Shown: piece by piece, positions 1-64,000 of the stretch
Layout: the number at the start of each line of letters is the position of its first letter
How positions within the stretch are numbered: position 1 is the stretch's first letter
Assembly (NCBI GenBank): GCA_015178975.1
Contig: WHVD01000063.1
Location: 418,964-482,963 of the forward strand
Direction: 5' to 3'
From: Hysterangium stoloniferum
Taxonomy: Eukaryota > Basidiomycota > Agaricomycetes > Hysterangiales > Hysterangiaceae
DNA: 64,000 nucleotides
The notes under the pieces: generated by a model
Database searches by the model: none
The model's input: the letters and a program-made list of their open reading frames with translations, nothing else
What the model was told of the DNA's origin: nothing
Position numbers and translations under genes: made by a program

Positions 1-214
1 ATGATGGGTGGCCAGCAGAGCCTCCATGCCCTGGCTGAGGAAATTGATCATCAGATGTCCAGACTATATGATAACCCAATACCCAACAATCAATGGATCA
101 TAAGTGGGTTAGTTGCATCCCAGGATTGCCAAGTAAACGAAAACCAACTTTGTCATAAAATGACCTAAAGTTTTCCTTACAGAAGGGTGACCAAAATGGT
201 CTTTTGAGGAGTGA
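1..214 (+). other. Left edge, possible tail of a spliced gene
   Basis: An open frame runs from the window edge to about base 132 and is followed by a plausible 50-nt GT-AG intron (133-182, with a pyrimidine tract before TTACAG). The frame after it is cut by the LTR relic that begins at 215. No domain is recognised, and it could equally be transposon debris. Confidence 0.2.
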
Positions 215-893
215 TGTTACAACTGTGTCACAACCTGAAGAAAACCGACAACACTATCACCTCAAGTTATCATCATGTCTTCATATCAGCCACCATCAGT
301 AAACCTGACACTGACGTACACCCTCATGGCGATCAAACCCCACTACAGCCCCTGTCAAATTATACTCATACTATCTGGTTATACTCTGATATGTCCTTTT
401 ATCCTTTTGATGATCCATTTCACATATGCCCGTATATATACTTGTAACTCATGGTCTGTTTCCTTTTTTGTAGTTACTGCCCTCGGTTATTCATGGCCTC
501 TGACTTTATCGTAACCTTTCTGTTCCTAGTCAAGTTTATTTGTCACCATTGGACATTTCTACTCTTCCCTTAGTTAGTATTTTCTAGATGCCAATGACTC
601 GTATATAAACCCACTGTAATGTAGCTACTAAGCAGTCAGAATATTGACTTAGATACACCTCCAGTCTCTGACTCCACTATCTGTTCACGACCTCCACACT
701 CTGATGCCATCTGATTTCATGACCCAACCTACAGTTACAACTTTGACCTTGACTTCAATATTTGTCACTTTGGTTTTCAACTGTTTGTGTATGGCTCAGT
801 TTCCAATTGCTGAGTATTACCCTATACATTTGAAATTTAAGGACATTTGATGGTACCTTTGTGAGGGTGCAGCACATAAGCTGAAGCCAAGTC
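215..893 (+). repeat. Decayed LTR of Gypsy family A
   Basis: It begins TGTTACAACTGTGTCACAAC and follows the same order of blocks as the better preserved family-A LTRs at 18924, 22176, 38838 and 57693, including the late block GCAGCACATAAGCTGAAGCC near 872. Similarity fades after about 893, although a TTAACA that could be the old 3' terminus stands near 1036. No target duplication can be read, so it is an old copy. Confidence 0.6.
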
Positions 894-1036
894 CATCTGT
901 ACTCTGTAATATTCCAATACTCCTGTTACTAATCCCTGGAAACTCCCGAACTAATTCCCCAAAACTCCAAGGACATATTGCCAGGAAGTGTCTGGAATAT
1001 CCATTGGAAATTCTGCCCTGAGCTCCGGAACTTAAC

Positions 1037-1599
1037 AGAATCAGATGGTGAAGTTGAAAATGGTAGTCCTGAAATTTGGAAACTTGGTCAAAGAAAGAAT
1101 GCCCATCAAAATGTCAATCCGAGAATGTTGGCTTTTTTGAGAAGGTCGATTCAATCTAGAAGGTCAGGAACTGTTCATTGAATGGTTGAAAATGGGTTGG
1201 AAAATGACTTCAAGACTGAAATAAAATTGATGTGCAAAGAAATGTCGAAAATGGAAAAGATGATTGAGGATGTATGTAGTTGATGAGGTGAAATAGTTCA
1301 GACAAGATTTTTTCAATTTGTCAAAGAAATTGGTTGAAAGTGGAGATTTTAGTGAAGAGACTGATTTAAGCATTAATAGTGGGAGATTTATGTAGAGGGG
1401 AATGGTTTAAAAAGATAGCATATTTGAGAGAAGAGGGAATTGAAGCATGTAGTTTTGAAATTTTGATTTTAATTGATTTTTTGAAGTGTTTTTCAATATG
1501 TCAAATAAATGTCAAAAATAATGTTAAAATTTTTTTGAGTTGAAATTTTTAATGTTGTGGAAGATTTGCATATTTTGATGAAATTCTTCAATAAGGTCA
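1037..1599 (+). other. AT-rich debris, possible old antisense ORF of a Gypsy relic
   Basis: No intact gene. The plus strand around 1180-1270 can be read as a short Lys/Glu/Met-rich coil interrupted by stops. It lies on the 3' side of the minus-strand pol relic at 1600-3125, exactly where the two better Gypsy elements of this window carry a convergent coiled-coil gene. The link to that gene is inference from position and composition only. Confidence 0.25.
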
Positions 1600-3125
1600 G
1601 TTCAAGATCTTGAGATCCTAACCAAGAAGTTTCTTCATCTGTCCCTTTGTATTCTATCCAAGCAACTAAATATCATCATGAGTCCTTGTATCTTTTGTCA
1701 AATTTTGAATCCAAAATTTCTTGAATTTCATATTCAGGTTCTTCTTCAACATAAATTGGAGGTGGAGGTGGTTGTTTTCAATTTGGGAAAGTATCAGGAT
1801 AAAATGGTTCTAACATAGAAATGTGAAATATGGGATGAATTCCTTTGAGATGATTGGGGAGTTTTAATGTATATGAATGAGATCTGGGTTGAGCAATGAT
1901 TTCGAAAGGGCCTAATAATTTTTCTGATAGTTTTTTGAGGGTCAAGTTGTTCAAATAAAGTTGGATCATACGAAAACTTGAGAATGGATCAGAAAAATGA
2001 TTGCTTCTTTTCAATGTATGTATGTCAGCATGCTTTTGATAACATAATTGAGCTTTCTGGTATTTTATTTGAGATGTTTATGTAGAGCTTCAAGATATGT
2101 CATATAATCGCGAGGAAGAGCAGAAGCTAGATCTTTTTCAGGGTAAATTTCTAACAATGGATGATAACCTTTATTAGCAAAAAATGATGTTTCACCAGTT
2201 GTTTCAGAAGATGCATTATTATAAGCAAATTCAGCTAGAGAGTAGTTCTGCCCAATTGTCTTTTGATAATTGCAATATATTTGTGAATATTGTTCAAGGG
2301 TTTTATTGACTCATTCTGTTTGTCCATCGTATCCCAAAGTAAAATATAACTTCATGTTATGGTCGAAGAGAGATCAGAAGCAATCCAATGGGTCGATGTC
2401 ATGGAGTTTTTGATTTTGTATATGTTATGCATGACAAAAATCAAATCTTGAATATCTTGTTGAAGTCATGGCCAAAAGAAATTTCAATATATTGTTCGAT
2501 ACATTTTCATTTGTCCAAAATGACCTGTAGTAATATGATCATGTCTTGATTGAAGAATTCAGAGTCAAATATTTTGATAATTGGGAATGTAAATCCTATT
2601 TCAAAAACATAGAAAGTTTTGTTCATTTTGTTGCCAATCTTCTTTTTCTTTGACATTGTCGGAAATCTGTTGAATCTTGTTGAGAGTAAATTGATCTTCT
2701 TTTTGAGCTTTTAATATATCTTTTAATAGTTGATCAGTATCCATAATAAAAGTAGCTTTTCTCACTATTGAAAGATAATATGTTACACAAAGAGAAGCAT
2801 TGATTTGTTCATTTGTAAATACTGGTCAAAGATTGGTCAGATTCTTTTTTGAGTAGTCAGGTTCATTCAGATAGATGTCATTTCTTCTTGAAAGAATACA
2901 TATCTGTTTTCAAATTTAGTTTTCCCAGTTGGAATTGAATAATTAAATTGAAAGTTGATAAATATTTGGCTCATCGAGCTTGTTGTTGAGACAGAATTCA
3001 AGTTGTTGCAAAATATTCGAGATTCTTGTGATCTGTTAAAACTTCAATTGGTTCTTTTGTTCCTTCGAAATAATGTCACCAAATTTTGAAAGATTTGAAT
3101 ATTGCTGATAATTCTTTGTCATAAG
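1600..3125 (-). pseudogene. Decayed Ty3/Gypsy pol (RNase H to chromodomain)
   Basis: Read on the minus strand, the region starts in the RNase H domain near 3125 (a degenerate version of the TDHKNLEYFS segment), passes through integrase, and ends with the LGPFEIIAQ and HPIFHISMLEP segments (1778-2014) and a chromodomain with the GTDEETSW motif (about 1610-1780). Stops and frameshifts are everywhere, so no protein can be made. The wording is close to the pol of the elements at 10274-16828 and 57693-64000, so it is the same chromovirus group but a much older copy. It abuts a chromodomain of another Gypsy family on the opposite strand at 3126. Confidence 0.75.
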
Positions 3126-3426
3126 TATCATAATAGTGGTGGAAGGAGAGGTGGAATATGAGGTTGAGAAGGTATTGGACAGTAGATGGAGATATGGGTG
3201 AATTGAATACCTTATAAAATGGCAAGGTTTTGGCATGGAACATAATAGCTGGGAACCAGGGCATAAGGTATTTGCCCCTGCCTTGACAGCAGATTTCCAC
3301 ACACAACATCCAGAGGCAGTAACAATTCAGGGCCCTGTTCGAGGATCAAGGCAACCTCCAAACACCTCAAAAGGTCAAGCCTGGACTCTATTGGCAGCAA
3401 CGTCATGTCGGGACGCCATACCTTAA
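3126..3426 (+). pseudogene. C-terminal chromodomain end of another Gypsy pol
   Basis: The plus strand encodes a chromodomain: EVEYEVEKVLDSR, one stop, then EYLIKWQGFGMEHNSWEP, followed by a proline-rich tail that ends at a stop at 3424-3426. This is the usual last domain of chromovirus integrases, which binds modified histones to steer integration. Only this 3' tail is left; integrase and reverse transcriptase are missing upstream. The purine-rich AAAAAGGGGGGTGATG after the stop is a fitting polypurine tract before the LTR at 3439. Confidence 0.7.
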
Positions 3427-3438
3427 AAAGGGGGGTGA

Positions 3439-3741
3439 TGTCAGGGGACAATCTTAAGTTTTCCAATTTCACTCCTGACTTTCCTTAATATAGTTTCATA
3501 AATAAAGGGTGAGGGCACTTGCTGTTATCACATTTTCAAACTCCACTGCACCTTTAGTTAGTCACCCACTAGCTGAGGATTCCTTAGACTTTTCTCTTCG
3601 GATTTCCTCTGCTAGGTAAGTAATACTGTATTCTACATGTATGTAACTAGATAGGTATAAAACTCACTTCGGATTTCCTCTGCTAGTACCCCAGCTCAGT
3701 CATAGTGCGAGTCAGCGTGGTCTAGAGAGTCGCCCTTACAG
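3439..3741 (+). repeat. LTR of the Gypsy remnant (family C)
   Basis: The stretch begins TGTCAGGGGAC directly after a polypurine tract and ends CCCTTACA, so it has TG...CA ends and the size (about 303 bp) of a compact LTR. It holds two copies of the phrase CTTCGGATTTCCTCTGCTAG (3596 and 3667), a small internal duplication. It cuts a Tc1/mariner-like transposase relic that resumes at 3742. Confidence 0.5.
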
Positions 3742-4063
3742 CAATCCATCATCTGGAGGATGTGGTGCACCTTTGTGAGGAAAGGTATGTATTTCCTTTA
3801 TCTCGCTTTCATTGTTAACCTTTGCCCCATTCTACTTTAGAGGTGTACTTCTGTACTATCTACCACCCTACTCGCCAGACCTCAACCCAATTGAAGAGGC
3901 TTTTTCTTTTGTCAAGGCTTACGTGTGCTAGCACAGTGATATTTTTCATGCAGCTGTTGAGGCCAAAAATGAGTGGGCCATCCATTCATTTCTTTATACT
4001 GCACTGGCAACCATCACTCCTGAGCATGCATGTGGGTGGATGGGACATTCTGGATACATGTAA
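3742..4063 (+). pseudogene. 3' end of a Tc1/mariner-like transposase
   Basis: The reading IHHLEDVVHLCEE, interrupted by a 56-nt GT-AG intron (3785-3840), continues as RGVLLYYLPPYSPDLNPIEE and FSFVKAYV. The SPDLNPIE phrase holds the catalytic glutamate of Tc1/mariner (DDE/DDD) transposases. A stop follows soon after, and the N-terminal two thirds are gone, replaced by the family-C LTR. It is a dead fragment. The intron position inside the C-terminal part is worth noting because many fungal Tc1-like genes lack introns. Confidence 0.7.
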
Positions 4064-4207
4064 TACACTTTCTCTTGTTTACTTCCCTACAACACACTCT
4101 TAAATATAACATTTTATCTTTACAATATGGTGCAATCAGTGTGTAATTGGTCTAACATAAAGTGTAGTAGGCATTTGGGCATATTTCTAAATTTCACAAA
4201 AGAAAAT

Positions 4208-6021
4208 CTAATGCTTTTTAGACACAACTTTGAAGCCATATTCTTGTCCAGCCTTGGATAGGTTGATCAAAACCACAGCCTGTTCCATCATATTGAGACC
4301 AAAACCTTGGATAATATGGTCCCTGGCAAATGTTCCAAGCATATCTAATGTCATCTCCAATGCTCCTTGAGCATCAAATTTGTCCCGTAAGGCCACCCAT
4401 CCACTAAAGTGAACCTTCACGGACACTTCAAGAGTAGTAAACCATTCTTCGACTGTTGTTAATGGCCCATTACCATGGTCAAGTTCACTAGATGGTTCTG
4501 GTGACTGTTTGTGCTGGCAAGACATGCTATGGCTCCGACTGGATGAAGAGCTTCGGGTCCCGACATTGAGAATAAGATTGGTAGGTAGCTGCAATGTATT
4601 AGTTGAGATGGGTGCTTATAGTCTTTGTGCACCACCTCAGCAGCTGAGTTCTTTCTGGCACAGATCATGATGAAAATCAGCAAAGATGTCTGTATGAGGA
4701 GGACTATCTAGTGTAGCCTCAGGGGGTGTAGCCAACTGAAAGTAGTATTAGCACTTATTATAATTAAATATATGTTGCTTACTATGGCACTAGTCCAAGC
4801 TCAGAAGTGAGGTAGGGTAATTTTAGCACATTTCCCATACTTATTGGTCATGCATAGTTTATCCTGGCCACAAATTTGACATTTTTTCAATTTTTCCAGC
4901 AGCTGCTTCTCCATGACTTTGTAAGGTGCATTGTAGCCTGCATTTTCATAAGCAAGGTCATCAGCACTGATTGGTTCAGTATCAGATTCTATAAAATAAT
5001 TTATGGTGGGGCTGTGCTTTTTGCTCTTCACAGCCATCTTGATGGTACCAGTCTTATAAGGCTTCTTCTTGTCAACCCAGAGTTCTTTAGATGACTGAAA
5101 ATCCACCAAGAACTAAAAACATGTCATCAGTTTGAATACAGCATCCAAGAGCACATACTTACACCATCTGGTAATTTAATTTCTACAGCGGCACTGTCAC
5201 CTTTCTTTGCAACTTCTGTGGGATATAATTTAGAAACAAACTCCCAATTCACTTGATTTTGGAGTTGTAGATAGTTTGTTTGTCCATTGTAAACCTAACA
5301 AAAAGTGTAGGCCACTTCTTAGGATGACAGTGAATTAGTGTACCAGTTGAAAATATTGTTTCAATGACAGTGTCATATGGCTCATGAGCCTTAGCCTCAA
5401 CTATCCCAACAACTTTTGTGCTTCCATCCATATATGGAACATGAAACTGAACATCTATCAGAGTGTGAAATATGTTTAAAAAAATAGAATCATATGCAAC
5501 GTACTCAGAACAGATAAGACAGGTGCTGCTGTCTTTTGTGCATCTTGCACCTTTTTGGCAACTTTGTGCTTGCCAGTAGTCTTTTGTTTATGAGGAACAT
5601 AGTCAAATGCATCACTCAAATCATTTCCATCTGACATATTTGCAACACTGTTCACATCATGATTGTCAGTCCTAACCTGTCCTGCATCATCCTTAGAATT
5701 GCAATCAGAATTCTCATCCTGATTCTCCTGCACAGGCAACAATAGAACTATAGGAGATTTTTTTAAGTTAGTATTCACATTATGGGGCCTTTTGTAGGTA
5801 TCCACCTTGCTATCTGTTTGAGAAGCCTGAGCAGAAGGGGCATGAGACCTACAGCCCTCTATAATGTTGTTAGGGTCCACACTATCACACTGCCTTTTCA
5901 GACTTGATTTCTTCACTGTAGCAGGACCAGTTGAGTCACTGGGTATCTGCTTTTGACTCATGTGTGTGTAAACAAGGAATTTTGTGGGGTGAAGATGTGT
6001 CACAGTGTGACAACTGCACAT
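4208..6021 (-). pseudogene. Decayed multi-exon gene, unknown repetitive protein family
   Basis: Four consecutive minus-strand reading blocks (6021-5476, 5431-5249, 5109-4801, 4594-4208) look like exons of one gene. The first is polar and Ser/Asp/Lys-rich; the third carries a Cys cluster (KCQICGQDKLC) and then ITLPHF, a stop and AWTSAI before a good GT-AG intron (about 4780-4730). The last block contains ALEMTLDMLG and FGLNMMEQAVVLI. I recall similar Cys-cluster proteins as large lineage-specific families in agaricomycete genomes, but cannot name a function. The in-frame stops say this copy is dead. Confidence 0.4.
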
Positions 6022-6128
6022 GGATGATCCACTCAGTTAGCAAGATGCATCTGTCTCAACACATCATTTAAAACTACATACAGATCTCAATTATAGGTAC
6101 AAAGCTGGCTAAATATTTAATTATAGTA

Positions 6129-6600
6129 TGTTAAGGTGCATACACAGAGGGTTTCCAGAGAAACCTGTAGGAAATCCAGTAGGACTTGGCTTCAGCTTAT
6201 AGGCTGCACCCTCGCGAGATCGTGTTGTCCAATTTCAAATGGGCAGATGGGAATCCCAGGGAGTCTGGGCAGGGTTCGTGGGTCAAGAGGTTGTGGGTCG
6301 AGAGGTTGTGGAGTTGAGATAGATTAGTTGGAGGTTGAGTGATAGATGCGTCGGAGCCTGTGGGCTCTGACTAGTGAGAGCGGTGTGATTCAAAGAGGAG
6401 TTTAGAGTGGAAAATATATTAAGATTACTGGGGAGAATCTAAGCTGATTTTCTGACTGGATTGTATGTACAACATCTGCCAGACTATATAGACTGTGGAA
6501 TGAATAACATACCAAGTCCAGTAATAATGAAAACGAAACTAACAAACATAAAATGAGATAAGTAAACACCAAACTTGGTGTTAGGAATGGGATGGAAAGA
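6129..6600 (-). repeat. Repeat D (LTR-like), uninterrupted copy
   Basis: Reverse complement of this stretch matches 18838-18923 joined directly to 19661-20025. It begins TGTTAAGG, the reverse of the TTAACA end of the other copy, and contains a variant of the AAGCTGAAGCCAAGTCC block found in all Gypsy LTRs here. It lacks the LTR insertion seen in the other copy and therefore shows the empty target site GTTAT around 6526. It is probably an LTR of a third Gypsy family related to A. Confidence 0.65.
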
Positions 6601-6890
6601 AGAGTCCCACTGGCTTGTAGAGAGTACCCCCCTCATTATAGAGCAAGTATTAAGCTGACATACACATACTTCTTGTGGGCGAGAGCACCCACAAGCATAC
6701 ATGGACTCTCGAACTAATAAAAAGGGGGTATGACCCATATTTATGAGTGATAAAAAGAGAATAAAAAATATAAAACATAAAGGAAATAATGGCATTATAA
6801 AGCGGCTAAGGGCTAAGGCTTAGAGCCTTTAGTCGCGCCTCCTATGTGACCTATCCTTCACAGGAGGTGAATATGAGGCTCCCTATGTAC
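6601..6890 (-). repeat. Copia-like LTR fragment (family F)
   Basis: On the minus strand it starts TGTGAAGGATAGG and contains ATTAGTTCGAGAGTC followed by CTTGTGGGTGC. The same order of words occurs at 7205-7345 (plus) and in the insertion at about 15640-16130 (minus), so it is a dispersed LTR-like family. The boundaries are approximate. Confidence 0.4.
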
Positions 6891-7200
6891 TCTTGATATA
6901 GCAATTTCACTATTTCTTCCTTTTCTTCATTTATCTCTGGTCATACAATAGCATTGACATTGATTCTGAGGATGATTGGGACCTAACTGGTTTTGAATTT
7001 TGTATGTTAAATTTCTTCACAATATTTTCAATATAATCCTTTTGTGCTATGAATATGGATTTTGATTCTGTGTCACATTAGATACTGGTCCCCAAAATCC
7101 AGTGGACTTCTACTTCTCCTTCACTCAAAACCCCAAACCATTCACTAAATATCTTTTCTAGATCAAGAAGATGATTTTTGTCTGCTACATATGTGTGAGA
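6891..7200 (-). pseudogene. Copia reverse transcriptase fragment
   Basis: Minus-strand reading gives EWFGVLSEGEVEVHWILG, one stop region, then IFIAQKDYIENIVKKFNI, matching the region after the active site of Ty1/Copia reverse transcriptases, where a QxxYI..IL.KF motif is typical. Only about 100 residues are left, with stops. It lies head to head with the family-F LTR at 7205. Confidence 0.5.
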
Positions 7201-7204
7201 GGTA

Positions 7205-8545
7205 CGGTGAAATATACTCAGGAAATATAGTCTGGATGAGCTCATACTATATTCCCTTTATTATTTCTACTCTCTCTATTTTTATTATACACTTATAATT
7301 AGTTCGACGACCTATGTATGCAGTACATCGACTCTTGTGGGTGCATACACGCCAGACTTATGTATTCTAGCGCCTGTAGTTAAAACTCAGACACTTTTTA
7401 CCTCGCAACCACGACTTATCCAGACACACAGTTAGTGTCCTGTAAGTCGTGATTGAGGTATCATCTGGACCGTCACAGACAGGTTTCAACTATCTACATA
7501 ATCTTAGTTTCAAACTGTACCAGTCGAAACCCCATTTATATCTCAATCCACGCGGACCACATCCACACTATTCTACCATTTGACTCTCATTACTCTTTTC
7601 TACACTCGAGCAGTCACTCAGAATTGCACCTAACGGTCGATTCCTTTACTTTGTTGTAGCTATCTACTCTACCTTAGATAGTTACTTCACTCAGACTGTT
7701 AAGTGCCGTGTCGGGAACTTATTCCGGAACTATCGGGAAGTCACCGGAAAGTCGGGAAGTCACCGGAAAGTCGGGAAGTCACCGGAAAGTCGGGAACAAC
7801 TAGATAGGGTCAGGACGTCGGCTTCAGCTTATGTGCTGCGCCTCTACGCAAACGCTCAATGTCCTTAATTTCAGAGGTGAGACTTGTGATGGGAGTTACG
7901 GATATTCAGAGTTCCGAAGAGTTCCAAATATCGAGCGTACAGAAAGACGGGAGAAGGAATAAGAAACTAAGTCGATATCAGATCTAAGGTAAAGTACAAA
8001 TTCGCGGAAACTAATATAAGTCTGCTCATTATTGTACTACAAACTAAGACAATAATAAGATGGAAACGGAAGTGTTCTTAAAACGGAAATACAATAAGAC
8101 ATATTAGGAAGGCAATATTCCGTAACAGGAATATAACAAACAAACGAGTGAATACTTGTCAACGGACAAATTACCAAATGCGGAACAAGGGAAGAATGCG
8201 GATGATACGGTAACTATGATGTTCCGTAGTCGGAGGTCAAAGTCGGAAGTCGGGGATCGGAAGTCGGGAGTGGGAGACCGGAAGTCGGATATTGAAACAT
8301 CCGGGAACGGGTCGTAACACAGACGTATTGAACTAAATAGTCAATACTTGTTCAGCGTGTGTTGAACTTAGACAGTCAATACAACTACGTGTCGTACCTA
8401 AACAGTCGATATTCTTCGTATATAGAACGGTTAGAACTTCCACCACTCTTCACACTATGGATGTAGCATTGTCAACCCAGAAGGTTACAATGGCCCAAGT
8501 ATTGTCATCCGAGATCTTGAAAAATATGGTGCTGTCATAATTGGA
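7205..8545 (+). repeat. Copia-like LTR and leader, split by a solo LTR
   Basis: 7205-7696 and 8320-8457 form one LTR/leader block (family F) once the solo LTR at 7697-8319 is removed. At 8458 an ATG opens a 27-codon frame (MDVALSTQKVTMAQVLSSE) that could be the start of a Copia gag before it hits a stop. The block contains the short inverted words CGACTTACAGGACAC and GTCCTGTAAGTCG around 7400-7455. Confidence 0.4.
7697..8319 (-). repeat. Solo LTR, Gypsy family B, target duplication CAGAC
   Basis: It starts TGTTAAGTGCCGTGTCGGG and ends GTCGTAACA, the same termini as the LTRs of the complete element at 10274-16828, in the same (minus) orientation. Perfect 5-bp duplications CAGAC flank it (7692-7696 and 8320-8324). 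At 623 bp it is longer than the 544-548 bp copies because of three tandem 19-bp units at 7734-7790 and further CGGAAGTCGG-type repeats at 8221-8290. No internal region is present, so it arose by LTR-LTR recombination. Confidence 0.93.
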
Positions 8546-8599
8546 ATATATTTACATACATACATTCTCTGACCATAAGATTCCACAATGTTTTCCTCC

Positions 8600-9135
8600 A
8601 CTCATTACCTCCTTGTTTGGTGCCATATGGCACTTTCAACAATGGTACTGCCAAATGTTCCTTCCCTGGTTCTTTCTGGTTGTTCCACCCAAACCTTTTC
8701 TTTCATTGTCCCATGTAAGTACACTGACTTGACATCAACTTGTTGTATTGCTAAATTTTGGGATGCACCCAGAGCTAGTAGAATACAAAAGGATTCCCAC
8801 TTCATTACTGGTGTGTACAGTATGTTTCATTGAAGTGTAATCCAAGAATTTGACCAAATCTTTTTATGACAATGCATACTTTTCTTTTTGCCAATTCACC
8901 ATTTTTGTAGGATCCACAATACACTGTTCCCATTCTTAAAACATGTGTCCCTGGTGGTGGTTCTTCAGGTGGGCCAAATACCTTGTGATCCACCATATTT
9001 TTTCACTCAGCCTGCCTCGCTTCTTTCCATGTCCTCTCCAGGCATATTCAACACTTCCTTGATTGTGGGGTCTCTTCCCATAGCAGAAAAGATTACCAGT
9101 TCATCATCTGTATTGTTACAGCTGTTCCAGGTACC
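8600..9135 (-). pseudogene. Copia reverse transcriptase fragment
   Basis: Minus-strand frames at 9135-8605 spell the start of a Ty1/Copia reverse transcriptase in order: PTIKEVLNMPGEDMERS, then EEPPPGTHVLRMG, VYCGSYKNGELAKRKV, FGQILGLHFNETY and IQQVDVKSVYLHG with KVWVEQPE. These are the usual landmarks (PPG..., GLHFNETY, QMDVKTAYLHG). The active-site YVDD box would lie beyond the fragment. Frameshifts and stops make it a relic. Confidence 0.75.
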
Positions 9136-9419
9136 AATGGTGGAGTTCCAATTTCAATAAAATTCCATTTTAGATTGTCAAATGAATAACACTGTATCTT
9201 GCAAACAGGGTGTGATTAAGACACAACAATTTGGGATATATATATAGTAGTATGAGGCATTGTGCCTATAACTTAAATGTAGCTTATTACATGGTATTTA
9301 TAATTTACTCCCAAACCATTGCACTGGCTCTCCTGCCTCCATTTTGGCTTGGATGAGCCTAATGATTGGTGTACACAATATTGTTTATGGCATATAGCTA
9401 CTTAAAGTAGTAGTCACAC

Positions 9420-10190
9420 AATACAAACTCAGACACTTTTCAACCCCGACAACCATCACCTGCACACGCAAGTACTGGTTCGGGGCCTTGTCTAAAACAA
9501 ACCTTCAGTCTATCTCTCTTCCTAGATTTACAGTAACTACACTTCACACTGAAACAGTCAAAGTCAGTTACTATTATTTGACTCGACTTCAACCTCTTGC
9601 TTCGTGTGGTAAGAATATCCATCGTAGCTCACTTTCTTAGGATATTCTCTCTTTCTCTCACAATATATACTTTCTCTCCTCTACTTGGCCATTGGCCTAG
9701 CTAGCTATGCAGTTGGATCGTACCATTAGGTCAATCCGCTCTTGTAATCATCTACCGATCACACCTTAAAGGTCAATCATAATCTATATTTTGACTACCT
9801 AAAACTACTAGTCGATTGTATTTCGTACTATCACTAGTCGATAACAATCGCACATTGAGTGGTAAACTACTCGACCCTTTACACCTCCCTTGTAACACAA
9901 CTGGATATTGCTTACTCTGTCAACAAATTATCTCAATATTCATCCAATCCAGTGCAAACTCATTGGAACTTAGCCAAATGCATTCTGAAATACATATCTA
10001 TATACTACCCACTATTTTAAACTTTGAGGGAGGAGTGTTATGTTTATACAGATATTCAGATGCTGATTTGTGGGCAATACTGAGGACAGATTGTCACAAC
10101 TGTCACAGTCACAACATTGTCACAAAAACATTCAAGGTAACATTTGACTCATCTTTGACAAAAACTCTGACTCAACTTTCTATTTGACAT
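9420..10190 (+). other. Further Copia-like leader and RNase H relic
   Basis: 9421-9840 starts with AAACTCAGACACTTTTCAAC, close to the word at 7383, so it is probably another leader/LTR part of the same Copia group. A plus-strand frame at 9816-10187 holds YRYSDADLWAI, reminiscent of the GYSDADWAG box of Copia RNase H. The evidence is short and the frame is otherwise unconvincing. Confidence 0.3.
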
Positions 10191-10273
10191 CTTCAACACC
10201 CTCAAAAATATTCAATGAATGTTCAACTTACATTTGACTTGTCTCATTTCAACATCATAATTTCATTCATAGG

Positions 10274-10821
10274 TGTTAAGTGCTGTGTCGGGAACTTATT
10301 CCGGAACTATCGGAAAGTCACCGGGAAGTCGGGAACTATTAGATAGGGTCAGGACGTCAGCTTCAGCTTATGTGCTGCACCTCTACGCAAACGCTCAAAG
10401 TCCTTAATTTCAGAAGTAAGGCTTACGATGGAAGATATGGATATTCAGAGTTCCGAAGAGTTCCGAATATCGAGCGTACAGAAAGATGGGAGGAGGAATA
10501 AGAAACTACATAAGTCGATATCAGATCTAAGGTAAAGTACAAATTCACGGAAACTAATATAAGTCTACTCATTATTGTACTACAAACTAAGACCATAATA
10601 AGACGGAAACGGAAGTGTTCTTGAAACGGAAATACAATAAGACATATTAGGGAGACAATATTCCGAAACGGGAATATAACAAACAAACGAGTGAATACTT
10701 GTCAATGGACAAATTACCAAATACGGAACAAGGGAAGAATGCGGATGATACGGTAACTATGATGTTCTGTAGTCAGAGATCGGAAGTCAAATATTGAAAT
10801 ATCCGGGAACAGGTCATAACA
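10274..10821 (-). repeat. 3' LTR of the family-B element
   Basis: 548 bp with TGTTAAG...CATAACA ends on the plus strand, i.e. TGTTATG...CTTAACA in transcript sense. It keeps an intact copy of ATATCAGATCT (10518-10528), the complement of the predicted primer-binding site at 16272-16282. The distal end is flanked by ATAGG. Confidence 0.95.
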
Positions 10822-11005
10822 GTACCTCCCTGTTAGGCCGAAATCCCATAGAGGCGGTTAGGTACTGAGTGATTGAAGCGACGGCTGATTATTATGTGTC
10901 GTGAAATTTACGCAATTCTGGAGGTGAGAGTTTTGGCTGATGTTCTGAGTATAAAAACCTCCAAATATTCGAATTAATGTTTTTGTTTCTTTATCCACAA
11001 CTTGT

Positions 11006-12149
11006 ATGTCGATTCATCAGCCTCTATTCATCACTACCCAGGAAGATTCAGATACCGAAATTGCCGTACTTCAAAAAATGTCGAAGGTCGCAGAACTTCA
11101 ACAAAAATGACAAAGGTTGGAGGAGTTGAAGCGATGACAAGAGGAGGAGGAAAAGGCATTGATGCAGGAGTTGAAAGATGCGGAAGAGGCAGAAAAACGG
11201 GAGTTGGAGCGAGCGAAGGCGGAAAAAGAAGCGTGGATCCGGAAAACGACGGAGGCTCAGAAAAAGAAGGAAGAGGCGGAAAGGTTACAGCAGGAGTCAG
11301 AGGCGGCGAAAAAACGTGAGGAAATAAGGGAAGGAAAGGTAAGTGAAATCCATAAATTTCTGTGGTTCCAACCGATAACTATTGGGTACAGCGAAAAGCT
11401 GTGGAGGTTGAGGTAGAGGGAGAGGCTGGACCTTCGAGTCCTAAAGTAAGTGCATCTACAAAAGGCCGGTAATTGATTAACTTCCGAAACAGAAGCCAAA
11501 GGTCAAGGCTCCGGAACGGATGGAAGTGGTCCATGACAATCCGTGTTATCGATGTTCCATACGGAGTATGACGTGTTGGAAACAGAAGGTAAAATGGGGT
11601 GGAACTTGCTATCCCTGCGCAGTTCTTAAACTTCCGTGCACTCTCACCTCAAAAAGGGTTCCAAAAGGTGAGAAGCCTCAGAAAATTAACGATGCGGAAA
11701 GTTCAGGAGCGGCCAAAGCTGCAGAAACTGAGGTGCCGAAAATGGATAGTACGGGCATGGAGCTCCTCAAGGACACTGTTGATGCGTTAGTCTTTATCGG
11801 GACGGAAGTTATGAAAATGTGGGATACACTAGATCGCCATAATGAAATCCAGGAAAAAGGTTCCTGTTCATTGATCCGAAACTTCTGGAGGCAAAACGAA
11901 TTCCTGGAGAAGGTAATGGTTAGCATCGGTGTTATCGCAGTTTCCAAGAGATTTTCCGATAAGGCACAGGAACAGCCTAATGATCCGTTGGTGGAATGTG
12001 TCAAGAAAAGGTGGGATTCAGGAAATGGGCTGGAAGTATTAGAGAGTGAGGATGAAGAGGTGCAGGATATGGTGGAAAGTGTGGAAGTTGCTGATGAGAC
12101 GGAAGTCGGGATGGAAGGTGGATTTGGGGTATCAGAGACTTTAAAATAG
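11006..12149 (+). pseudogene. Antisense spliced gene of the family-B Gypsy: coiled coil plus Zn2Cys6-like domain
   Basis: Transcribed against gag-pol, between the 3' LTR and the end of pol. Exons 11006-11338, 11392-11445 and 11493-12149, joined by two GT-AG introns (53 and 47 nt, both with GTAAGT donors), give one frame of 348 codons including the stop; all exon lengths are multiples of three. Exon 1 encodes a Glu/Lys-rich coiled coil (about residues 20-110). Exon 3 carries six cysteines spaced C-x2-C-x6-C-x10-C-x2-C-x6-C (11544-11639), the pattern of fungal Zn2Cys6 DNA-binding domains, followed by a second helical region and an acidic tail. Two TGA codons (11108, 11135) interrupt exon 1 where CGA is likely, so this copy is probably silent. 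The gene ends 93 bp from the pol stop. Function unknown; a DNA-binding regulator is inference. Confidence 0.75.
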
Positions 12150-12242
12150 ATGCAAATAAATTTGACTTGTATGATTTCAAAATGAGTGTGATATCGGAAG
12201 TAGCAGAAGTGTCGGAAACTGAACAGAAAGAAAACGGAAGGG

Positions 12243-14180
12243 TCAGAGTGATGATAAAGGTCTGGGTTTGCTTGGATAAGCTGTGTGGAAGTCAGTAACA
12301 ATTTCCATAGCGTGTCCGAGTTCCGTGGCCAATATCCATGAAGTTTCCTCATCGGTACCTTCATAACCTGCCCATTTGACTAAATAGAGCAATTTACAAG
12401 TACATCGGCAATTGTCAATTTTAGAATCCAAAATTTCAGAAACTTCAAATTCGGGTTCTCTGTCAATGATGACTGGAGGGGACAGAGGTTGAATATGTTC
12501 TGGGATTTTGTTAGGAACACAGGGTTCTAACATGGAAACGTGGAAAATGGGGTGAACTGCTCGCATACTATCGGGAAGTCGGAGAGTCCATGAGAGTGAA
12601 CCAGCTTGTGCTATAATTTCAAAAGGGCCTAAGAATTTCTCAGCGAGTTTTTTAGAAGGTCGGGTAGTACGGAAGAATTGAGCTTTTACAAAAACCTGAT
12701 CACCAATTTTAAAATTAGGAGGCGGGATCCTGTTTTTGTCTGCGGAATGTTGATAATATTCCTGTGTGGAAGAAATAGCTTTCCGAAGTTCTTGATGTAA
12801 TTCATCGAGGTCGGTTATAAATTCTTGAGCACGGACAGAAGCCAAATCTCGTTTGGAATGTACAGTGAGATTCGGATTATAGCCTTTGTTGGCGAATACA
12901 CCGGTAGTTGCATTCGGAGAGTTATTGTAGGCGAATTCCGCGATCAGGAGAAGGGATTTCCAGTTGTCCTGTTGATAATTGCAATAGATGTGGAGATATT
13001 GTTCCAATGTTTGATTTACACGTTCCATTTGTCCATCACCTTCCGGGTGATATCCCGAGGTGAAGTGTAGTTTCATGTCGAGGGCTTTTCCAAGGGCCTG
13101 GAAGAAATGAGAGACGAACTTGGAGCCTCGATCTGTTGAAACAGTTGAATAACACTTTGCAGAACACCCCTGTGAGTGTGATTTGAAAGTAAACACTAAG
13201 TATATTCAACTGTAAAGACATACCTGTGAGTGTGATTTGAAAGTAAACACTAAGGAGACTTTCCCACACCCACAGTGGACTATACTACTAGGTGCTTATC
13301 TAAGCACCTATACAGGAGGTACCGACCTAAGGTAACTCACTCAATACTGCACCTACAGTGCTGGGAAAAATACTACAAATATCAGAAAAATATGGAGATC
13401 ATAATAGACTATGTTAGAGCTGTAGTATCATACTCTAACACGATCGGAAGTTACATGAGACAGAACTCCGTGTTTGGAAAATACGTGAATAATGAAAAGT
13501 TCCACTAATTGTAAGGACATGATTGTATCATGAGTGGGTATGAAAATGCCTTGTTTCGAGAATCGATCCACAACAACTAGAATGGATGTAAAGCCTTCAG
13601 AAGTCGGGAGTTGTTCGATAAAATCCATGGAAATTGAGTTCCAGGGTTTTTCTGGTATCGGGAGTTGCTTGAGAAGGCCGTACGGCTTATGCCTCTGGGT
13701 CTTAGAGCATAAGCAGGTGGCGCATGACTTACAGAACTGGGTTACGAAATCTCGGAGGTTGGGCCAAGTGTATTCTCTACGGATTAAACCAAGAGTATTG
13801 TTAATGCCGTAATGTCTGGAGATTGGATGATCGTGTTTATACTGAAGTATGTGGAGTCGGAGATTGTTGGAATCTGGAATGTAGATACATCCATTGAGAC
13901 AGATAAAACCTTCAGAGTCTTGTGACCATTGGGGTTGGTCAGGATTATCAGGAACTTCTAGATGTGGCTTGAGAGCCGGATCGGAAGTGAGTGCGGAAAG
14001 GATATCTTGATGTAATTGCTCAATGTCCATAATCATGACACTACGCATAATTGGATAGTAGAGGGAAGTTGCTCAAATAGATGCGGAAAGTTGTTGCGTT
14101 GTGAAAACCGGTTTCAAGTTATGCGGATTAACAACGGCATAGTTACTTTCCCCCTCCTTAGGATAGACGTCCCATCGTCG
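12243..14180 (-). pseudogene. Family-B integrase and chromodomain (interrupted)
   Basis: From high to low coordinates: the zinc-binding HHCC part (about 13890-13700, ending CKSCATC), the catalytic core with SMDFIEQLP and HVTSDR, then after the 307-bp insertion GSKFVSHFF and SGYHPEGDGQ (catalytic D, D, E region), the GPFEIIAQ-type linker, and a chromodomain (YLVKWAGYEGTDEETSW, about 12420-12330) before the stop at 12243. Compared with the element at 57693, three residues are missing in the ANKGYNPN region. A TGA near 14070 interrupts the link to RNase H. It is not functional as it stands. Confidence 0.9.
13134..13440. mobile_element. Solo LTR-like insertion (family E) in integrase, duplication CGATC
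   Basis: 307 bp with TGTTGAAACAG...CTCTAACA ends, flanked by perfect CGATC repeats (13129-13133 and 13441-13445), inserted between the SDR and GSKFV codons of integrase. It contains two tandem copies of a roughly 50-bp unit built around CCTGTGAGTGTGATTTGAAA (about 13166-13254). A second copy with the same ends lies at 23523-23773. No coding content. Family assignment (Copia or Gypsy) cannot be made. Confidence 0.85.
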
Positions 14181-14216
14181 AGTCATGGCATCTGATTTTC
14201 CACCAAGATGTCCGGG

Positions 14217-16250
14217 TCAGAAACGGATAATCATGTTGAAAGCGGAAAGGAATTCAGACCATCGGGCCTGCCAGCGGGTTAAAAGTTTAGTGGTAGAAAA
14301 ATATTCAAGATTTTTGTGATCGGTAACAACATCAATGGGAGTTGCGGAACCTTCGAGATAATGGCGCCAATGTTTGAAAGCTTCAAAAATTGCCAAAAGT
14401 TCCTTATCATGAATCTCGTAGTTGAGTTCAGACACTGAAAGTGTCCGAGAAAGAAATACGACCGGATGAATTTCACCATCAGAATCTTGAATGGAAAGAA
14501 TTGCAGCAATTGCATAATCGGAAGCATCGGTTTCCACAATAATCGGAACATCAGGTTTCCAATGGGAAAGAATTGGGGCAGAAGTGAAAGCATCTTTTAA
14601 AGTCTGGAAGGTGGAGCGGCATTTGTCGTCAAAGACCCATGGTTGAGTTTTATGGGTAAGACGAGTGAGTGGTACTGTAATGTCTGAGTAGTTCTGAATA
14701 AAATGACGGTAAAAGTTGGCGAAACCTAAAAATGACTGAATGTCCTTGACTTTCTGTGGTTCAGGCCAATCACGGATAACTTGAACCTTGGTTTCATCCA
14801 TACGGAGACCATTAGGTCCGATAATGAAATTCGTGCCAGAGTTGACGGTGTTATTGCCTGAGTTGTTGCTGGAAGACTTGCTAGTCGACGCCTTGTTATT
14901 CTGAGAACGTTCCGTCGGGTTCTCTCGAGAGACCTCGGCTTTTCGTTCCCAATAACGGGCATCGGATGTTTGAGCTTTAATCCGCATAAGTTGGAGAGTT
15001 TTTGGCTTCCCATCTTTGCAGATCTCGTCTTTAAGGCGTGATGGAAGTCCCATATAGAAATGGTGCCTGAGGGCGGAATCGTCCCATCCACATCGTGTGG
15101 CGAGGGTATTGAACTTGACGAGATAATCGGAAACTTGTTGATTGTCCTTCATCTTGAGCGTCATTAATTCATTTTCCGCTTTGCCGGATTGATCGTAAGG
15201 TCTGAAATTAGTTTCCAGTTCTTCCACAAAAGCATCCCAGTCATCGAGCCATACGGGTGTCTCGTCAGATATTCCAGATAGTCCAGGTTCGAACCAATCT
15301 TGAGCAGTATCCTTGAGATAAGAGAGCATGAAATTGACTTTTCGACTGTCGGATTTAAATGCAGTGGGTCGATCACAGAAACTGAAACGGCATTGGAGAA
15401 GGAAATTCTTCAATTTTTTCAGATCCTTGCCGGTAAATGGTTCGGGTTCTTTGACTCCGGTGCAGGATGATTCTTTACTATCCTCAGTGGATTTCAAGTA
15501 GTCAGCGAATTTCACAATGGAGTTGATAAACAACATTTCAGTCGGTTCGTCGGAAGATTTCTTTTTCAATGTCTCCGGCTGATCTTCTGCTTCATTGTCA
15601 GAAGTGTGGGGAATATTGGTGTCCTTTGTTACCTCGGTAATCTCCTTGTGAAGAGTGGTGGAAGTTCTGACCATTCTATATACAAAGAAATGAGTAGAAA
15701 GGAAGGATATTGACCTATTTGGTGCAATATAAGAGAAAGTAAGAGAAAGAGCACGAGATGACGAAGGAGTCAACGAGTGCGATGGTTCGAGTGGAGGCCT
15801 CGACTGTTATAGTTCGAGGCCAGAAGTGTTCAGTAGTTCAGATATTGCTACCTATGTGGTAGCTGACACGTTACCCTGATCACCGCTCGTAGTAGACCTA
15901 GTTTGTGTCTTACGAGTGGTGGTTCTTGGGTTAAAGTGTGTCTGAGTTCTAATTGGTGCCAAGTGCACCCACAAGTATACACAATGCTTCGAACTAATGA
16001 AATGATGGAATATTCGAAGAATATAAAAGATAGATAAATATGAATAGAATGTGTAGAATATAAATAAAATAAAAGGAGTGTTTTACCACAATGAAACTGT
16101 GGTAAAAGCATACTCCTCACACTCCTCAGTAACTTCTTCGACTGAAGCTGATGTTGTCGGCTGAATTGGGGTTTTGGGTTGAGTGGTGTAAAGTTGCAAT
16201 GGGGATTGAAGTTGGGATGGTCCTTCGGCAGCTTTGTGTTTGGGACCCAT
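14217..16250 (-). pseudogene. Family-B gag fused in frame to RT-end/RNase H, split by an insertion
   Basis: Gag starts at 16250 (MGPKHKAAEGPSQLQSP, similar to the N-terminus of the other Gypsy gag). After an insertion of about 0.5 kb (15640-16130) it continues through the capsid-like region (VNFMLSYLKDTAQDWF; GLPSRLKDEI). Near 14835, after an Asn/Ser-rich linker, the frame jumps straight to GPNGLRMDETKVQVI, the end of reverse transcriptase, and then RNase H (VETDASDYAIAAILS; HDKELLAIFEAFKHWRHYLEG). Compared with the element at 57693, about 1.75 kb is lost: zinc knuckle, protease and the YLDD active site. A TGA at 14217, where an Arg codon is expected, ends the frame. Confidence 0.88.
15640..16130 (-). 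mobile_element. Insertion in family-B gag, LTR-like (family F)
   Basis: A foreign block separates gag codons EEVTEE from the VTKDTN segment. On the minus strand it starts TGTGAGGAGTATGC, contains ATTAGTTCGAAGC and CTTGTGGGTGCAC, and so resembles the family-F LTR pieces at 6601 and 7205. A short hairpin (TTTACCACAATGAAACTGTG) lies near 16081. I could not read a convincing target duplication, so the borders are approximate. Confidence 0.5.
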
Positions 16251-16271
16251 GATGAGCGAGTCGCAGAGTTC

Positions 16272-16282
16272 AGATCTGATAT
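16272..16282 (-). promoter_or_regulatory. Predicted self-priming primer-binding site, family B
   Basis: Two bases inside the 5' LTR, the transcript-sense sequence ATATCAGATCT is exactly complementary to AGATCTGATAT within the LTR (plus-strand 10518-10528 in the 3' LTR; one transition in the 5' LTR at 16525-16535). The geometry equals that of the family-A element (58416-58426) and of the Tf1/sushi type of Ty3/Gypsy elements, which prime from the 5' end of their own RNA. Confidence 0.75.
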
Positions 16283-16284
16283 AC

Positions 16285-16828
16285 TGTTAAGTGCCATGTC
16301 GGGAACTTGTTCTGGAACTATCGGAAAGTCACTGGGAAGTCGGGAACTATTAGATAGGGTCAGGACGTTGGCTTCAGCTTATGTGCTGCGCCTCTACACA
16401 AACGCTCAAAGTCCTTAATTTCAAAAGTAAGGCTTACAATGGAAGATATGGATATTCAGAGTTCTGAAGAGTTCCGAATATCGAGTGTACAGAAAGATGG
16501 GAGGAGGAATAAGAAACTAAGTTGATATCAAATCTAAGGTAAAGTACAAATTCGCGGAAACTAATATAAGTCTACTCGTTATTGTACTACAAACTAAGAC
16601 CATAATAAGATGGAAACGGAAGTGTTCTTAAAACGGAAATACAATAAGACATATTAGGGAGACAATATTCCGAAATGGGAATATAACAAACAAACGAGTG
16701 AATACTTGTCAATGGACAAATTACCAAATATGGAACAAGGGAAGAATGCGGATGATACGGTAACTATGATGTTCTGTAGTCGGAGATCGGAAGTCAGATA
16801 TTGAAATATCCGGGAACGGGTCGTAACA
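16285..16828 (-). repeat. 5' LTR of the family-B element
   Basis: 544 bp. In transcript sense it has a TATA-like CTTATATTAG (16571-16562) about 33 nt before the predicted RNA start at 16535. Relative to the 3' LTR it carries several single-base changes, mostly transitions such as tgctgtg/tgccatg and accggg/actggg. Confidence 0.95.
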
Positions 16829-18021
16829 ATAGGTCATAGTATGTATAATCATAGTTTAATGAAGAAAGGCATAAAAGGGCAATGAGAAGAGTAAAGGACC
16901 TCAGTCAGAAAATCTTGACTATCATCTGGAAATTAGTTTCTATATCAATAATCCAAGTCTTGTATTGTTGTAACTCTTTGACATTACCTCAGTGAGCCTT
17001 CACATCTGGTATTAGCCTCTTACTTCATCAACAGGGTGAATTTATACTTCGTCAAATGAGGCTTCTCTATTCAGTTTAGGTAGAATATATTACAATTATT
17101 ATTCAACTTTATTGAAGGAATTCAATTCATGTCACAGATGATCTACAGGAGGCTATGCTATTTTTCTAGGTTTAAGGCCCATATCTTGGTCCTCAAAAAA
17201 GCAAACTACAGTGGTACTTTCATCCATGGAATTGGAATATATTGCACTCTCAGAAGTGGCTGGTGAAATCATGTGGACCAGGCATTTTTCAGAAGAAATT
17301 GAACATCATATATGAAGAACCAATGGCTATTTTTGAAGATAATCAAGGAACAATTGTGTTTGCTTCGAATCAATGTGCATTAAGAATGAAGCACATTGAA
17401 ATTAGATATCATTTTATTCAACATTTACTTGAAAACAGAATATCTAACTCCACTACTGCTCAACTAAAGAAATGACTACAGATATATTAACCAAGGTCCT
17501 TTCCCCATTAACCAATTCCTATCATACTCAACATCTAGGACTTTGTTTTTCAAAACTTGAGGAGGATGTTAAAAATATTGGCACAGTTCTATTAAAAGAC
17601 TCTCAGTGAGTGGTAACTCCACTGAGAGATCATGCTAGTGTGTGCTAAGCTAAAATACCTCATATGTCCATGTTCCTGAACTGTACAGGTGCTTTAGCCA
17701 ATTACTATGTTCTTGATTACATAATACACTGATTTAATACTTTTATTTCAACAGAGGAGTATTTGGAAATGTGTATTGAAGAACTTAGTGTGTGAACAAA
17801 ATATGAGACAATATGTCTTGCAGTGATACAATGTTTTATTTCCTTCTGAATCTCCTTCTAAATGTACTATTATATGTACATGTGCAGAAAAGTCTCTCAG
17901 TGATTTTATTAACATTGAGAGTATGTGGTTATATTGTTTTCTCTTGTTTATGGTATAACTCATTATGTATACTTAGTAGAACTGCTATTAGGTATAGTAT
18001 AATACAGTGATTTTAGTAACA
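16829..18021 (+). mobile_element. Internally deleted Copia-like element
   Basis: The left part ends in CTTCACA followed by TGGTATTAGC (17007-17016), which resembles the initiator-Met-tRNA primer site of Copia elements. Soon afterwards (17136-17566) comes the end of Copia RNase H: SSKKQTTVVLSSMELEYIA, then EEPMAIFEDNQGTIVFASN and a CALRMKHIEIRYHFI segment, with frameshifts. The polypurine GAGGAGGA leads into TGTTAAAAAT at 17567, the probable 3' LTR, which may end GTAACA at 18021. Gag, integrase and reverse transcriptase are missing. Confidence 0.65.
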
Positions 18022-18169
18022 CTGAGATATTAAAACTGCTATTACATTTGAGTTAGCCATGATCATGTTGCTGACCCTATCGTTGCTGCTTGGGATGCCT
18101 TTCTTCCATGTTTCACCATATATAACAAGCCAGCAACCAGGTTACAGCCCAGTATCTACCTCACAGAGC

Positions 18170-18350
18170 ATATTTGCTACACTGCATCAGGGATTTGGGA
18201 ATGTCTACACCCACTATATAGACTCCCTAGATCTATAGTAAGATTTTATACTGACTAGTAAATAAGGATCTCGCAAAAGTAGGGTGTCTAGCTGAGCCAA
18301 GCTAGCTAGCTCTCCTAGATGGCTCTAGACAATATAGATGGCATACTTAC
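18170..18350 (+). repeat. Dispersed repeat G, copy 1
   Basis: Shares the words GATTTGGGAATGTCTA and, about 110-130 bp later, AGATGGCTCTAGACAA plus ATGGCATA with 32907-33020. Nothing coding is seen. It may be part of a non-autonomous element. Confidence 0.4.
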
Positions 18351-18837
18351 TGGTCTTCCCACTTTCCTGATATGGGATGTTTTGTTGTCATTATATTTTC
18401 GTTGTAATGTGATCTCAAACTGCCTTCAAGATTGGTCCAATTTCACATCATTTCTTTAAGTGCTGGAAGCCTGTGATGACTGGAATTCCTGCCAGACTCT
18501 GGGCACTAACATATGTATATGCACCTGCACCCTATACGCACCAATTATCAGTTTACCGGAATACCCACCAGACTCCATACGTCAGACCTGTCCACACTCG
18601 ACCTTTGTTACTTCATGTATCAGTCACCAGAATACCCGCTGGACTCTGTCCCTGTCTATCTCCGACCCTGTCCCATGCATCAGTCACTGGACCCCACTCG
18701 GAAAACCCATCAACCCTCTAACTGAGCCCCATTCCCATTATAGTCAAATGACCTGTCACAATTTGGACTCCACTCCCACCCCATTCCCATTATGGTTTTA
18801 TGACCTGTCACGATTTAGACTCTGCTCCATTCCGTCC

Positions 18838-20025
18838 TGTTCCTAACACCAAGTTTGGTGTTTATTTATCTCGTTTTATGTTTGCTAGTTTAGTTTCCAT
18901 TATTACTGGATTTGGTATGTTATTGTTACAACCGTGTCGCAGCCGTTCGGCCCTGAGGTTATCGCCACCTATCGACGATTCAAGTTATCGCTCAAGTCAC
19001 CACATCGGAAACCATCACCCCCGATGCTGATGTATGCTTTCGCGGTGATCAAACTCTGTTTACACCCACGTCAAAATATACTCGTACTATCTGGTTAAAC
19101 TTTTGATACGTCCCTTTATTATGATGATCTGTTCTATCCTATGTTTCACATATGCCTATATATACTTGTAACCCTCGAACTATTTCCTTTTCCTGTAACT
19201 ACACTCTTGGTTATCTCTTCGGCCTCCGAACTAATCATAAACTTCCCGTTCCTAGTCAAGCTTATTGTCAATACCCTGTTCCGCTCTTCTCCTAGTTAGT
19301 ATTTTCTAGACACCTGATACTTGTATATGAACCCACTGTAGTTGTAGTTACTAGGCAATCAGAATATCGACTCAGAATACCCTCTTACACCTCTAGCAGT
19401 CTTGTACTAAGAATCCCCTCATCCGCCTTTGTGTGCACTCATCCACTCTCGGTCGCCGTCCCTTGGCCCAACACTTGACTTAACCTTCGGTCCCAATCAG
19501 TATCTCACCGAAAGGAACTCGTTAGGATTAGTCTTTGCCCACCCAAAATTTAAGGACACTCAACGGACATTTGCGAGGGTGCAGCACATAAGCTGAAGCC
19601 AAGTCCTTCCAATCGGTCCCTGTCAGCCAACCGACATCAGTCAGTTTTCAGTTCTTAACAGTTATTCATTCTACAGTCTATATAGTCTGGCAGATGTTGT
19701 ACATACAATCCAGTCAGAAAATCAGCTCAGATTCTCCCCAGTAATCTTAGTATATTTTCTGCTCTAAATTCCTCTTTGAAACACACCACTCTTACTTGTC
19801 AGAGCCCATGGGCTCCAATGCATCTATCACTCAACCTCTGACTTATCTATCTCGACTCCCTGACCTCTCAACCCACGAACCCTGCCTGGACTCCCCAGGA
19901 TTCCCGTCCACCAATTTGAAATTGGACAAGATGATCTCACAAGGGTGCAGCCTATAAGCTGAAGCCAAGTCCTACCAGCTTTCCTGTGGGTTTCTCCAGA
20001 AACCCTCCATGTACACACCTTAACA
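18838..20025 (+). repeat. Repeat D (LTR-like), copy split by a solo LTR
   Basis: 18838-18923 and 19661-20025 together match the reverse complement of 6129-6600. The repeat ends CACACCTTAACA at 20025, an LTR-style terminus, and holds the AAGCTGAAGCCAAGTCC block near 19960. The sequence just upstream (18460-18837, Pro/Thr-rich in several frames, without a credible gene) may be more of the same element. Confidence 0.65.
18924..19660 (+). repeat. Solo LTR, Gypsy family A, target duplication GTTAT
   Basis: 737 bp, TGTTACAACCGTGTCGC...GTTCTTAACA, flanked by GTTAT at 18919-18923 and 19661-19665. Its target lies inside repeat D, and the uninterrupted repeat at 6129-6600 shows the empty site with a single GTTAT. 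Confidence 0.95.
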
Positions 20026-20129
20026 AAGCCCCCCAATGCTGCTGCTTGGCTCAGAGGGAGTAATTCCAACTATACATACATAAGCATGGTCTGGTGCCTG
20101 TTATTTGCACCTTGTACACATAATGCATA

Positions 20130-20344
20130 CAGTGACTTACAAAATGTATCCAATGTTTTGTAGTTTCAGCTTATATATGCTATATCCCAGTAGATAAAAT
20201 AGTAGAAATCACCAAAATATTTGTGAACATGACCTATCATGTATATATTTGTATGGTAGAACTATATTATGTAATATTCATATATGGAAATGCTATGAAT
20301 ATTTTAATGGAGAGGGTTCATTGGATACGTTTTGTAACTGACAG
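20130..20344. repeat. MITE-like element with Tc1-type inverted ends
   Basis: 215 bp. The left end CAGTGACTTACAAAATGTAT (from 20130, preceded by TA) is matched, inverted and imperfect, by the right end GATACGTTTTGTAACTGACAG (up to 20344). The interior is AT-rich and non-coding. The position just before the Tc1 transposase at 20478 could mean it is the damaged 5' part of that element, but the paired ends favour a separate miniature element. TA is clear on the left only. Confidence 0.5.
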
Positions 20345-20477
20345 GTTCTGGCATGAAAACCATATGCCTATGTTGATTGTTTGCATTTGTTTATGTTTTT
20401 CAACATGTCATGTGATCATTATATACTACAGTATAAGTTGAAGGGCTTTCTCAGCTAAGACTCCCTCAATTCTAACT

Positions 20478-21497
20478 ATGCATCCCCTTTCCACTGCTGC
20501 CCAGTATGAGATCCTTTCTCTACTTGATGCTGGCCATTCTGCCAGACATATTTCAGTTTCTACTGGCTATAGCTATGCTACTATCTCTAGACTTCATTCT
20601 AAACATCATTCCCACCTTTCTAAGTCCTCTGGTAGTCACCCTTCCAAACTCTCCACAGCCAACATCCATTTTGCACAACGCCTTATCAGCTCTGGAAAGG
20701 CTGATACAGCTGTAGATGCAACAAAGGCACTTTGCACTATCACCAACCAGTCACTCAATCCTCAAACAGTGCATCATTGACTCAAGGCAGCTGGGATGAA
20801 GCCTGTGGTAAAGAAGAAAAGGCCTCTTCTTTCTAAGAGGCATAAAAAGGAGAGAATGGATTTTGCTTTGGTATATCAGGATTGGACTGTGGAGGATTGG
20901 AAGAATGTGGTGTGGTCTGATGAGACCAAAATTAATAGGCTGGGGTCAGATGGCAGGAAGTGGGTGTGGAAAAAGGCAGGGGAGGGCTTGAGTGACAGGC
21001 TGGTTGAGGGAACCCTGAAGTTTGGTGGTGGATCGTTAATGGTTTGGGGGTGCATGCTGTGGGAGGGGGTTGGGTATGCATGCAAGATTGATGGAAGGAT
21101 GGATGGGGATCTCTACATCCAGATTCTGGAGGATGACCTGCAAGCCAGTCTTAAGGACTATGGTAAATCTGCCAATTGTATCATCTTCCAGCAGGACAAT
21201 GACCCCAAGCATACCTGTAAGATGGCCCAGAATTGGTTCCAAGAAAATGGTTTCAGGGTTCTCTCATGGCCAGCACAGTCTCCTGACTTGAATCCCATTG
21301 AACACCTATGGAATCACCTGAAGAGGAGGTTGGCAGGGTATGAGAATGCACCCCAGGGGATGGAAGAGTTGTGGGAGAGGGTGGTGGATGAATGGTACAA
21401 GATTGATGAAAAGGTGTGTCAGGATTTGATTGAAAGTATGCCTAGGAGGGTTTCAGATGTATTTCTAGGCTTCAAATCACTCTGTATGTCATTATGA
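20478..21497 (+). pseudogene. Tc1 transposase with one internal stop
   Basis: One frame from ATG 20478 to TGA 21495-21497 is broken only by a TGA at 20778 (after QTVHH, where Tc1 proteins usually have Arg), giving 339 codons plus stop. The N-terminal helix-turn-helix (residues 1-100) binds the inverted ends. The catalytic core has VVWSDETKI, FQQDNDPKHT and SPDLNPIEHLW, with 34 residues between the second Asp and the Glu, so the signature is DD34E as in Tc1. Transposition is cut-and-paste into TA. Length and motifs are normal; a single CGA-to-TGA change seems to have silenced it. No second inverted end was found downstream. Confidence 0.88.
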
Positions 21498-22052
21498 GCC
21501 TTAATTTCTGCACTCAGAGACTCCAATTTAAACAATGATTGTGTATCACTCCATATATTAATTCTTCAACACAATTCTCCAGGCATTGAAAGAAGCCTTA
21601 TCATTCATCTCTTTGGATAACTAATCTGTGACGAATTTCAACATAAGCATTATTATATTTCACCACCTAGTGACTTCGACATTAGTATATTTGGCCTTGA
21701 GAGTCAAAGGAATTGTGGTGGGCCTTTTTTTCTTTTTACTTATTTTAAGCATCTTGACTAACCTCTTTCTTGATGTTTAGGAGGGTTTGGGCTCCAGGTT
21801 GCCACAACCTTGTCATTTATGTCATAATATGTAAGTAAAATTTACTCAACATGACTTAAAAGACTTTCTATGTAGATTATTATTACTATATGATTGCCAC
21901 TGGGAGGGGTGATATTTAGGTTCGTTGAGACATTTACAGTAAGCCTGCAGACCAGTCCATACCTCACCTACCCAAAGCTCTTCCAATGTATGGTAGAAAA
22001 GATATGTTACCACACAGAGTTAAGACCATTTGTTATTGATGCAGCTATTGCA
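21498..22052. other. Non-coding stretch between two DNA transposons
   Basis: AT-rich, no gene, no repeat recognised. It contains the flank of the Tc1 gene and ends at the left inverted end of the mariner-type element. Confidence 0.5.
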
Positions 22053-22175
22053 TAAGGTAGGGGACATCCAGATCCTGCTAAGGCCATGTGGCATGTATGT
22101 CACAGTCACAACACAAAAATCATGGTCAAGATGCCATCCATACATAAATGAGATCTGGACAAGATAATGGCCGAG

Positions 22176-22919
22176 TGTTACGACTGTGTTGCAGCCCTAT
22201 CGGTCCCCGAGGTTATCACCACCTATGTATTGACGATTCAAGTTACCGTTCAAGTCATCACATTGGAAACCATCGGCCCCCGATGCTGACATACGCTTTC
22301 GTGGTGATCAAACTCTGTTTACGCCCACGTCAAAATATACTCAAACTATCTGGTTAAACTCTGATACGTCCTTTTTATTATGATGATCCGCTCTATCCTA
22401 TGTTTCACATATGTCTATATATACTTGTAACCCTCAAACTATTTCCTTTCTTCATAATTCCGCTCTCGGTTATTTCACGGCCTCCGAACTAATAGTAACC
22501 TCCCATTCCTAGTCAAGTTTATTTGTCAATACCGTGTTCCACTCTTCTCCCAGTTAGTATTTTCTAGATGCCTGTTACTTGTATATGAACCCACTGTAGT
22601 TGTAGTTACTAGGCAACCAGAATATCGACTCAGAATACCCTCTTACATCTCCAGAAGTCTCATACTAAGAATTCCATCTTCCGCCTTCGTGTGTGCTCGC
22701 TCACTCTCGGTCCCTGACCCTTCGGCCCGACACTCAACTTAACCTTCAGTCCCGATCGGTAATACACTGAAAGGAACTCATTAGGATTAGTCTTCACCCG
22801 TCCGAAATTTAAGGACACTCAATGGATATTTGCAGGGGTGAAGCACATAAGCTGAAGCCAAGTCCTTCCAATCGGTCCCTGTCGGCCAACCGACTTTAGT
22901 TAGTTTTCAGTTCTTAACA
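22176..22919 (+). repeat. Solo LTR, Gypsy family A, target duplication CCGAG
   Basis: 744 bp, TGTTACGACTGTGTTGC...GTTCTTAACA, with CCGAG at 22171-22175 and 22920-22924. It is inserted just past the 3' end of the transposase relic, inside the mariner-type element. Confidence 0.95.
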
Positions 22920-22929
22920 CCGAGAGACT

Positions 22930-25877
22930 TCACAAATGTGATTTATATTAACTAATTGATATTAGCACATTCAAGCTCCTGTAAAATAGAGTCTGGGAGG
23001 GTCTGATGGCCTCTATACTTCTGACTGGCCCAAGCTGCTTGACTCCCAGTAAGGCCCTTTGCATATGCATCCATAAATCACAAGGATTGTGTTGAGAATC
23101 TGCAAGCAAGATAAGAAATTTGATCAATTACACTGATATAGATAATAGTATTGTACCTTCACATTGATTCCAATGGGACTGAGTTGAGTGCAATAATGAC
23201 ATTCCATTTGAAATCTGCTTCAGCTGATGATGATGGGAATTCATGGTAAACCCACTTTTCAAAACCCCAACATTGCTCAATGAAGCTGACTTTGCAATGA
23301 AACTTGGGATAAAAAATCATCCAGTACCCACACAACTCACAAAGCTCCTCAAGCTTTGACTTTTGTGTAACAAAGTCTGGCTGATTGAACAAGATCCGAC
23401 AGCAACAACAATCAGTTTAGCCTGTTGGGCACTTGAAATTGCAACATTGAGCCAACAATTTCATGGGATCTGGTGTTTGAATAATCTGCTAGCCTGGTGA
23501 TCATAGTACAAGGACTCTCTACTGTTGGAGCATAGCCACTAAGAGTAGAGTGGGTAGATGCTAAACTGGTGATATAACTAGGCTTTCAGATGAGAGATCT
23601 ACTCCTCATCTGAACTAACTATATACTAGAATACATGGTCTGTGCACTGGTCTGTGCATGAATGTGCTATGGAACTAGTGAACACTAAACTAAATATAAC
23701 AATCACATGTGTGAACTGGTCGGAACCTATACAGTCACAAGATTACGATTAATCATGTTATCATACTCTAACATCTGACAGTCCTGCCCCTTGGTCATTG
23801 CATTCTTGAATAATCAGCTACATGCCTTTGAATAATCCTGCTTGTGGGTGGCCAGTCAAAAAATAAAATGACTGTGGGGTGCCATCCTGAAACCAACCAT
23901 TCTGCATGGGAACTTTGTGCATTGTTCCATTGTGATCCTTGATTGTGCACAGGAAATTGGGATTTTGATCTTTTGAGGGTTTAACAGTCATATTCTGAGC
24001 TGAAAGTACATCTGGGTGGCATGCTATGTGAGTTTTAGCATTGTCATAGAAAAACACATGTGTCATCAGGGTAATCCTTATCAAGAATATCCATGGCTCG
24101 GTTGGCTTGTGCATTGATTTCATCATTGGTAAAGTATCCATCCCTATTCTTCCCAGCCTTGAACAAAACTCTTGCACTGTCATTACTGAATATCCCATAG
24201 GTTCTGTAAGCACCAGATTCACTCTGAAAATATATTGAATCACCCATTTTTCCCTTGCAGCCAGCCATAATCTGGTGAAACATAATCAGCAACCATTTGT
24301 GAAGCTCCTTCACCTTTTGCATATGGTGTTGCACTCTCAGAAGAATGCACCCAATGTAACACTCTCCAGTCATGTGTGTAGAATGTTGACTCACCATGGA
24401 CCCAAATCACAATCTATCAGGCTGGACCAAATGAATATCGAGGAAGTTGTGCACCTGGCTCATTCAGACCTTCAGCTTCTTTGGGGATCATTTTTGAGAG
24501 TTCCATTCTGGAACCACTGGCACATATGAAGGCAAAGAGTTGCAACAAAGGGAAGGAAGATATTTTGGTGGTAAGCAACAACAACATTATGCTCATGCCC
24601 ATCTTTGTATTGACCCTTGGGCTCCTTTTTCCAATGGTGTCCCATTTTGTGCATTCATCAGCATGCCATTCTTTCTGAAATTGTCTTTTAAGGTTCAATC
24701 ACTCCTTTATCTTGGGTGTATCCAGAAATTGAAAATTATTCATGGCACATACATATTTTCCCTTTGATTGAAGGTGAAGGCAAATCTCTTGTGCAAGATC
24801 TTCGTCCTCCAGAACTGAGGCATTAAATTTTCCATATTTATGCTGAGGCAAGTCCTTTAGGTCATGTAGAAAAGCATGTGTCCATTCTCGTAATCATCTG
24901 GCCATCCAATCCAGCTTTTGACCAGCAATAGCTGCAGCTGTCTGGGATGATGTGATCCAGCCCTTGACTCCATTAAGCTGGTAAATACAAAGAAAATTGA
25001 TCACCAGCTCCAGCCAAGTATGGAGTGTATAATCAAAACCTGGGTCAATGTAGCCAGGACCTGTCTTCTGCTTGGGACAAAGAATATGCTCAAGAGATTT
25101 AATCCCTTTGTCTACAAGTTCAGGACATGGTGGACAGGCAGGTCCTGGTTGTGAAGGTGTCCATTCAAGGACAGGGTAGGGATTGGTGCAATTTCTGGGA
25201 CTTTCCCAAACATTCTCAGGAATTTCTCCATAATTATCCTCATCTCACTCTGGGGTAACTTCCAGAAATGGAGAAATCAATGGTATGTCATCTTCATCTG
25301 CATCTGAAATGTCTTCATTGATCTCAGAGAATCAAAATCACCACATTCATTCAAAATTTCCATCTCTTCCACATCTGAAGATTTGGAGGATCCCATTGGG
25401 CTTGGTGCCTTGCAATTGAAGAAGGCTCAGAGGTCACTGTGACCTTCTTTCTTCATTTTCGCTGTCCAGTCCTGTTCCTTCTCTTTGTTGTGTTGCTGTG
25501 TCCAACTGACTGTAGGGTACCTTTCCTTTTGTATGGCCCTCACTGTTTCAAATCACTGCCATTTGCAGTGCTGTGAGATGCAAACAATTTTGCAAGATGC
25601 CTTCTCCCTTTTGCAAGCCCATTGAAATCATGTATGGCCACTTATTGTCCTCTGAAAGGTTTGACAGTTTGGCATCTGACAATCTGAAGCTGCACTGACT
25701 CTCTGTAGAAAGTGAGGGGATCTCAATATCCTGCATGTCTGAATCATTTGGCCCAGTTTTCTGTTTCTGTTGGATGTCATTATCAGTGATAAAGTTTAAG
25801 CAAGTCAAAAACTCTAAACCTTGGTGGCATATGCCCCAAGATTGGCTGCTTTTGCACTTCTTTTCAGTTTAGGCATT
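22930..25877 (-). pseudogene. Decayed large DDE transposase (Tc1/mariner/IS630-like)
   Basis: Starts with MPKLKRSAKAANLGAYA at 25877. Further on: VFFYDNAKTH (about 24055, second catalytic Asp), DGTPQSFYFLTGHPQAGLFKG, a Cys-rich CNFKCPTG...DCCCC segment, INQPDFVTQKSKLEELC, and FHCKVSFIEQCWG (about 23290, catalytic Glu). After a GT-AG intron (about 23155-23093) comes MDAYAKGLTGSQAAWASQK and the C-terminus at about 22937. I know this sequence type as an abundant agaricomycete transposase family. Many stops, frameshifts and the insertion at 23523 make it dead. Confidence 0.82.
23523..23773. mobile_element. Second family-E LTR-like insertion
   Basis: 251 bp, TGTTGGAGCATAGCC...GTTATCATACTCTAACA, ending like the insertion at 13134-13440. 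It splits the transposase after KGM and before the Cys-rich segment. The flanks TCTAC and TCTGA match in three of five bases, so the duplication is either eroded or misread. Confidence 0.65.
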
Positions 25878-26511
25878 TTGTTCCATCAGATTTTCCATGG
25901 AGACAGACACTCAACTGTGACTCTAACAGATGAGAATAACCTTCTATATATAGATAGTTGCCATAAAAGGTGATGATGTAAGCACAAAAAAATGGAGCCA
26001 GAAATCCTTGATGCTGCCCAAATCACTCAAAAATATCAGTTTTTGAAGAGAATTATTTTGATTTTTGGGTATACTGCATCTGTAAAACAGCATTTTTCAA
26101 CAAAGGAGAACCAAGGAACCTAGATATACTTTTAAACTATCAGTCTATGGTTTCAGAATAATTCAAAGATGTGTTGCCAAAGTCTTATGAGAATACATTT
26201 TGTGATATTTAAGCGACGTGGCCTTAGCGGGATCTGGATGTCCTACCTTACCTTATTGGCTAGTGGTTTCTACTTTAGACTATCTGAAGCCTTTTAATGG
26301 TGTACTGGGTGCCACTCTTGAACAGGTTACAGCCACTTTGCCTCAAAATATTTCCTAGTTTGCCGTCATTGACACCAAAATACTCAGCCGATAGAGAATA
26401 TCAACGTAAGTTTTGATGGTGGACTGGGCCGACGGCGTCAACATCGGCTTGAGAAAATTGTAACTCTCATGTGCCAGGTCGCAAAGGCCGTCCATTGTGA
26501 AATATGCAATG

Positions 26512-27711
26512 TTAAAGTATTGACATTGTTTTATCATCGTCAACATACCGCAAGAGCATAGTCATTTTCTGCCTCGCGGAGCTCTCGTATGACCGCTGAG
26601 CATATGCAAGAGAGCCGGATCATTGCATATAGTGGATGAATCAGTTGGAATGTAATACAAATACCATTAAGCTACCGTGATCCAATCAGGTATAGATTAC
26701 AGAAAAGACTTACCCCGAAAAGGATGGTGTGATTTAAATAGTGGAAGAGCTCATAGAGGGCACAGCGATGCTCATATTCGGAGGTGGGCTCTGAGGGCGG
26801 GATCTTGGAGTGATAGGCTTGGAAGAAAGCGGGAGGGAAACCACCGAATATGCGGGCTATTGACAGACTGTAAAATGTTGTGGTTGATGTTTAATTTAAT
26901 TGGGGAGGGATTTTGACTTACTCTGCCTCGTTATGACCATAGTAGGAGGATGGGTCGTATATTATAGGCCTGCTGGTTTGACTCTCGGTCCCTGCGTTTC
27001 CACTCTACGATATATTAACAGGTGGTGTTCAATATCGCAGCCGATACTAACCCATAGATCACCGTGTAAAAGGGCTGGATCAATACAGAGCGATCCGAGT
27101 ATCTGGGGAATTACACTTCAAGTTTATGTCTGAGTCTGTACTTTGGCTAACACTGTGGCATTGAATGAACCGACTCACCGACTCCGTATCTGATCTCCCA
27201 GGCTACACAGCTCTTCATAACCACCCGCATCTTTCAACTTATCTACTAGGTCACCCAGCATCTTGTTATATGCCGCAGCCCACGTATCTTCCCATCCATT
27301 CCGCATTCTCGTCGCTCCACAAAATGTTGGAACACCGAACCCGAATTTCCCTGTTGGACTCTGGCCATTCGAATGCATGTCCGCCAGGGCACTTCCGAGA
27401 GCTGCTGCGCTATGCTTATTTAAAGGACAGATGTCTTTATACTCGCTAATGAATAGGGGCCTCTGGGATGCTTCATTGACTGAAAATTCTAGGACACGAG
27501 GACATATTCCTGGACATGCCGCATACATGGCACGCAATGACTCCACCTCTCCTGTATATTGTTCAATATCTGATTTCGAACCTTGCTTCACAAAGTAGGA
27601 TCGATTGGAGGAAGACTGCACTTTAGAAGCGCCAGATAGATAGAAGTGAGCACCAGGTTCGAGATGGCTCAAAATGGCTAAAATCGCGGGGGGTATATCC
27701 GGGGAGAACAT
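26512..27711 (-). CDS. Fructosamine-3-kinase-like protein
   Basis: Phosphorylates sugar adducts on protein lysines in the known family (FN3K), promoting deglycation. Exons on the minus strand: 27711-27179, 27115-about 27052, about 26983 (or 26991)-26922, 26867-26714, 26595-26512; the junction after exon 2 has two in-frame solutions, giving 298 or 302 residues, the usual family length. Visible landmarks: start MFSPDIPPAILAIL, ATP-lysine region SYFVKQG, HLEPGAHFYLSGASKV, KFGFGVPTFCGATRMRNGWE, IDPALLHGDLW, PIIYDPSSYYGHNEAE, IARIFGGFPPAFFQAYH and LNHTILFG. Odd point: the Asn that normally follows HGDLWSG is not seen in either splice solution. Start chosen at 27711 because the longer upstream frame has no family similarity. 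Confidence 0.88.
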
Positions 27712-29759
27712 CGTATTGTTGAGGCAACGGGTGGGTCTTATGGTGACAGTGGATTTACACACGAGTGTTAAATGACGTATTTGACCGAGGAACTGGCGAA
27801 TATTAGATGCTATGACGTCACATGGCCGAATTTGGCAATGAATTGTGGTCGATTGAAAGCTCATTTAGAACGCGGCCATGGCAGCCCCATTGCAAGATAC
27901 TAGTCCAAATGGCATTCTCTTGAAACTGCCAAAGTCCTTGATGAGACCTCAATGCTGTCTTAGGTCTATCTTCATCAAGCTCAAGTTGAGTAGAGTAAAA
28001 CCAGAAGCTAGGGCATCAAACGATGAGAGAACATGGGACCTTGACAATGCCTGCATTATCTCTGACTGTCATGGCAACTTAAAATAGATCATATATGTAA
28101 TGGTTTCATACCATTGTATCATGTCTATGAGCCTTTAAGGTATGATCTACTTGGACTTCAAGATAGAACTGATTTGGAACTGACTCGGAAATGTTAAGAT
28201 ATTAATATGAAGGATTCTCTGTTGAGTTTTGGGAGTTCAGTATGCGGGCTGCTATGAGCCACGGGGATATTAGTAAGCGGTTATATAAAGATGAGACATG
28301 TAGTGTAGGTACTCATCCTTGCAACGAGTTAACTATCATCTACTGTCAAACGGGACGTAATTCGGTCACCGATATTTTATTTTAACATTCTCGTCCTGAC
28401 ATGAATGCAATCATAATTCTCCAGATTTTGCATTTGATCTTACAGCCCGACAGATATAATCAACAGTGGCTCCTTGCTACTGAACACTTGCCATTGAATT
28501 CAATGTTGCATAAATTGTTGTGGTTTGAACTGCTTGAGAGGGAGGCTATAGCCTCCAACAATATAGTATCCTCTCAAGTTAAACTTAAACATGGAGGCGT
28601 AAGAGGAAATAGGTATTGGGCCGGATTTTACACTGCTTGCGATCATTGGCTGGCAGATATTTCGGAACACCTGGAATAATAGCCTCTTAGAGAAATCGGA
28701 CTTAGCGGCGCCCCCAACTGGCAACCGTTCAGTTACCAAGCAACTTTGGACACGGAATAGGTCTTTGCAATGGCAATCATCCCTTCGAGCATGTGAGGAG
28801 AGATATAAGCCTCTGAAATAAAAAGGGATCCAAGCAACAGGTCCAGATTCATGGTTCTCGGTGCTGTTAATTGGCTAAACAAATTTCCAATTGTGTTGCC
28901 GGAAGTCTCACTGTGTAGCAATCAATTTAGTGCAATCGAACCGTATAAGATCAATCAACGAATCGTCTGCTGTCGCGGGGTCAGGCCCGTATATTTGGAG
29001 TGATTCTAAAACTAGAGAATGAAGCCATTCGAAAATACCCCCCTATTCATGTGCACGGCTACACAAAATTTTCAAGCCAAATAATGAAAGTTGGCAGAAT
29101 GGAAAAGACACAGAACATTCTATGGTGTAGTTCACTAAGAGCTCACCTAGTTTGTCCAAATGAGTGGCCTCAACCACAAAAACGGCCCCGTTTAATCCTT
29201 CAGCAGAAACATTCCTTTTGATGACACGAATGTTTCCTTTGAAGGATTTATTTTTTGCGCGACAATTGATAGGAAATCTTATGGAGGAAAATTTGGCGCG
29301 CATAGGGTAGTGCATAGTCTCTGGAACACGTGAACATCTCCCAGTCGCTCTGCATTTGAGCTTCTGTGTATCCGAACCCGAACGGTATTACGCCTCCATC
29401 CAACTTTGAAAATATCATGCTATGGTTGTGTTGTCTATGTGACTTTAAAAAGGCGGTCTAGAGGTTTATAGGCTCGCAATTGTGAGCGGGATACAGTGCT
29501 TATGATCATTCCCGACACGGCCAAGTAGCGCTGGTTTGGCGCTGGTTAGTCAATTCGGCGCCCCGGATTACGAGAGTCCACGTTGTATTGCAATATAATT
29601 AAAATGTACTGAATCAATACTGAATAGTAGTATATGAAAATCACTTTGAAAGCAGATCTAGGTATATAAATGCACAGCAGTATAGTCGAACTTCTCATAA
29701 TGCATCTGTCATAATGCACACTTCCCATAATAAATGGAGGTATATATAAATGCACAGTA
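27712..29759. other. Intergenic region with weak unexplained frames
   Basis: About 2 kb without a recognisable gene. Short frames exist on both strands (for example minus 29315-29043, with VFVVEATHLDKLGE, and plus 28401-28679), but none has a family, a good intron set or a neighbour that supports it. A partial duplicate of the following MITE (TAGTCGAACTTCTCATAATG, about 29683) lies at the right end. Confidence 0.4.
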
Positions 29760-29845
29760 CAGTCGAACTTCTCATAATGCATCTGCCATAATGCATGCAT
29801 GACCCCAGGGTAAACCGAAGCTATGCGTTATCAGAAGATCGACTG
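29760..29845. repeat. 86-bp MITE with pogo/Tc1-like inverted ends and TA flanks
   Basis: Left end CAGTCGAACTTCTCATAATG, right end (reverse complement) CAGTCGATCTTCTGATAACG, each immediately flanked by TA (29758-29759 and 29846-29847). The interior has no coding capacity. The partial copy upstream at about 29683-29719 suggests a second insertion or a local duplication. Confidence 0.8.
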
Positions 29846-30194
29846 TACCCAAATGCCAGAGGATATTGCTTACCTGCTGTGTAGGAACAGCAGACCGAGA
29901 ACGTGGCACAAGCCTGTGAAATTAATTGGGGCTCACGTAATACAATCGCCTATTTTTCAATAAACACATGAACTAAAGTTTATTGATATTGGGCTTGTGT
30001 ACCTCTTCCCTCCATAAACGCAGAATACCAACACGAATAGTCATTCTTACAGTCTAAGCCGTGAACGGGCGGAAGCCATGCCGTGACATAAAGGGGAAGT
30101 TTCGTGAATTCGGCAGACTTGCCGTATCTCCCGTATTGCAGCCATTGACAGCCATATACCATGGATCGGCGGAACTCGGGGTTATATGCATTGT

Positions 30195-30200
30195 ATATAA
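30195..30200 (+). promoter_or_regulatory. TATA box of the MFS transporter gene
   Basis: TATAAA within GTATATAAAATTTTTG, 44 bp before the ATG at 30239, which implies a very short 5' untranslated region. No other promoter element was identified. Confidence 0.5.
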
Positions 30201-30238
30201 AATTTTTGCACCGTTGAAGGCTTCTGATAACACTCACC

Positions 30239-32617
30239 ATGACCCTTAAGGCTGTCGACGAGCAAACTGCTTGCGAGGGTATAGCTTCAAAAGGGAGTGG
30301 GGAATCAGCGATTTCAGACGTTCAACGGGTTGGCGAAACCGACCTGCACATTAAAAGTGGTGGTAGACCAGAAAAAGAGGGAGAAATTCCTGAGCCTGTA
30401 TTTTCTATCTTCAGCCTTGGGGAGAAATGGGCGATTATTGCTTTAGCGTCTGTTGCTGGTTTATTCAGGTGAGGTTCATATCTCAGTAGTAATCATTTCT
30501 TGGGCCCCATCTGCGCTACGAGGACCGTAATGACATGTTCATAAACCTTTCTTTTTTTTCGATGAATGGGATGCCCTACTTCCGAATCATTTTCCAAACC
30601 CTGATGCGATTCCCCCAGCACCTTCACAGCCAATTCATATTTCCCTGCAATCCAAGCCATCGCCGATGCATTTCACACCAGTGTTGAACGCATAAATATC
30701 ACAGTAACGATATACATGGTTTTTCAAGGGATTTGTGAGCACTTTCCCTCTGTATTCTATTTAACTTGCAAAGGCTGACACGTTGCTTCGCTCAGCGCCC
30801 ATGTTGTGGGGAACACTTTCGGACCGCTTCGGACGACGGCCACTCTTCATTATATGCTTGGCCCTCTTATCTGTTTCTTGTGTAGGTATCGCGCTCACCC
30901 CAACCAACGCGTATTGGCTTCTTCTTGTGCTGAGGTGCTTTCAAGCTATGGGGTCTGCAAGTACGATTGCTCTAGGTGAGTCTGACTGAAAAGGGGTCGA
31001 ATTGGGAGCGAGCACATGGCCATCTGTTCTACGGATTTTTATAAGTATATTGGTCACTTGCCTGTCATGGGGTAATCTCCAGACCCACTTGAGCGTACGA
31101 CACGAAACGGAGCGAATCTTATCTTATCTATGCATCATTGACTGAGCAAGTGTTTACCTTCGTATACACCAACATCCAAATGCTGACACGGCCTCCTACT
31201 CCGAAAGCTGCCACACTTTCTTTGGCCGGACATGTTGTACTCTTGACAGCCTGGACTGCTCCCTCTTCGACCTTAACACTTTTATCGAAGGTATAACCAT
31301 GCTAATAATATGATGAAGGGTCGGGAACTATCTCTGACATCGCAAAACCATCTGAACGTGGTGGATTCCTTGGCCTGTTCAATTTAGCACCGTTGGTGAG
31401 TGCCTCGTATAGTCTTCGATTAAGTTCCATGAAAACCTCATATGATCTCCTTGCAGTTAGGCCCGTGTGCTGGGCCTATTATTGGCGGTCTCCTAGCTGG
31501 CAGTCTGGGTTGGAGGTGTGTTCATAGATGAACATAACACAGAATAAAAATTAAATTCTTTAGATCTATATTTTGGTTCTTAACAATATCTTCCGCGGTG
31601 TATTGTATTATCTTTTTCTTGTGCGTATACGGCTCCATATCCTACTTATCCATGTCCGTTTATGATCATTCTGCAAAGTATATTTCCCGAAACCCTCCGT
31701 GCACTAGTTGGTGACGGAAGTATACCTCCCCAACGTTGGAATCGTCCCGCAATTCCTATTTTAACGCACTATACAACCCCGACGGATCTCACCCTTCCAC
31801 CTCCCAGGAAGTTTGCCAATCCCTTCCTCCAATTCGCACATCCCAGCGTCCTTCTCCTCCTCATTTTCAACGGCACAGTCTACAGTGTCTTCTACGGCGT
31901 CACAGCGACACTGTCTGACTTATTCCAGCATGCATACCCGAACTTGACAGTGAGCGAGATCGGGGTATGCTTTGTTGCCGTCGGAATGGGGAGTGGGATT
32001 GGGAGTTATACGAATGGGAAGCTGTTGGATGCAGACTTCAGAAGAATAAAGAGAAACTTGGAGAGGAAGGCTGTGGAAGATGGGCAGGAGAAGGAAGTGA
32101 AGGATTTTCCTTTTGAGTATGCGAGATTACGGACTGTACCGTTGTATCTGGTTGTTTACGTAGTGGCCCTGATCGGTTATGGATGGTCGATGCAGCGCAA
32201 GGTACACATTTCGTGTTCGTTGATTTTGCAGTTTATTAGTGAGCGTCCTACCCTTTTGCACTGTCAATGCTCAATGCCACCTTCGTTTAGTTGGCTTGAT
32301 GCTTTCATCTATCATGAACGTATCACAGACACTCCTCCTCGACCTATTCCCGACGCAGGGATCCTCTATAACAGCTGCAGTGCGTCTTTCATATTGGCTT
32401 CGATGTTACTAATTTTAAGTAAATCCTGCCACAGAATAATCTCATACGGTGTACCATGGGTGCTATTTTAGTATCCATCATCGACTTCATCCTGAAGGCC
32501 ATCGGACCGGGATGGACCTATACTTTGCTCGCTCTGATATGTGTGGTCATGTTCCCGATGAATTGGGCTGTTGTTAAGTATGGGCCAAAGTGGAGGGCCA
32601 AGAGACAGCATCCGTAA
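30239..32617 (+). CDS. MFS drug/polyamine-type transporter (DHA1)
   Basis: Proton-coupled exporter of the plasma membrane or vacuole by family. Nine exons: 30239-30468, 30619-30734, 30796-30975, 31319-31395, 31457-31515, 31564-31620, 31679-32238, 32291-32379, 32435-32617; they join to 516 residues, and the total is a multiple of three. A polar N-terminus of about 65 residues precedes the helices. Signature motifs: YMVFQGISPMLWGTLSDRFG with GRRPLF (MFS motif A, about residue 115), ALTPTNAYWLLLVLRCFQA, SERGGFLGLFNLAPLLGPC (motif C area) and FPETLRALVGDG, typical of fungal DHA1 multidrug carriers. A cytosolic loop with PPRKFANP splits the two halves. The third intron is unusually long (343 nt). 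Gene looks intact. Confidence 0.93.
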
Positions 32618-33220
32618 TTTAAGAAAGATATGGATGCCTGACGACGTATAGATGACATTGTTGTGAGCTGATGACATGGGCATTAGAGTTTTTGGGTTAA
32701 CATTGTATTAAAAATAGTGTGAGTTAACTTATTGTAATACAAGGGTTTAATAGACTTGTAATAGAAGTATTTGTGTCTCAATCAATGTGTCAGTTAGTGA
32801 ATCACCTTCTGACATGATAGGTTTGGTGCTAGTTTAGGTGTACATCAGTAAAATCATGCATTCAACGCATTGCATAGAGAAGCTAGCATTCATATCATTA
32901 CATCAAAGATTTGGGAATGTCTAGGAAATTATAGTCAATATATAAACCACTCAATATATCTAACCGAATTAGGGAGAACTCTTAGATGGCTCTAGACAAC
33001 ATCTACGGCATAGTTTCTGATGTTCCATTTCCTGGTAACAACAAAATTGCGTTAATGGCGATTTTGAGGTAGATGCATAATACAAAACATGTATTGTAAG
33101 ATATAGCTTTGAACATCAACTGACGATTTTTTTGATGAAGAAATCTTAAAAACTATTAATAAACAACACATTCCCAACCAAGAGGAGAACATATAATTTA
33201 AGAAATGGTAAAAATTGCGA
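32618..33220. repeat. Intergenic region with dispersed repeat G, copy 2
   Basis: 32907-33020 repeats words of 18170-18350 (GATTTGGGAATGTCTA; AGATGGCTCTAGACAA). The rest is AT-rich without a gene. Confidence 0.4.
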
Positions 33221-33290
33221 ACTCCTGTAGCTTAATGGTTAGATGGTGTTCTGAATCTTACTCAGATATGGGCTCAACTCAGGGATATGG
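33221..33290 (+). repeat. tRNA-like sequence, probably SINE or tRNA relic
   Basis: TAGCTTAATGG at 33228-33238 fits the Pol III A box. A five-pair anticodon stem TCTGA/TCAGA closes a seven-base loop with U33 and anticodon CTT. The T-arm that follows is poor, while a good B-box-like GAGTTCGAAATCCC stands 240 bp further on (33530-33543). So it is either a split, decayed tRNA gene or a tRNA-derived short interspersed element. It cannot be an ordinary tRNA gene as it stands. Confidence 0.35.
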
Positions 33291-33687
33291 CATTTATGAT
33301 TTGTTTACATAATGTTTTTTTGAGGTCAACCTCATTTTACTCATATAATAAGTTTCTCGGACTTTTTGGCTATAAGGTATATTTAATTGTAAGTAATGGG
33401 TCCAATTTCCCTATTATTTACCCCTGCTGTCATTTTCTTATTAAAGATGCTATAGGTTTCAAACTATTTAAATGGTTAATTATCCCATAGGTGTCCAAAG
33501 GACTTTCCAAAAAAGGCAAAAAGTGATCCGAGTTCGAAATCCCAGTTCCGTAGCCTGATCTAATTAGTATGGCTCTGCTGCTTCAACTGCAGGGCGGAAG
33601 ACCACCTAAGTCTTTTGCCGTCTGCTCCTTTCATTTCATACGTAGAACTGATACATGAATGGCTTCTGGGTAAGCCAATCGCTTATG

Positions 33688-33696
33688 TATATAAAA
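33688..33696 (+). promoter_or_regulatory. TATA box of the P450 gene
   Basis: TATATAAAA, 101 bp before the ATG at 33789. Confidence 0.5.
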
Positions 33697-33788
33697 CTAG
33701 CTTAGTGTCTCGGCCGGGTAAGTTCAGGTTGTGAGTCCGACCCTGACTTATGTAGTGCCAACTCTTGCCAACATACCTCACGTTTTTC

Positions 33789-35965
33789 ATGTCGTCAAAG
33801 TTGATTCTAAGCAGCATTATTGTGGGTGTATCGTTTCTCGTTTTTGCGACGTATCGTCGATGGAGTCGAATTCCTAAAGGTAAGGACTTTTCACTGAGCA
33901 GTGCCAATCGGTCGTCCGGCACTTCAAGTTAAGCGATCTAAAACCAAATAGGTCTATCTCTACCTCCCGGCCCTCCCAGAAGGCTTATCGTAGGAAATTT
34001 ATGTGACATGCCCAAGCAGCACGCCTGGAAAACATATAAGCAATGGGCCAAAACTTATGGTGAGATAAGAAATGTTTGACACATACAATTGGGTTGATAC
34101 TGTTGACAGGTGACTTAGTCTATATCAATTTGCTGGGAACATCGATGGTCTTTGTTAACTCGCCGGAAATGGCTCATGAGCTTTTCGAGAAAAGATCGTC
34201 TATCTACTCTGACCGGCACAATGCGGTTATGCTTTGTGAACTGTAATGAAAGCTCCTTCTTGCCGCTGTCAAATCATAATTTTTTTGGCGGCGCCATTTT
34301 TAGAATGAAATTTGATTGGGCAGTACCAACGATGCGTTATGGTCATTGGTGGCGCCGCCATCGTCAAATTATTCAACAGAAGTTCAATGCAAGTGCTTGC
34401 CTTGATTATTTTCCAGTCCAACTCAAATACTCGAGGAAAGTAATTCTAGTGGCTCAGAAGTGAAGACTAACCTTATGAACTTTTAGATGCCTCCTAAAGA
34501 GACTTTGCGACTCCCCAGAGCTTTACGTGGAACATGTACGTCACGTAACGGGCGCGATGATTCTAGAAGTCAGTGATAACAGCTATATCGTCGGACCACA
34601 GTGACACTCACATGCCTATTGTAAGATTACATATGGGATACAAGTTCGCCCCAAAAGAGATCCTTACCTTACGCTAGTCGAAGAAGGTATTGCAGCTACA
34701 TGCGAAGCAGCTGCGCCGGGAGCTTTTCTTGTCAATGTCCTGCCAATATGTCTGTAATCTTTGGCTACGATGGTGTCTGCTAATTCATTGTTATCATAAT
34801 AGTGAAGTATGTTCCAGAATGGGTACCAGGAGCCGGGTTTCAAACCAAGGCGAGACTATGGCGTAAGCTGATGACGGATATGGTTGAGGTACCATTCAAG
34901 GCTGTTAAGGAGTCCATTGTACGTCAGAGATTTCAAGGTTGGTTATATGATCCATTGACAGACGGCGAGAAGGAAGCGGGGAGCGTGGCACCATCAATGG
35001 CCTCATCTTTACTTGAAGAACTCTCAAGGAACCAAGTGAGATTTCCTGATGATGAGAAAATTATTAGAAATGTCGCTGGTGTCGTATATGCCGCCGGCGC
35101 AGACACGGTGGGTGGTTTCTTTGGTTTGCGCATAATATTCATTGACTAGTAGGCAGAGTGCATGCACTCTGGAGGTTTTTTTCCTTGCTATGACCCGTTT
35201 TCAGCATGCCCAAGAAATGGCGCAGCGTGAACTCGACGAAGTAATTGGGTCTGATCGCCTTCCAACATCCGAGGATCGTGATCGACTCCCGTATATCAAC
35301 GCGTTGATCAAGGAACTACTCCGCTGGCATCCTGTTACGCCTTTGGCTATTCCACATCGGCTGAATCGAGACGATATTGTCGGAAACTATTTTATACCAG
35401 CGGGTACAGTTGTCTGGGGAAATTCGAGGTGCCAATATTATAGAATACATTTTAGCGAGTGTCTTACTGTTTCCTTTTCTCTCTCTAGGGAGATTCTCCA
35501 TTCTGAGGCTACCTACGGTCCTGATGCGGCCACATTTGAACCTGAGCGTTTCCTCAGGTCGGGAGTCAGAGATCCTGATCCCGCATTTGGATTCGGTAGA
35601 AGGTAGCTATTGCTATAACTCGTTTTAATACAGTATAAATAAATTCCAACCTTTAGGCTATGCCCTGGTCGTTATATGGCAGACAATACGCTCTACATAA
35701 TGATAGCTTCAATCTTGCATGTCTTCCGAATTGCGCCGATTCAGGGACCTTCAGGACCAGAGCTTCCAGACGAGGACGCTTTTACTCCAGGAATTGTAGC
35801 GTAAACACGACGTTCTCGTTAAATATCAACCGCGAAGTTCTCATTATCCTCTTTTACAGGCGTCCCCTTCCTTTTCAGTGCAGCATAACACCTCGTTCTA
35901 CTTTGGCGAAGATTCTTATCGATCAGGAGATGGATGTGTATAACTCACCTTGTCAATCACTGTAG
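33789..35965 (+). CDS. Cytochrome P450 monooxygenase, probably frame-damaged
   Basis: Heme-thiolate oxygenase of the ER membrane, of the type expanded in basidiomycetes. Eleven exons: 33789-33879, 33952-34059, 34110-34242, 34304-34439, 34487-34568, 34626-34749, 34803-35107, 35157-35428, 35489-35602, 35657-35800, 35860-35965. Landmarks: N-terminal membrane anchor, LPPGPPRR proline hinge, I helix YAAGADT, ExxR KELLRW, PERF, and heme loop FGFGRRLCPG with the iron-binding Cys. About 538 residues if all were in frame. However, the only good GT-AG junction between exons 4 and 5 leaves the frame off by one (four extra bases GAAA seem to sit before the donor), so the protein may be truncated near residue 156. 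A fragment of a related P450 lies at 38300-38410. Confidence 0.85.
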
Positions 35966-36039
35966 GTAAGAACGAATTAAAGAAATTATAAAGCTTAGTA
36001 CCGTATATCTTGGACTTGAACTTGTTTTAATTTAATGAG

Positions 36040-37900
36040 CTCCCAACTACCGTTTGATTACCTCTATGAATATTTCATCATTTTGAAGTCTTTAAATCTC
36101 CGAAGCCAAGCTATAATTAGTTAAGGCACAGCATTCCCTTATATGTCTAACTGCCTAAAGGAGACAGAGATAATATGCAATTACTTGAACTCAATTTTTG
36201 CAAGGTTAATCGAGTCACCCACTTCAGTGCTATAACACATGACCCTTGATCGTGTAAAGTTCCAAATGACACCCTTGTCACAAAGACTATTGCCTCTTCT
36301 TCTCAACGAAAAGACGAACGAACCATACCTCCGCCTCCCATTTCCTCACTCAAACATTATAATCACCCCACCTCGTCAAACTGATGCAGATAGGAGCGTA
36401 GAGTTATTGAATGATCGCCAAATTATAGATTGGTTGGAGGGTCCGCCTTATCCTTATCACATCGACCATGCACGGCAGTGGATAGAAGTAACAGACAACC
36501 GTGCGCAGAAAGTGTTGGACGAACTCAAGACAAAGCCAGTGGGTGAATTTGTAGGAGGATGTCCAGTCAGGTGTTTGCGGGAGGTTAAACATGATGGAGA
36601 GGAGGTTTTCTTAGGTGACTGTGGGATCGTCGAGTGGGGATATAATGATGTTGATGACATTGAGGAGAGAAAGAGGTTAACCAAGGAAAATTTAGAAAGG
36701 CCACCTGGACATCCGGATAAAGAATGGGTGTTTGGAGGTATTTTATTGTGATTTTTATCCCAAATTGTACCTGTTGGCTAACGAGATTTGCGGGCGCAGA
36801 TTATCTCGCTACCTCACACCATAATAGGGGCATCATGTCCTTAGTCGTCAAAACACTCATGGAGCAATGGGTCGTGCCTAGGATGGGTGCAAAGAAAATT
36901 AATGCCGCTATCTTGAAGGGTAACATAGGGAGCGTACGAGTATTCGAGAAGATTGGGTTCTATGCTGAGAAGACCATTGAAAACTATAAGGTGCGGTCGG
37001 AAAGTAAAGGTGGCGGAATCATAGGACTTCAGATTTTGAGGTGGCAGCTCGCGGGGTCCGGGACTCGAACATGAGGATCAACTACGCCGTATCGCTAAGT
37101 CGCCGAAGCACCTGCTAACTGTCGCTGCCATATATAATATTAAATATTAATGAAGGGGACGCTGTAAGCCTGGCGCCCCAGTCTTACGCTTTCACTCATT
37201 GTTCCCGTTATGTGTTCACTCCTTGTTATGTGTTCACCCTTTGTTTCTTGTTTCCTTTGTTCCACTCCTTTTGTTCTGGCACATGACCACAGCATACATG
37301 TATATAGCCTAGGTAGTTTGCTCTCTCTTACCTTACCATATGCTGTAACCTCCTGTATCCCATCTCAGTTCTAGACAATACACTGTGGTCTTGTCAACTC
37401 GTGTGACCACCAGTGATCTCATTGACAATGGGATTCCAGATGCCACACTAATCATTAATTCCAGGTACCTGCCCTAACCCCAGCGGCATGCGTACTGGGC
37501 ATATTCAGATTTTTAAGCCAGATATCCTCCATAGGCATCAAATAGCAAACATTCAAATGGAATTAATGAGAACCTTTACTGACAGTCGCAATCCCACGTT
37601 GTGGTAGGCTGTAGACGCTAGATGATAATTGCAAGTACAACCTCACTTACATGTCCTAATTCAATGGTACATCAACTCGGATGATGTGGGATAAATACAT
37701 AATATACCTGTCAGTAGCAGCTTTACCATAATCAATTATTACCGTTAAGAAGCAAAATATTCGATGGCATCTGTATAATTACTTGAACCGGGCCCGGTCT
37801 TGGTTCTCAAACGCTTTTTCGATTCTTCTCAGACTGTTGGAAAATGTCACTCATCCTGGATGATTATACATAATTATTTATGCAAAAGATGCGACGGTTT
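36040..37900 (+). repeat. Segmental duplication, copy 1 (acetyltransferase gene plus flanks)
   Basis: From the promoter (TTAAGGCACAGCA; TGTCTAACTGCCTAAAGGAG) through the gene to the downstream words TTTTTAAGCCAGATATCCTC and TTGGTTCTCAAACGC, this block is repeated in the same order at about 40320-42120. The similarity is strongest in the coding part. Confidence 0.7.
36239..37074 (+). CDS. GNAT acetyltransferase (RimJ/RimL type), copy 1
   Basis: Transfers acetyl from acetyl-CoA to an amine; the substrate is unknown. Two exons, 36239-36737 and 36800-37074, with a 62-nt GT-AG intron, give 257 residues. Seen: ITPPRQTDADRSVELLND, WLEGPPYPYHIDHARQWIE, GDCGIVEWGY (central strand), SHHNRGIMSLVVKTL (acetyl-CoA-binding R/Q-x-x-G-x-G/A-like loop) and GNIGSVRVFEKIGFY (GNAT C-terminal motif). 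The downstream start at 36266 (MTPLSQ) is the one shared with copy 2 and may be the true one. The C-terminus runs about 10 residues beyond copy 2 into diverged sequence. It follows the P450 by about 270 bp on the same strand. Confidence 0.88.
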
Positions 37901-38299
37901 GGTTTGATTATCTTAAATATACCCAGAATAGGCCTGTATTACAAGCAGCGATTCAAGCTCACTGACGCTGATGGTTGCCGCCATTTTTTCAAAAGCCTTT
38001 GACGTGTGACAGAGGTACATTATAAAATGAGGTTACAAAATTGAGATGCATGTGCACAAGTGCAAGGCAGTCCTGTCATTGAATTGTCACTGGTCAGCAT
38101 GGGTTATGATCTCAGCGTACGGGTCATTGGCAATCGGATACCGAGTATGAGGTGGTGGAGCCCGACCAGGTATCTTGACAGATTTCGGCCGAAATTGCAG
38201 GTAAACCATCTGTACGTCCTCTTCAAGGGCACCTTTGATTTTGGCAGAAGCCTTATCGAAGTCAATCTCTCGATAGCACCACACTGATACCATTCCTGT
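37075..38299. other. Intergenic region, tail of the duplicated segment
   Basis: No gene recognised up to about 38085. A minus-strand frame at 38425-38087 (ending PPHTRYPIANDPYAEIITH) is open but overlaps the P450 remnant and has no recognised family. Confidence 0.35.
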
Positions 38300-38410
38300 A
38301 CTAGTAGCAATTTTTGTGAGCTTTTCGGAAAAGAGTCGTCTAGCTACTCTGATCATGACCAGCACACTAAGGCGTTGATACGATCTGTAATGGAACCTCC
38401 CTGGAAATAG
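38300..38410 (+). pseudogene. Remnant of a second P450 gene
   Basis: GAGCTTTTCGGAAAAGAG at 38318, TCTAGCTACTCTGAT and the donor-like CTGTAATGGAACCTCCCT match exon 3 and the start of intron 3 of the P450 at 33789 (34176-34260). Only this piece is left, upstream of the second acetyltransferase, in the same relative order as the intact P450 and first acetyltransferase. Frame damage is obvious. Confidence 0.65.
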
Positions 38411-38556
38411 ATGCACACACCCCAACTTGCCTACTTACAGCACTTTGCATTACATAAGGCATGCACTAGATTTGCGTGGAAATATTGCTGAAAGTTGCGA
38501 ACCTCGTAGCTTGCTCAATAATTGACCAATTGTCTGTTAAAAGTGTAGATAATGAA

Positions 38557-38628
38557 TGGCCAGACTGGGGATTGAACCCAGGGCTTCTGCATATATAGCA
38601 GGGGTGTTACCCATTACACCACCTGACC
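38557..38628 (-). ncRNA. tRNA-like Pol III unit in the left TRIM LTR
   Basis: On the minus strand it folds as a tRNA: acceptor GGTCAGG/TCTGGCC (two G-U pairs) with discriminator A, D arm GTGT/ACAC, T arm CTGGG/CCCAG with loop TTCAATC, A box TGGTGTAATGG and B box GGTTCAATCC. The anticodon loop TATATAT has A instead of U at position 33 and the first stem pair is a mismatch, so it is not a working tRNA. A T4 run (Pol III terminator) follows 16 nt later, three bases from the LTR-end CA. The family seems closest to Glu-type tRNA. Confidence 0.7.
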
Positions 38629-38837
38629 CTGGGAAACAGTGCTAGTATTACATAATTTAACACACTCCCATAATGCTAGCACTCAGGTACATTATATGCA
38701 AATATAGGTCCTCTCTGGCTCTTTTTTGTCCAGACTTGTCCACTATACCACACATACAAATATAGCTGTTCACTCTACACACAGGAACCATGCCATATAG
38801 CACACAGTGGGGCCCATAACCTGTTAAAAGTGTAGAT

Positions 38838-39562
38838 TGTTACGACCGTGTCGCAACCCTATCGGTCCCGAGGTTATCGCCACTTATCAATGTTTTCAAG
38901 TCACCACTTCGGAAACCATTCAGCCCCAAAGCTGACGTATGTTTTCGCGATGATCAAACTCCGTTTACGCCCACATCAAATAACTTGTATTGTCTGGGTA
39001 AACTTTTGATACATCCCTTTTATTTGTTGATCCGTTCAATCCTATGTTTCACATATGTCTATCTATATTTGTAGTCCTTGAACTATTTCCTTTTATTGTA
39101 ATTCCGCCCTCGGTTATCATCGGCCTCCGAACTAATCATAAACTTCCCATTCCTAGTCAAGCTTATTGTTAATACCATTTTTCCACCCTTCTCCCCATTA
39201 GTATTTTCTAGACGTCTGTTACTTGTATATGAACCCGCTGTAGTTGTAGTTACTAGACAATCAGAATATCAACTCAGAATACCCTCATACGTCTGTAACA
39301 GTCTCATACTAAGAATCCCCCCATCCGCCTTCACGTGCGCTCGCCCACTCCCGGCCCCGACCCCCTTGGCCCGACGCTTGACTTGTCCTTCGGTTCCGAT
39401 CGGTATCTCGCCGAAAGGAACTCTTTAGGATTAGTCTTCACCCGTCCGAAATCTAAGGACACCCTACGGACATTTGCGAGGGTGCAGCATATAAGCTGAA
39501 GCCAAGTCCTTCCGATCGGTCCCTGTCGGCCACCGACAATAGTCAGTTTTCAGTTCTTAACA
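38838..39562 (+). repeat. Solo LTR, Gypsy family A, target duplication TAGAT
   Basis: 725 bp, TGTTACGACCGTGTCGC...GTTCTTAACA, with TAGAT at 38833-38837 and 39563-39567. It is inserted 16 bp into the right LTR of the miniature element, so it is the youngest of the three nested insertions. Confidence 0.96.
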
Positions 39563-39573
39563 TAGATAATGAA

Positions 39574-39643
39574 TGGCCAGACTGGGGATTGAACCCAGGG
39601 CTTCTGCATATATAGCAGGTGTTACCCATTACACCACCTGACC
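39574..39643 (-). ncRNA. tRNA-like Pol III unit in the right TRIM LTR
   Basis: Same structure as the copy at 38557-38628, two bases shorter before the anticodon arm. A and B boxes are conserved. The downstream LTR end is separated from it by the solo LTR insertion, which also removed its T4 terminator to the far side. Confidence 0.65.
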
Positions 39644-40319
39644 CTGGGAAACAGTGCTAGTATTACATAATTTAACATTGTCTTGTAACTTCACATATGT
39701 ATTTTACTACTATATATCTAGTATATTATGATGTTATAACTCCAAAATTTGACCTACAGCATGTTTCCCAAAATTGCAGTCCATTTGAGCTTGTGAACCA
39801 ATTCATGAGCCAACCCAACAAATGTGTCACTCCCAATGAGCTTGTAATATGTTGTTTTATATGTATCTAGGTAGTAAAAAATGACAGTGCCTGGATTTTG
39901 CTGTCTAAATACCAGCTGCAACCTGTATGAGGGTAGTTGTATGCATTTACTCAGCAACCTCACTCACATTAGCTCTGACCACAAAAGCTAGGTGCTGTCA
40001 TTTTTTACTACCTAGATACATGTAAAACAACATATTACAAGCTCATTGGGAGTGATACATCTGTTGGCTCATGAATTGGTTCGCAAGCTCAAATGGACTG
40101 CAATTTTGAGAAACATGCTGTAGGTCAAATTTTGGAGTTATAACATCATAATATACTATATATATAGTATTAAAATATGTATATTAAGTTACAAGACAAT
40201 TGGTCAATTATTGAGCAAGCTACGAGGTTCGCAACTTTCAGCAATATTTCCGCGCAAATCTAGCGCGCGCCTTACGTAATGCAAAGCGCTGTAACAATGA
40301 ATTGAGGGAACTGTAAATT

Positions 40320-42120
40320 CTACACAGTACCGTCTGATTACCTCTACAGCATTCCATCATTTTAAACTCTCTAGATATCCAAAGCCAACCCATAATTGGT
40401 TAAGGCACAGCAGAGGACCGTCATGTATGTCTAACTGCCTAAAGGAGATATCGGCATTTACTTATGACTCGACCTCTCAAGTATAGGTTTATCGAGTCAC
40501 CGACTTCATTTAGCAGCATAAAACATAACATTGCGCATGCGTGAAGTCCCAAATGGACATGACGCCCTTATCACAAACGCTGTTACCTATTCTTCTTAAC
40601 GAAAAGACGAATGAACCATACCTCCGCCTCCCATCTCCCCACTCAAACATTATACTCACCCCACCTCGTCAAACCGATGCGGAGAGGATTGTCGAGTTAT
40701 TGAATGATCGCCGAATTGTAGACTGGCTAGAGGGTCCGCCTTATCCTTATGAGATCGACCATGCGCGGCAGTGGATAGAAAGGACAGATCACCTTGTGCA
40801 GAAAGTGTTGGACGAACTCAAGACAAAGCCAGTGGGCGAATTTGTGGGAGGGTGTCCAGTCAGGTGTTTGCGGGAGATTAAAGATGATGGAGAAGAGATT
40901 TTCTTAGGCGATTGCGGGATTGACGAGTGGGGCTATGTTGATGTTGATGACATTGAGGAGAGGAAGAGATTAATCAACGACAATTTTGAAAGGCCATCTG
41001 GACATCCGGATAAAGAATGGGGGTTTGGAGGTATTTTTATTGTAATTTTGATCCCTAATTGTGCCTGCTGGCTAACGAGATTTGCGAGGGCAGATTATCT
41101 CGCTACCTCGCATCATGGCAAGGGCATCATGTCCTTAGTGGTCAAAACACTCATGGATCAATGGATCGTGCCTAGGATGGGTGCAAAGAAAATCAGCGTC
41201 AATGTCTGGAAGGGTAACATAGGAAGTGTACGAGTATTCGAGAAAAATGGGTTTTATGTGGAGAAGACACTTGAAAACCATCAGGTGCTACAGAAAAGTA
41301 AAGGCGGCGGAACCATAGGCGTTCACATTTTGAGGTGGCCGTGTTGACAGCACGCGAGGACTCAGAGAAGTCGAGGAACAACTGCGCTATAGCACTAAGT
41401 TGCTGGGGTGTTTGTTAACTATCGCTTCCATATATATAATGTCAAATATCTAGACTGTATCGTGATGGAAAATTTAAATAAAGTGTTAATATTTTGGATC
41501 CTCCGTGCTGTTACAGATCGTTTAAGTGTAAATAGATCGACAAGTTCGATGGTTCTGACTGGTGGTCGGCTGGCATACAGTGTACGACTCATGTTTCACA
41601 GCAGGGACACGGGAGATTTCACTACCTTGCCATATTGATGGCGTAAAACGTAGTCATAGGGGGCTTAAATGTCACCTTAATACTGGGTACCTGTGATAAC
41701 GAGTGTGCGTCCTGTCCACATCCAGATTTTTTAAGCCAAATGTCTTCAATAAGCATCAAATAGTCAATAGCTAAACAGAAAGGTGAGAAGCTAGGCTGGC
41801 AGACATATTCTCATACTGCTTCGATCGATGTAGTAGCCTGTAGTGTTTCTGTACCACACTGGATGACTGCACCGTCTTAGGGTTCGCAACTCAACGCCAC
41901 ACCCCCTCGGCTGCGACTGATTACCATATATATACCAGTGACAGCTTTCACCAAAAATGACTATATATGTCGCTTAAGAAGCAAACACTCGAAGGTAGGT
42001 GACTTGGACCGATCTCTTGGTTCTCAAACGCGTTATCGGCTCACCCCAGGCTGTCGGAACGTGGCACTCATTTTAGATGATTTCCACCTAATGACTTGTG
42101 AAAACAGAGCAACGGTTTGA
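40320..42120 (+). repeat. Segmental duplication, copy 2
   Basis: Counterpart of 36040-37900: upstream words TTAAGGCACAGCA and TGTCTAACTGCCTAAAGGAG, the acetyltransferase, then TTTTTTAAGCCAAATGTCTTC (41730) and TTGGTTCTCAAACGC (42020). Flanking parts have diverged more than the gene. Confidence 0.7.
40541..41347 (+). CDS. GNAT acetyltransferase (RimJ/RimL type), copy 2
   Basis: Paralogue of the gene at 36239, with the same landmarks: LRLPSPHSNIILTPPRQTDA, GGCPVRCLREIKDDGEE, GDCGIDEWGYVDVDD, SHHGKGIMSLVVKTLMDQW, GNIGSVRVFEKNGFY. The intron of copy 1 is present at the same place (41031-41093), but here it is 63 nt long and free of stops. The gene therefore reads through as a single 268-codon frame; spliced it would give 247 residues. 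The insert (IFIVILIPNCACWLTRFA) would fall just before the acetyl-CoA-binding loop and would probably harm it, so splicing is likely. MTPLSQ at 40559 is the start shared with copy 1. Confidence 0.85.
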   Translation: MKSQMDMTPLSQTLLPILLNEKTNEPYLRLPSPHSNIILTPPRQTDAERIVELLNDRRIVDWLEGPPYPYEIDHARQWIERTDHLVQKVLDELKTKPVGEFVGGCPVRCLREIKDDGEEIFLGDCGIDEWGYVDVDDIEERKRLINDNFERPSGHPDKEWGFGGIFIVILIPNCACWLTRFARADYLATSHHGKGIMSLVVKTLMDQWIVPRMGAKKISVNVWKGNIGSVRVFEKNGFYVEKTLENHQVLQKSKGGGTIGVHILRWPC

Positions 42121-42607
42121 TAGGGCTATCTCAAAAAATACCCTTCTGAAAACAGTGGGAGGGTTACATTGATACATCACTGCTGAAAGTCGCAATAAAT
42201 TAAATTAATATCCGCTTCAAAGGTATGTTTAATGTCTTTATCGCGGACAGTTCCCATATATACCACCACGCTGACACCCATAAGAATGGTCGTTTTATAA
42301 GTTCTCTTTTTCTCCCGTAACAATTCTTGTGAGTAAAAACTGTGTACGATAGACTTACCTGATGAGGACGTGTATGCATGTTCCGTTGCAAACTAGATTT
42401 TTCGAACTCACAAGACCGGAGGACACGTCATATACGTAGTCCAAAGCCGGATAAGGTCCAGGTATTATTATACAGTCCGAAGATGCATGTAGAACATGAT
42501 TTATCAGATGTGGTCAATATAGTCCGATTGAAGTCAACTGAGTATCGTACAACGGAAACAAAATAAACGATTATAGGAGTGGTGCCTAGTAATAAATACT
42601 GTGGATA
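41348..42607. other. Intergenic region
   Basis: Tail of the duplicated segment to about 42120, then about 490 bp up to the end of SNX4. No gene recognised. Confidence 0.45.
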
Positions 42608-44399
42608 CTATGATATATCCACGCGAATTCGTTGAATAATGGGAATTATCCTCTCCCATTCCTCCATGCTCTGCGAATGATGAGTTTAAAAACATATCTG
42701 AGAGATGTTTCACGTACAGCCTTATACATTTCAATTTGGCCATCCGCCATCTTTCCAAGCATCTCCTTCATCTCCGCCTTTTTTCCATGTTGAAAGATCG
42801 ATTGCTCGCGGAGTGTCTCATCACTGAACGCATCTGAGGTCTCATGCGCAGTTGTGACAGCCTCTTCAAGCTTTAAACCGATAAGTCATACTGCTTGTGT
42901 CAAAGCATCCACACTTACCTCCCTAATCTTCAAATCCAGCTTCTTCATTCTTTCGACTCGTGTTCGATCGTCATCCCTCCCCGTCATACTATCCACACGA
43001 TCTCGAATATAAGCCGCCAACCCCAATCCTGTACTCCCTGCTCGCCCTGATATGACAGCAGCTAATCGGTCGCGTTCGGCACTAACAGCTGATAAATATG
43101 CAGATAGCTCTTCGAAGTCAAGCTGCTTTTGATCGCGCAGTTTAAGGACGGCACGATTAGCGTGCGAATATGCGAGGAGAGAGTGGAGATGAGCGAGGAA
43201 TGGGTCAGTCGAGGTTTGAGTCTATCAAATATGTGATGGGGATGACCAAACATAGAATTTAGGTAACCTACTGCATGACGAAGAATACCCGAGAATTCGA
43301 GGAGAGTGTTCGCGAAGTGATTCAAGGGGTCAGTAATCCCTGTTTCAAGAAATCCAAGACCTTGGACTGCAACAGCCAAATCATGATAGTCTCCCGCAAG
43401 ATCTATACAGTCACATATGTCACCGGATACATATAGCTTTCATGTTAAACACACCATTTGACCTTCCTCGTAACCGATTCCAAACTCGATCTGTATTGAA
43501 AAGTCCTTCTTCGAACTTGTCAACACCATCTCGCATGTCCAAGAATCGTTCGTCAGGCTTTCTGACACGCGTGAATGCGTTAAGAAGTGCGTCTGAGACA
43601 TTATCGAGGAGTGACGGCGCAGGTTCTGGTCCGGGTGGGTGTGATAGGTGTTGGTGCATTTTGACGGTCTAAAGTCAGCGTATCAAAACACATGACTGCG
43701 TTCGCAAAATGGCATGCATACCCATTCTTTTGACTCGAGAAACGAACGAACGAGTGTTGCTCGCTGCAATGTTGGATGGCGGGCAAGTCGTTCGAGGAAT
43801 CGAGCAAGCCTAAATAGACCATCATTCCTCATTCCCATCCAGCAGGCAAACAGTCTACTTACTCTTGCCGCCTATTTTCCGTGAACTCAGCATTGAATCG
43901 GTCACCCGTGAGGTATTCTATCCGTATGATCTTTAGAAGCCGCAGCACGCTAGAGTGCAAGACCCACCAAACCGGTGTTTATCGGGCAATGGGGGAACGA
44001 CGCATGCAGGAAAGTCTCTAGTGAGGTTTTCCCTAAGGAACACAAAGTCTTTGAAGCGCCTTCGTGACGAGCATGTCGGGGCAGAGAACGTTGGGAGATT
44101 TGTCTGCAGTGCATCGTTAAAGCATAACGCTCTATCCAAAATAACAAAAGCCATACCTCAGCAGATACAAGATATGATACAAAAGCGTCCTTTGTTTCCG
44201 GTAGCTCTTTGATTGGGTCCTTGACCGAAGTTATAAGATACCCTTCCCACTTGGGCTCATTAGGACCATTGGCTTCTCCACCTTCAACAGTGCTTTGGCG
44301 ATATCCAGGTCCGGATGGCGTTCTGGTAGGCTCGACTTCATAACCTGCAGCAGATGGTGTTTCCCATGTAACGCTGTCAAACACGTCCTCGTCGAGCAT
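42608..44399 (-). CDS. SNX4: Sorting nexin SNX4/Atg24
   Basis: Endosomal sorting nexin that recycles cargo and supports selective autophagy. It binds PI3P through its PX domain and curves membrane through its BAR domain, in a heterodimer in yeast. Nine exons: 44399-44157, 44103-43968, 43917-43863, 43809-43722, 43668-43455, 43402-43272, 43221-42919, 42870-42718, 42670-42608; total 461 residues in frame. Seen: acidic start MLDEDVFDSVTWE, PX domain (about 50-170) with SSRRRFKDFVFLRENL and VVPPLPDKHRFEYLTGDRF (phosphoinositide-binding basic residues), HQHLSHPPGPEPAPSLLDN, and BAR region with KPDERFLDMRDGVDKFEEG, HANRAVLKLRDQKQLDFEEL and EEWERIIPIIQRIRVDI at the C-terminus. Normal length, no damage seen. 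Confidence 0.95.
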
Positions 44400-46033
44400 A
44401 GTGTTGAGCGACGACGAGTCCGCGTAATTGGGCGGGGTTCAAATGCTGTGGCATGCTACTTTTACCATCCAATAGCCATTTTATTGTCACTGTCGCTCTA
44501 CTTTCACAGGAACATCTATATTGCTTAAGCTGTTACTGTATAATCCGAATAACAGAACTTTGTTTTAACGCAGGGTATCGCCTCTAATAACGGTAGACTG
44601 CCGGTGGTATGAAGTACTTATCGCTTGACTGAATGGTATATCCGCGACACATTCTTTCTCTCATTTTTCGGCCAAACCTTAACATGTGTTTGCGAGAGAG
44701 TATGTGCTCGACTTTGCTCGACCGGGTCAGACAAAATGCTTACCTTGATGTCTTAAGGTCATTCATAGGACTTACAAAGCTCGACCGTTGTGTTGAATTG
44801 ATCTTCGCATGATTTGTGTCGTTTTCCATTGGATTTTGAGTCAATCTGCCTATACCAGTATCGTGAAACTCCTCAATAAGGGTATTAGTGTCATCGCAGC
44901 ATACAAATATGGATTTTCTCAAAGCTTTGAGTTGTCATGTAAGAACTTGCAATCGCAACTTAAATACATATATTACTTTGCAACCGTAATAACCCCGAAT
45001 ATTAATTCCCCTTAATTCCCATGACACTCCGCTCTAGCCGCAACTTGGAAATATAGCACCTCGCGGTACTTTATATACGTATGGAGAAGTATCCCCGCTT
45101 TATGCAGAGTCATGCCGCCTCAAGCTGTTTCAATCCTATTGAACAATTGACAAGCCAGCATCTCCCTTGCGCATGGAGCTTGTACGATTTTGAATACTGT
45201 GTCCCCGTATGGCTGGTGGCGTGATATCTTCGGGTGGGAGACTCCCTCAACTTTAAAACTGAATCATAAAAGGGTGCTCGATTCGCCAACCCGTCCCCCT
45301 CCCACCCCATCAATTATCGTTTCTCGCTTGTGCTCCATATTTGATCTTCATCGACTTTCTTTGGTGGAGCTTTGAAGAAGGTGTGTCGGCATAGCCGCTC
45401 CTCCTACCCAGCTAAGGTTCTTGGCTCATGCCAGATGATCTTCGGCAATGTTTCTTATCATAAGCGCATCGACGATATCAATCTTTACTGTTGTTTCAAT
45501 CGCATTGAAACGTTGATGAGCCAGCACAGGTTCTCCTGGCAGTTTTGAATACCGAGTCCCATATGACTGGTGGCGCTAGATCTTCGGATGGGAAACTTCT
45601 TCGAGATTGAATGATATACATAAAGAGTGCTCGATTGCCCACCTTCACCCCCAACCATCGTCTGTCCTGTGTAGTCTATATTCGATCGTGGCCAGCGTTT
45701 CTTATCATGAGCGCATCGACGAGATCAATCTCGGATATTAAATGTTAGGTTCCTGCTTTTCGTACATCACAATCATGTCCTCACGTGTGCTGTATAGAAA
45801 TTGGGACACTCTTCCCTGCTATCGCTGTTGTAGTAACACTTGCAAGGCTGAGGATACGTGTTCACCACTCGGGACTGTGATGGGATGACGGCCTAGCACT
45901 CCATTCTGCTATTCACGTTGTTGTCGCCTCAGTGGAAGGCTAGGTTCATTTTATAAATCCAGGTACAAATCAGAATTTATATTTGTTCTGTTAAACCAAG
46001 TATCTTTGTATAGGTAACTTTGTTAACAAGAAC
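44400..46033. other. Intergenic region with a local tandem duplication
   Basis: No gene recognised in about 1.6 kb. The two halves 45124-45490 and 45491-45735 share TGTTTCAATC...TTGAA, AGCCAGCA, TTTTGAATAC, GACTGGTGGCG-like, ATCTTCGG.TGGGA, GTGCTCGATT and TTTCTTATCAT.AGCGCATC in the same order, so this is an old direct duplication, partly deleted in the second copy. Confidence 0.6.
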
Positions 46034-47019
46034 CATGCGCATCGCAGCATATTTCCTTTTGTCCGCTGCGTTTTCGGGTACGCTTTGGTACGCATGAAAT
46101 TAATCATTCCAAGCCTTGGGCCAGCTAATTTTATATGATGCAGGTCGGCTCGACTATGCTCTTTTCAATCATATGTATTACCCCAAACATACAGAAGCAA
46201 GTTCCTATATAGAGCTGCAATCGCTTTCGCCTGTGTTTAGGCCTTCTTCTTCGGTAACATTTATAGTTTACTTGTAGTATACCGAGACTTGGTTAACATG
46301 CCGACTAGCCCAACTATTCTGGGTTTGTATTCCAGAAGCACGTGGGTGTTCCAACTTATTCTTGTACAGAAACCGCAGCTCACGCCTTCCCTGGTAGATT
46401 GGACTGAACTTCCGGCTCCTCAATGCACGCTCAGCTTACAGGTTCTTGTCTGCCAGCTCATCAGCAAGTCTTCTTCCGATACAGTTTCAATGTGCCCGTC
46501 TATACTCTGTAGCGGATATTTTGGCAGATACATTACTTATCCTAATTCCAATAAGATTTATTTTCAGATAACAATTTGGAGAAGGGGATGAAAATTCGAC
46601 TGATCACTATATTCAGCGCAAGCATACTGACTAGTGTGGTTAGTCTCGTTCACGCAGTCTATATCGTAAAGATTAGAGGAGTCGACGAGCTCATTGCGGC
46701 TGTAGTGAAATTCGAAATCTGAAATAAAAAATGTACTCTTTCACAACTTACCATTCTTACAGATACCAGTCTCGTCGATTGTATGCAATATTTCTGTCAT
46801 TGCACTGGCTGTATATCGCCTTATGGGAAAAGGGGGGAAGTTCGATTTAACAGAGGGGGAAAATTGCAACGTCTCTAGTCTTAGACTTTCCCCTTTAAAT
46901 CTTTTCAATCAAATTCTGCGGCACTCGGCCCGGGCGTTCAAAATGTTACTTTCCCAGAGGGAATATCTTTTCATAACCCTCATGTCACTACCGAGACAGA
47001 ATCGAGGATTTGAGGAGTG
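46034..47019 (+). pseudogene. Multi-pass membrane protein (DUF6534-like), model incomplete
   Basis: Clear helices are encoded by pieces on the plus strand: ARLYSVADILADTLLILIPI with RFIF (46494-46567), then NLEKGMKIRLITIFSASILT with VVSLVHAVYIVK (to about 46710), and after a GT-AG intron (about 46712-46763) IPVSSIVCNISVIALAVYRL. This order (ADxxLxxxPLR, basic loop, VSLVHA, SLIVCN) is what I know from basidiomycete DUF6534-type membrane proteins of unknown role. The step between the first and second piece is out of frame with any GT-AG intron I could find. The upstream part (MRIAAYFLLSAAFSG at 46034) cannot be tied in with certainty, so the gene may be broken or mis-modelled. Confidence 0.5.
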
Positions 47020-47406
47020 ATGGAGAATACTGCCGCAAAAGAGGCACTCAACGATGCGGTCTCCGATATCGAGCCAGGGCTTTAGCTCCTGAAGTCACGG
47101 CAAAGCCGTTTATTAGTTTCAAAGTGGCACTTCCATCGTAAACAAGATAGCTTGGCTTATCCTATTGTGCTTATTTATAATACATATATAAATTATGGCA
47201 TCTTCAAAAGACTGCATTTGGTAGCGATGTATAATTTTGTAGATAACCCACGAGACATCCTCTTGCGACTGAGCTACCGCGTCAAAATAGAATCAAAAAG
47301 AGGTGAAAAATTAGTATTAGATTAACGTCAATCAATCCTGTATTTTTAGAGATAGATAAATACAACAATAGATATAATTACCCAATTTCAGTACGCAAAA
47401 GACGAG

Positions 47407-48647
47407 ATGTTTTCATCAATCCAGGATCCTGGATTGAGTTCCTGTGACAGTGACTTTCAATTGCGTGAGTATATTGTGACGGCTCGCGTCTCAACTACAT
47501 CATCAGTAATTATGGCTAGTAAAAACGCACCTGGACTGACATACAACGGTCTGTCTAATATCAGCAAAAATTGTCTTATCTTGCATTTATAAAGAATTCT
47601 TGCAGAAACGGCCCGCGCCATCGTCGAATTCTGTACGTCCCTGTGCGTGCTGTACAAGACCACTCTAAAGCTGGATATTGCCAGTGGAAGTCGCGATCCA
47701 TAACATCCTCTATGTGCGCCAGATATACCCCCCCGACCTATTCAGTCGTCGCAAGAAATACGATGTCCCCGTGTGGCGCTCACGGCATCCTGAACTGAAC
47801 GCGTACATTTCAGGTGCTGTCAAAGCCGTCGGGGAGGAGTTGATCTTGGCAAGTAATATGCCCCAAGAACGTTAATGACCACGCCTAAGGCTTTGTGCAT
47901 GTATTAACTTTAGGGGACTGTTGAGAAAGTCGTCATGGTTATTAAAGATCCTAAAGACGTCCCTCTGGAGCGATTTATATTCTCTTTGAGGCAGATGGTG
48001 CAACTTGAGTCGTATGATAGAGATCAACGGTGTTGTAGTTCACCGATTAACTGTAAAACTGACTCTCTAATATTTGTTCTCGCAGAATAGTGGGCGCGAT
48101 CTCGGGGAAGGCACTATCGCACTATTTCCGTTCATTTCTCATCAAGTTGAGCATGTTGGAGTCTCAGCTGGGTCCACTCACCGAAGGTCCGTGCTTCTTT
48201 CTCAAGCAGAATTGCTCAACTATATCAAAAGAACGTTTGACATTAAAATCTCTTTCACTATATTCACGCAGATAATCCATCGTTTGCCATCATTTTGGAG
48301 CTACTCGAAGACAAAGTGCCATTAGCATCGCAGCAAAAGGTAGGTCCGCCTCGCATGGCCGAACGGGATTATTTCCTGATGTAGTGTAGGGCGATTTACC
48401 GCCATGGATGCCCGCTGCAAAAGTTCACACGACTGCCGGTGCATCCGATAATGCCGAGCTCCACTTCGTGCGCGCAGTTGAAACTGGCGTAATTAACGTG
48501 AGTTCAATTGGCAGATGCTGCCTTCTGCCTTTTTTACTGTCATGACGCAATTAGGTATCATTGGCTGTACAAGAATCAGAACAGAAGTTGGAGCGCCTCA
48601 ATGACTGGTTAGGCGTAAACGTGAAGGGAAAGCAGAAAGCATTATAG
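47407..48647 (+). CDS. REV7: REV7/MAD2B-like HORMA protein
   Basis: HORMA adaptor of DNA polymerase zeta in translesion synthesis. Eight exons: 47407-47464, 47606-47632, 47685-47848, 47914-48029, 48086-48186, 48272-48339, 48390-48497, 48555-48647; 244 residues, all in frame. Seen: ARAIVEFLEVAIHNILYVRQ, IYPPDLFSRRKKYDVPVWRS, HPELNAYISGAVKAVGEEL, VMVIKDPKDVPLERFIFSL, LSHYFRSFLIKLSMLESQL and PWMPAAKVHTTAGA (safety-belt region). The third intron (47849-47913) starts with GC instead of GT (GCAAGT). Length matches yeast Rev7 (245). The second exon is only 27 nt, and the 141-nt first intron is longer than usual, so the first exon is the least certain part. Confidence 0.88.
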
Positions 48648-48818
48648 TCAAATATAAATTGTGATATAGTGATGTTATAATTATTAAGGAACGGACAAAA
48701 TTAGCACTACTATTACATTGGGCTGGGAACTTCTAGAGTCCGAGATAGACATGGTTGTGTTATATGGGGTACATTGCTTCTTTTGATACAGACAGTCCGA
48801 GGCGGCAGGAAAAATCCC

Positions 48819-50361
48819 TTAATGAAGCCAGCGGTTGATTTGTGGGACAATGACAACAATGGCGATGATAATGAGAGTTGGCAGGTAGTAAGGTATGTCA
48901 AAATCGATCTCGTCTTTGCTGTCGTCAAACTCTTCTGGAACCATGGAGGGCTTGGGGATCCTCGGGCGACTTTCGCTGGGTGATCCAGTGGCAATTTTAT
49001 AGATAGGCACAACTTCAGGTTTCTCATCTGAATTGTCCTCGTCATCTTTGCGAGGTTGCGCAGCAACAGTACTTTTCGGAGGAGTAACGCTGCATTTCGC
49101 CTTGGAAGTCGATGCACCACCCATAGACTGCTGAATTTTTCCCTGTAAGTCGCTGGAAGACTTCTGCTGCTCAACATGTTTGTCATAGAGTGACAACGAG
49201 GACGTCCTTTTAGCGCGATCCCGAGCGGCTTGCTCCTCTGCAGACGAGGACCACACATATTCAATGCTGTCAGCAGGAATCGAAATGCCTGAATCAATAT
49301 GTCCGGGCTTAGGGGCTTTAGAGAGGTCCTCTGTCGGTGGCGGAATGGAAATGGCTATGTCCTTTGCAGTGGAATTGCTATCAGTATCGTCTGGGATATC
49401 GGAAAGGTCACTCTTAACAACTTGGACTTCGGAATCATGTGTAGAGAATGACTCCAAAGATGGTGACGATGGCAGTTTGTCTCCTTTTGAATATTTGGAA
49501 CTATTAAGGGGGTTAAAGGAGTGCTGCTGGTGACGTGTGCCATGATCGATATCGGGATCCGAAATAATAACGGACGATCTCGGAGGACTGTGGGGTGCGA
49601 CAAAGGAATCGATAACTGATTCAATGCTTTCCATGGGAACACCCGCGTGTGCGTGATCAATGTCATTTTCATCGAAATCCGGATCTTCAGAGAGAAAAGA
49701 AACAGAATCAACATGAGGCAGGGGTTCATTGGGGTTTCCTCGGAACATGGCAGCCTGGGAGTCATGGCTTGGGCGTGTGGTGTCGGGGGTCTCGGGAGTA
49801 AGGTCTGCAGAGTGACTACCCGACGGTGAGTCGGAATGAAGGTGTGTTGGAAGGTCATCGACTGCAGTCGGGTGATATTCTGAAGTCCCCTCATGGTCAT
49901 CTACGGCGTGGCCAGAATCGGTACGCAAGGTTTCAGACGCAGACCTCCCAAACACGACTCCTTGGGCCTGATTTGCAAGGGCAAGTGCAAGTCCTCCAAC
50001 CACACCGTCAGTATGGCTCTAGTGAAGAACCTATATCAGATCAAACACAGTTACGCGTAGATCGAGAACTTACGTCTGATTTCCTCGCTTTCCTCAGGAT
50101 TGCATTCTTGATGCTCGAGACTCTGTGTCTTATACTGTGTCTCTTGTGATGTCCAGCTTCATCGACGCGCTCGTCTTGACCTTCGGTGCTACCGTGATCA
50201 CTGGATACGGATGGAAGGTCCGATTGCTTGCCCTAAGGAATTCCTTTAGGTTGACTGAGAGGCTAACTATAGATGGGGCTACATACCATGTCTGGTGGTG
50301 ATCCTCCACTCTTACGAGGAGAAGGAAACTTGAAGTGTGAGGAGTTTGGGGTAGATGTCAT
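48819..50361 (-). CDS. Acidic Ser-rich tail-anchored protein, function unknown
   Basis: Three exons on the minus strand: 50361-50287, 50232-50074 and 50018-48819, giving 477 residues in frame. The N-terminus (MTSTPNSSHFKFPSPRKSGG) is basic, followed by HHKRHSIRHRVSSIKNAILR. A long, low-complexity Ser/Asp/Pro-rich middle carries many possible phosphorylation sites and is probably disordered. One hydrophobic segment ends the protein (LPTLIIIAIVVIVPQINRW, last 21 residues), as in tail-anchored proteins of the ER or mitochondria. No domain is recognised. The gene ends 172 bp from the 3' end of REV7, convergent with it. Confidence 0.8.
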
Positions 50362-50841
50362 CTTGAGATGGTTCTGCTGTGAAAGTTGAAGGCTGTTTAA
50401 GTAGCGAGGAAATTATTTTTATTCGCTTAATCGGGAGAATATGCGTACCGACCTCGCCGTGCTATTCAATCAATAGACGGTGCTATACAATTGCGTGACA
50501 ATCGCAGACAAGCGCTGCAACCGCCACGGATCCACATCCATTTGTGAGAAAGGCAATTCAAAACGTGGATAAGAGCGGACAAAGATGACAAGAAAGTGAC
50601 AGATCAAGGCGGACAAGGGGTTGATAAGGCACTGCAACCTGCACCATGATTAACACCGTGCCGGCTGCCCGAGCCGAACCAACTGACAGCCCCGGGCCTT
50701 GGAGCCTTGGCATTGCCTCGGTAATTTAATATCGTCATCAAGTCGATGACGTTTCATCGATGTCACTGCTCGCAACTCCAGAGTGCCTCTTTTAAACCAT
50801 CTCAAAATTGCGTCACTTAAAAGTTACTTCACTATTGCAAT

Positions 50842-51572
50842 ATGTCAAGTGTATCCCATCCTGCTACAACAGCTACCGAGAATAATCTGTCTGCCACCGA
50901 GTTCGTCCCGAACATTTAGTAGATATCATTTACAAGACCTCTTTACAGAAGCATGAAGCAAGAAACCGAAGCAACACAGAATTCTGTCCAGGCGACCGTA
51001 TCTCCACAGGCAGAGCAAAACGCCCTGGCTCCCGCACAAGTATAGATTATTGTATTCTTCACAGTAAATTCGCTCTCACCGTCCTGGAAATGTCAGGGAA
51101 GCGCCTCTCAAAGTATTTCAGGTATACAAATCGCAGCTGACCAGTTCCAAGCACAGGCTGGTGCTAAAACAGACGCTGCTGTGGCCCAGGGGCAGCATGA
51201 TGTCGCTGAGGCCAAAGGTCAGGGTGCTAGATATGTCGCGCAGGCGAAAGAGTCGGCTAATGATACAATCAATGCGGCCTATGTACGTTTCGGCGTCGTT
51301 ATACTGTCTTCGAATTGCCTATCTTGACGAGTTATATCCAGGAATTCGTCTCAGCCGGAACAGACAGTCATACACCTTTTGACCCGAAGGCAGCGGCTCA
51401 AAAGACAGGCGTCGCTTCGTCTATTCAATCCATGGTGAACTCCGCATATGAAACTGCAAAGTCATACCTTACTTCAGCCCAGCAAGCTACGAGACCATAT
51501 GGGGAGAAAGCACAGTCGGCGTTGTCCTCAGCCCTCGGCACTGAGACAGCACAAAATGACAAGGGAAAATGA
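50842..51572 (+). CDS. Small Ala/Gln-rich LEA-like protein (model unsettled)
   Basis: Proposed exons 50842-50900, 50949-51039, 51122-51282 and 51342-51572. The product is polar, rich in Ala, Gln, Lys and Thr, with amphipathic stretches such as IAADQFQAQAGAKTDAAVAQ, ARYVAQAKESANDTINAAY and AYETAKSYLTSAQQATRPYG. These resemble LEA/apolipoprotein-like 11-residue periodicity (stress or lipid-surface proteins), but no family is proven. The exon 2/3 junction is off by one base in this model, so a different splice site or a small error must exist. It starts about 480 bp from the divergent gene at 50361. Confidence 0.55.
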
Positions 51573-53587
51573 TCCGAGGCATAAGCCGACGCTTGTTTCG
51601 GAAGTCTTACTTTCATTTATACCCTTTCAAATATTCTTTTTGTGATTTAAAATACATGCGATTATTCTGGATTAATCAAAATAATGTCTGCCAGAAATTA
51701 TTGTAGAGCTGATTCGGCTGCTTTGTACAGTGATGTGGCGAGTGAGTCAAGGATCAGTAAAATGGTTTTAAGCGGCAGACCTCCTCCCAAGGCTCCAGGC
51801 CCTTTACAACGCCAAGATACTTCCGGAAAGTCGCCTGCAAAGGAGAGACCTCCGCCGGGAGCCTTCCAGATTTTACTGATGAGGGTCCAGGCTTGTCGGG
51901 GAGACACTGACCGGCAGCCTGGATGGGAAACAAGAACAAATTTCTCCCGTTGTTACCAAGTCGCTATCACACATTTAAAGTAAGGATATGGGAAAAATGC
52001 GACCCCAACAACGCGTTTGAAATTCGAAACGTGTAGGAATTGGTAATTTGGTGGCCATATAATGTGGATTTTGAACCTTTGTATCAAGCAACACCCCATC
52101 GGTACCTAGGCCTGATGGTGACCTTCACGCTGTTGCCATGCTCTCAACAGCACTGGACGTACAAAGAGCTCAGGCCCACCAACAACACAAAGCATATCAT
52201 TATAATTATTGTGACCTACCTCATTGCCAGTGCCATCACCACCGCTACTAATAATCAGTCCGACTGACGTTAAAAGGGTTCCGATCCACAAGCTTATAAT
52301 TAGTCCCCTATTGTATTAAAACAAAGCACTACAGATTATTATAGTGGGAACAATCATCGACTACTCGTTGGCCACCATTGCGTTTTTCAAAAATCTTGAT
52401 ACCTTCCTGGACAAAAAAAGTCGCCCGACGGCGAAGTTCTAATATCGTAGATCAGACAAATAGTGGCCACATTAACCCCCATTGTGTTCTGCTTGGTGTG
52501 GGATGCTGATTATTCCGTGTGTAGTTCTTCGTATTTTCGCCTCGAGGGCGGGTGCGTCCTTCACTATGGCCATTTCCATCCCATATGCAGCCGTGGGGTC
52601 CCGTAGAACTCGAGCGTCATCCAGTTTTTTTGTGTGAGCAGGTGTGTGTTTCTTGCTTCGTCCCACATATGCCAGCCTGTGTAGGCGCACTGAACTTGGG
52701 TCCGAGGGGTCCCTGTCCGGCGTCGGCCGGTGCAGTTCCTGAAAATATTGTGGAGGTGAGGGCACCTCGCTGCAAGGTGGTTAGAGCCTATGGTATGGTA
52801 CTTTGAGGCACCAGTTGGGCTCATATGCTAGTTTTATTGCGGGGACTCTCTTTCCTTTGATCTCATTGCTCTGTTCGTGACTAGGTTTGCTACCTCTGAG
52901 CTGTCCATGCCTAGGATAGCATGGGGGGTGCGTTATTCTGGCTCTCGTCGTTCTGCAGATTTTATCCATTTTGCGGGGCGATGGTGAGGTCTCGAAGGCG
53001 ATTGGCATATTTGGCGCAGTGGTCAACAAGGACTTGCTTGACTTTTGCATCTCTGACTAAGGACATGACATGTTTAGGTTGTAACTACTAGAATGATAAA
53101 GGGAGGTGGATGCAAGGCCCTGAGAGTGCAGTAGCCAAATCTAACAGTAGCTTTAGGTGTCCAAGGCAGGGCCTGAGGTTTTCCTATGAGTGGTGTTGTC
53201 CAGGAAGGGCTATATTCGTGAGGTGACGAGAATGAATGCATCCCCCCAAGAGTCTTCTCTCTGTCTCCCATAAGTGACGTGTTTTCTCGTGCTGATAATA
53301 TCTGAGCTATTTCAATCATGTCTAAACTATATTATGAGATGTACTTTTATCGTTAGGATGTAGGGACTTTATTTATTATCATAACACCTCAATATAGGGT
53401 ATTACATTAAACATATTGTAATGAATACATAGACATCTATCATGTGCAATAGGAAATCGATCCATTTTCCTCCTACCCGAACGTCTTCCTAGTGATGGGC
53501 AGTTAGTTCATCACGGAATAAGATGCCTAAAATACTCACTATCACCTTTGCGAATGAGGCCATGAGATATGATATATTAAGTTCAGT
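51573..53587. other. Intergenic region, no recognisable gene
   Basis: About 2 kb. Overlapping frames at 51684-51983 (plus), 51698-51939 (minus) and 52472-53319 (minus) are open but lack a family, convincing codon bias or splice pattern. 52480-53320 is more GC-rich than its surroundings and could be an old, unrecognised mobile element. Confidence 0.4.
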
Positions 53588-54266
53588 TCACCAATATCGG
53601 TAATTGAGCCGATCTTGTAGTTTCTGTTCCATAATCATATACGTCACAACAATTGCATCCAACATTCGAATGTCTTCTAGAATGTCTTCAGCGATAATAT
53701 TCAGAGATTCAGGTCGAGCCTTGGAGCGTTTGAAGACAGTATTCGAAACTTGTTGAGGAAATGAGCGAGCGAGCAAGAGTTTAGAACCTCGCTCTGCCGG
53801 CGCCACCTGACGATGAAGCTGGGCTCTCGGAAATTAGCCTTTTGACTAGAAATATTTTCGTTGTAACTACCTCGAGACTGCGGCCGTTGATACGCCATAC
53901 ATAAGTCCGACCGTCAGGTGCAACGAACACTCTTGAACTGAACCATTCAGATCACGCCATCAATTTAAAAACGCCATCCTGTGCACAGTGGACTTACTTG
54001 CTATAAACGTTCTTCCGAGGCAGAATCTCATCAAGGTCTACTTTCCGCGATCCAAATAGGACGTGAGTCGTTCCGAGATCGATGTATGAGATCGACGCTA
54101 TCTCAATATCTGATTTTTGATTGGTTGAGACGCGGTGAATTGTTGATGTTACCGTGCCGCTGCCTGGCTCTCGTGCGGAAGACACAATGTACAGTGGAGG
54201 CTGGCCGAGTGCTGCAAGGATAGTAGTTGAATTGCGGTCCGGTCGGTTGATATTGAGAAAAACCAT
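53588..54266 (-). CDS. DUF6593 family protein
   Basis: Function unknown; the family is widespread and multi-copy in mushrooms. Exons 54266-53998, 53931-53871 and 53806-53588 give 182 residues in frame. Seen: LGQPPLYIVSSAREPGSGTV (start of the domain), IASISYIDLGTTHVLFGSRK, VDLDEILPR, KVFVAPDGRTYVWRINGRSL (the GPDGRxYxW family hallmark), AERGSKLLLARSFP and the C-terminal LDAIVVTYMIMEQKLQDR, which matches the hydrophobic VTFVYVEKLR-type end. The start at 54266 was chosen because the open frame further upstream has no family similarity. Confidence 0.85.
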
Positions 54267-54667
54267 AGTCAAGTGGTCAAGGAAGGTCGATAACAATACG
54301 GAGGGGTATCCTTTCGGGTTATGGACCGCCTGGCTGAATGTTTTGGCTAACTCCTTGGTTCTATATATCAAATCAATTCCGGCTTTGAAGCTCCCGAATC
54401 CGGTGACAAAATGACCACACTCTCATTATACGGGATCAAGAAACGGACTCTTAACATTCCGAAAGCCGAGTCGTGCGATCGGAAGTCCGGTATTTCGGAG
54501 ATGATATATGCTTTCTCAAAAGAAAGCTGACGGACTAGCAGCATTTAAAAAGATAGTGCTGACATCGCCCAATGAAAATGTTCCATCTTTCCTTCCGTCC
54601 CGGTTTCGCATGATTTGTCGTGGCAACACCGTTGATTACCACAATGCTTAGACATCCAGGGACATTT

Positions 54668-54688
54668 GTATTATTATTATTATTATTG
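54668..54688 (+). repeat. TTA/TAT microsatellite
   Basis: About seven units of ATT (GTATTATTATTATTATTATT). No gene nearby is affected. Confidence 0.9.
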
Positions 54689-55225
54689 GTGTGTATATGA
54701 GACAAACAGTATGACATCTCTGTCGCAGCGTGCGCTGGCTTTTCAGGACCTCCTGAAAAGAGATCGGCGGACGTCCCCAAATGTTAAGACTCACGATCGG
54801 AGTGAACACTCATCAAGTGACATTACTACTGAAGGGTACACACCTGCATATGCTGTCTCGATTTTCGATTACAGGAATGTCCAACTGTTATGACCACGCT
54901 CCAGTGATATCTGATGAAAGCTCCGACCATTGGATGTTTACTTAAATACACTGCTCAAACTTTACGACAAAGTACTGTTTCGAAATAATGGTCGTTAACC
55001 TCGAAGCACTCGAATAAAAAGTTATTTTTCAAGTTAAGCGTTGTTACTAGAGGCTTATGCGAACATGCACTATGATGTGGTTGCTACAGGCTCTGTCACC
55101 CGAGAACAATGGGACTTAGATACGTTTAAAGTAGCTTGCCGTTCACGCCTCTCATAATCCGTTTGTCTCATCTTACGAACTGCCGAGGTCAAACGGAACA
55201 TACACGAGAAAAAGCCTCGGATTCA
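54689..55225. other. Intergenic stretch
   Basis: A plus-strand frame at 54666-54893 is open but unsupported. Otherwise nothing recognised. Confidence 0.4.
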
Positions 55226-55385
55226 AATCTCAAAAGATCCTTGGTGGAGCCTCTCCTCTGTGTTTGCTACTTTGGATTCTAAACGCGGCCAATCACATGT
55301 TGGTACTTTGACTTATATAAGGATCTGATGCGTGATTGGCGGAGTTTTTATCACACTCAACCTCCACCAAGAATCCTTTGAGATT
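55226..55385. repeat. Inverted repeat with inner CCAAT boxes
   Basis: Arms of 24 bp, AATCTCAAAAGATCCTTGGT at 55226 and its inverse up to 55385, match in 22 of 24 positions. Inside lie CGGCCAATCACA and GTGATTGGCGG, i.e. CCAAT boxes in opposite directions, and a TATATAAGG (55314-55322). It may be a small hairpin element or a regulatory region; it lies about 220 bp before the gene at 55603. Confidence 0.6.
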
Positions 55386-55602
55386 CCAGGCATATTTTGC
55401 TTTTCCATTGATTTCATTCTGAGCTTCAAGATTTGATTTCAACATCTGTGACTCTTACTAAAGTGCCCATCAATGCTTGATGGTTTCTGCCGTGTGGCTG
55501 TAGGCTTGGTGATCTAACCCAGAAATGATCTCAACATCAAATGATCAACATAAAAGGCACGCGCTAATATTCTGTTACCCATCCTAAACCCCCCTTTAAA
55601 CT

Positions 55603-56343
55603 ATGCTCTACACAAAAATAACGAGTGGTCCAGTGCTAGTCGCAATATTATCGTCGCTCATCCAAGGTACATATTTTAAAAGTTCCATTTGAAGTATGGG
55701 TTTGTTCATCCTTTGCTGCAGGTATCACCGCCAGCACCACCTCTCTGTATCTTCCCGGATTTGACCCTCAGCCTATTGATGCTAGTGTTATCGGTGTGGG
55801 CAGCGACGGAAGAACTACGTGGTTAATTTCACAAGGGCCTCTTACCGATGCCGCAGACGGAGGCCTGCCATTCCCAGGTATATCCAAGTGTTCTGGCCTT
55901 TTCATTATTTTTTGACCACGATTATAAATGCAGCAACATTGGTTGAAGGGCCTACTTTCGCCTCCGTTCATCAGGTTGTGCCAGGTGAATTGGAGTTGGA
56001 CGTTGTGTGTGGCATCGATGGCTCTCAGGCCGTCTGCACGGAAGTTGGCTCGGTGTCGGGATCTATTGATACAGAGACCTTGACAGATACGGTCGTTCCT
56101 TTTGCTGTACAGGTTTCTGAGACGACTCCCGCCGCAGCTTCCCCCCCCTCGGGTACCACCACCCCTGTCTCCGGAACTCCCAGTCCATCCCCGGCTGCCA
56201 GTCTGCCCAGCGCAGTGTCAACTTCCTCTCCGGCTGCATCCACGGCGACAGGAACGGGCCAAAATGGCGCCAAGAAGCCACTCATTGATGGTGCATTATT
56301 TGGAGTTATGGGTTTAATTGGAGCAGTACAATACATCTTGTGA
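55603..56343 (+). CDS. Secreted, probably GPI-anchored surface protein
   Basis: Exons 55603-55666, 55722-55877 and 55934-56343 give 209 residues in frame. The N-terminus (MLYTKITSGPVLVAILSSLI, cleavage likely after GITAS) is a signal peptide. A compact domain follows (LYLPGFDPQPIDASVIGVGS; VCGIDGSQAVCTE with two Cys). Then comes a Ser/Pro/Thr/Ala-rich stretch of about 60 residues, probably O-glycosylated, and a hydrophobic C-terminus (LFGVMGLIGAVQYIL) preceded by Gly/Ala/Asn residues, which fits a GPI-addition signal. This type is common on basidiomycete walls; function unknown. Gene looks intact. Confidence 0.85.
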
Positions 56344-57204
56344 GGAGAAGTATAGGGACGTGCACGTGCATTAATATTGTTGTCACTCGTTTGTAAACAC
56401 CTTCCTTTTGGGCAAAGCGCTGGGATGTTGGTTTGTTATAAGCTTGGCTGATCGCATATATCTGTCTAGATGTATATGTCGGTGTAATTTAAGCTTCATT
56501 CCTGTTGTGGACCCGCTACATCTTTCTGTTGAAAAATGAACCTTCTCCATCTATAATCGTTGTCCTGGCACTCATGACTTTAGCCATCTCTCGCCCGACT
56601 GCGCCGAGCAACAGGCTGGTAGTCCGAATTCGCCGACCTCGTTGTTCTTTTTATCTTCTACTTTATTCCATTCCTTCTATGCTGGAAAGGTTCAGAAATA
56701 TTCCTGGATGTCCGATTATGACTCGTCCTAAAATAAACCTGAAGAATAGTAGCCTACTAGAAAAAGACACACCATTTTTACTGTATATTTAACCTACCGC
56801 ATAGCGCACTAAGCTTCTTCGGATGTTGATTCGGTCTAATCTAAGATGCTTCTAACAGATAATTTCGTTCACTCCGATCTCCACCCTGGTAACATTATGA
56901 TCAAATTCTACAAACCACCATCATGGTGATACCACAAAGTATTGGTGTGACTAAGGAAGAAGCTTGAAGGGATGCTGTCAGTTGTTCTTGTTGGTAATCA
57001 ACCTGACATTCCTAGAATATTATAGAATATCTTGGAACATACTTAACATAGCTTTAGTAATATCTCTGTCATCCCTTCCAGAACCTTCTCCCCCATAGAG
57101 ATATATAATCCCCAGTAGTTTACTCATAGATACAAGCCAGGTTATATTCTAATATCTACTGTGGTCTGCGCAAGTTCCCAATAGTTCTGGGGTAAAGATG
57201 GGCT
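56344..57204. other. Intergenic region, AT-rich
   Basis: No gene. From about 56900 the sequence resembles LTR/leader material of a retroelement, preceding the pol fragment at 57205. Confidence 0.4.
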
Positions 57205-57335
57205 TAAAATTGTGCAGATTGACTGCTTCATAATCATTGGTCCTCTCTTTAAGGTAGATGTCCCATCATCTAGTCATGGTGTTGGGTTTGTCACCCAGGT
57301 GGCCAGGCTGAAAATGAATCACAAGGTTGAACTGG
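57205..57335 (-). pseudogene. Short Gypsy pol fragment (RNase H-integrase link)
   Basis: Minus strand reads IHFQPGHLGDKPNTMTR, stop, WDIYLKERTNDYEAVNLHNF, the counterpart of RFRPGRLGGKPDAMTRRWD in the element at 57693. It is an isolated relic. Confidence 0.75.
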
Positions 57336-57692
57336 TAGGATCCCATCATTTCAGACCCCCACAATCTGTTTTAGGCCCAAAACCCACCATTGACTCACAT
57401 TAGAACCCCTGCCCTAAGTATGTATTACAGCTTGCAGCACCCCTGATAGTTGTTTTGCTATAGTAGTTAACCTTTTTAGTTTTTCATTCCATCTCCATCC
57501 TATTTTGCTCTCCCATCACTGTCACCCTCTTACATGTCTCACTTGCCACCTCAGACCCCTTTTAATAATGTTTAGTATATTAGATTTAGTCTCCCCACCT
57601 TGTCATTGACTTCTGATCTGCTTCACCCTTCACTTCCTTGATCGGCCCTCTGGTCATCCATCTCATCATAGTATAAATCTTCTTCATGTATA

Positions 57693-58413
57693 TGTTACGA
57701 CCGTGTCGCAACCCTATCGGCCCCGAGGTTATCGCCACTTGTCAACGTTTCAAGCCGTCCCCTCGGAAACCATCGGCCCCGAAGCTGACGAATGTTTCGC
57801 GAAGATCAAACTCCATTTACGCCCACGTCAAATAACTCGTATTGTCTGGTCAAACTTTTGATACGTCCCCTTTATTATGTTGATCCGTTCAATCTTATGT
57901 TTCGCATATGTCTATCTATATTTGTAGTCCTCGAACCATTTCCTTTTATCGTAATTCCGCTCTCGGTTATCATCGGCCTCCGAACTAATCATAAACTTCC
58001 CGTTCCTAGTCAAGCTTATTGTTAATACCGTGTTCCGCCCGTCTCCCCATTAGTATTTTCCAGACGCCTGTTACTTGTATATGAACCCGCTGTAATTGTA
58101 GTTACTAGACAATCAGAATATCGACTCAGAATACCCTCATACACCTGTATCAGTCTCATACTAAGACTTCCCCCATCCGCCTTCGCGTGCGCTCGCCCAC
58201 TCCCGGCCCCGACCCCTTGGCCCGACGCTTGACTTGTCCTTCGATTCCGATCGGTATCACGCCGAAAGGTACTCACTAGGACTAGTCTTCGCCCGCCCGA
58301 AATTTAAGGACATCCTGCGGATATTTGCGAGGGCGCAGCCCATAAGCTGAAGCCAAGTCCTTCCGATCGGTCCCTGTCGGCCACCGACATTAGTCAGTTT
58401 CCAGTTCTTAACA
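57693..58413 (+). repeat. 5' LTR of the family-A element
   Basis: 721 bp with TGTTACGACC...TTCTTAACA ends. It contains TATATG at 58078-58083, the predicted RNA start at 58111, and the conserved U5 block (GCAGCCCATAAGCTGAAGCC) near 58336. Confidence 0.95.
58078..58121 (+). promoter_or_regulatory. LTR promoter: TATA box and predicted RNA start
   Basis: TATATG (58078-58083) lies 33 nt before AATCAGAATAT (58111-58121). The latter is complementary to the sequence just after the LTR, as expected if the RNA begins here and primes its own reverse transcription. The family-B LTR shows the same spacing. Confidence 0.65.
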
Positions 58414-58415
58414 GT

Positions 58416-58426
58416 ATATTCTGATT
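58416..58426 (+). promoter_or_regulatory. Predicted self-priming primer-binding site, family A
   Basis: ATATTCTGATT, starting two bases after the LTR, is an exact 11-base complement of AATCAGAATAT at 58111-58121. Same layout as the family-B site at 16272-16282. Confidence 0.78.
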
Positions 58427-58451
58427 TCACACTCGCATTTTCCGTCTAAAC

Positions 58452-59750
58452 ATGCCTCCGAGGAAAAATGCCAAGCCTAGCGGCGAAGCAGAATCTTCCA
58501 CTCTCAAGTCTCCTTTTCTGTATACAGCCCGAGCTACTCAGAAAACTCCGCTACCAGAAACCTCCGAAGAATCTCGCTTTGTGGAGATTACCGGCGATGC
58601 TGAAGAAGTAACTGAAGCAACCGATCCCGAAGCAACTGAGGAGATTAACAATCAACCAGTTTCGGAACACGAACCCGAGGATGGCGACCAACCTCAGGCT
58701 AGTGGCTCCAAGAAGTCTGCAAAGAAGAAACCGGCTCTCGACCCTGAAGAAACATGGGAATTGTTTTCAGGTACACTAGGATCCCTTAATGAATTCCTTA
58801 AAAGCAATATCAAGGAAAAGGAACCTGGGCAAACCCGAGTCAACAAACCCGAGCCATTTACTGGCTCAAACCCGAAGAAATTGCCGACATTCCTTATGCA
58901 ATGTCGATTCAACTTTCGGGACCGCCCGGCTGCATTCGCAACGGATGACCGAAAGGTAAACTTCGCACTCTCATACCTTAAGGATTCCGCAGCAGCCTGG
59001 TTTGAACCCGCATTTTCTGGCCTCACCTCTGAAGACCCCGATTGGCTCCACGATTGGGATGCCTTTGTCGAGGAACTCGAAACCAACTTCGGCCCCTACG
59101 ACCAAACCGGCGATGCCGAAACCGCGCTTTCTAATCTCAAAATGAAAGACACTCAGCGCATCACCGATTATATCGTCCAGTTCAACAACCTCGCCGCGCG
59201 TTGCGACTGGGGCGATTCGGCCCTCCGTTACCAGTTTTACTCCGGCCTTCCGTCTCGCCTCAAAGACGAAGTCTCCAAAGGAGAGACCGGCAAGCCGAAA
59301 ACCCTCCCTCTCATGCGCCTGAAAGCCCAAAACGCAGACGCTCGATACTGGGAACGACGTTCGGAAATCAGTCGCGAAAACCCATCGGACAAAAAATCAT
59401 CGGACAACAAAAATGCCAATAAGTCTGGTAACCAAAACACCAATATAACTGGCAACTCGACTTCCGATAAGAAGTCCGAAAACAAAGGGTCTAACGACAA
59501 AAAAGGCAAGGGCAAACAGTCGAATAAGTCTCAAGACAAAGACAAACCCGACCTAACTGGCAAACTCGGCTCCGATGGCAAGCTCCTCCCACAGGAAAAG
59601 CAACGCCGAATGGACAACAACCTTTGTTTGTTGTGTGCAGATCCCGGACACCGAGTCGCTGCATGCCCAAAAGCCACAAAAGCCCGATCGGCCAACACGG
59701 CCACGACCTCACAACCGGCCAAGCCGGCTGCCGAGTCGAAAAAAGATTAA
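58452..59750 (+). CDS. Gag polyprotein of the family-A Gypsy element
   Basis: Forms the virus-like particle and binds element RNA. 432 residues. An acidic/basic N-terminal 130 residues is followed by the capsid-type domain (FTGSNPKKLPTFLMQCRFNF; VNFALSYLKDSAAAWFEPAF; YDQTGDAETALSNLKMKDTQ; YQFYSGLPSRLKDEVSKGE), a Lys/Ser/Asn-rich linker, and one zinc knuckle CLLCADPGHRVAAC (C-x2-C-x4-H-x4-C, about residues 396-409). The start at 58452 follows the LTR by only 38 bp, typical of Tf1-like elements. The end overlaps pol by 127 bp in another frame. Confidence 0.93.
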   Translation: MPPRKNAKPSGEAESSTLKSPFLYTARATQKTPLPETSEESRFVEITGDAEEVTEATDPEATEEINNQPVSEHEPEDGDQPQASGSKKSAKKKPALDPEETWELFSGTLGSLNEFLKSNIKEKEPGQTRVNKPEPFTGSNPKKLPTFLMQCRFNFRDRPAAFATDDRKVNFALSYLKDSAAAWFEPAFSGLTSEDPDWLHDWDAFVEELETNFGPYDQTGDAETALSNLKMKDTQRITDYIVQFNNLAARCDWGDSALRYQFYSGLPSRLKDEVSKGETGKPKTLPLMRLKAQNADARYWERRSEISRENPSDKKSSDNKNANKSGNQNTNITGNSTSDKKSENKGSNDKKGKGKQSNKSQDKDKPDLTGKLGSDGKLLPQEKQRRMDNNLCLLCADPGHRVAACPKATKARSANTATTSQPAKPAAESKKD

Positions 59751-62700
59751 GCAACTCTCTGGATTCCGTGCGGTTGGAGAGTTGCGTTGAATCTCCTCGC
59801 ACACCGGAAAATTGTCATCTTAACGCATCCGCATTGTATGATCCTAATTCCTTGTTCATAAATCTTACTTCGGAACCTCTCGGGAGTTTCACTTTTCGAG
59901 CTCTCATAGATTCAGGTTCAACCCATTGTTTTATAGATACAAGTTTTTCCAGAAAAAATCAGTTGAAAACCTATGCAATAGATCCGATTCCGCTCCGACT
60001 TTTTGATGGTACCTCAAACTCCGTAATCTCGCAAGCCTGCGAACTCCGACTTCGGTTCCCGTGTGGAACCTTTCAGACAGTTACGTTTTTTGTAACACAG
60101 TTGGACTCGAGCTGCTCCGTGGTTCTAGGACATAACTGGCTCACCCGCTATAATCCGTTGATTGATTGGGTATTGGGCAGTATCCATTTCCGAACCCCGT
60201 CGGCACCCGTTACGACTGTTCCGTTTCCGCCTGTTTCGGCAAATATGGCCTCTACAGCACCTCCGGCCCCCGTGGCAAATCCGAGCTCTCCGCCGCCTGT
60301 CTCTCTAATAAACGCCGCAGCTTTTATGAGAGCCATCAATTTGGACGGCTCCCGAGCATTTACAGTCAATCTTAAAGTTGACGAAGTCACCGGTCGCTTT
60401 GCATCCCCGGTGACCGAACCGATCGCAGATTTAGAAGGTGTTCCTAAAAAATACCATGAATTTGCAGATGTCTTCAGTAAACAAAAAGCCGATCGACTCG
60501 CCCCTCACAGGCCTTACGATTTGAAAATTGATATTGAAGATGGTTCACATCCGCCCCTAGGCCCAGTTTATCCTCTCTCGCAGTCCGAATTATCGGCTAT
60601 CCGAGATTTCTTGGATGAACATTTGGCTATAGGTTTTATCCGACCCTCAAAGTCTCCCTATGGAGCCCCTGTCCTATTCGTTCGGAAAAAAGACGGTTCC
60701 CTTCGACTCTGCGTTGACTTTCGAGGACTAAACGCAATTACTCGAAAAGACAAGTACCCATTACCATTAATCTCCGATTTACTCGACGCCCCTCGGAAGG
60801 CCCGAATTTATACAAAGATAGATCTCAAACACGCCTATCATTTGGTTCGGATCGCCGAAGGCGACGAATGGAAAACGGCTTTTCGCACTCGCTATGGCTC
60901 CTTTGAATGGTTAGTAATGCCTTTCGGCCTCACCAACGCTCCGTCGGTCTTTCAACGTTTTATCAACGATGTCTTTTCCGACCTCCTTGACGTCTTTGTC
61001 ATTGTGTACCTAGACGACATCCTCATCTTCTCCGAAGACCCTACACTTCATGATGAACACGTCCGTGAAGTCCTCCGAAGACTCCGAAAACATGGTCTTT
61101 TTGCGAATGGTAAAAAATGTTCTTTTGATGTCGACACGGTCGAATACTTAGGCTTCATGATGGGACCCGATGGTCTCCGCATGGACGACGCTAAAATTCA
61201 AGTCATTCAAGATTGGCCGGAACCCCGAAAGGTTAAAGATATTCAATCCTTTTTAGGCTTCGCCAATTTTTATCGCCGTTTCATTCACAATTACTCAAAA
61301 ATTACCGTTCCGCTCACTCGTCTTACTCGCAAAGACACCCCGTGGAATTTCTCCGAAGAATGCCGATCGGCATTCCAGGAATTGAAAAGTGCGTTTACAT
61401 CCGCCCCTATCTTGTCGCACTGGAAACCCGACGTTCAACTCATCGTGGAAACTGATGCTTCGGACTATGCGCTTGCCGCGATATTGTCCATTCTGGACAC
61501 CGATGGTGAAGTACACCCAGTAGCTTTTCTGTCTCGCACATTTTCGGCGCCCGAACTCAACTACGACGTTCACGATAAGGAATTACTCGCAATATTTGAA
61601 GCTTTCAAGACATGGCGACATTATTTGGAGGGCTCGGCCCACCCGGTAGATGTTATTACAGACCACAAAAATTTAGTTTACTTTTCAACCACAAAACTTC
61701 TCACCCGTCGACAAGCTCGATGGTCCGAATACCTCTCCGCTTTCAACATGGTAATCCGCTTCCGTCCCGGCCGCCTTGGTGGAAAACCCGACGCTATGAC
61801 TAGACGATGGGACGTCTATCCTAAAGAGGGGAGTAGCGACTACGCCACAGTTAATCCGCATAATTTCAAACCTATGTTTTCATCGGAACAACTGTCCGCA
61901 TCTATCCGAGCCACTTACCTCATTCATCCAGTCTTGCGAAGTGTTATCCTTATGGATACCGAAAAGTTACATCAAGACATGCTATCGGCAATTCCATTAG
62001 ACCCAGTCACCAAAGCACACCTCGATAACCCGTCCGACCCCGATCAGCCCCGATGGTCATTAGACTCACAAGGTTTCATTCGACTTGACAATCGCATTTA
62101 TGTACCGGATTCCGACACCCTTCGGCTGCGAATCCTACAACATAAGCACGACCACCCAATCTCAGGACATTTCGGCCTCAATAAGACCCTCTCACTCATT
62201 AGAAGAGAATATACATGGCCCGGCATCCGAGATTTTGTTAAGCACTATTGTAAATCCTGTACTACGTGTTTACGCTCTAAATCACAGCGACACAAACCAT
62301 ATGGCCTACTCAAACAATTACCGATACCGGAAAAACCCTGGAACTCGATTTCTATGGATTTTATCGAGCACCTACCGGCATCCGAAGGTCACACAGCAAT
62401 CCTAGTTGTTGTGGATCGGCTCTCAAAGCAAAGTATTTTCATTCCAACATATGACACGATAACATCTGTACAGTTAGCTGAATTATTCGTTACCCACGTA
62501 TTTTCCAAGCATGGCGTTCCGTCGCATGTCACATCCGATCGCGGCTCCGAGTTTGTCTCTCACTTCTTTAGGTCACTCGGAAAAGCACTAGACATGAAGT
62601 TACACTTCACTTCGGGCTATCACCCGGAAGGCGATGGACAAACCGAACGCATGAATCAAACCTTGGAGCAATACATCCGTGTCTATTGCAACTATCAACA

Positions 62701-63439
62701 AGACAATTGGAAATCACTACTACCGCTGGCCGAATTCGCATATAACAACGCACCAAATGCCACTACTGGCATTTCGCCTTTCTTCGCAAATAAAGGCTAC
62801 AACCCCAACATCGCAATCCACCCGGAACGCGATCTCGCATCCGCCCGTGCTCAAGACTTTGTTACAAACCTCGACGAGCTACATCAAGAACTTCGTAAAA
62901 CTATCGCAATGGCTCAAGAACGATACCAACGGTCTGCGGATAAAACCGACTTCCACCTCCTGATTTCAAGATCGGAGACCGAGTATTCGTTAAAGCCGAG
63001 TTTTTCCGAACTACTAGACCTTCTAAGAAGCTCTCTGAAAAAATATTTAGGTCCTTTCGAAGTTATAGCACAAGCCGGCACACTTTCATGGACGCTTCGG
63101 CTCCCCGACAACATGTGTGCAGTGCACCCGGTATTTTTTTCATGTATCTATGTTAGAACCTTGTGTTCCTACAATATACCGGATCGCATACAGCCACCAC
63201 CTCCACCCGTGATTATTGATGGGGAACCCGAATTCGAGATATCAGAAATCCTAGACTCAAAAATCGACAATCGCCGACGCTCATGCAAATTACTTTATTT
63301 GGTCAAATGGGCTGGCTATGAAGGTACAGATGAAGAAACTTCATGGATCCTAGCTACAGAGCTCGGTAATGCCTCGGAAATCGTTTTAGGGTTTCACCAA
63401 GCTTATCCGAACAAACCCGGTCCTCTCAATTCCTTATAA
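59624..63439 (+). CDS. Pol polyprotein of the family-A Gypsy element
   Basis: Long frame in the -1 phase relative to gag, so its expression probably needs a -1 shift in the 127-bp overlap; the ATG-less start supports this. Domains: protease (ALIDSGSTHCFID, about 60000), reverse transcriptase with VDFRGLNAITRKDKYPLP, FGLTNAPSVFQRFIND and YLDDILIFSED (active site), RNase H (VETDASDYALAAILS; TDHKNL), integrase HHCC (HPISGHFG to CKSCTTC), core (SMDFIEHLP; HVTSDRGSEF; HPEGDGQTERMNQTLEQY), linker LGPFEVIAQAG and chromodomain (YLVKWAGYEGTDEETSWI, about 63295-63348). Two short stretches near 62940-63045 and 63130-63180 are read in a shifted frame because of pairs of small indels at A- and T-runs. Confidence 0.93.
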   Translation: MFVVCRSRTPSRCMPKSHKSPIGQHGHDLTTGQAGCRVEKRLSNSLDSVRLESCVESPRTPENCHLNASALYDPNSLFINLTSEPLGSFTFRALIDSGSTHCFIDTSFSRKNQLKTYAIDPIPLRLFDGTSNSVISQACELRLRFPCGTFQTVTFFVTQLDSSCSVVLGHNWLTRYNPLIDWVLGSIHFRTPSAPVTTVPFPPVSANMASTAPPAPVANPSSPPPVSLINAAAFMRAINLDGSRAFTVNLKVDEVTGRFASPVTEPIADLEGVPKKYHEFADVFSKQKADRLAPHRPYDLKIDIEDGSHPPLGPVYPLSQSELSAIRDFLDEHLAIGFIRPSKSPYGAPVLFVRKKDGSLRLCVDFRGLNAITRKDKYPLPLISDLLDAPRKARIYTKIDLKHAYHLVRIAEGDEWKTAFRTRYGSFEWLVMPFGLTNAPSVFQRFINDVFSDLLDVFVIVYLDDILIFSEDPTLHDEHVREVLRRLRKHGLFANGKKCSFDVDTVEYLGFMMGPDGLRMDDAKIQVIQDWPEPRKVKDIQSFLGFANFYRRFIHNYSKITVPLTRLTRKDTPWNFSEECRSAFQELKSAFTSAPILSHWKPDVQLIVETDASDYALAAILSILDTDGEVHPVAFLSRTFSAPELNYDVHDKELLAIFEAFKTWRHYLEGSAHPVDVITDHKNLVYFSTTKLLTRRQARWSEYLSAFNMVIRFRPGRLGGKPDAMTRRWDVYPKEGSSDYATVNPHNFKPMFSSEQLSASIRATYLIHPVLRSVILMDTEKLHQDMLSAIPLDPVTKAHLDNPSDPDQPRWSLDSQGFIRLDNRIYVPDSDTLRLRILQHKHDHPISGHFGLNKTLSLIRREYTWPGIRDFVKHYCKSCTTCLRSKSQRHKPYGLLKQLPIPEKPWNSISMDFIEHLPASEGHTAILVVVDRLSKQSIFIPTYDTITSVQLAELFVTHVFSKHGVPSHVTSDRGSEFVSHFFRSLGKALDMKLHFTSGYHPEGDGQTERMNQTLEQYIRVYCNYQQDNWKSLLPLAEFAYNNAPNATTGISPFFANKGYNPNIAIHPERDLASARAQDFVTNLDELHQELRKTIAMAQERYQRSADKTDFHLLISRSETEYSLKPSFSELLDLLRSSLKKYLGPFEVIAQAGTLSWTLRLPDNMCAVHPVFFSCIYVRTLCSYNIPDRIQPPPPPVIIDGEPEFEISEILDSKIDNRRRSCKLLYLVKWAGYEGTDEETSWILATELGNASEIVLGFHQAYPNKPGPLNSL

Positions 63440-63548
63440 GTCTATCACGCGGTACCGACCTTTTTCCGACTATGCCTTATGTTTTCACGCTATGATTTGT
63501 TTGTTTAAAAAGAAAAACCGATATATTTCACTATCTAATTTTCTCCCT

Positions 63549-64000
63549 CTACAACTTCTCCCTCCTCTCCGACCTCCGAACCCACCTCCGCACCGACAGC
63601 CACCGATACCACATCACCGACCTTCTCCGAAACCCCAATTTCATGCCCCCGCAACTCGAGACTTCCAAATACTGCTCAAGTTGACCACCGAGAGACTCGA
63701 TAACACTGGTCTGTTTCTCCAGCCCGACGCCCAAGAGTCGCAATTGCTCAGTTACGAGCCCTTGTTGTCGCAACATCTCATATCGGTACCGGCTCGTCTC
63801 CGAGAAGTAGGTCCGCATGAGGCGGTTTTGCTCTTCTAGAGCATCGGCCTGTCGCTCCTGGAATGAGCCATCGGCCCCCGGAAAAACACACCCAAGCTTC
63901 TGATCAGCGCACTCTTGACAAGTGCGGCCCGACCATTGGTCCGGGGATGACAGGTTCGACCCCGTTTCGTGCACCGATTGCACTTGGGGTCATTTTCGGG
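63549..64000 (-). pseudogene. Antisense ORF of the family-A element, Zn2Cys6-like array broken by one base
   Basis: Convergent with pol, stop 109 bp after the pol stop, running in from the right edge. Its last part (63983-63549) is open and encodes the second half of a cysteine array (TCQECADQKLGC) followed by a coiled coil (ADALEEQNRLMR; SVIESLGGQLEQYLE). The first half of the array (CNRC, then x6, then C, 63982-63950) lies in the next frame. The distance between the halves is 29 nt, one short of the 30 nt needed for C-x2-C-x6-C-x10-C-x2-C-x6-C, the exact spacing of the gene at 11006-12149. So the same gene is present but shifted, or the base is a sequencing error. Upstream exons are outside the window. 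Confidence 0.7.

What the first reader, a model, noticed from the sequence alone, without database searches (positions are those of the whole stretch)
11006..12149. A chromovirus carries a spliced antisense gene for a Zn2Cys6-like, coiled-coil protein
Seen: on the strand opposite gag-pol, three exons with two clean GTAAGT...AG introns, every exon a multiple of three, join to a 348-codon frame (stop included) holding a coiled coil and six Cys with exact Zn2Cys6 spacing. Known: fungal Zn2Cys6 domains bind DNA; antisense ORFs exist in some plant Gypsy elements, and the antisense HBZ factor of HTLV-1 is a regulator. Inference: an element-encoded DNA-binding regulator made from the 3' end, perhaps controlling LTR activity or targeting.
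Basis: partly seen in the sequence, partly recalled or inferred. Interest (0 to 1): 0.88.

Follow-up and report, generated by a model that had tools for sequence, protein, structure and literature searches.

The report
Spliced antisense zinc-cluster gene in retrotransposons
Two families of jumping elements in a mushroom-group fungus carry, on the strand opposite their usual genes, a small intron-containing gene kept by natural selection whose protein looks like a zinc-cluster DNA-binding protein and so may help the elements control themselves.

Summary
The antisense gene is real, but broken in this copy: exon 1 has two in-frame TGA codons (11108, 11135), so there is no open 348-codon frame. 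In 38 aligned genome copies the ATG and intron 1 splice sites are kept in 38 of 38 and exon lengths mostly in threes. The coding frame has dN/dS 0.30 (bootstrap 0.27-0.34) against 1.01 and 0.72 in the shifted frames, like the element's own pol (0.35). A second chromovirus family (58.6-64 kb) carries a homologous antisense gene with the same three-exon plan, a TATA box 57 rather than 56 nt before the ATG, and the Cys spacing CX2CX6CX10CX2CX6C; 14 of 16 near-identical copies examined are fully open. A profile of exon 3 proteins has LEU3 and PPR1 zinc clusters as first PDB matches, individually weak (E 0.18, 0.27). Best reading: an accessory gene with its own promoter, encoding a nuclear zinc-cluster protein that regulates the element. 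Coding is well shown; transcription, DNA binding and regulation are inferred. Antisense accessory genes are known in plant Gypsy elements and Botrytis Boty; this spliced zinc-cluster form is a new variant, seen so far only in Hysterangium stoloniferum.

The parts
10274..10821 (-). 3' LTR of the focal chromovirus (family A), TGTTA...TAACA; rich in CGG(G)AA words
   Evidence: about 95% identical to 16285-16828; CGG(G)AA 17 found vs 1.6 expected, 0 of 1000 shuffles reach it
10269..10273 (.). target site duplication ATAGG
   Evidence: same 5 bases at 16829-16833
10822..11005 (+). leader and likely promoter of the antisense gene, TATAAAA at 10950-10956, 56 nt before the ATG
   Evidence: TATAAAA in 34 of 38 copies; leader divergence 4.3% vs 8.9% and 7.6% in exons 1 and 3
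11006..11338 (+). antisense exon 1: charged (E/K/R/A-rich), probably helical; two in-frame TGA codons in this copy (11108, 11135)
   Evidence: ATG in 38 of 38 copies; dN/dS 0.28
11339..11391 (+). intron 1, 53 nt, GTAAGT...CAG
   Evidence: GTAAGT and CAG in 38 of 38 copies, length 51-58
11392..11445 (+). exon 2, 18 codons, ends GPSSPK
   Evidence: 54 nt in 37 of 38 copies
11446..11492 (+). intron 2, 47 nt, GTAAGT...CAG
   Evidence: GT in 38 of 38, AG in 36 of 38, length 47-49
11493..12149 (+). exon 3: zinc cluster, probably helical middle, acidic tail; open in this copy
   Evidence: dN/dS 0.31
11544..11639 (+). six-Cys zinc-cluster motif CX2CX6CX10CX2CX6C
12243..16284 (-). gag-pol remnants of the focal chromovirus (gag, RNase H, integrase, SH3_Tf2-1, chromodomain) with a gag-RNase H deletion
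16285..16828 (-). 5' LTR of the focal element; 11-nt self-priming match just inside it
57693..58413 (+). 5' LTR of the second chromovirus (family B)
58629..63439 (+). gag-pol of the family B chromovirus (pol C-terminal part 67.5%, integrase 73%, RNase H part 79%, gag part 53% identical to family A)
63535..64000 (-). 3' part of the family B antisense exon 3 (zinc cluster onward), cut off by the contig end and frameshifted in this copy
   Evidence: 40 scored genome places including this one

Best explanation
It is an accessory protein gene of a chromovirus (Ty3/Gypsy) lineage, lying tail to tail with pol and transcribed in the opposite direction from its own TATA promoter between the 3' LTR and the ATG. 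Two short introns are spliced from the antisense mRNA only; the sense genomic RNA carries them as reverse complements that cannot be spliced, so reverse transcription keeps them (established logic of intron orientation; inference here). The protein has a charged, probably helical N-terminal part, basic stretches at the exon joints that could direct it to the nucleus (SPKKPKVK in A, KKKREGKRK in B; motif reading mine), an acidic stretch (family B), a Zn2Cys6-like cluster, further probable helices and an acidic tail. Most likely it dimerises, enters the nucleus and binds DNA of the element (LTR or leader) as a regulator of its transcription. Shown: gene structure by conservation, homology of the two families, purifying selection, Cys spacing. 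Inferred: transcription, splicing, zinc binding, dimerisation, nuclear location, DNA binding, regulatory role. Rough odds: real spliced protein gene 0.95; zinc-cluster fold 0.8; DNA-binding regulator of the element 0.5.
For: Coding: dN/dS 0.296 (0.267-0.335) in frame vs 1.007 and 0.715 in shifted frames over 19 disjoint pairs of family A copies; family B 0.422 (0.315-0.535) vs 1.049 and 0.969 over 12 pairs. Same constraint as the pol C-terminus, 0.345 in 31 of 40 loci (6 with partial and 3 without that part dropped). Exon lengths are multiples of three in 30, 37 and 33 of 38 copies while introns vary by single bases. In 16 of the 40 family B places, exon 2 is 84 nt in all 16 and 14 of 16 are fully open, while intron 2 ranges 47-59 nt. 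Same plan in both families: exon 1 ending EGK, exon 2 ending GPSSPK, phase-0 introns, TATA 56 and 57 nt before the ATG, 93 and 95 nt between the facing stop codons. Homology: tblastn 39.6% over 53 aa, E 4e-5; hhalign 82%, E 1e-5 over the zinc cluster. A public gene model, BU17DRAFT_68404 of H. stoloniferum, joins exons at the same two places. Introns persist: 0 intronless vs 146 intron-bearing exon 2 junctions for family B. Zinc cluster: LEU3 and PPR1 are the first PDB profile matches and 4 of 8 rows are zinc-cluster regulators.
Against: No RNA data. Most family A copies are decayed: only 1 of 38 is open throughout and exon 1 has on average 1.24 stops per copy, no fewer than one shifted frame (1.13). 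In family B the leader (7.0%) is not more conserved than exon 3 (6.4%), so a specially conserved promoter holds for family A only. Pfam Zn_clus is not reached: 8.6 bits vs 21 in one family A copy, no row for the focal exon 3 or the family B protein; the focal exon 3 alone has no PDB match at E up to 10. Family A's cluster is poor in the basic residues that contact DNA in known Zn2Cys6 proteins (recalled), and the cluster sits mid-protein. The LTR word test is not specific: family B LTR shows no excess of CGG(G)AA (6 vs 3.2, 86 of 1000 shuffles) or of CGG itself (32 vs 28.7), only of inverted CGG pairs (10 vs 3.8, 9 of 1000); the family A leader has none; the LTRs first meant as control proved to be family B type. 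The structure model failed. No relative was found outside H. stoloniferum.
Confidence: 0.6

Rival explanations
1. The protein is made but is not a transcription regulator: a nuclear-import, RNA- or cDNA-chaperone or integration-site cofactor, acting through its basic and helical parts, with the zinc cluster as a structural or general nucleic-acid-binding module.
For: The zinc-cluster match is below threshold and family A's cluster is not very basic; Pfam finds no other regulator domain in exon 3. Nuclear import is a role discussed for antisense proteins of plant elements (PMC7264820 section 7).
Against: The six-Cys spacing is kept across two families that share little else in exon 3, and the best solved relatives by profile are DNA-binding regulators.
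Confidence: 0.25
2. The gene acts against the host, for example by countering silencing of the element.
For: Copies show heavy CpG-context transition decay, a sign of host methylation, so escape from silencing would pay; selection on the protein is as strong as on pol.
Against: No domain or other result points to it directly.
Confidence: 0.12
3. The antisense transcript itself is what matters (double-stranded RNA or interference with sense transcription) and the protein is incidental.
For: The transcript would be complementary to the 3' part of the genomic RNA; such regulation is discussed for plant elements (PMC7264820, passage).
Against: Protein-level selection, exon indels mostly in threes, introns free to vary.
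Confidence: 0.05
4. Chance frame or a captured host gene fragment carried passively.
For: The focal copy has two stops in exon 1 and most family A copies examined are broken.
Against: Selection in two families, 300 scored exon 3 matches (150 of 852 and 150 of 530 candidates), identical gene plan and place in the element.
Confidence: 0.02

Closest known systems
brtn of Boty-like Gypsy elements, Botrytis cinerea (Zhao et al. 2011, Virology; the paper itself not read, only its title and citations in PMC7264820, PMC8365987 and PMC4227169)
   Same: additional antisense gene in a fungal Gypsy element whose gag-pol has a chromodomain (PMC4227169 passage)
gene23 of maize Grande and the aORF-3R class of plant Gypsy elements (RIRE2, Retand, PvRetro13)
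   Same: antisense gene between pol and 3' LTR, present in most copies; for Grande a promoter upstream of the gene and a nuclear protein (PMC7264820, sections 5 and 7 and passages)
   Different: plant elements (Retand is non-chromovirus); Retand proteins carry TRP28, some with Smc-like stretches (PMC11963269, abstract, passages and part 1 of section 11); the words zinc and intron occur in neither text
Zn2Cys6 regulators LEU3, PPR1, LAC9
   Same: CX2CX6C...CX2CX6C cluster; the LEU3 match runs on beyond the cluster
   Different: host genes; cluster near the N-terminus of those proteins (recalled); Pfam threshold not met here
HBZ of HTLV-1
   Same: nuclear antisense-encoded protein of a reverse-transcribing element (passage in PMC11963269)
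   Different: unrelated protein (bZIP, recalled); HTLV's antisense promoter lies in the 3' LTR (PMC7264820 passage), here a separate leader promoter is likely

Membership tests
[quoted passage not shown]
   family B
aORF-3R (antisense additional ORF between pol and 3' LTR) | conserved in family copies about as well as the other encoded proteins | tested here: met
   38 copies, dN/dS 0.30 vs pol 0.345; what share of all family copies carries it was not measured
aORF-3R (antisense additional ORF between pol and 3' LTR) | antisense transcript | not testable with these tools
   no RNA data; conserved TATA box only
Zn2Cys6 zinc-cluster proteins | six Cys spaced CX2CX6CX5-12CX2CX6-8C (spacing recalled) | tested here: met
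   family A 35 of 38 copies, 27 of 38 without a stop inside the stretch; family B 20 of 24, 19 of 24 without a stop
Zn2Cys6 zinc-cluster proteins | Pfam PF00172 at gathering score | tested here: not met
   best 8.6 bits vs 21, in one of 3 proteins given
Zn2Cys6 zinc-cluster proteins | sequence relatives among solved zinc clusters | tested here: inconclusive
   profile: LEU3 E 0.18 and 2.1, PPR1 0.27, LAC9 8.7, 4 of 8 rows; focal sequence alone: none
Zn2Cys6 zinc-cluster proteins | zinc and DNA binding | not testable with these tools
   needs purified protein
brtn of Boty | protein homology to brtn | not testable with these tools
   no brtn sequence at hand
Tf1/sushi-type self-priming chromovirus | SH3_Tf2-1 and chromodomain after integrase | tested here: met
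   SH3_Tf2-1 70.3 bits (cutoff 30); Chromo 23.5 bits, E 5e-5, just under its cutoff 25.1
Tf1/sushi-type self-priming chromovirus | primer site complementary to the element's own LTR transcript | tested here: met
   11-nt match two bases inside the LTR in both families

The most novel reading that the evidence does not exclude
Chromoviruses of a basidiomycete lineage acquired a host-type Zn2Cys6 DNA-binding protein as an antisense, intron-keeping, self-promoted gene that feeds back on its own LTRs: an HBZ-like autoregulator built from a fungal zinc cluster, with a CGG-type binding word (CGG(G)AA in family A) that evolved along with it.
Probability: 0.3. Interest if true: 0.82.

Novelty: new variant of a known kind. 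Interest (0 to 1): 0.62.

Why it matters
Antisense accessory genes of LTR elements have no settled function. Here is a case with many near-identical open copies, a recognisable candidate DNA-binding cluster, a likely promoter and protein-level selection as strong as on pol, so the regulator hypothesis becomes directly testable. It also shows how a retroelement can carry an intron-bearing gene through rounds of reverse transcription: by keeping it antisense.

Tried and rejected
Homologues elsewhere: three protein-database searches gave none or one weak hit, an H. stoloniferum model (E 1.2e-3); two viral-contig scans gave none. These searches need shared exact words, so absence elsewhere is not shown.

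Structure: single-sequence AlphaFold2 of exon 3 had mean pLDDT 42, so no fold search was made.

LTR binding words: a post hoc idea. Family A LTRs are rich in CGG(G)AA (17 vs 1.6 expected in the 3' LTR, 10 vs 1.4 in the 5' LTR); across 38 copies the count is 4-17, mean 8.9, the highest being 17 as in the focal LTR. Family B shows no excess of CGG(G)AA or CGG, only of inverted CGG pairs. The LTRs at 19 and 22 kb, first meant as a control, proved to be family B type, so there is no independent control. Left as a hypothesis.

Overlapping minus-strand ORF (11678-12364): the minus frames over exon 3 carry 3.5 to 9.9 stops per copy; rejected as a gene.

Third element at about 0.3-3.1 kb (minus, pol pieces 35-60% identical): no antisense frame recognised between about 900 and 1600; degraded, inconclusive.

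Dating by LTR divergence was not attempted because all 25 LTR differences are transitions, 20 in CpG context.

Full report
What is there. The window holds a minus-strand Ty3/Gypsy element with LTRs at 10274-10821 and 16285-16828 (about 95% identical), 5-bp target duplications ATAGG, and gag, RNase H, integrase, SH3_Tf2-1 and a chromodomain just under Pfam's cutoff. Eleven bases just inside the 5' LTR are complementary to the element's own LTR, the self-priming known from Tf1/sushi elements (recalled). Between the 3' LTR and the pol stop (12243-12245) lies a plus-strand gene.

The host. Contig C537 of the window's assembly is 381,332 bases long, the same as the contig behind protein BU17DRAFT_68404 of Hysterangium stoloniferum, and that protein's best matches are on C537 (residues 196-235 98% identical, residues 72-167 78%). 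The host is therefore inferred to be this ectomycorrhizal basidiomycete (one passage of PMC7550596).

Is it a gene? A DNA search scored 40 of 360 candidates for this region, and a protein search with exon 3 scored 150 of 852 candidates, 109 of 150 without a stop in exon 3 by my hand count; these are capped, lower-bound lists. Forty loci of the DNA matches were fetched; 38 were aligned, one partial copy and one with an insertion being dropped. Two pairs among the 38 are over 99.9% identical, so not all are independent. ATG is kept in 38 of 38, intron 1 GTAAGT and CAG in 38 of 38, intron 2 GT in 38 and AG in 36. Exons 1, 2 and 3 are multiples of three in 30, 37 and 33 of 38 copies; introns vary between 51 and 58, and 47 and 49 nt. 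Only 1 of the 38 is open through all three exons, and exon 1 has 1.24 stops per copy on average, so most of these family A copies are decayed. Yet dN/dS in the coding frame is 0.296 (bootstrap 0.267-0.335), against 1.007 and 0.715 in the two shifted frames, with similar values per exon. The pol C-terminus of 31 of the 40 loci gives 0.345; 6 loci had only part of it and 3 none in the fetched flank. One minus-strand frame over exon 3 also gives 0.349, but with 3.5 stops per copy; it shares third positions with the coding frame and is read as a shadow. Six more divergent copies (72-75% identical in exon 3) were fetched; all six keep exon 3 and recognisable exon 1 parts.

A second family. At 58.6-63.4 kb lies a plus-strand chromovirus (pol C-terminal part 67.5% identical), cut off by the contig end. 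Its tail holds, on the opposite strand, a zinc-cluster frame, frameshifted in this copy. Forty of 266 candidate places were scored, all at 97% DNA identity or more, this one included. I fetched 16 of them. Exon 1 is 300 nt in 15 and 282 in one, exon 2 is 84 nt in all 16, exon 3 is 492 nt in 15, and 14 of 16 are fully open; intron 2 runs from 47 to 59 nt. Of eight more divergent copies two are fully open in this alignment; the others have stops, frameshifts, a deletion or a lost ATG. dN/dS over 12 pairs is 0.422 (0.315-0.535) vs 1.049 and 0.969. The gene plan is that of family A: a charged exon 1 ending EGK, exon 2 ending GPSSPK or close to it, phase-0 introns, exon 3 opening with a lysine-rich stretch and the six-Cys cluster. 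TATAAAA lies 56 nt before the ATG in A (34 of 38 copies) and 57 nt in B (23 of 24). The leader is more conserved than the exons in A (4.3% vs 8.9% and 7.6%) but not more than exon 3 in B (7.0% vs 6.4%). The facing stop codons of pol and antisense gene are 93 and 95 nt apart. Exon 3 of B finds exon 3 of A by tblastn (39.6% over 53 aa, E 4e-5), and the profiles align over the cluster (probability 82%, E 1e-5).

Introns in a retroelement. Introns in sense orientation would be lost on reverse transcription of spliced RNA; these are antisense and survive. A search for an intronless exon 2-exon 3 junction of family B gave 0 places, whereas an exon 2-intron 2 pattern gave 146, each with up to 3 mismatches. 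The public gene model BU17DRAFT_68404 joins the exons at the same two places, though its N-terminus is predicted differently and its copy is degraded; whether RNA supported that model is unknown.

The protein. The spacing CX2CX6CX10CX2CX6C occurs once uninterrupted in six frames of the window. It is found in 35 of 38 family A copies (27 without a stop inside) and 20 of 24 family B copies (19 without). A profile of seven exon 3 proteins has LEU3 and PPR1 as its first PDB matches (E 0.18 and 0.27), with LEU3 again and LAC9 among eight rows. This supports a zinc cluster but is not significant row by row; the focal exon 3 alone has no PDB match, and Pfam Zn_clus is not reached. Family B's cluster is basic between the second and third Cys, family A's less so. 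Basic stretches at the exon joints could be nuclear signals (my reading). The structure model was not usable.

How it may work. A promoter in the leader drives an antisense mRNA; splicing yields a zinc-cluster protein with probable helices; it enters the nucleus and binds element DNA. A family A LTR word, CGG(G)AA, is enriched (17 vs 1.6 expected in the 3' LTR) and CGGAA is the top-ranked 5-mer in three family A LTRs. Since Zn2Cys6 proteins favour CGG triplets (recalled), this is a candidate site; but family B shows an excess only of inverted CGG pairs (10 vs 3.8), not of CGG itself, and there is no independent control, so it is a hypothesis.

Known relatives. [quoted passage not shown] PMC11963269, abstract, passages and part 1 of section 11), with nuclear location and an own promoter for Grande gene23. 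One fungal case, brtn of Boty, is cited there and in PMC8365987 and PMC4227169 (passages read; the Zhao 2011 paper was not read). PMC3248453, a survey of fungal LTR elements, has no occurrence of 'antisense' or 'zinc' in its main text. My ten searches of an open-licence library listed no fungal element with a zinc-cluster antisense gene; I saw listings, and most subscription papers are not held. The finding is thus a new variant of a known kind.

Verdict. The gene is real and selected for; the copy named in the finding is broken; a regulatory DNA-binding role is the leading but untested reading.

Noticed in passing
window 14217-15773 (-): The focal element has a deletion joining gag to RNase H: of 40 scored genome matches (1409 candidates) to 14500-15150 only the focal one is continuous, the others end at or near query position 322.
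   Followed up: yes
window 10274-10821 vs 16285-16828, and family A copies: All 25 LTR-LTR differences are transitions, 20 in CpG context; among family A gene pairs 1087 of 2169 differences are CpG-context transitions: methylation-type decay.
   Followed up: partly
window 18924-22919: Two family B type LTRs (82-83% identical to B) flank a Tc1-like DDE_3 transposase ORF at 20796-21497.
   Followed up: no
window 38838-39562 and 7697-8267: LTR copies without a recognised element body: family B type (91% identical) and family A type.
   Followed up: no
window 10822-10866 and L048 753-797: The first 45 nt inside the 3' LTR look alike in families A and B (GGCCGAAATCCCA...GAGGC, by eye) although the LTRs match each other only over 32 nt; perhaps a polypurine-tract extension or an antisense promoter element.
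   Followed up: no
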